A stretch of DNA of 28,536 nt from a virus: positions 1 to 28,536 of IMG/VR virus record IMGVR_UViG_3300017598_000334; one strand, given 5' to 3'. Positions 1 to 28,536 of the stretch are shown here, piece after piece; the first letter of the stretch is position 1, and every line of letters starts with the position of its first letter. The notes beneath the pieces are model-generated. The model saw only the letters and a list, made by a program, of their open reading frames with translations. It made no database searches and was not told the DNA's origin. Position numbers and translations under genes: made by a program.

Positions 1-121
1 ATGCTAGGCCGCAAGTAATAGCAGGAAGATAACGATACACCCAATCAACATTTTGAAAACTGGCTGTAACATCTTCTAGGCGTCTTACCCTCCAATAAAG
101 TATGCTATCGGTGGTAGCGTT
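1..121 (-). pseudogene. C-terminal fragment of a phage connector/adaptor protein, antisense, cut by the left edge
   Basis: On the minus strand one frame is open from 175 to the left edge. From about 121 it reads NATTDSILYWRVRRLED, then DWVYRYLPAITCGLA. This follows the remembered pattern near the C-terminus of a podoviral connector/adaptor family: YWR-x-RR-x-ED, then D-x-x-(F/Y)R(F/Y)LP-x-x-x-x-GLA. The + strand here has no convincing frame. An in-frame stop at 176-178, overlapping the start of the next + gene, leaves no room for the usual N-terminal half, and no ribosome binding site precedes the possible TTG starts. The piece therefore looks like a remnant or an inverted junction, not a whole gene. 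The family match is from memory; the open frame is seen directly. Confidence 0.55.
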
Positions 122-162
122 AGATATGCGGGTTGTTCCACGCTTAAAGGTTCTATAAAGCA

Positions 163-558
163 ATGACAAAACAAACTAAAGGCAGGGCTAAGGGGGCGTC
201 TAAATTAGATAGGCAGACTAGAAGGATCACTGCCAGACTAGCTAAGTTAGACAAACATGATGCCAAGGCAAAAGCACATAACAAGAAGGTTACTAAGAAA
301 GGCATTCCTCAGACCAAAGGTAGAGCTAAAGTAGCGTTATCTTCTGATAAGATTGTTGCGTCTAGGGTCAATGAAATACAAAAAAATATCAGAAGAACAG
401 CCAGTAAAAAAGCTACCCAACATAACCAGACAAAGGGGAGAGCCCAACAGCCGCGCAAAGGTGGATACGCAGATAAGCTGCAAAAGGACGCTGGCATAAA
501 AAGGAAAAAGACTGATGCGGCTAAGGCGCGTATGAACAGACCCCAAAGAATGAGATAA
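163..558 (+). CDS. Very basic protein with three QTKGRA motifs, function unknown
   Basis: This 131-residue protein is dominated by Lys and Arg and has no membrane segment. The motif QTKGRA occurs three times, at residues 4-9, 50-55 and 89-94, each in a basic setting, with spacings of 46 and 39 residues. I do not recognise the family. Its composition and its place at the head of the virion operon would suit a nucleic-acid-binding or packaged protein, but that is inference. The ATG at 163 is the only good start, because an in-frame stop lies at 145-147. The ribosome binding site is weak (AAAGG at 146-150, far upstream). The next gene starts two bases after its stop. The repeated motif argues that this frame is real and the antisense frames are not. 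Confidence 0.7.
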   Translation: MTKQTKGRAKGASKLDRQTRRITARLAKLDKHDAKAKAHNKKVTKKGIPQTKGRAKVALSSDKIVASRVNEIQKNIRRTASKKATQHNQTKGRAQQPRKGGYADKLQKDAGIKRKKTDAAKARMNRPQRMR

Positions 559-560
559 TA

Positions 561-827
561 ATGGCAACGGGGAAATACGCATGGTTTATTTCAGACCGCT
601 CAAGCTTCCGTTTTAAATATCGGGACCAAGTAAGAGAGCCAGGAACAGGGTATCGAGTCGGACCTGGAGAATCGGATGGTGTTTATAATTTAGTAACAAG
701 TCCACTTAATCAGGCACCAGATACTAAGGATAATCCAGCTTTGCAAAACCCAAGACCTGAGGTAGTATTAGCAACAACGGGAGATAGCTCTTGGACTCCC
801 TCAATGACCACCAACACTAACAATTAG
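561..827 (+). CDS. Small head-region protein of the 'KYAW-ISDRS-FR' type, unknown function
   Basis: An 88-residue hydrophilic protein. Its N-terminus, GKYAWFISDRSSFRFKYRD, resembles a small conserved protein that I remember from many marine and soil phages, where it lies near the capsid and adaptor genes (pattern KYAWGISDRSGFRYR). No function is established for it. The C-terminal half is rich in Pro, Asn and Thr and looks unstructured. It starts two bases after the preceding stop and is followed 11 bases later by another small structural-region gene, so it is most likely a minor head or connector protein. The family match is by memory and not by search. Confidence 0.75.
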   Translation: MATGKYAWFISDRSSFRFKYRDQVREPGTGYRVGPGESDGVYNLVTSPLNQAPDTKDNPALQNPRPEVVLATTGDSSWTPSMTTNTNN

Positions 828-838
828 GGTAGGAGAAG

Positions 839-1348
839 ATGAAACAAAAAACTAAAGTAGGGAGCCATTGGGATTTTACCTGCTATGACAGCAAAGGTGA
901 TTTAAAGTGGAAAGAAGAGTATGACAACCTTGTTGTTAATCAAGGTCTCAATAATCTTTTGCAGGAATACTTTAATGGTTCTAGTTATACAGCAGCATGG
1001 AAAGTAGGTCTTAAAGCAACAGGAACAGTTTCTGCTGGTGACACTATGGGTACTCATGGTTTTACAGAAATTACTGCTTACAGTACGACTGGCGGTGCAA
1101 CTTCTGCTGCTATTCGTCCCACTGCAATTCTAGCTTCTGCAAGTAGTCAATCGGTTGTGACTTCAACAGCAGCCGTATTTTCGGTAATTGCTTCGGCTTC
1201 AGTTGCTGGCGGATTTTTAACTACAGGTACTACGGTAGCTGGAGATGGTGGAGTTCTGTATGGTGCAGGTGATTTTACAGCAATTAGAACTGTGATTGAT
1301 GGCGATGTAATTAATGTGAGTCTTACGCTTACTGCCTCTGCAAGCTAA
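839..1348 (+). CDS. Structural-region protein with conserved 'GDLKWKEEYDNLVVNQGLN' N-terminus
   Basis: A 169-residue protein. Residues about 10-45 carry W-D-F-x-C-Y-D, GDLKWKEEYDN and LVVNQGLNNLL. This is a conserved start that I have seen in phage proteins encoded between capsid and tail genes, often labelled hypothetical or tail protein. The rest is rich in Ser, Thr, Ala and Gly with alternating hydrophobic residues, as expected for a beta-rich virion protein. AGGAG lies a few bases before the ATG at 839. Its place between the small head protein and the repeat-rich fibre-like protein supports a virion role. The exact location in the particle is unknown. Confidence 0.75.
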   Translation: MKQKTKVGSHWDFTCYDSKGDLKWKEEYDNLVVNQGLNNLLQEYFNGSSYTAAWKVGLKATGTVSAGDTMGTHGFTEITAYSTTGGATSAAIRPTAILASASSQSVVTSTAAVFSVIASASVAGGFLTTGTTVAGDGGVLYGAGDFTAIRTVIDGDVINVSLTLTASAS

Positions 1349-1354
1349 TGAACG

Positions 1355-1987
1355 ATGTCAGAAGCTTTAACTGGATTCGGGTCTGGACCGTATAATACAC
1401 TTAATTACGACAGGTCATGGGTTACTGCTAGAGTTACCTTAGGCGTTTCCATTGCCGATGACTATTCTGCTGATGCTTTCTTATCAGATACCCTAAGTTT
1501 AGGGACTGTTGTAGAGGCGATCAAACTTGCAGATGGTTTTATTTATGCTAGTTTAGGTTTAGGATTTGCAGTAGAGATTCCTGCTGCATCTATTGGTGGT
1601 AATTATGGTGTTGATCTAACTATCGGTGGGCTTGTATTAGAAGTTGATAAACTTGGAAAACATACATTTAATACAAGTTTAACTTTTGACGTATCTTTGG
1701 CTGACCAAGAAACTGCTCAACATCAAGTACATGATACTGTTACCTTAGGAGTTAGTGCTGCTGAAACATTTTTAGCTGATTCTGTTATTAATGCTCAGTT
1801 AAGTTTAGGGACAGGTTTTGTTTATAATAACACAGCTAGTTTCGAATTAAATAGCACAGTTACTTTGGCGACACTAATAACTGCAGAAGTAAGTAGCACT
1901 GGACGCTTTATAGATCAGTGGACTTCTGTACCAGATTCCTTCAAGACCAGAGAAATTTGGACCACAGTATCACTTGGGTTCGACTGA
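1355..1987 (+). CDS. Beta-repeat fibre-like virion protein, eight 20-residue repeats
   Basis: A 210-residue protein in which a short (S/T)-hydrophobic-(S/T)-L-G-like motif recurs about every 20 residues. The Leu-Gly-type pairs sit at 29-30, 49-50, 69-70, 90-91, about 110-112, 131-132, 151-152 and 171-172 (some copies have other small residues). Examples are VTLGVS, TLSLGT, SLGLGF, VTLGVS again and LSLGTG. The alternating hydrophobic pattern suggests stacked beta-strands, as in a solenoid or trimeric fibre. I do not recognise the family. The start codon follows the previous stop by six bases with no clear ribosome binding site, so it probably depends on coupling. A strong GAGGAGGG lies at its own stop codon and serves the next gene. 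Confidence 0.75.
   Translation: MSEALTGFGSGPYNTLNYDRSWVTARVTLGVSIADDYSADAFLSDTLSLGTVVEAIKLADGFIYASLGLGFAVEIPAASIGGNYGVDLTIGGLVLEVDKLGKHTFNTSLTFDVSLADQETAQHQVHDTVTLGVSAAETFLADSVINAQLSLGTGFVYNNTASFELNSTVTLATLITAEVSSTGRFIDQWTSVPDSFKTREIWTTVSLGFD
1415..1894 (+). repeat. Eight in-frame repeats of about 60 bases encoding 20-residue beta units
   Basis: Within the preceding gene the encoded sequence repeats with a period of 20 residues (60-63 bases), covering residues about 21-180. The spacing of the Leu-Gly-type positions is 20, 20, 21, 20, 21, 20 and 20. The repeat is clear at the protein level and weak at the DNA level, which suggests old, selected repetition and not a recent expansion. Confidence 0.65.
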
Positions 1988-2008
1988 GGAGGGTGATAAT
2001 ATCTAGTT

Positions 2009-2671
2009 ATGGCTTTAACTTATACAACACTTCAGGAACAAATAAAGAATACTGCCGAAGATGATTCGGAGGAGTTTTCTGATGCTATCCCTAGTTTTAT
2101 TGATAGGGCAGAAACTCGTTTATCCAGAGAGCTTGATCATCCTGAGATGGCAGGGCATTTTCAAACTAGTCTAGCCTATGGAGACCCTTTTGTAACTAAG
2201 CCAGATAATACTTTAGCACCCTTAAATTTTTATGTGACTGATGCGGGAAGCCGTATAAAGCTTTTATTTAGAACTGAAGAATATATTGCGGATTATTGGC
2301 CGACAAGAACTTCTGTTGGCGTTCCTAAATATTATGCTAATTACGGGGGAGATCGTTGGATCGTTGCTCCCAGTCCCAGCAGTACCAATGCGGCAGAAGT
2401 AGCTATAGTAATACAGCCAGCGACACTTTCAGCCGCCAATGAAACTAATTTCTTTACGGACAAATGCTTTGATGCTCTATTCTACGCTTGTATGATAGAA
2501 GCCTATATGTTTCTAAAGAATTATACTGTTCTTGAGGTTTGGAATTTCAGGTATGGACAAGCCATGCAGGCTCTACAAAATGAAGGCAGACGTACAAGGC
2601 GTGATGATGAAGAGATGCCAGCAAGCAAAGCAGGTCAAAATACCCTTACGGGTGTAGGAGGAGGAGTATGA
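2009..2671 (+). CDS. Phage head-tail adaptor protein
   Basis: A 220-residue protein. The N-terminus has the adaptor pattern: TYTTLQEQI, then an acidic stretch, then IPSFIDRAETRLSRELD at about residues 27-44. In related phages this matches a helical segment ending in (L/I)P-x-FI-x-x-AE-x-R-x-x-R-x-L. Such proteins sit under the portal and connect the head to the tail. The middle is beta-rich (YYANYGGDRWIVAPSP), and a C-terminal helical part includes FFTDKCFDALFYACMIEAYMF. The ATG at 2009 is used because an in-frame stop lies at 1994. The GAGGAGGG at 1986-1993 is unusually far upstream, about 15 bases. The C-terminus overlaps the next start by ATGA. The adaptor assignment rests on N-terminal resemblance. 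Confidence 0.75.
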   Translation: MALTYTTLQEQIKNTAEDDSEEFSDAIPSFIDRAETRLSRELDHPEMAGHFQTSLAYGDPFVTKPDNTLAPLNFYVTDAGSRIKLLFRTEEYIADYWPTRTSVGVPKYYANYGGDRWIVAPSPSSTNAAEVAIVIQPATLSAANETNFFTDKCFDALFYACMIEAYMFLKNYTVLEVWNFRYGQAMQALQNEGRRTRRDDEEMPASKAGQNTLTGVGGGV

Positions 2672-3480
2672 ACGGCTTAAGATCAATACCCAGAAAACAC
2701 CAGGGAGAACACTTAGCCTATATTTCTCCTCAGGAAGCGCAAATGCTCAGGCGACAAGGCGGTGGTGTAGCCCCTGATGGTGGTCAACTTCAAGGTCCAG
2801 GCGGTATCCCAAGCTTCCAGAATGGCCCAGGAGGGGGAAATCCACTTGACATGCAACAGATTCAAAAAAATCAAAGGTTATTTGAATCTGTGTTGGGAAA
2901 TGACTATGATGATATAAGACATCTTAATCAATCCAGAGGTTATAATGTTCTTGGCGGCCTTGGAAATCCAAATTTTAGTGATGCTGTCTTTGAGGAAAGA
3001 TTTCGTTTAGATGCCTCAAGACAAGATGAAGAAGCACCAACTGAAGAGCGAGATACTTCCGAACTTGAAGCAGAAATTGCGGCTCTGACGGCAGGTGCTC
3101 AACAAAGGGGTGCTGATCGAATGGCAGCTATGTACGCTAATCTTGGTTGGGGTACACCACCTCCCCAGTTTGGTAGTGCTACTGAAGGTGGAGATCAATT
3201 CTTTACCGAGCAAGTAACTGCAGATCAAGTGCCTGCCTATGCCAACATTCGTACCCATCCTGCAGTTTACCAAGCTCTTGGCGCGCCTCCAGGCACCACT
3301 GTACCAATACCTACTCAACGTAAAAATCTTCGACAAGTGGTTCAAGAGCGAGCAGGGGAAATAAGAGGTAATGCCAAAGGGGGAATGATAAATCGTTATG
3401 ACTTGGGCGGTCTTGTAAATAATATGTTATTGCAAGCAGGCAGAACCAGAGACAATATTCCCACTAATGCGGTAAGCTAA
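2668..3480 (+). CDS. Glycine/glutamine-rich virion-associated protein, unknown function
   Basis: A 270-residue protein that I cannot place in a family. The first 75 residues are rich in Gly, Gln and Pro and look flexible. The middle is acidic (EEAPTEERDTSELEAEIAAL) and probably forms a coiled or helical stretch. The C-terminus carries NAKGGMINRYDLGGLVNNM, a two-GG motif that also occurs in three other proteins of this operon. The start at 2668 overlaps the adaptor stop as ATGA, with AGGAGGAGG just upstream. The stop overlaps the next start as TAATG. Context points to a minor virion or assembly protein between adaptor and tail fibre. Confidence 0.7.
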   Translation: MNGLRSIPRKHQGEHLAYISPQEAQMLRRQGGGVAPDGGQLQGPGGIPSFQNGPGGGNPLDMQQIQKNQRLFESVLGNDYDDIRHLNQSRGYNVLGGLGNPNFSDAVFEERFRLDASRQDEEAPTEERDTSELEAEIAALTAGAQQRGADRMAAMYANLGWGTPPPQFGSATEGGDQFFTEQVTADQVPAYANIRTHPAVYQALGAPPGTTVPIPTQRKNLRQVVQERAGEIRGNAKGGMINRYDLGGLVNNMLLQAGRTRDNIPTNAVS

Positions 3481-4964
3481 TGAGTTCATCATACACAACT
3501 ATATTACGACTGGAAAAACAAGGGTCAGGTGAAAACGCCTCTACTTGGGGTGAAAAATTAAATGACTCAGTAATTGATTTAGTTGATTCGGCTGTTGGCG
3601 CAGTAACTTCAATTGACCTTTCTGGAGTTGGAACAGCCTTCACAGTATCTGCAGCAGACGGTGTTTCTGATCAAGCGCGTAGTGCTGTACTTTATTTTCA
3701 TGGCTCTGTCTCAACTGCAGTATCTATAACGGTTCCCGCTGTTCAGAAAACCTACATCTTTGATAATCAGACATCAGGTGGTTTCGATTTAAAATTAAAA
3801 CCTGCAGGCGGTACTGAAGGCACCATACCTAACGGTCAAACTACCCTAATTTATACTGATGGTACAAATGTTAAAAATCTTTTTGAAGACATAACTGGCG
3901 TAACTGGAGTCTCTGTAGGGACTTTGACAGCAGGTACAGTTAAAATTTCAACTTGTCTTAGCGCCACCAATATCGTAGGTGCCACTGCCTCATTTACCAC
4001 TAAGGTGTCTGCTACTGCTTTAGAAGTTTCAGGCGTCACCTCTTTCACAGGGGATATACAAGGAACTACAGGAACTTTTTCTGGTGCAGTATCTTGTTCA
4101 ACTATTTCGGGTGATGGCTCTGGCTTAACAGGCTTATCTGCAGTGCCCAATAATTATTTAACTGGAATGATCCTATCTAATGATTCCGATTCAGATCATG
4201 ATATAAGTATCAAAGCAGGACTTGCAAAGAATTCTACAAATGCTAGTGATCTTGAATTAACTTCAGCCATAGTCAAACAGATTGATGCCACTTGGGCAGA
4301 TGGTACGGGAGCTGGTGGTCTAGCAGGAGGTGTAAGCCTTTCAGCTAACACTTGGTATCACTTACATGCAATTGAAGTTACAGCAGGAACAGATGCTGGC
4401 TTCGATACTTCTCCAGTAGCAGCCAACCTAATTGCAAATAATGATGCTTCTGCTTACCGTAGAATCGGCTCTGTATACACTGACGACAGTAGCAATATAA
4501 GAGCTTTCCACCAACGGGGTGATAAGTTTTTATATGACACTCCTATCCTATCTTACACATCCGTAAATATTGCAGCGACTGCTAGAACTACAATCGCTTT
4601 GCAAACACCTGTTTCAGTATCTACTGAAGCTATATTTTCCCATTATTTATTTAGATACTTTACACAAGCTCTCTATACATATCGTCCTTTATCAATGACT
4701 GATGTTTCAGTTGTAGATATTACTGGTAACGAAACTGCACCTACGTCCGCTGCTATGGGAACTTTAGGAATGACTGGCGCTGGATATGTTGAATTTGGTG
4801 ATAATGCCAGGTTAAGAGAATTTTTATGGGAAGCAACTTGTGAGACTGATCTTAAGGGTCAAATTGGGGTTCGTACTCAGGTGACTGGGGGTTCAGCAGA
4901 CGGCGGTCCTTTGAATTCTTTCCAAACTACAGGCTGGTATGACAGCAGAGGCAAGGATGGCTGA
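3480..4964 (+). CDS. Tail fibre protein
   Basis: A 494-residue protein. The N-terminus, SSYTTILRLEKQGSGENASTWGEKLND, is the conserved virion-attachment start of fibres in many marine podoviruses as I remember them. Residues about 30-220 are beta-rich, with triplet-like Thr/Ser/Gly repeats and a SGDGSGLTGLSAVPNN segment typical of fibre shafts. The C-terminal half, with EFLWEATCETDLKGQIG near its end, is probably the host-binding part. Fibres bind the cell surface and decide host range. The start is TAATG-coupled to the previous gene with only a weak ribosome binding site. The stop is TGATG-coupled to the next gene. Confidence 0.85.
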   Translation: MSSSYTTILRLEKQGSGENASTWGEKLNDSVIDLVDSAVGAVTSIDLSGVGTAFTVSAADGVSDQARSAVLYFHGSVSTAVSITVPAVQKTYIFDNQTSGGFDLKLKPAGGTEGTIPNGQTTLIYTDGTNVKNLFEDITGVTGVSVGTLTAGTVKISTCLSATNIVGATASFTTKVSATALEVSGVTSFTGDIQGTTGTFSGAVSCSTISGDGSGLTGLSAVPNNYLTGMILSNDSDSDHDISIKAGLAKNSTNASDLELTSAIVKQIDATWADGTGAGGLAGGVSLSANTWYHLHAIEVTAGTDAGFDTSPVAANLIANNDASAYRRIGSVYTDDSSNIRAFHQRGDKFLYDTPILSYTSVNIAATARTTIALQTPVSVSTEAIFSHYLFRYFTQALYTYRPLSMTDVSVVDITGNETAPTSAAMGTLGMTGAGYVEFGDNARLREFLWEATCETDLKGQIGVRTQVTGGSADGGPLNSFQTTGWYDSRGKDG

Positions 4965-6886
4965 TGTCTACCGACAGCATCACTCAAAGGATAAGCTTTA
5001 ACCCAACCATTAGTAGAGAAGCTACTCAGTATTCTGAGGAAGGCAACTGGTTCGATGGTGACAAGATACGGTTTCGTAAGGGTAAAGCGCAAAATATTAG
5101 AGGCTACCAAAGAAAACTAAGTTCAACTTTTGCAGGAAAAGGCCGCGACATAATTACCTTTCGAGGTCTTGAAGGTAAGAGATATATCTCGTGGGGAACT
5201 GAAAGTCTTTTACATCTTTACTATGGTGGTCAAGTATTTGACATCACACCAGTCTCAGCCTCTGTATCCTTGGTAGCAGGTGATGTAACTACTTCTACGG
5301 GCAGCTTCTATGTTCATATATCTGATACAGCACACGGTAGAGTTGTTGGTGACTATATAGCTTTTGTTAGTAGTAGCATCATGGCTGGTGTTACTCTCCA
5401 GGGAAATACCTACAGAATTACAAGCGTAGGGACAAATGATTTTGAAGTTTCCACTCAATCCAGTGCTTCAGGAAATGACGCCAATACAGCAACTAGCTTT
5501 GTCTATTATAATATAGCTAGCGGTACAAGCATTGGTACAGCAGGGTTTGGCTACGGTGCCAGCACCTTTAATACTGCAAGAGCTTCAGTCACAGTTGGAG
5601 GAGTAGTAACCCTAGGAGGTTGGAACGCCCCTGCCGCTGAATCTGGAATTACAATTGGCATACGTCAATGGTCTCTGGATGTTTTTGGAGAAAATCTTTT
5701 AGCTACTCCCAGAGGTGGACGTATGTACCAGTGGGTAGAAGATAATGGTCCTGAGAAAAGAGCAGTAGAAGTATCTACCACCACTACTGCTGGAGTAAGC
5801 ACAGGTGTTCCCCTCGAAAATAACTTTGTTTTGGTTTCTCCTAGAGATCGTCATGTAATTACCTTAGGTTGTACTGATCTCACAGGAACCTTTGATCCTA
5901 TGGTTCTTAGGTTTTCCGATCAAGCTAACATTGATGAATGGACCCCCACAGTATCAACTACAGCAGATCAAATTCGTCTTGGTGATGGCAGCAAACTTAT
6001 AGGCGGCGTCAAAACTCGTGATGCAGTCATGGTTTTTTCAGACACAGCAGCCTATGCCATGCAATTTGTCGGTCCTCCTTTCACTTTTAATGTGGATTTA
6101 GTTGGTTCTAATTGCGGTCTTATAGCTCCCCACGCTGCAACCGCCGACAACGATTTGGTGTTTTGGATGGGCATCGACAACTTCTATATGTTTGACGGCT
6201 CAGTAAAAATACTTCCTTGTTCTGTTCGTAACTATGTATTTTCAGATATAAACTTCGATGAGTTAGATAAAGTTTATGCTGCAATAAATCAAGAGTTTCA
6301 AGAAATTGTGTGGCTTTATCCCACCTCGGATTCTTCAGAATGCAACCGTTATGTTTTGTTTGGCCGTGGTGATGGAACTCCTAACGAACCACCTTACTGG
6401 GCATATGGATCAGGAATATTTTCTACTTGGGCAGACAGAAATATATTTGAATCTATTCATGTTACAGGAACTTCAGTTTCCTTAGGTGATCAATTTCTCA
6501 TAGAGAATGAGCCTAAAGGAGTTTATACAGCAGATGCTCAAGCTATGCACTCCTTTATAGAGAGCACCTATTTTGATATTCCCTTTGGTCCTGCAGGCCC
6601 CAATAATCCTGAAGGTGATTTCATCATCTATATGGATCGCATTATTCCTGATTTTGATTTTGAGGGAACTAATGCACAAACCAGTATACGGCTTACAACC
6701 AAGAGATTTCCTCAAAGTGAAGCCTCTGTAACTAAAGGCCCCTATACAGTAAGAGCCTCTACCGAAAAGATATCTTTGCGAGTTAGAGGAAGACAGGCTA
6801 AAATAAGAGTTGACGCAAGTATTGCAGGAACAAGCTGGAGATTAGCTGACTTTAGAGTAGATGTTCAAGCGGATGGTAAGCGATGA
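4964..6886 (+). CDS. Tail nozzle / packaged-DNA stabilisation-like protein
   Basis: A 640-residue protein. Residues about 8-50 contain RISFNPTISREATQYSEEG, then NWFDGDKIRFRKGKAQNIRG. This is the pattern I remember at the start of a large phage tail family annotated as stabilisation protein or tail tubular protein B-like (RI-x-F-x-PG, EG-x-W-x-DGDKIRFR-x-G). These proteins close the portal channel or form the tail nozzle below the adaptor. The long middle is beta-rich, with WSLDVFGENLLATPRGGRMY and ALVF/DLVFWMG-like propeller motifs. AAGGA precedes the TGATG-coupled start. Position after the adaptor and fibre supports the call. The exact role is inferred from the family. Confidence 0.8.
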   Translation: MSTDSITQRISFNPTISREATQYSEEGNWFDGDKIRFRKGKAQNIRGYQRKLSSTFAGKGRDIITFRGLEGKRYISWGTESLLHLYYGGQVFDITPVSASVSLVAGDVTTSTGSFYVHISDTAHGRVVGDYIAFVSSSIMAGVTLQGNTYRITSVGTNDFEVSTQSSASGNDANTATSFVYYNIASGTSIGTAGFGYGASTFNTARASVTVGGVVTLGGWNAPAAESGITIGIRQWSLDVFGENLLATPRGGRMYQWVEDNGPEKRAVEVSTTTTAGVSTGVPLENNFVLVSPRDRHVITLGCTDLTGTFDPMVLRFSDQANIDEWTPTVSTTADQIRLGDGSKLIGGVKTRDAVMVFSDTAAYAMQFVGPPFTFNVDLVGSNCGLIAPHAATADNDLVFWMGIDNFYMFDGSVKILPCSVRNYVFSDINFDELDKVYAAINQEFQEIVWLYPTSDSSECNRYVLFGRGDGTPNEPPYWAYGSGIFSTWADRNIFESIHVTGTSVSLGDQFLIENEPKGVYTADAQAMHSFIESTYFDIPFGPAGPNNPEGDFIIYMDRIIPDFDFEGTNAQTSIRLTTKRFPQSEASVTKGPYTVRASTEKISLRVRGRQAKIRVDASIAGTSWRLADFRVDVQADGKR

Positions 6887-7161
6887 TTTTTCCCCGTTTA
6901 ACCTTAGCTTCGGAAAACAACATCTTTCGATGGGCAGCGCAGCTAGTCAATGTGCTGGAAAGAAATCGGGACGAAATATTCTCTTCCTTCACAAGACAAG
7001 ACTCAGGCGGAACCATAAGACTTAATGGGCGAGTGCAAGTCAATCAGGATGTTACGGACCCCGATGTTAGTACAGATGATAGAGTAGGCGAAATAAGATA
7101 TAATGCGGCGACAAGTAAATTTCAAGGTTTCAATGGTTCTGGTTGGCAGGACTTTCACTGA
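6883..7161 (+). CDS. Small tail protein with fibre-tip-like GEIRYN motif
   Basis: A 92-residue protein. The N-terminal half is helical (IFRWAAQLVNVLERNRDEIF). The C-terminal end, GEIRYNAATSKFQGFNGSGWQDF, fits the short beta motif G-x-IRYN-x-x-x-x-x-FQG(Y/F)NG-x-x-W that closes many phage fibre and spike domains. It is therefore probably a small fibre, collar or attachment component that works with the tail proteins around it. The start overlaps the previous stop as ATGA. The stop overlaps the next start as TGATG. Confidence 0.75.
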   Translation: MIFPRLTLASENNIFRWAAQLVNVLERNRDEIFSSFTRQDSGGTIRLNGRVQVNQDVTDPDVSTDDRVGEIRYNAATSKFQGFNGSGWQDFH

Positions 7162-7580
7162 TGTCTGAATTTTATATTGAAGGAGGACCATTAAAAGCAT
7201 CTGCTGATTTAGATGTAAACCCCCAAAAAATATTTAATACTTTGGCAGACAAACTAGATTCGGAAAGAGTGTATCAAACAATTGATTTTTTTAAACAACA
7301 TGAAAATGAAGTAGGGGTAGGGGCTGGTATACTTGGTCTACTTAGTGGTAAAAATATAGACTTACCTCCTGTAGAAAGAGGAGATCACACCTTTGGAATA
7401 AGAGATATAAACCTAGATATCTTAAAAGATTATCCAGAATTATTTTATACATATGGTACTGAAGAAGGTCCATTTAATTTAGAAGCTACTGTAGGTGGGG
7501 ATGAAAGAGATAAGTATATGACAGTTGGTGGTAAATTTACTTTTGCAGAGGGAGGGCTTGCTACCCTCATGGCTTACTAA
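7161..7580 (+). CDS. Tail-region protein ending in an EGGLATLMAY motif, unknown function
   Basis: A 139-residue protein if it starts at the ATG at 7161, which overlaps the previous stop by one base. A TTG at 7143 would add six residues but lies inside the preceding gene and is less likely. The sequence is mixed alpha and beta with no membrane span beyond a short hydrophobic stretch (VGAGILGLLSG). I do not recognise it. The C-terminus, TVGGKFTFAEGGLATLMAY, carries one copy of the GG-(I/L)-A motif found in other virion proteins here. It is TAATG-coupled to the next gene. Confidence 0.7.
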   Translation: MSEFYIEGGPLKASADLDVNPQKIFNTLADKLDSERVYQTIDFFKQHENEVGVGAGILGLLSGKNIDLPPVERGDHTFGIRDINLDILKDYPELFYTYGTEEGPFNLEATVGGDERDKYMTVGGKFTFAEGGLATLMAY

Positions 7581-8656
7581 TGCCTTTTCCCTTAATTCCT
7601 GTACTCATAGGTGCTGGCATAGGTGCAATGGCTGGCGGTATGTCTGGTGAAGACGGCTGGGATTGGAAACGAGCTTTCGGTGGTGCTTTGCTTGGCGGTG
7701 CTACAGGTGGTGTAGGCGCTGGCGCTATGGCCCCTGCCGCTGCTATGTCTGCTGGCCCACTTGCAGCCAGTACAGCAGGAGCTTCTAGCTTAGGGGCTGG
7801 CGCAGCTACTGGTCTAGGTGCTTCTAATGTTGCAGGTATTGGTGCGGCTCTTGGTCCTGCGGGTCTTGGTGGGACAGGGGCTGGTGCTTTAGGTGCTGGT
7901 ACCGCTAGTACTGCAATACCTGCAAGTGCATCTGGACTTAGTTATGGAATGTCTCCTGGCGCTATGGGTGGTAAATTAACAGCAGCATCTCAGACAGGTG
8001 GAATAGGAGGGACTGTTCCAGTTTCTTATGGTAAATATGGGCCTACGACAAAAGCAGGTTTTGCTCAAAACGAAGCCCTGATGCAACAAGCGAAAGGAGC
8101 AGGATTTGATTACGGTAAGCTAGGGGATACCATCCAGAGCTTTGGCGGGGATTCACAAGAAGAACAAATACCAGATAGTTTTCCTGACCCCGCTGCTTTG
8201 CAAGTCGGTCAAGGGGGTGGAAGTGATTCGGTTACAACCGATTTGGAAAGAGAAAGACAAGCAATACAAGCTAGTATTCCTAGTTCAGGTGCGACAGGTT
8301 TGAGTGGTGTAGAACGAGCAGCCAGGGGCGGTATAGCCACCAAATTTGGTATGATGAAAACTCCTTCAGGTTCCCTTACAGGAGGAGAAATAGTTGGACC
8401 TGGGACAGGAACTAGTGATACTATTCGTTCCGCAATTTATCCTGATTTGGCTAGTAAACTTGGTGCTAGCAGTATGCAAGCTCTTCAAGGTGGAGGACAC
8501 CAAGTACAAAAAGCAGCCTTATCAGATGGTGAATTTGTTTTAACTGCAAAAGCTGTTGAAGGACTTGGTAAAAATGCAAATGCCCCGCCAGGACAAGAAC
8601 GTGAATATGGTAGTAAACTTTTGGATCAGGCAATGAACCAATGGCAGAGGATATAA
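7580..8656 (+). CDS. Gly/Ala-rich virion protein with 'GTGTSD...LSDGEFV' C-terminus
   Basis: A 358-residue protein. The first about 140 residues are almost entirely Gly, Ala, Ser and small hydrophobics, with GxxxG-like glycine zippers, which could insert in or cross a membrane. The C-terminal third has ARGGIATKFGMM, then GPGTGTSDTIRSAIYP, then ALSDGEFVLTAKAVEGLG at about residue 313. The GTG-x-SD and LSDGE(F/Y)V pair is one I remember from marine phage tail and internal proteins of unknown function. Its position just before the giant internal proteins suggests a part in DNA ejection, but this is inference. The gene overlaps the next by 16 bases. Confidence 0.75.
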   Translation: MPFPLIPVLIGAGIGAMAGGMSGEDGWDWKRAFGGALLGGATGGVGAGAMAPAAAMSAGPLAASTAGASSLGAGAATGLGASNVAGIGAALGPAGLGGTGAGALGAGTASTAIPASASGLSYGMSPGAMGGKLTAASQTGGIGGTVPVSYGKYGPTTKAGFAQNEALMQQAKGAGFDYGKLGDTIQSFGGDSQEEQIPDSFPDPAALQVGQGGGSDSVTTDLERERQAIQASIPSSGATGLSGVERAARGGIATKFGMMKTPSGSLTGGEIVGPGTGTSDTIRSAIYPDLASKLGASSMQALQGGGHQVQKAALSDGEFVLTAKAVEGLGKNANAPPGQEREYGSKLLDQAMNQWQRI

Positions 8657-9084
8657 CAGAAGCAACTTTAAATGACATATACCCACAGTACAAATTATTA
8701 AGAGAGGCTAAAAAAGGATTTGCTTACCCAACCAAAGAACACAACGCAGAAAAAGCTATAGATCAACTTAGTGTTTGTGCTTCTCAGCAGCTTAATTTTA
8801 TAGCTAAAAAAGACGGGCCGATAGTGGGGTGCATGGTTTTATGTTATGATCAACTGTGGTTTTCGGATGAAACCTTTTTAGTAGATTTAGCCTATTATGT
8901 TGATGATAAATATAGAAAAAGTTCTTTGGGAGTAAGGCTATTAAATACAGCTAAAAAAAGGGCGCGGGAATTAGGATTACCCCTACATATGAGTGTAACA
9001 TATGGCACTGATGTAGAGCGAAAAGAAAAATTCTTTATACGCCAAGGTTTCGAAAAAATAGGCGGTAATTATTTATTGAGGTAA
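8641..9084 (+). CDS. GNAT-family N-acetyltransferase
   Basis: A 147-residue single-domain protein of normal GNAT length. Motif A, which binds the acetyl-CoA pyrophosphate, is visible around residues 96-118 as a beta strand (LVDLAYYVDDKYR) followed by RKSSLGVRLLNTAKKRAREL. The C-terminal KFFIRQGFEKIG is the usual last GNAT strand-helix. The substrate cannot be told from sequence. It starts inside the last 16 bases of the preceding structural gene with no clear ribosome binding site, so its translation is probably coupled. A lone acetyltransferase inside a virion operon could modify a virion or host protein. Confidence 0.85.
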   Translation: MAEDITEATLNDIYPQYKLLREAKKGFAYPTKEHNAEKAIDQLSVCASQQLNFIAKKDGPIVGCMVLCYDQLWFSDETFLVDLAYYVDDKYRKSSLGVRLLNTAKKRARELGLPLHMSVTYGTDVERKEKFFIRQGFEKIGGNYLLR

Positions 9085-9087
9085 AGA

Positions 9088-12000
9088 ATGGGAAAGAGTA
9101 GTGGAGGTGGTGGAGGTGCCACTGGGTCACAAACAATCATACAAGATATAGCGGAGCCATTTAAAGGTTTTGCTACAAGGTCTTTACAAAGAGCAGAGGA
9201 TTTACAAGGTCTTCCGAGCATTCCATTCACAGGAATAGCTACGGCACCTCCTTCTCCCGATGAACTTGTAGCAGCCCAAGCTTTACGCAATCGTTTTATG
9301 GAAGCGCAACCCCTCACTGAGGACGCTATAGCTCTTCAGGCTACTGCTGCTGACCCTATCACTGCCGCCTCAATACAAGCTCGACAAAATCCCTTTGAAG
9401 CACAAATAGCACAAGAAGCCTACCGTCGCCTGGATGAACGCACTCAACGTGATCTACAAAATCAAAGAGCGCGTGAAGCAGGTGCTGGAGGTACAGACCG
9501 TGGAAGAGGCGCTATAGAAGACCACCTCATACGACAAGCGCAACAAGATCAAGAACGTCAAATAGGTCTTGAAGCAGGTCAACGAGCTTTTACAAATGCT
9601 TCTAGTTTAGCTCTAGCTGACAGACAAGCAAGGGCTGACACAGCGGCGGGAATAAATGCACGACTAGCGGAAAGACAATCGTTGGGGCGGCGTGACATAG
9701 ATGATCTTCTCAGGGTAGGAGCACAATTCCGAGAGAAATTTGTGCAGCCTGAACTAAATCTTGAACGACAACAGTTCGGTGAATTTCGTGGTCCCGCTTC
9801 AGTACAAAATCCGTTTGGTTTTGAACAATTCTTTTCGGGTATTCAATCAGTGGCACCTATGCCAACAACCACAACCACTCAAAATTTTGCACAAACCCCA
9901 TCAGGTTTATCTCAAGCTGTTCCAGCTATAGGCGGGGCAATTTCAGCGGGAAATCAACTTGGATTTTTTAATGAGGGCGGCATCGCCAATTTTCATCAAG
10001 GCGGTCTAGCAGAACATCAAAGAGCAGACCACTCACATCCAGAACATGACCCAGGAGTAGTCGATCAAGTTATACGGGTATTGCAAGAACAAGGACATCT
10101 TGTTAAAGGCCCTGAGGGTCGTATGGAATTTGGCATCAGGATGTTAAATGATCCCAGTTTCAAGCCACTATATGAGCAAGCGATGGCAGGTGTTGTCGAA
10201 AGTTCAGGATATCTCCCACCAATGCTTGATACAGAAACAGTGGTAGAAGAAGCTAGAGTAGAACCAAGACCACAATCTCGTGAAACAGGTCGTTCAGATT
10301 TTGACGCTATGGTTGATACTCATGGTCAATTAGCAAAAGGTTTTACTGATGAACGACAAAGAGTAGGTGGCATCGAAGCGGCGGCTCTTGCAAGGGCTGA
10401 AGAAGAAATGAGACATAGAGCTATAAGTCCACAAACTTTAAGGGAAGCTGGTCAAAGACGTTTTGATGAAGCTCGTATGGATCGACAAGATTGGCTGGGA
10501 GGAGAAAGAGAACGAAGAAAAACTCTTAGTGACCCACAAGCTTCTCAGTGGAGCGAAAGCATGGGCATTGAAGAAGAAGAAGAAGAACCAAACTTTATTC
10601 CTGAAGACCAAAAAGCACGACTTGAAGCAGAGGAGAATTTAAAATTTCATCATGACGTAGAAACTTTCAGAAATACTCAACCTGATCAAGCTCGTATAAG
10701 AAATAAATTTACAGCACCTTATATGGCTCAATCGTTGGCAAATTTAGGTGAAGGAGAAGAGTTTACAGAATCAACTTCTGAGCCAGATATGGATGAAGGC
10801 TCTGATGTAGGTATGGCTCCTTATGTAGAAGAAGAAGCCCCTGCAGAATATTGGGCTGAATCAATGGGAGGTTTACCTGACCGTATGGCAGAAGCGGTAG
10901 AAGGTCGCGCAGTTTCTCCTGAAGCTCCTGAACCTGAAAGAAAATATACTGACTCAGAAATTACGGCGATGATGGAATTTTCCATGACGGGCAGAGGTCG
11001 TGAAAGATTGCCAAAAGAAATGTTCGGCTTAGATACCCTGGAAGTTCACGATGCTCTTAAACCTATAAGAGAGAGGGCGCGTAAGGCTTCTGCACCCAGG
11101 AGAGCACAAGAACGTAGAGACAGAATTGCAAACCGTAGAGGCTTCCGTCGTAATAGTGGTGGTATTAGAGATTCTGATACACCGTCTTATGACATTACTT
11201 TTGATGATATAAAAGAAATTTTTAATTTTAAAGATGGTGGTCTTACTTCTTTGAATCAAGGTGGGATCGCTAGGTTTGATGAAGGTAAAACTGTAAGACA
11301 AGACGTAAGAGAAATGGAAAGACAACAAGAAGTTATAGATGAAATGGAAAAAGCATTACAAAGATACAATCCTCGCCAACAGCGGGCTTGGTGGAAAGGA
11401 TTTAAAGAAGAGAAAGATGTTGCTCTAGGTCGGATTCCTGATTATCCTGCAATAGCTATGGGCGATGAAGAAATAATTGAAATAGCTAATATTAAAAAAG
11501 CCAAAGAAACAAAGCCAAAGGTTAAAGATACAGCCAAAGCCAAAGCTGAAGCTGAAGCTAAAGCCAAAGCTGACGAACCTAAGAAAGAACCCAGAAAAAA
11601 TCAGATTGAATTAATGATGGAAGATTACAGGGAATCTTTAAACGCACCAACTAAGAAAGGATATCCTGATCGAATTCCTCTTAGTGATAAGCAAAGAAAA
11701 GGTGCGGCGATTCAGGCTTTCGCAAATGCTCTTATGGCTGTCAAGTCCGATAAATTTGGTGGCACAGACTTCTCAGGGATGGGGGCTGCTGCTGCTCAAT
11801 CCGCACAAAAAACTTTAGCTGGTTATGAGGCGGCAAGAAAAGAAGAGATTGCCAGACGAACTGCTCAACGAGCCGCGATGTTGGAAGGCGCAGAGAAATT
11901 TTCAAAAATCTATAAGAACATGGGCGAAACAGAAAAAGCTATGGCCGATGCTGCTGTTGCTCAAGCAAAAGCCGACTACCCAGGATTGGAAATTATTAAG

Positions 12001-12183
12001 GCAGTTGCTCCCGCATTAGCAATTCAGCTAGCGCAGGGATTCATTACCCAAGCAAGATATGATGCGGCATTACAAGGAGCCGTTGAATCCTTCCTACGGC
12101 AGCAAGGAGGTAATACTGGGTTAAACAGAGATGAATTAGACACATCCTATGCTGAAACAGCATCAGAAACACAGCCTGGATGA
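9088..12183 (+). CDS. Large internal virion-type protein, 1031 residues
   Basis: The protein begins with a Gly/Ser run and then long charged helical stretches rich in Arg, Gln, Glu and Ala. It carries two double-GG motifs: EGGIANFHQGGLAEH near residues 293-310 and DGGLTSLNQGGIARFDEG near 714-733. A low-complexity AKAEAEAKAKADEP stretch lies near residue 815. The last about 200 residues are predicted helical (GMGAAAAQSAQKTLAGYEAA onwards). GAGG lies six bases before its ATG. The stop is ATGA-coupled to the giant next gene. Size, helical character and position fit a podovirus internal or ejection protein. No enzyme motif was found, and the family is not one I can name. Confidence 0.7.
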   Translation: MGKSSGGGGGATGSQTIIQDIAEPFKGFATRSLQRAEDLQGLPSIPFTGIATAPPSPDELVAAQALRNRFMEAQPLTEDAIALQATAADPITAASIQARQNPFEAQIAQEAYRRLDERTQRDLQNQRAREAGAGGTDRGRGAIEDHLIRQAQQDQERQIGLEAGQRAFTNASSLALADRQARADTAAGINARLAERQSLGRRDIDDLLRVGAQFREKFVQPELNLERQQFGEFRGPASVQNPFGFEQFFSGIQSVAPMPTTTTTQNFAQTPSGLSQAVPAIGGAISAGNQLGFFNEGGIANFHQGGLAEHQRADHSHPEHDPGVVDQVIRVLQEQGHLVKGPEGRMEFGIRMLNDPSFKPLYEQAMAGVVESSGYLPPMLDTETVVEEARVEPRPQSRETGRSDFDAMVDTHGQLAKGFTDERQRVGGIEAAALARAEEEMRHRAISPQTLREAGQRRFDEARMDRQDWLGGERERRKTLSDPQASQWSESMGIEEEEEEPNFIPEDQKARLEAEENLKFHHDVETFRNTQPDQARIRNKFTAPYMAQSLANLGEGEEFTESTSEPDMDEGSDVGMAPYVEEEAPAEYWAESMGGLPDRMAEAVEGRAVSPEAPEPERKYTDSEITAMMEFSMTGRGRERLPKEMFGLDTLEVHDALKPIRERARKASAPRRAQERRDRIANRRGFRRNSGGIRDSDTPSYDITFDDIKEIFNFKDGGLTSLNQGGIARFDEGKTVRQDVREMERQQEVIDEMEKALQRYNPRQQRAWWKGFKEEKDVALGRIPDYPAIAMGDEEIIEIANIKKAKETKPKVKDTAKAKAEAEAKAKADEPKKEPRKNQIELMMEDYRESLNAPTKKGYPDRIPLSDKQRKGAAIQAFANALMAVKSDKFGGTDFSGMGAAAAQSAQKTLAGYEAARKEEIARRTAQRAAMLEGAEKFSKIYKNMGETEKAMADAAVAQAKADYPGLEIIKAVAPALAIQLAQGFITQARYDAALQGAVESFLRQQGGNTGLNRDELDTSYAETASETQPG

Positions 12184-15100
12184 GCGAGCAATTACCTCCA
12201 TCAGAATTCCTTGCTGGAATAAGAGAAAAAAAGCCTGACCTACTCGGAAATTTTACTGATCCTCAAACCGCCGAGTTCCTTTGGCAACGCAATGTTGTAA
12301 GTAAAGGAGAAGAGGAACGCTATGACAAAGACCTTTATTTCCAAGCTCTTGGAACCTACCGCAATGACATAGACTTTTGGGATAGCGTAGGCAGAGGTGC
12401 ATCACGAGGTTGGTATGCAGTTTCGGATGCTCTTGACCTAGCTGATCAAGCAATTAAGGATGCAACAGGTGGCTTCCTCGATCCAATAATGTTTACTGAT
12501 GAAGAGTATGCTGAAAGAAGAGCAGCCAGAGATTTAGGCCGAAAAAAGAATCCTTATTCATACGAAGACCTCAATAAACTTATGGCTATTACAGCCGATG
12601 ATTCCAGCTTTGATGATTGGATGTCAAACATCTGGGATATCTCTCTTGTGGGAGGTCTTCTTTCAGAGAGTGTTGTTCAGTTTGCACCAGCCCTAGCAGC
12701 CACAGCAGCCATAGGTATGACAGGAGGTGCAGCCGCGCCCGTTCTTGCACCCCTAGCTACATTCCTTATCCAGAGCGGAATAGTAGGAAGTAGTGCTTTC
12801 CATGAGTATCTCAAAGAAGAAGAAGGTGTTGTAACAAAAGAAGATTACCTCAAAGCTTTCAGTGATCCAGATGTTATGAACAGGGCTGTCGAACATGGAG
12901 CCAAGTATGGTGTACCTGTAGCTGCCCTGGACGCTTTCAGTCTGGGTATCGCAGGCAAGCTGCCTCAAATAGGTATGGCTGCCCGACGAGCCGCTGGCAT
13001 GGCAACCAAGACAGACAACATTGCTGCCATAGGTAAGGCCGCTACGAATGCTGCTAGAGGCCGAAAACAAGCACAGAAATTTGCTCAACGGTGGTTGCCA
13101 GAAGTAGTTGCCCAAGGAGGTCTTGGTGCTTCAGGTGAAATTCTGGGTAGCCTGTGGGCCACAGGAAAAGTAAATCAGGGTGAAGCTTTCCTTGAAGCTA
13201 TCCTTGAACCTATGTCCTTACCCCTTGAGTTAGCAGTTAAGTCACCCAAGCTCACTGAAAAGTATTGGACTGCCAGAACGAGAAAAAAGATTCTCAATCT
13301 ATCTGAAGAAGAAGTTAAAAGGCAGGCAAGAAGAAGAGGCATAAACACTGAAGGGAAATCTGGTGATGAAATAAGGGCATCCCTGATGTCTATCTTGAAA
13401 GAGTCTCAAGATTACAAAGATCGCAACACAAAGCAAGACCAAAGCAATAAAGAAGAATACCTAGAAGAGGTTGATTTTGATGTACATGAAGCTGTATTTC
13501 CTCGCATCCCTATGGAACAAAAACAAATAGACAGTTGGATCAGAAGGGATCAGAAAGCTACAGATAAACAGGCAAAAGAAATAAAATTACCGCCTGTAAA
13601 AAACCGTACCTTAAATGCTGCCTTACTAGCCCCAGGTCAAGCCAAAACTCTAGTAGATTTAGGCTACATAAAAGAGCTAAAAGAAAAAGGTAAATACGTT
13701 ATAACCCGCAAAGGCTTGAGGGCGATGAAATCTGAGTTACCTACCACAGGTGGGGCAGGAGAAACAGGAGAGCCTGTAGCCGAAGGGGAGAAACTTCGAC
13801 AAGCCGCTGCCGCCGCGCCCAAGGTAGCTGCCGTGGTGCCGAAGGAAACTGAGACAGATGAAACAGTAGAAGAGACAACAACTGAGACCGTAGAAACACC
13901 TGAAGGTGCTGCAGTCGAGGGTATAGATACAACTGAAGAGATTGTTGAAGACGAGGCACCCCAGGGTCAAGCGCCCACAACGGAAACACTCGATTTTTAC
14001 GGGTGGAGAAGGTTCCTGAAAAATCGCACTAGCGCCCTGGAACTAGCTATTGAGACAAGTACTGCAGAAAATATGGAAAAAGATTTAACGTCTGAGATAG
14101 CTAAAGGTATGACGCTGATTGATGAGAATACCCCAGCAGCCGCAAAAGTGAAGGTTCAAAGACAATTTCTTAATACTATCCTTACTAGACTACAGACTAC
14201 AAAGGCAGGCAAACCCCGAAAGAGAAAGACTGCTGCGCGGCAAAAGGCGATAGATATTGTTACTAGACAAATAAAGGGTGCCGAAAAAATAATGGAGTCT
14301 GACCGCGCTCGCGTTGTGGTTGAGGATGGCAAGCAGAATGCAACCACAAAAGTATTGGATGCGAAAGAGCAAGCGAAAAAGGTAAAGAAAAAATCGAAAG
14401 CGCGGACCAAGAAAAAGACTAAGGAAAAACCTAAAGCCATACCTGTGGCAGCACCACCAACTCAAGAACAGGATGCGCCTATTGACTTAGAGGTTGAAGA
14501 GGGTTTTGAGGATGCCCTGCAAATAAACGAAGACGATGACATACAAGCTTTGATTGATGCTATGGAGTTAGATGAAGAACAGATAGATATTCTCGTAGCT
14601 GAACAGGTGTTGCCCCAAGAGGTATATGAGCGTGTGTACAATGAGGCGGAAGAGCGTGGGCAAGATGGTGAGGCTGCCGTTGTTCAATACACAAAATATA
14701 AAATCAGAACCACAAAAAATAAATTTGAGCGCGGACCAACCTTTGATCTTAATTTTAAAGTTGTAGAATCTCAGTATGATCGCTCCAAAGAAATTGAGCA
14801 GCAAAATCTAAATCAGAATTTTATAGCTGGGGGTTTGGATTGGTTGAAAAGTTTGATTCCAAATGGGTTACTTCGCCAAGGCCAAAGAGGTCCAGGTGCT
14901 AAAGGCATGTTGGGTAACCAGGGCCAAGTTAAAGATGGAGAGGAGGCAACAGCACGTTTAAATGTTTCTACTTACCAAGGAGTAAGCAACTATAAAAACC
15001 CAGAGAAACCTTTACGGTCAACAGAAGTGGAGCATAAATTTTGGGCGGATTTAATAAACGATAGAAATGCTTATCGAGAATTCTTAGAGCTAGTTCCTTC

Positions 15101-18100
15101 ATTTAGATATGATCCGCTAGATAGAATTGTTTCTATTTCTCTTGAAGATATAACTAATTTAGATAGGTGGTTGGATGATCAAGCCGTATTGGATGGAGCC
15201 AGTTCAATACCTCCCCGTCTGCGAAACCAAGGAACCAAAAGCAGTTTAAAATATTTTAAATCTCTCCATAGTAATGTTCCTCGATTTGATAGAAACTCTA
15301 AACCCATAGGTGTCATCACAGTTAAAACCCAAAAAGGGTCAGGACCATTTGTAAATGCTTTCCATGACAGTCATGTAGTTCTTGAAAATGTTACTTTTGA
15401 GGTTAATCAATCACAAGCACAGGTGACAGCTAAAGAAGGCGGCGCTAAAAATGTTCACGCTGAAGTCAAAGGAACGTATCGTCCAAACATAGAAGCCTTT
15501 ACTACAGACCTTGACGCAGATGGTAATCTACAAGGTGACGTTGTACCTGTAGGATATAACCCTAAAATCGCCACCTTATTTATCGATTTGCGAAATGGAC
15601 GGCCATTAAAATCAGCCCCTCTTGTTACAGTTGTGGGTGATAGAGCCTACGCAAAAGGTATAACAGAGGAGAACTATTTAACTAGGGAAGAACTACCAAA
15701 TAACTTTACCCCGAATAAGCTTGCTGATCTTGGTATTGTATTAACAACTCCTGAGGCGATGCAAGCAAGTGAGATAGCGAATGATATCGAGAGGGAAAAT
15801 ACTCTTGATAATACTAAGGGTACCTTGCCACCTGAAAACCAGCGTGAATTAATTCAGTGGATACAAGAACGTGTAGGTCCAAATATTGCTGTAGCCTTTG
15901 AGCGGGTTAAGCGCATGACCGAAACTGTTAAAGCGTTTAAAAATCTGCCTTCCAATATTGAGGTGCAAGGGTACGCTAATCCTATAGACAAAATTATTGT
16001 GCTTGCCCTTGATAGAGAGTACTCCAAGGAAACTGCAGGTGAAGAAGCTTTTCATATAGCTGCCCGTTTACTTTATACCGAAGAGGAATTGGCAGTACTT
16101 TCGGGCTATGATTGGGTAGATATTGCTAACGCCAACGGCATAGATGTTTCTCAATATTCTGAGGACATGCAAGAGTGGGAAGCTTTAGCTAAGGTGGCAG
16201 CTAAATTTTTAACTGGTGAAAAGGTTGTTAATATTGGCCCCAATAACAACACCCTACTGGGACGACTTAAAACATTTTTGAATCAGCTTGCAGATTATGT
16301 GCGCGGCAGAGGATGGAAGAAACATTTCCCTTCACCACAGGATATGTTTATTTCTTTTAATGCTGGAGAGCTGGTTGATCGTGGGCATAACCCTTATCCC
16401 TTGGGGCCACAATCAGAAAAATTTGACTTGATGGCAGAGAAGGTGCTTGATGATTCCATAAATAATTATGAGGAAAAACAGGCTGAAGTTGATAAGAGTA
16501 TTCCTGGTGCCAAGGATAGAGGTCTTTTAACTCCTGTCGCTCAAGCGTGGGCTTATTTCCAAGAAGCTTTTAATCATCCTAATTTTTATGCTGCCAAGAA
16601 TTTCCTTTTCAGGCCCATATATAAAATTATGGAAGAGATGCGGGAATACCAAGACACTCTACTTATGGAAGGGTTAGAGGCTTTAAGGGGTTATGCTCTG
16701 TCCACCAAGGCCACGCAAAAAGAGACAGATCAATTTGTATCTCTTATGGATTTTTTAACTACCAGGAATAACTGGATTCCAGAAGTAACGACGAATGAAG
16801 ATGGTAGTATGACTTTTACTATGCCTACCCTAGATCAAGTCAAGGGTCAGGACATAGAACAAAAACTTAAGGTCTTGTATCCTGAGGGTATAAATGGTGT
16901 TGAGGTAAAGTTATCTCAAGTTTTGGATTCAGGTGATATAATCCCAAGGCAATACACCTTAAGTGGGCAGATAGATAAGAATGGTATATCTCCTGCACAG
17001 GCTTTCACATCTTATTACCAAGGGGCTGAATACCAGAAAAATTTATTAATACAGGCTATTATGTATAAGCTTGCTAATATGCCTAAAGACGCTACCATTG
17101 AGGATTTACAAAATCGTATTAGGTATTTAACGGCTACAGTAGCTGAGAGTTACCAGGAGGAAACTAAAGAAGGCGAGCCTGTGGTTCCTGAGGGTACACC
17201 AGAACTTATCTTGGAAAGAGATTTGGCTGAGAAAGCTCTTGAATATATTGAAGACCTTAATTCTAAGCCGTATTGGATTCCAAGAGTTCGTCAAGGAGAC
17301 CGCTCAATAGTAGTGAAGACCATAAAGGATGGTAAACCTAAGACTGTTCAGCATTTTGAGGTGTATGATATCAAGAGGTTTGAGTCTCGCAAAGCTTTCG
17401 ATAAGATGATCGCTAAAAGAAAAGCAGAACTGAAGGAACAATTTCCACAGCATAATGTAGAAGATCAAGAGTTTAGTGTTTCAGGTTTAATTGATAAGGC
17501 TACTAGTTCTGGTGAAAGCTTTACTGTGATTTCAGGTATGTCTTTGATTGAAGCTTTGTTAGCTGAATTAAGTCATCCAGAATCAGACAACTCAAAAATT
17601 GACAAGGTTATAGCCTTAATAAAAAGTCAGACTGAAGGTGAAAAACTATCAGGTGTTGGAGATGTTAGACAGGCACAAAATATAACTGGGCATTGGAGAC
17701 CTGATCTTGACGGCTATGTAAATGCGGCTACCAACAGTAATCTACATACGATGACATACCAGTTAGCTAAAGTTATTTACAAGCCTATGATAGATAAAGA
17801 ACATGCTGGGATGTTAGAGTTGCAGGAGCAAGCTACCCTTGACGAACAACCTGTTCGGGCTGCTGCTATTGGAAGAACACACAGGTACACTAAAAAGTAT
17901 TTAGACTTTGTAAACAATCCTAAAACTCAAGGGGCTGTAATAAGAAACATAGTATTCCACACAGCCCTTGGTGGTAGAGTTTCTAGTGCTACCCTAAATT
18001 TGATGCAGTTGCCACAAGCTCTGCTGCCTTTCCTCTATTCAGTGAATCCAGATAAGTTTCTTCTTGATAGCCCCTATGCCGTAGCAAAGAATACTGCCAT

Positions 18101-19616
18101 CATGGGTAAAGCTTTTAAAGATGCTATGAGACTGTCTGTTAAAGGCGGGTGGGGAAAACTTCAGACAGCCTACAGCATGGAGTTAGAAGGTGATGCGCCC
18201 TCTTACTTGGATGCAGATGAGTGGCAGATGCTGCGTGTCTTATTTGGCCGTGGTATCTTGAGTCCTGTAAACCTTGAAGACCTTACAGATAAAGTTAAAT
18301 ACCAATCTCTAGTTAGGGATGGAACTAAGGTTGGCTTAGGTTTAAAAGGTTTAGATAATGTTGCTGACCTTTCTTCTTGGATGTTTGGTTCAACAGAATT
18401 TTTGAATAGAGCTACCACCGCCTTGGCCATGTATCGTATCGCCAAGGAAAACCAGACAGTTCTAAACAGGATGGATAAGATAAGAAATGGGAGTCACTTT
18501 CGAGATTCCCATGTGGGTAGTATGAATTTAACTGATGACCCAGAAGGCTGGGCTAATGCTGCTCATATAGCTGTAGCTGAAACCCAATTCATGATGGGCA
18601 AATTTAATAGGCCGCAACTCTTCTATGCAGGTGGACCCCTGGGGCCAATTATCTCACAGTTTATGTCTTTCCCTTTCCAGTATCTGGAGATGATGATTAA
18701 AAATATTAGGCGTATGGCTACACCAGGGGAAAGAGCTATAGGTGCCAGAATGCTAGGCTTAATGTTGGTTGCTATGGTGGGTATGGCTGGCATGTTTGGC
18801 ATACCTTTCATGGAAAACTTACGGCGGTTTATTAGTTCCATTAGCGATACAGACCTGGAACGCGAAGCAAGAATTGCCTTCTACCCTGTATTGGGAAAGT
18901 CTTTAACTAATGTGTTAGTTGGCGGTAGCATATTCGAGTACCTGGGAATAGAAGCTAAGAATCGTGTTGGCGTAGGTACTATGGTTGATTCAGGTATATT
19001 CAGAGGAGACATAGGTTTTCTTTTCGGTCCCTTGGGAGGTGTTATTGAAACTGCCTGGAATGATGTGGGTGATGGCATAGACGAAGGCAACATAGGAAAG
19101 ATTGCCAAGGGGTTAATACCTTTCGGTTTTGTTAGAGATGTAATAGTTGTTAATAATGCTTTTGAGGAAGGTTACACCACACGTTCAGGCACCACCCTTA
19201 TAGCTCCCCAAGACATCTTACCTACAGATTTCTTTATTACTTTCCTGGGATTTAATCCTGCTAACAGAGCTTTGGAAAGAGATAAGCAAGCGTACTCTAG
19301 GATGTTGAGAACTGTGGGTCAAAGAAGAAGAAATATTGTGCTGAAGCGTATGACTAGGCTGCAACGCAAAGCAATGGATACTTATGATCAGGATGAGAAA
19401 GAAGAATATATGGCTGAGTTCAGGGATGAGTTGCGTACTTGGAATAGAAAGGCTGCCCAAAAAGGTTGGCCCCCTATCACTTCTCAACTTATAACTAATA
19501 GGCTTCTTGGCAATCTGAATCCAGGTCATATGCTTTTGAAAAGAGCCAGCAAAATTAACAAGCGAGAGCTAAGAGATCAGCTAGATTTATTGGATTTATT
19601 GAAACCTGCAGCATAA
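12180..19616 (+). CDS. Giant polyvalent virion protein (2478 residues), ejection-type, with degenerate peptidase-like site
   Basis: Regions in order: a helical N-terminus with a hydrophobic stretch near 160-205 (ALAATAAIGMTGGAAAPVLA); a low-complexity Glu/Thr/Lys region near 520-770; near 1050-1170 a beta region (PFVNAFHDSHVVLENVTFEV, then RPLKSAPLVTVVGDRAYAKG) like domains of large polyvalent phage proteins; then IIVLALDREYSKETAGEEAF followed by HIAARLLYTEEELAVL. In related proteins the last site reads HEAxH; here residue 1288 is Glu where the first His is expected. The C-terminal part (FNRPQLFYAGGPLGPIISQF near 2141-2160, then a hydrophobic segment) resembles the LPD38-type domain. Such proteins are packed in the head and ejected with DNA. 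Domain names are from memory. It is ATGA-coupled to the upstream gene. Confidence 0.8.
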   Translation: MSEQLPPSEFLAGIREKKPDLLGNFTDPQTAEFLWQRNVVSKGEEERYDKDLYFQALGTYRNDIDFWDSVGRGASRGWYAVSDALDLADQAIKDATGGFLDPIMFTDEEYAERRAARDLGRKKNPYSYEDLNKLMAITADDSSFDDWMSNIWDISLVGGLLSESVVQFAPALAATAAIGMTGGAAAPVLAPLATFLIQSGIVGSSAFHEYLKEEEGVVTKEDYLKAFSDPDVMNRAVEHGAKYGVPVAALDAFSLGIAGKLPQIGMAARRAAGMATKTDNIAAIGKAATNAARGRKQAQKFAQRWLPEVVAQGGLGASGEILGSLWATGKVNQGEAFLEAILEPMSLPLELAVKSPKLTEKYWTARTRKKILNLSEEEVKRQARRRGINTEGKSGDEIRASLMSILKESQDYKDRNTKQDQSNKEEYLEEVDFDVHEAVFPRIPMEQKQIDSWIRRDQKATDKQAKEIKLPPVKNRTLNAALLAPGQAKTLVDLGYIKELKEKGKYVITRKGLRAMKSELPTTGGAGETGEPVAEGEKLRQAAAAAPKVAAVVPKETETDETVEETTTETVETPEGAAVEGIDTTEEIVEDEAPQGQAPTTETLDFYGWRRFLKNRTSALELAIETSTAENMEKDLTSEIAKGMTLIDENTPAAAKVKVQRQFLNTILTRLQTTKAGKPRKRKTAARQKAIDIVTRQIKGAEKIMESDRARVVVEDGKQNATTKVLDAKEQAKKVKKKSKARTKKKTKEKPKAIPVAAPPTQEQDAPIDLEVEEGFEDALQINEDDDIQALIDAMELDEEQIDILVAEQVLPQEVYERVYNEAEERGQDGEAAVVQYTKYKIRTTKNKFERGPTFDLNFKVVESQYDRSKEIEQQNLNQNFIAGGLDWLKSLIPNGLLRQGQRGPGAKGMLGNQGQVKDGEEATARLNVSTYQGVSNYKNPEKPLRSTEVEHKFWADLINDRNAYREFLELVPSFRYDPLDRIVSISLEDITNLDRWLDDQAVLDGASSIPPRLRNQGTKSSLKYFKSLHSNVPRFDRNSKPIGVITVKTQKGSGPFVNAFHDSHVVLENVTFEVNQSQAQVTAKEGGAKNVHAEVKGTYRPNIEAFTTDLDADGNLQGDVVPVGYNPKIATLFIDLRNGRPLKSAPLVTVVGDRAYAKGITEENYLTREELPNNFTPNKLADLGIVLTTPEAMQASEIANDIERENTLDNTKGTLPPENQRELIQWIQERVGPNIAVAFERVKRMTETVKAFKNLPSNIEVQGYANPIDKIIVLALDREYSKETAGEEAFHIAARLLYTEEELAVLSGYDWVDIANANGIDVSQYSEDMQEWEALAKVAAKFLTGEKVVNIGPNNNTLLGRLKTFLNQLADYVRGRGWKKHFPSPQDMFISFNAGELVDRGHNPYPLGPQSEKFDLMAEKVLDDSINNYEEKQAEVDKSIPGAKDRGLLTPVAQAWAYFQEAFNHPNFYAAKNFLFRPIYKIMEEMREYQDTLLMEGLEALRGYALSTKATQKETDQFVSLMDFLTTRNNWIPEVTTNEDGSMTFTMPTLDQVKGQDIEQKLKVLYPEGINGVEVKLSQVLDSGDIIPRQYTLSGQIDKNGISPAQAFTSYYQGAEYQKNLLIQAIMYKLANMPKDATIEDLQNRIRYLTATVAESYQEETKEGEPVVPEGTPELILERDLAEKALEYIEDLNSKPYWIPRVRQGDRSIVVKTIKDGKPKTVQHFEVYDIKRFESRKAFDKMIAKRKAELKEQFPQHNVEDQEFSVSGLIDKATSSGESFTVISGMSLIEALLAELSHPESDNSKIDKVIALIKSQTEGEKLSGVGDVRQAQNITGHWRPDLDGYVNAATNSNLHTMTYQLAKVIYKPMIDKEHAGMLELQEQATLDEQPVRAAAIGRTHRYTKKYLDFVNNPKTQGAVIRNIVFHTALGGRVSSATLNLMQLPQALLPFLYSVNPDKFLLDSPYAVAKNTAIMGKAFKDAMRLSVKGGWGKLQTAYSMELEGDAPSYLDADEWQMLRVLFGRGILSPVNLEDLTDKVKYQSLVRDGTKVGLGLKGLDNVADLSSWMFGSTEFLNRATTALAMYRIAKENQTVLNRMDKIRNGSHFRDSHVGSMNLTDDPEGWANAAHIAVAETQFMMGKFNRPQLFYAGGPLGPIISQFMSFPFQYLEMMIKNIRRMATPGERAIGARMLGLMLVAMVGMAGMFGIPFMENLRRFISSISDTDLEREARIAFYPVLGKSLTNVLVGGSIFEYLGIEAKNRVGVGTMVDSGIFRGDIGFLFGPLGGVIETAWNDVGDGIDEGNIGKIAKGLIPFGFVRDVIVVNNAFEEGYTTRSGTTLIAPQDILPTDFFITFLGFNPANRALERDKQAYSRMLRTVGQRRRNIVLKRMTRLQRKAMDTYDQDEKEEYMAEFRDELRTWNRKAAQKGWPPITSQLITNRLLGNLNPGHMLLKRASKINKRELRDQLDLLDLLKPAA

Positions 19617-19624
19617 ATAATTAG

Positions 19625-19653
19625 TTGACACCTAGGGAATACATAGGTATTTT
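19625..19653 (+). promoter_or_regulatory. Sigma70-like promoter before the glycosylation/lysis genes
   Basis: TTGACA at 19625-19630 is a perfect -35 box. After exactly 17 bases comes TATTTT at 19648-19653, a 4-of-6 match to the -10 box. Between them an inverted repeat, ACCTA (19630-19634) and TAGGT (19644-19648), overlaps both boxes and could be an operator or a weak hairpin. This is the only real gap in the + strand genes and marks the change from virion to glycosylation and lysis functions. Confidence 0.45.
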
Positions 19654-19686
19654 AAACTTATTTAAGTAATTCTTTAGGAGCAACGG

Positions 19687-20397
19687 GTGAAGAAGTTATT
19701 GGTTTGTGTGGGCTATGACTCTCGGGAGGACATAGCTTACCAAGTGTGTCGTCATTCCATCTATAGGCGAAGCACTCTTCCCATAGAGATATACCCACTT
19801 AAACACAAAGAACTTAGGGACCGTGGAATTTTCTGGCGTCCTTGGCTAACTGCTGGTTCAGGGCAGACTGTCGATTGCATAGATGGCAGACCTTTCTCTA
19901 CTGCATTTTCGCACACTCGTTTCCTGACGCCTCACATAGCCAAAGAGAAGGGATACCCCTGGGCTTTGTTTGTTGATTGCGATTTTCTTTTTCAAGAGGA
20001 TGTCGCTAACTTATTTAATCTTGTTGATGATAACTACTCTGTGATGTGCAGGAAGTTTCAGTACCACATAGCTCATAAGGTAAAGATGGATGGTATGCGG
20101 CAATCAAGCTACGACAAAAAGCTGTGGTCTAGTCTTTGCTTGTGGAATACTGATAAGCATTTTCCTACAGTGGAGCAAGTTAATTCTAGGGATGGCGCAT
20201 GGTTGCATCAATACCAATGGTTGTCTGAAGATCAAATTGGTGAGGTTCCTGAAGGATGGAACTGGATATCAGGGACTGATGAGGTTCCTAAAGCAATACA
20301 CTATACCGAAGGTGGTCCTTGGTTTCCTCAGTATGAGGGTTGTGAGTATGGGCATCTTTGGAAGAGTGAACTAAATCACATGGAGAATAGTAAATGA
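19687..20397 (+). CDS. Glycosyltransferase, DxD type (GT-A fold)
   Basis: A 236-residue protein starting at GTG. AGGAG lies six bases upstream at 19676-19680, and no better ATG exists. It begins KKLLVCVGYDSREDIAYQVC, the usual beta-strand start of GT8-like phage glycosyltransferases. A DxD-type metal and sugar-nucleotide motif is at residues 97-99 (ALFVDCDFLF). Downstream are WNTDKHFP and aromatic-rich segments. It should transfer a sugar from a nucleotide donor; the acceptor is unknown and could be host surface glycan, virion protein or DNA. It is ATGA-coupled to the next gene, a larger glycosylation-type fusion, so the two probably act together. Confidence 0.8.
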   Translation: MKKLLVCVGYDSREDIAYQVCRHSIYRRSTLPIEIYPLKHKELRDRGIFWRPWLTAGSGQTVDCIDGRPFSTAFSHTRFLTPHIAKEKGYPWALFVDCDFLFQEDVANLFNLVDDNYSVMCRKFQYHIAHKVKMDGMRQSSYDKKLWSSLCLWNTDKHFPTVEQVNSRDGAWLHQYQWLSEDQIGEVPEGWNWISGTDEVPKAIHYTEGGPWFPQYEGCEYGHLWKSELNHMENSK

Positions 20398-22571
20398 TTT
20401 TAGTTACCAGCTTTCACGCCAAGTCGTGGGACACCTATGCAAAAAGGTTTATGGAAAGCTTCCAAAAACTATGGCCTAAAAGCGTGAAGTTGTATGCGTT
20501 TTATCATGACGGCGATATCCCTAGGGACGCACCTTCAGGTAGTAATATCTCGTATAGAAAACTTAATCACCCAGAGATGCTTAACTTTAAAGAAAGATTT
20601 AAAGATAAGAATGGTGGCTCTCCCTACAATTATAGGCTTGATGCTATTAAGTTTTGTCATAAGGTATTTGCCTTGACCGAGATGGCGGAAGAACTAAGAA
20701 CCAATAAGTCTAAACAACAATGGCTTATGTGGTTGGATGCTGACACAGTAACCAAAAAGAAACTCCCTCTTAAGGAGATAAAGAGTTGGCTTCAGGAGGA
20801 CTGCGATATAGTTTACCTAGGACGTACAGCCATAGATTATTGTGAGTCTAGCTTTCTAGGTTTTAATATGTCTAATGTGCCAGCGCATGTTTTCCTTGAG
20901 GATTTCAGGGGCTTGTATCTTTCGGGCGAATTGTTTGGTTATCGTGAATGGCATGACGGCTTTGCTTTTGAACGCCTCCTGAGGATGCATAGAGTACATG
21001 GCCTTAGAGCACATGACTTAACACCTGACTGCAAAGACCTTGAAGCTTTTAACACTAGTCCTCTAGCAAAATATCTATATCATTTTAAGGGACCGACTAA
21101 GGAAAGCCATGCTCCAGTAAGATATAATCATTTGGTTGAGATGGTTGGTTTTTATAAGCCTCAAACGCTACTTGAGACAGGCACATGGAATGGTGATAGG
21201 GCTGTGCAACTTTGTTTGGCAGCGTTGCAGGCTAATACAGGGGATATACGCTATGTGGGTTATGATCTTTTCGAAGATGGTAACAAGGAACTTGATCAGC
21301 TAGAATTTAATGCCAAGCCCAATACAGCTATGGAGAAGGTTGCCAAAAAGCTTGACCGCCTTAAGGAGTTACACCCAAGGTTTGATTACTCTTTGCACAA
21401 GGGTGACACACGGGAAATAATGAAGCACCACAGGGTAGACTTTGCTTATCTCGATGGTGGTCATTCCATAGATACGGCAGCTAATGACTTCAAGAATGTT
21501 AAGGGGTCTAAGGTTGTGGTGATGGATGATTACTTCGTTAAGGATGAGGCTGGGCAAATTCCCCCTGATAAGTGGCAGGGTACCAACAAGGTTTATGATA
21601 CATATGAAGGAAGAAAGTTTCTTATTAATTCTCCTGACCCCGTAAATGTGGGAGGTAAAATTTCGCTGGCTGTCTTTATTGAAGAGGGAGAAGACCCACC
21701 TAATATGGATAGGACAGCAGTGCCTATCGTTGTTAATCCAGTAGATTGTGTAGAAAAAGATTTTCTTTACGATAATATTAAAGAGAACCTGAACATCATA
21801 CCTAATTATATTTCTCATAAATTTGAGTTTCATGAGAAGAAATTAATTATAGTGTCAGGCGGCCCCAGCATTAAAAATAATTTTAATGATATTCGAAGGG
21901 ATCAGATAGCTGGTGCTGATGTTATGTGCGTGAAACATTCTTATCCCATGTTATTGGGGGCTGGTATAAACCCTTGGGGATGCATTATACTTGATCCACG
22001 ATCTTTAGACGGCGAAAGCACACATGGAATTTTAAGACGTTCACTGTTTAAAACTAAGTCAGACACCGTATTCTTTGTAGCCTCGATGACTAATCCTGAA
22101 GTTACTCAGTTTCTTTTGGATAGGGGGGATACTATTGTAGGTTGGCATGCATTTTCTCAAGCCAGCAGCAAGTTGCCAGAACTAAAAAATAAGATGTTGG
22201 TAACTGGAGGAACTTGTGCGGCTATGAGGGCAGTAGGCTTAGGTCATACCCTGGGATACAGGAGTTTTGACTTATATGGTTTCGATTCTTGTATTGAAGA
22301 ACCGTCTGTCGAAGAAAAAGAATTATTGGACGAGGATACAGACAAGCCTAAATATATTGAAGTAGGTATAGGCGGTAGAAAGTTTTGGACTACAGGAGAA
22401 TTGTTGGCACAAGCGCAAGATTTTGAGAGACTTGTTGGGCGAGGTGATGTAGATATGAAATTAAATGTTTTTGGTGGGGGTATGGTCCCAGCGTTGTGGG
22501 AAAATATGCAGGCTCAAAGGGAGCTACCGCCAAATTTTTTTAGCTTCTTGGAAACTTGTAAAGAGAGTTAG
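20394..22571 (+). CDS. Three-domain fusion: glycosyltransferase, SAM methyltransferase, DUF115/MptE-like
   Basis: A 725-residue protein. Domain 1 (about 1-235) is a glycosyltransferase with WLMWLDADTVT, the DxD at 115-117. Domain 2 (about 240-435) is a class I methyltransferase: LLETGTWNGDRAV at 259-271 is motif I, and DFAYLDGGHSIDTAANDF at 349-366 is the DGGH loop of CmcI-like O-methyltransferases. Domain 3 (about 480-640) has KLIIVSGGPSIKNN, GADVMCVKH and TGGTCAAMRAVGLGHTLGY, then DLYGFDS. This is the DUF115/MptE-like pattern known in Maf-type flagellin glycosylation proteins. The order suggests adding, methylating and building a sugar chain. Domain calls are by motif; the acceptor is not known. 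Confidence 0.8.
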   Translation: MILVTSFHAKSWDTYAKRFMESFQKLWPKSVKLYAFYHDGDIPRDAPSGSNISYRKLNHPEMLNFKERFKDKNGGSPYNYRLDAIKFCHKVFALTEMAEELRTNKSKQQWLMWLDADTVTKKKLPLKEIKSWLQEDCDIVYLGRTAIDYCESSFLGFNMSNVPAHVFLEDFRGLYLSGELFGYREWHDGFAFERLLRMHRVHGLRAHDLTPDCKDLEAFNTSPLAKYLYHFKGPTKESHAPVRYNHLVEMVGFYKPQTLLETGTWNGDRAVQLCLAALQANTGDIRYVGYDLFEDGNKELDQLEFNAKPNTAMEKVAKKLDRLKELHPRFDYSLHKGDTREIMKHHRVDFAYLDGGHSIDTAANDFKNVKGSKVVVMDDYFVKDEAGQIPPDKWQGTNKVYDTYEGRKFLINSPDPVNVGGKISLAVFIEEGEDPPNMDRTAVPIVVNPVDCVEKDFLYDNIKENLNIIPNYISHKFEFHEKKLIIVSGGPSIKNNFNDIRRDQIAGADVMCVKHSYPMLLGAGINPWGCIILDPRSLDGESTHGILRRSLFKTKSDTVFFVASMTNPEVTQFLLDRGDTIVGWHAFSQASSKLPELKNKMLVTGGTCAAMRAVGLGHTLGYRSFDLYGFDSCIEEPSVEEKELLDEDTDKPKYIEVGIGGRKFWTTGELLAQAQDFERLVGRGDVDMKLNVFGGGMVPALWENMQAQRELPPNFFSFLETCKES

Positions 22572-22572
22572 A

Positions 22573-22836
22573 ATGGCTGATATCATATCGATAAACAAAG
22601 TTGCGATACAAAATAAAAAAGATTCTATAGATCAAATAAATGATTTTAAAATGAGGGGTTTAGAGGAAGTTACTAAGCATATCAAAGACGAAAATACTAA
22701 GGGATATATGATGTTTGTTTTCGATGAACAAGGAAACTCTATGGTTACAGCGGCAGGACAAATTGATCCAGCCGATTGCTGTTTGGCCCTTGAGCGTGTA
22801 AAATACCAGATCATTACTGATGAAGGAGATAAATAA
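22573..22836 (+). CDS. Small soluble protein, unknown, in the lysis region
   Basis: An 87-residue protein starting at the ATG at 22573, one base after the previous stop, with GAGAG just upstream. A longer reading from 22465 would lie inside the preceding gene and is rejected. The sequence is helix then beta (GYMMFVFDEQGNSMVTAAGQ) with two adjacent Cys (DCCLAL). There is no membrane segment. I have seen similar short proteins beside phage holin genes but know no function. The stop is TAATG-coupled to the holin-like gene. Confidence 0.7.
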   Translation: MADIISINKVAIQNKKDSIDQINDFKMRGLEEVTKHIKDENTKGYMMFVFDEQGNSMVTAAGQIDPADCCLALERVKYQIITDEGDK

Positions 22837-23099
22837 TGTCTGATCCAGTTACTACAGCAGTTGAGTCCGTATCGTGGTGGACTCAGATTTGGGATGCCAG
22901 AGACCAGATTCTTGGTGGTGTCTTAGCCGCCGTCGCAGCCGCAGCAACAGTAGTTGGCGGGACTAAAACACCTGCCCCAGGCTCTTGGCTAGCGAAAATT
23001 TATAAGGTGGTTGAGTGGGCTTCTCTTACTTTCGGCAAAGCCAAAGACACAGGCGAGCGGGAAAAATATGTAGAGGAAAAAGTAGAAGAGCCTAAATAA
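22836..23099 (+). CDS. Holin-like small membrane protein
   Basis: An 87-residue protein with one membrane segment at about residues 26-46 (QILGGVLAAVAAAATVVGGT). Then come TPAPGSWLAKIYKVVEW and a charged Lys/Glu C-terminus. Length, single span and charged tail suit a class III holin or holin-like protein, which forms holes in the inner membrane at the end of infection. The position directly before the spanin pair supports this. GGAGATAA precedes a TAATG-coupled start. Holin families are too varied for certainty. Confidence 0.6.
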   Translation: MSDPVTTAVESVSWWTQIWDARDQILGGVLAAVAAAATVVGGTKTPAPGSWLAKIYKVVEWASLTFGKAKDTGEREKYVEEKVEEPK

Positions 23100-23101
23100 T
23101 T

Positions 23102-23320
23102 ATGGGTATCTTAAGCATTGTAGTTAAAATTTTTGGGGTGGTTGCTAAATTAGCACCACTCCTATTTGCCTATGGTGCTGGGAAAAGGGGTGCTCAAAAG
23201 AAACAACTTGAGTTATCCTTAAAGCAGGTAAAGGAAAGCAATGAAGTATCTCAGTCTGTCAAGCGTCTTAGTATTGGGACTGTTCTTAGCAAGTTGCGGA
23301 ATAATTGGAAGCGGGGATGA
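23102..23320 (+). CDS. Inner-membrane spanin (Rz-like)
   Basis: A 72-residue protein. An N-terminal membrane segment (about 3-25, SIVVKIFGVVAKLAPLLFAY) is followed by AGKRGAQKKQLELSLKQVKE and a C-terminal LSKLRNNWKRG. This is the pattern of short Rz-like i-spanins (GKRAAQ..., then rL-x-x-W-x-R). With its partner it should fuse the inner and outer membranes in the last step of lysis. The last 80 bases overlap the next gene in another frame, the classic Rz/Rz1 arrangement. It is short for an i-spanin, so the periplasmic span may be small. Confidence 0.65.
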   Translation: MGILSIVVKIFGVVAKLAPLLFAYGAGKRGAQKKQLELSLKQVKESNEVSQSVKRLSIGTVLSKLRNNWKRG

Positions 23321-23429
23321 ATGTGGATGGGCTAGACCTATACTTGTTGGGGATGAGGATGTGCTGAGTGAAGAGACAGCGCGTGACATACTTGTACACA
23401 ATGAAGTGTGGGAAAGACTTTGTGAATAA
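23241..23429 (+). CDS. Outer-membrane lipoprotein spanin (Rz1-like)
   Basis: A 62-residue lipoprotein. The signal sequence ends in the lipobox FLASC, with Cys19 as the lipidation site. The mature part, about 44 residues, contains CGWARPILVGDEDVLSEETA, then ARDILVHNEVWERLC. I remember this o-spanin-like pattern (W-A-x-PI...DVLT-x-x-TA-x-x-I-x-x-HN-x-x-x-x-x-C) from many phages beside an Rz-like gene. It starts inside the i-spanin gene in a different frame, with AAAGGA five bases before the ATG. Together they would form the envelope-spanning complex. Confidence 0.75.
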   Translation: MKYLSLSSVLVLGLFLASCGIIGSGDECGWARPILVGDEDVLSEETARDILVHNEVWERLCE

Positions 23430-23440
23430 AGGAGATTATA

Positions 23441-24262
23441 ATGCGTAAGTTGTTGGCCGCTTTCTCGATAATATTTTTCTTATCAGGTGCGGCATATGCT
23501 GATAATTATTCAGAGGCTATGCCAGTCAAGCAACACCTGGAGATGTTATATCCAACTGTGTTGGTGGCTGTCGGTGGCGGTAGTGGTTCAGGAACTGTTA
23601 TCTTTTCTGAAAGGCGTCAAGGAGAATATACCTCTTTGGTTCTTACCAATTGGCACGTTATTCAGAGCGCTGTTCAAGTGTCTAAAGAGTGGGATTCTCA
23701 AAAGAAAGAAAACATAGAGAAGGAAACCAGACGCCCAGTCAAGATAGAAATTTTTGAGTACAACAATTATAGTACGAGTATAGGTACTACAGGAAGAACC
23801 GCACAGATCGTAGCCTATGATAAGAAGAGGGACTTAGCTCTCCTGAGGATTGATGATCGTGAGCGTCCTCTGGAGCATGTAGCAACACTCTATCCTGAGG
23901 GTGAGGACGATGGTCCCTGGATATTCCAGAAGGCGTGGGCAGTTGGGGCAGGACTTGGCAAGCCACCGTTTCCCACACAAGGATTGCTATCAGGATTTGC
24001 GAAAGACAATTATGGTAATGATCTTATATTGGGAAGCGCCCCCATAATTTTTGGGAATTCAGGTGGCTCTGGTTATGTTCTTTCTCCACGAGGAACCTAC
24101 GAATTGATTGGAGTTCCAAGTATGGTATCGGCTTATGGCTGGGGGTCAGTTGTGTCACATATGGGCTGGTGGCGTCCGATCTCGGAGATAAGAGTGTTCT
24201 TGAGAGACAATAAGCTGGGGTATATATTGGGTGATAAAGAAGAAGAAGAAATTATAGAATGA
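23441..24262 (+). CDS. Secreted trypsin-like (S1) serine protease
   Basis: A 273-residue protein with a clear signal peptide (MRKLLAAFSIIFFLSGAAYA, cut after residue 20). The catalytic triad is visible: His72 in LTNWHVI, Asp131 in RDLALLRI, and Ser207 in IIFGNSGGSG. The fold is HtrA/DegP-like without a PDZ domain. The start has AGGAG upstream, 11 bases after the spanin stop. The gene lies directly after the spanin pair, where an endolysin might be expected. It could act on periplasmic or envelope proteins during lysis, or on virion proteins. The substrate is unknown. The family call is firm; the role is inference. Confidence 0.85.
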   Translation: MRKLLAAFSIIFFLSGAAYADNYSEAMPVKQHLEMLYPTVLVAVGGGSGSGTVIFSERRQGEYTSLVLTNWHVIQSAVQVSKEWDSQKKENIEKETRRPVKIEIFEYNNYSTSIGTTGRTAQIVAYDKKRDLALLRIDDRERPLEHVATLYPEGEDDGPWIFQKAWAVGAGLGKPPFPTQGLLSGFAKDNYGNDLILGSAPIIFGNSGGSGYVLSPRGTYELIGVPSMVSAYGWGSVVSHMGWWRPISEIRVFLRDNKLGYILGDKEEEEIIE

Positions 24263-24284
24263 TTGTGGTGATTCAGAGGTAAGA

Positions 24285-24755
24285 ATGCCAAAGAGCAAGC
24301 TAACTAATCTTCAAGAAGCTCACCTTTACCCCAAGACACCAACCTTCATAGACCCTCATAGTTACCGCTCACCTGCCATGATCAAGGGGTTGAAGTATGA
24401 GGAAGAGGTTAAACTACATCTAAAAGAAATTTTTGATTCACAAACCAAAATTTTTCTTGGTCCTTGGATAAGATATTTTGATGGTACCAAGTGGCGTTAT
24501 GCTCAACCAGATGTTGTTCTCTTTAATGATCACCTAGTTATAGGAGAAATTAAATTAACTTGGAGACCTGGGGCAGTAAGAAAGCTGGCTAATCTTTATG
24601 ATCCTTTATGTCGCAAGATATGGCCTGACTTTGAAGTTAAAAGAGTTCAGATATGTAAAGGGATAAAGAAGAATTGTAAGGTTGAAAAGTGGCATCAGCT
24701 TAAGGACATTATGAATCCAGATAAGCCAGAACATTTTGATGTTCACTGGTTCTAA
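24285..24755 (+). CDS. PD-(D/E)XK-type nuclease-like protein
   Basis: A 156-residue protein. A helix with E39-E40-E41, then YAQPDVVLFNDHLVIGEIKLT gives P75-D76 and E88-I-K90. This is the PD...ExK core of a restriction-endonuclease-like fold, with the early Glu as the possible helix-1 residue. Further Cys and Lys residues (ICKGIKKNCK) follow. Such small phage nucleases act in host DNA breakdown, recombination or packaging; which of these is not shown. AGAGG lies just before the ATG. It is the last + strand gene; its stop overlaps the stop of the convergent minus-strand gene. Confidence 0.65.
   Translation: MPKSKLTNLQEAHLYPKTPTFIDPHSYRSPAMIKGLKYEEEVKLHLKEIFDSQTKIFLGPWIRYFDGTKWRYAQPDVVLFNDHLVIGEIKLTWRPGAVRKLANLYDPLCRKIWPDFEVKRVQICKGIKKNCKVEKWHQLKDIMNPDKPEHFDVHWF
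24726..24749. other. Inverted repeat at the meeting point of the convergent operons
   Basis: GAACAT (24729-24734), loop TTTG, ATGTTC (24739-24744), with CCA and TGG outside after a small bulge. The hairpin lies a few bases before the overlapping stop codons of the two convergent genes. There is no T-run on either strand, so it is not a classic terminator. It may slow polymerase or protect 3' ends. Confidence 0.25.
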
Positions 24756-24868
24756 ACTCTTGGCATGCAAATGGGTGAACAGCCCAGCAGATACGCTATG
24801 CCGACAACAAGTCCAATACCTGCAACTATTGCTATGACCCCACCCCATAAAGTATTTAATAAACGCAT
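24752..24868 (-). CDS. Small single-span membrane protein, 38 residues
   Basis: The minus strand reads MRLLNTLWGGVIAIVAG, then IGLVVGIAYLLGC and SPICMPRV before TAG. One hydrophobic segment covers about residues 8-29. The start follows the stop of the upstream small gene directly (TAG then ATG), with AAGGA seven bases before it. Neighbour spacing, ribosome binding site and clean composition support it as a real gene. It might be a holin-like or regulatory microprotein, but no family is recognised. Confidence 0.6.
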   Translation of the reverse strand: MRLLNTLWGGVIAIVAGIGLVVGIAYLLGCSPICMPRV

Positions 24869-25003
24869 CTATTTTTCCTTAAATCTTGCTTGATGTTGAC
24901 GCTTACGCAGATGGTGTGCTTTCTTACTCCAAATAAAACTGGTTACGCCAATCAGATATGCTTCTGTCCAATTGACAATAAAGCTGTGCCAGAACCAATA
25001 CAT
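24869..25003 (-). CDS. Small aromatic membrane-associated protein, 44 residues
   Basis: The minus strand reads MYWFWHSFIVNWTEAYLI, then GVTSFIWSKKAHHLRKRQ, ending HQARFKEK. The first 27 residues are hydrophobic and Trp-rich; the rest is strongly basic, a shape seen in small phage membrane proteins. It starts five bases after the MazG stop (TGA at 25009-25011), with GTGAG as a weak ribosome binding site. The next small gene starts immediately after its stop. No family is recognised. It fills the apparent gap between MazG and the convergent junction. Confidence 0.6.
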   Translation of the reverse strand: MYWFWHSFIVNWTEAYLIGVTSFIWSKKAHHLRKRQHQARFKEK

Positions 25004-25008
25004 ATAGC

Positions 25009-25395
25009 TCACTTGTAAAGGGATTTAACTGAGTCTAAGTCGATAACTTCTTGTCGGTTATCACCCTTTAAGGTTCCCCTCTCCTGTCGTTTTTGTAGCT
25101 TATGCAGATTCTTTTCCATGCAACTAGATAGGCGTGTGTCTAAGACAGTTGTTAGCTGGGCTACATACCATAGGACATCTCCAAGCTCGTCTATGATTTG
25201 ATCTCTGACTTCTTCTGGTATTTCACTGGCAAGCTTGGGGTTTTTGTAGTCTCCTCTAATTACTTTCTTTAGTTTGTTGGCTACTTCACCAGCCTCACCC
25301 ACTAAACCTAGGGTTAGATATTCTAGGGCGCGATCAGGCGGATAGACAGCAGTGATGCCTGTTTGTTTTTGGTAGTCGTTTGGATGCTCAATCAT
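25009..25395 (-). CDS. mazG: MazG-like nucleotide pyrophosphohydrolase
   Basis: A 128-residue single-domain MazG. The metal-binding motifs are GEAGEVANKLKK (E34, E37) and IDELGDVLWYVAQL (E70, D73), the EExxE...ExxD pattern. The C-terminus has KRQERGTLKGDNR, common in phage MazG. These enzymes hydrolyse NTPs or dNTPs to NMPs, clearing damaged nucleotides or altering host nucleotide pools or (p)ppGpp. The start overlaps the end of the upstream gene by eight bases, with AAGGAA upstream. It stands with NrdJ and DNA polymerase, in keeping with control of dNTP supply. Confidence 0.9.
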   Translation of the reverse strand: MIEHPNDYQKQTGITAVYPPDRALEYLTLGLVGEAGEVANKLKKVIRGDYKNPKLASEIPEEVRDQIIDELGDVLWYVAQLTTVLDTRLSSCMEKNLHKLQKRQERGTLKGDNRQEVIDLDSVKSLYK

Positions 25396-25888
25396 TTTCT
25401 TGTTCCTTTGGTATTCTTATGATGAAAGAAAGTTTTTCCATATCTTGAAAAGGTATGAGCGTTAACTCATCATTCCTGTTTGCTCTATTGTATATGTGGT
25501 AAGCCTTTCTTCCTTTGTTATAATTTGAATCTTTAAGTTTTTGTTCTGTAAATTTTATTAGTTTTTCACGGTTAACCAGTAACCACTCTTGAAATCTTTC
25601 GAACACAATATAGTCTGCCTCACCATAAAGCCAACCTTTATTTCCTCTAACATTTTTAAGTTCAATCCAGGCAAAGTCATCTTGATATTCTGTTTGTTGA
25701 CGTTGAAGCTTTTTTAATCCTTTGACATCAAACTTCAAGTCGCGTCCCACCTCAGGCAATACTCCCGCAACATCCCAGTGTTCATGTATGTCTTGTTGTG
25801 TGTTACTTATGCGAGGGTTGTGTAATAGTTTTGAAAATTCTTGCTCTACTTTTTTTGCCTTATCTAAAAAAGATTTAAAGTCAGTCAT
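25388..25888 (-). CDS. PD-(D/E)XK-like phage protein (conserved, nuclease-type)
   Basis: A 166-residue protein starting at the ATG at 25888, which overlaps the previous stop as ATGA with AAGGAG upstream. A start at 25921 would add 11 residues and is less likely. The core is HWDVAGVLPEVGRDLKFDVKG (about 37-57), then FAWIELKNVRGNKGWLYGEADYIVFE (about 72-97). The D...E-x-K spacing (E76-L-K78) and the conserved GNKGWLYG-x-ADYI segment recall a phage family with a restriction-endonuclease-like fold. Its role is unknown. Its place between the Fe-S carrier and MazG puts it in the nucleotide and DNA block. Confidence 0.6.
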   Translation of the reverse strand: MTDFKSFLDKAKKVEQEFSKLLHNPRISNTQQDIHEHWDVAGVLPEVGRDLKFDVKGLKKLQRQQTEYQDDFAWIELKNVRGNKGWLYGEADYIVFERFQEWLLVNREKLIKFTEQKLKDSNYNKGRKAYHIYNRANRNDELTLIPFQDMEKLSFIIRIPKEQEND

Positions 25889-26217
25889 GCTGTCTCCTTG
25901 AGTGAAAAACTTTCTCCACAACCACAGGCAGAAGCAACATTAGGGTTGTCCAAAGATAATATAGTACCAAATAAGTCCTGTTTGTACTGGAGTACGGTGC
26001 CTACAACATACATGACAGCCAGAGGATCGATGTAGAGAGTACCTTTAGACAGAGGGATTGCTTCGCCTGAAGGCTCTTGAACAACCTGCCAGTCGTAGGT
26101 AAAGCCAGCACATCCACCACCCTTGACAGACAGGAGGACGCCCTCTGCTTTTTCGCGTTCAATGATAGAGCAAAGGTGTGAGTCTGCTTCTGGTGTAATA
26201 GTTATCATACTCCGCAT
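25885..26217 (-). CDS. A-type iron-sulfur carrier (IscA/ErpA/HesB-like)
   Basis: About 110 residues. The start is either 26217 (preceded by GGAGGT, very close) or 26208 (ATGA overlap with the NrdJ stop). From MITITPEA on it matches the A-type carrier domain. The three cluster-binding Cys are present: C36 in VKGGGCAGF, and C98 and C100 in SACGCGESF. These proteins accept Fe-S clusters and pass them to apo-enzymes. The gene overlaps both neighbours. Class II NrdJ needs no iron, so the client is more likely a host or another phage Fe-S protein. Phage-borne A-type carriers are known in marine phages; the function here is inferred. Confidence 0.88.
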   Translation of the reverse strand: MRSMITITPEADSHLCSIIEREKAEGVLLSVKGGGCAGFTYDWQVVQEPSGEAIPLSKGTLYIDPLAVMYVVGTVLQYKQDLFGTILSLDNPNVASACGCGESFSLKETA

Positions 26218-27887
26218 GTACCTCCATGTCCTGTGATGGTACAGATGTCGTGGGATTCCAGGGATTCCTCAAACTCTTCACCCAGTTTTTCTTTGGCTTC
26301 CTTGTAGAGTACCTGGGTGAGAGGTTGTCCACCACGGCAGCCATCTGGATAGCAGGTGAAGCCTCTAAGGCGATGGGCATAGCTGGCTAGAACCTTGGTG
26401 AAGTGAGGCATGGTGTCCTCGTTGTTGTGCTTTGATCCCCACTTAGGCAGATTGATGGTCGAAGAGATGCTCATGTCCACATAATCTTGGATGTCTGCTT
26501 GGAACTTGATGCGTCTCTCATAGTCTTCTGATAATTTCAGGGCTGAATCTATGTCATCTGGTTTGACGCCGTAAAGGTCTATGATTTCTTGGGCTGCCGA
26601 GTCTACCACATACTGGTAGTGCCAGCGTGTACCACCCTTGAGGTAGCGTCTCTTGTAGGCCACGGCGAAGATAGGCTCGATGCCTGTGCTGGTACCAGCA
26701 AGGATGCCTATGGAGCCTGTAGGAGCTATGGCGCGGTTAGCTACAGGGGTACTAATACCCAGATGCGCTGAAAATTCTTTGCTAACCTTGTCTGAGACAC
26801 CCTTATAGACAGTAAGGAAGGAGTGTAAGGTGGGTGTTACCTCGTAGCGTTCACCCTTTTTTATCAGGAACTCGTGGATACCCATGAGACCAAGACCTAA
26901 ACGCCTGTTCTTTTCTCTGACTTTATCCACCTTATCGTAGGGAAGCTTTGCCCTCAGGGTACCACACATAAGGAACTTGGTTGCCAATTCTACCACCTGA
27001 GAAAACTCATGAACGCTATCGATGCGCCCCATGTTGATAGAGCCAAGGTTACACACATCAGAGTCATCGCTTGAGGTTACTTCGGTGCAGGCGTTACGAA
27101 GAGTTTCGGTTTCCTTATCAAAGAAATTGAAAGAGAACCCTGGTTCAGCCGTGCTTAAGGCTTGTCTTACATTTTGTTTGAACAGATCGCCAGGGTCTTT
27201 ATTCTTGTAGTACTGGAGTAACCAATCGGTATCATAATTTACTGAGATGTTTGTCATGTCGAGAGGTGCGGGAAAGTTAAAGTCTTGTTCTTTTATGTCA
27301 CCGAGAGTGTGTCCCGTGCTACCGACTGGCATCTTGTACCAGTTTTTTGAATCGAGGAATTGGTGTATGTCTGGATGCTGCCAGTTAAGTGAAGCATAGA
27401 TAGCTGACCTACGGCTGCCACCTTGCATCACCCGCCTGCCAATCTCATTGATCATTTGCATCTTGGGTAGGGGGCCAGAGGCTAGGCCGCCTGTACCTTG
27501 AAGGGTAGCTCCCTCTGCACGATACACTGAATAGTCTACATCTATGCCACCACCTGTCATCAAGCAAGACTCTGACTTCCAAGACAGATTGGCCCAGTCT
27601 TCACGGGTATCCTCTTCTGCTTTGAGTAGGTAACAATTATTAAAGAATTTATTTTGACGGCCAGCGTAATAAATGTAACGTCCACCAGGAATAAATTTAA
27701 GATTGCTGATGATGTTTACCAACTCTTCTTTCTCAGATTTCTGCATGAAGTTTTGGCACACATCTTCCACAAGCACACGAGACAAATCATTCCATGTGTC
27801 ACAATTTTCATGAGCATACTTGTGGTTGAAGATGTCTTCCGAAAATTTGCTGCGGAATTGTGGGTTACGATTTGATTTAAAAGGCAT
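26205..27887 (-). CDS. nrdJ: Class II (adenosylcobalamin-dependent) ribonucleotide reductase
   Basis: A 560-residue enzyme that turns ribonucleotides into deoxyribonucleotides for phage DNA synthesis. Visible signatures: FIPGGRYIYYAGR near 65-77; the redox Cys pair C85 (FFNNCYLL) and C279 (SDVCNLGSIN); the active-site motif N265-A-C267-T-E269; PTGSIGILAGTSTGIEP at 389-405; and C-terminal CTITGHGGTCGV with the reducing Cys at 549 and 558. There is no ATP-cone domain and no small-subunit gene nearby, as expected for class II. It starts TAATG-coupled to the small gene upstream and overlaps the Fe-S carrier. It requires B12 from the host. Confidence in class II is high from the overall pattern. 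Confidence 0.92.
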   Translation of the reverse strand: MPFKSNRNPQFRSKFSEDIFNHKYAHENCDTWNDLSRVLVEDVCQNFMQKSEKEELVNIISNLKFIPGGRYIYYAGRQNKFFNNCYLLKAEEDTREDWANLSWKSESCLMTGGGIDVDYSVYRAEGATLQGTGGLASGPLPKMQMINEIGRRVMQGGSRRSAIYASLNWQHPDIHQFLDSKNWYKMPVGSTGHTLGDIKEQDFNFPAPLDMTNISVNYDTDWLLQYYKNKDPGDLFKQNVRQALSTAEPGFSFNFFDKETETLRNACTEVTSSDDSDVCNLGSINMGRIDSVHEFSQVVELATKFLMCGTLRAKLPYDKVDKVREKNRRLGLGLMGIHEFLIKKGERYEVTPTLHSFLTVYKGVSDKVSKEFSAHLGISTPVANRAIAPTGSIGILAGTSTGIEPIFAVAYKRRYLKGGTRWHYQYVVDSAAQEIIDLYGVKPDDIDSALKLSEDYERRIKFQADIQDYVDMSISSTINLPKWGSKHNNEDTMPHFTKVLASYAHRLRGFTCYPDGCRGGQPLTQVLYKEAKEKLGEEFEESLESHDICTITGHGGTCGV

Positions 27888-28195
27888 TACGGGTTTCCCA
27901 CACTGAAGGGTATCTCATCTGTGTCAGATTCGGCACCTATTTTATCTTCTAAATTTTTTTTAAATCCCAGTAGTTCTTCTTCTTTGATAGTAATCTTGGT
28001 CATCTCTTTTGTCAGATGCTCTTTATAATCCTTTATGCTTGAAAGGTGTGCGTCAGTGCGTCTGATACTTAATTTTATTTCTGCCGCAACAGCTCTCTCC
28101 TTGTCCCGCTTATATCTTTTGTCGGAAACTACTATTACTTTGGGAGCATAGTGATGGGTGGGATACATAAATTCTAAGAGCCAAGGCATATACAT
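27887..28195 (-). CDS. Small charged helical protein between DNA polymerase and NrdJ, unknown
   Basis: 102 residues from the ATG at 28195, which overlaps the polymerase stop (TAATG) with AAGGAAG upstream. A longer reading from 28237 lies inside the polymerase gene. The N-terminus (MYMPWLLEFMYP) is hydrophobic and aromatic. The middle (about 26-85) is a charged helix that could form a coiled coil. The end has DTDEIPFSVGNP, which recalls the acidic DxDxIPF tip of single-stranded DNA-binding proteins but is not at the very end. Family unknown; a replication accessory role is possible from context. Confidence 0.65.
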   Translation of the reverse strand: MYMPWLLEFMYPTHHYAPKVIVVSDKRYKRDKERAVAAEIKLSIRRTDAHLSSIKDYKEHLTKEMTKITIKEEELLGFKKNLEDKIGAESDTDEIPFSVGNP

Positions 28196-28536
28196 TAAAC
28201 TTCCTTCCATACTTTGTTGAGGTCTTTGCTGACCCATTTCTTTAAACCAGCAGGATTTTTGTCAGATAGTTTGCCCCAGTTGAGGCCGTATTCAGCATCT
28301 ACTGGGATTGTCATTTTTCTTTGGTGGATTTCGACGGTAATTGTAAGACACTCTAACACACGCTTGAGCAGCAGGTCAAAATTTTTCTTAGGAATGCTGG
28401 CTACAATGGCGTCGTGGATCATGCCTTGTAGTTTTACTTCTGGCTCAAGGGTTTGCCAGACTTTCTTAAGTCCTTGTGCCATGATGTCAGCCACCACCGA
28501 CTGAGGGCCGAAGGCAATAGCTTTTCTTAGGGTGTG
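28195..28536 (-). CDS. polA: DNA polymerase I-like (family A) C-terminus, partial at the right edge
   Basis: The frame runs open off the right edge; only the last 113 residues are present. It reads LRKAIAFGPQSVVADIM, the helix after motif B in family A polymerases. Then comes motif C, QGMIHDAIVASIP, whose Asp is a catalytic metal ligand; the usual following Glu of HDE is Ala here. The tail (DAEYGLNWGKLSD) fits the end of the palm. It is the replicative phage polymerase type. The stop overlaps the next gene start as TAATG. Confidence 0.88.
   Translation of the reverse strand, partial: HTLRKAIAFGPQSVVADIMAQGLKKVWQTLEPEVKLQGMIHDAIVASIPKKNFDLLLKRVLECLTITVEIHQRKMTIPVDAEYGLNWGKLSDKNPAGLKKWVSKDLNKVWKEV

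Follow-up and report, generated by a model that had tools for sequence, protein, structure and literature searches.

Two adjacent genes of an uncultivated water phage appear to encode a route, common but so far undescribed, by which phage particles or the host surface are decorated with a modified sugar. The phage is known from a 28,536-base virus record in IMG/VR (hereafter the window, meaning the whole stretch of DNA analysed). Both open reading frames, which an initial annotation had placed at positions 19687-22571, were confirmed; the stop codon of the first and the start codon of the second overlap in the sequence ATGA, and the pair forms an operon (Table 1). No membrane-like segment was detected in either protein. 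The operon is tentatively read here as a soluble, cytoplasmic glycan assembly line, for which a phage structural protein would be the most likely acceptor. No description of the three-domain architecture of gene 2 or of the gene pair was found in a limited search of the open-access literature, and the same search returned nothing on systems with DUF115/MptE-like proteins in phages, in agreement with the earlier view that this fusion may belong to an undescribed system.

Table 1. Positions in the window of the two genes, the domains of gene 2 and the candidate expression signals.
Feature	Position	Strand	Description
Sigma-70-type promoter candidate TTGACA-17-TATTTT	19625-19653	+	In the 70-base gap 5' of gene 1
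Ribosome-binding site AGGAG	19676-19680	+	6 nt 5' of the gene 1 GTG (from the sequence)
Gene 1	19687-20397	+	GTG start; 236 aa; soluble GT8-like glycosyltransferase
Gene 2	20394-22571	+	ATG start; 725 aa; three-domain protein
Domain 1, GT-A glycosyltransferase	20394-21101 (residues 1-236)	+	DAD 20736-20744; REWHD 20943-20957
Domain 2, SAM-dependent O-methyltransferase	21102-21701 (residues 237-436)	+	Motif I 21174-21194; DGGHS 21453-21467; DDY 21525-21533
Domain 3, MptE-like/DUF115 (MAF_flag10)	21732-22568 (residues 447-725)	+	SGGPS 21855-21869; LDPR 21990-22001; GGTC 22206-22217

In an alignment of 7 relatives, the GGAG of the ribosome-binding site is invariant. The promoter candidate is the top-scoring site on the plus strand of the region; by eye, GTTGAC is invariant in the same number of aligned relatives and a TAT-hexamer follows 17 nt on in each. 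Because both elements are kept even though the spacers differ, the pair likely has a predicted promoter of its own in the window lineage. A stem-loop 5' of gene 1 was not significant (z -1.6).

The assignment of gene 1 is based on weak but repeated sequence evidence, which points to a GT8-like glycosyltransferase. Its product matches phrog_28018 (E 1e-60) and contains a DCD motif at residues 97-99 as well as the motif HYTEGGPWF, and D97, D99, H205 and G209-F213 are invariant in 21 relatives. The Pfam family Glyco_transf_8 is matched by 16 of these 21 relatives (best E 2.7e-7), while the window protein itself reaches 16.9 bits against the GT8 model cut-off of 24.3 bits. Matches in the PDB are weak (WbbM and a GT8 enzyme, E 0.0035). 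More than 595 relatives of gene 1 were detected in IMG/VR, mostly at approximately 45% identity.

The initial annotation had proposed that gene 2 carries a glycosyltransferase, a methyltransferase and a DUF115 domain in this order, and AlphaFold and fold comparison bear this out for each domain, as Pfam does for the last two. A first model built from 8 close sequences (pLDDT 63) was replaced by one built from 34 diverse relatives, with a mean pLDDT of 86 and a pTM of 0.43, so that the fold of each domain can be trusted, but not the way in which the domains are positioned relative to one another. Domain 1 gives only sub-threshold hits to Glycos_transf_2, and no Pfam family scores above its cut-off. 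Its modelled fold resembles Bogt6a (4cjb; Z 14.6, 188 aligned residues, 3.4 A), bovine alpha-1,3-GalT (1g8o; Z 14.3) and the first domain of PBCV-1 A064R (2p72; Z 14.0, 173 aligned residues, 2.9 A). These matches support a predicted GT-A fold with a DxD motif, GT6/A064R-D1-like by fold alone.

For domain 2, the Pfam family Methyltransf_24 is matched at residues 260-370 (33.0 bits; cut-off 26.3), and the best fold matches are COMT (2zth; Z 15.7) and the sugar O-methyltransferase CalS11 (5hoq; Z 14.9). Among the 34 relatives, methyltransferase models of the Methyltransf_24/COMT/TylF-like kind were matched in 33 and 16 cases, whereas CmcI-like models were matched weakly in 5; RMNT_CmcI gave a best E of 0.028 in those five and no match in the window protein. 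A SAM-dependent methyltransferase is thus upheld by fold and motif, and the CmcI-like type proposed earlier gives way to a COMT/TylF-type enzyme.

Domain 3 is a member of PF01973 (MptE-like), which is matched at residues 459-635 of gene 2 with 66.4 bits (E 3.4e-18; cut-off 34.6) and by all 34 relatives. A link of this domain to flagellin-glycosylating proteins had been suggested from the sequence, and it is corroborated by two results: the NCBIfam model FlagModPseD matches 28 of 29 relatives (best E 3.5e-12, far under its full-length cut-off), and the top structural match of domains 2 and 3 taken together is Maf of Magnetospirillum (5mu5; Z 20.9 over residues 238-704, 335 residues, rmsd 14.7). 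Given that the relative placement of the domains is not fixed in the model, the Maf match reflects domain order and not geometry. A PDB sequence search with family profiles gave weak matches to an O-methyltransferase (E 0.01) and, via SGPSI-like and LGF.xLFGxD motifs, to 5mu5 (E 1.8). The domain also resembles the M. jannaschii HPPK, or MptE (8sd5; Z 15.6, 197 aligned residues), after which the Pfam family is named, and this raises the question of whether the fusion activates a substrate as a pyrophosphokinase-like enzyme instead of transferring it. This seems very unlikely, since Maf is the top match, NCBIfam matches PseD and not MptE, and the domain occurs in a setting of glycan enzymes in which no pterin gene was seen.

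It has been reported that Maf is a three-domain protein whose central PF01973 domain resembles the sialyltransferase Cst-II; its N-terminal domain has a degenerate Rossmann fold in which the methyltransferase motifs are weak (PMC11339370). In the cytoplasm, the PF01973 domain adds nonulosonic acids to flagellin, and Kdo can be used as well (PMC11339370; PMC7591256). Gene 2 is similar to Maf/PseD in being soluble and in having a Rossmann methyltransferase-like domain followed by a PF01973 (MAF_flag10) domain. On the other hand, it has an additional N-terminal GT-A domain and a methyltransferase domain with intact catalytic motifs, and it has no room for the C-terminal helical (chaperone-like) domain of Maf, as the chain ends approximately 30 residues past the core aligned with HPPK (447-694). 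Moreover, no flagellin or NulO genes lie near the phage pair. The full-length Maf/PseD model NF050051 gives the window protein 23.1 bits (23-26 bits) against a cut-off of 670, which is a match to the domain only; with this score, and with the C-terminal domain missing, gene 2 is not classed as a Maf. Judging from one structural alignment, the succession of methyltransferase and DUF115 domains may correspond to that of Maf, with the difference that the methyltransferase has retained its motifs. It is conceivable, if somewhat unlikely, that the pair represents a widespread phage form of cytoplasmic Maf-type protein O-glycosylation, which would yield a methylated and possibly sialic-acid-like virion glycan from host donors.

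The catalytic motifs of gene 2 are highly conserved. DAD is kept in 33 of 34 diverse relatives, the SAM motif E-[TV]-GTWNG in all 34 and DGGHS in 33, and LDPR, STHG and GGTC of domain 3 are each present in all 34. Between the window and a near relative, dN/dS was estimated to be ~0.06 for the glycosyltransferase, ~0.08 for the methyltransferase and ~0.14 for the DUF115 domain of gene 2, and ~0.09 for gene 1, indicating that the coding sequences of the pair are under purifying selection. Distance matrices of genes 1 and 2 are correlated (r 0.85, n 48), as are those of the three domains of gene 2 (r 0.82-0.87), whereas gene 2 distances show r 0.37 against ribonucleotide reductase (n 40) and r 0.74 against TerS (n 32); all these values are descriptive and uncorrected for shared ancestry. 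This pattern fits a module passed on as one unit, apparently without domain swapping. An artefact of fusion or misassembly was also considered and was ruled out by the occurrence of the same open reading frame in loci of many different samples at 40-93% identity.

When IMG/VR was searched with close relatives, at least 547 stretches proved to be related, with the fusion in all of the best 80, and all 91 loci in which the three domains occur (some duplicates included) carry them in a single open reading frame. The fusion is not confined to the window but is a widespread module of uncultivated phages. The proposed coupling to a second glycosyltransferase proved to be general: gene 1 lies directly upstream of gene 2 in 79 of 79 informative loci among 84 non-redundant ones, as the sequence of the other 5 begins within gene 2 or no more than 66 bases from it. 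In 34 loci, the distance from the gene 1 stop to the gene 2 start ranges from -22 to +24 nt, and the two genes often overlap. In contrast to this abundance in uncultivated phages, 50,697 phage records contained no full-length relative of gene 2; an isolate-phage collection yielded separate domain 1 homologues only (two records) and no match to domain 3, and a standalone DUF115 gene was present in no phage isolate record searched. The sequence family is already deposited, as the UniProt entry A0A6J7X5Q0 (714 aa, uncultured Caudovirales phage) is a full-length structural match with 32% identity (E 2.6e-63) and belongs to the same family; its sole annotation, 'Methyltransferase domain containing protein', assigns no function. 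A search of 84,980 cellular genomes detected gene 2 in full length just once, on a contig of a Sneathiella MAG that also has DNA polymerase A, ribonucleotide reductase and phage-like genes. In that copy (locus L168, positions 7983-10328), NTN replaces DAD and GGGNS/DN replace the acidic residues of the methyltransferase, and the motifs of domain 3 are intact.

Unfused relatives were mainly observed in T4-like phages. According to the sequences read, many relatives of gene 1 occur in T4-like glycosyltransferase clusters between UvsX-like/UvsY-like recombination genes and a UvsW-like helicase, and in 57 of 78 T4-like loci a homologue of domain 1 is a separate gene beside the gene 1 homologue. 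Some of these clusters contain a TylF-type methyltransferase. In pelagic T4-like phages (Pelagibacter phage Mosig EXVC030M and IMG/VR loci), the homologues of gene 1 and domain 1 likewise adjoin and are accompanied by FkbM/TylF methyltransferases; they differ from the pair in being separate genes of a larger cluster, with a DUF115 gene in one lineage only. This MptE-like gene, which was traced as a standalone phage gene to that lineage alone, scores just under the Pfam cut-off and directly precedes a CTP_transf_3-RraA fusion gene, i.e., a CMP-sugar-type cytidylyltransferase with an RraA-like domain (L066, positions 1259-2584; L178, positions 5779-7083). Gene adjacency in this single lineage lends modest support to a CMP-sugar as the donor of the DUF115 domain. 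Nonulosonic acid as the donor, which had been suggested earlier, was not supported: NeuB was found in 0 of 40 and CMP-sugar synthetase (CTP_transf_3) in 0 of 24 pair-carrying records, all of which may be fragments.

The glycosyltransferases of phage T4 glycosylate modified DNA bases. A comparable role for the pair, i.e., glycosylation and methylation of modified phage DNA bases against host restriction, could be considered because ribonucleotide reductase and MazG genes are nearby and homologues of gene 1 lie close to recombination genes in T4-like phages. However, no thymidylate-synthase-type enzyme was present in 24 pair-carrying records (fragments), the glycosyltransferase folds resemble oligosaccharide-extending enzymes, and DNA glucosyltransferases are not among the structural matches listed, although that comparison is not a test. 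Among the readings discussed here, DNA modification appears to be the least probable, with hardly any weight given to it.

For the glycan assembly line, we infer which reactions take place, in what order, from which donors and on which acceptor, as follows. Gene 1 (GT8-like) and domain 1 (GT-A, GT6/A064R-like) would each use a nucleotide-sugar donor to add a sugar, domain 2 would O-methylate a sugar, and domain 3, as a Maf-like DUF115 transferase, would either add an acidic sugar (nonulosonate- or Kdo-type, CMP-activated) or link the glycan to its acceptor. The donors would be taken from the host, and the acceptor would be a phage structural protein from the same cytoplasm, comparable to the capsid glycan of PBCV-1 for A064R and to flagellin for Maf. 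A064R is a soluble viral GT-GT-MT fusion that builds the end of the capsid N-glycan (PMC9614988). Similar to gene 2, it is virus-encoded and soluble, consists of one chain of three transferase domains of ~200 aa including GT-A and methyltransferase domains, and is partnered by a separate gene, A061L. It differs from gene 2 (GT-MT-DUF115) in its GT-GT-MT order without DUF115, its eukaryotic host and its N-linked capsid glycan (PMC9614988), and its resemblance to domain 1 is a fold match only, with no sequence homology shown. Any likeness in mode of action between gene 2 and Maf or A064R would be one of analogy at most.

A virion protein is favoured as the acceptor because Maf glycosylates flagellin in the cytoplasm and A064R builds a virus capsid glycan; no virion gene was found as a constant neighbour of the pair, and the preceding genes vary among loci. 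Glycosyltransferases of the LPS core are likewise soluble, and the solubility of the pair thus does not favour a protein over LPS. A possible alternative, which follows closely, is that the pair modifies a host surface glycan (LPS core, O-chain or capsule) at the inner membrane face and thereby excludes rival phages or limits the re-adsorption of progeny. A survey of pelagimyophages proposed such a role for GT8-type phage enzymes in GT8-rich clusters (PMC7029224), and this role is itself a proposal. Several observations agree with it: the T4-like clusters contain GT8 and GT25 families and an ADP-heptose-type nucleotidyltransferase together with the gene 1 homologues, one domain 3 homologue weakly matches the Kdo transferase WaaZ (E 0.009), and a candidate sigma-70-like promoter of its own implies that the pair need not be co-expressed with virion genes. 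However, no flippase, polymerase, Gtr-type or membrane component lies beside the pair, and the methyltransferase-DUF115 half is closest to a protein glycosyltransferase.

Phage glycan machinery is usually interpreted as O-antigen or DNA modification. If glycosylation of a phage structural protein is true, the pair would provide a counterpart among prokaryotic viruses to the capsid glycosylation of chloroviruses, and the role of DUF115 in phages would become testable. This compact and conserved two-gene module is present in many uncultivated aquatic phages but absent from the isolate records searched, so that culture-based studies could not have met it. As two soluble proteins carry all of the proposed chemistry, expressing them would be enough for a test, which would show whether phages captured Maf-like protein glycosylation. 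In addition, the unfused T4-like parts provide annotations for phrog_28018 as a GT8-like enzyme and for the domain 1 family as GT-A.

The pair is known from at least two genomic settings. In the commoner one, which adjoins a strand switch, ribonucleotide reductase, Hsp20 or 2OG-Fe oxygenase genes precede the pair, and a holin gene and the terminase small subunit follow. An Hsp20-family small heat shock gene (phrog_432; L115, positions 3770-4216, and relatives) directly precedes the pair in 19 loci. In the window-type setting, the late genes encode proteins of 640, 1031 and 2478 aa in this order, followed by genes 1 and 2, a small holin-like gene and a trypsin-like protease; MazG, an iron-sulphur assembly protein and ribonucleotide reductase are encoded past the protease on the opposite strand. 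The 2478-aa open reading frame (positions 12180-19616) matches hardly any family (only phrog_586, over 1045-1158), its product is likely a putative internal or ejected virion protein, and homologous frames also precede the pair in locus L102. The protease (positions 23441-24262, plus strand; Trypsin_2 E 1e-11) is a serine protease with a hydrophobic signal-like N-terminus; it lies in the lysis region between the holin-like gene and a 156-aa gene and is kept in ~10 relative loci. The 640-aa protein resembles phage stabilization/tail proteins, with the nearest isolates, DSL-LC04 and Pelagibacter phages HTVC027P and HTVC023P, at ~30% identity. In HTVC027P, a related cultured pelagiphage, a different gene set (gp80-gp84; L170, positions 17468-22085), comprising an annotated glycosyltransferase and several hypothetical genes, lies between the homologue of the 640-aa protein and a large structural protein, near the equivalent place to the window pair.
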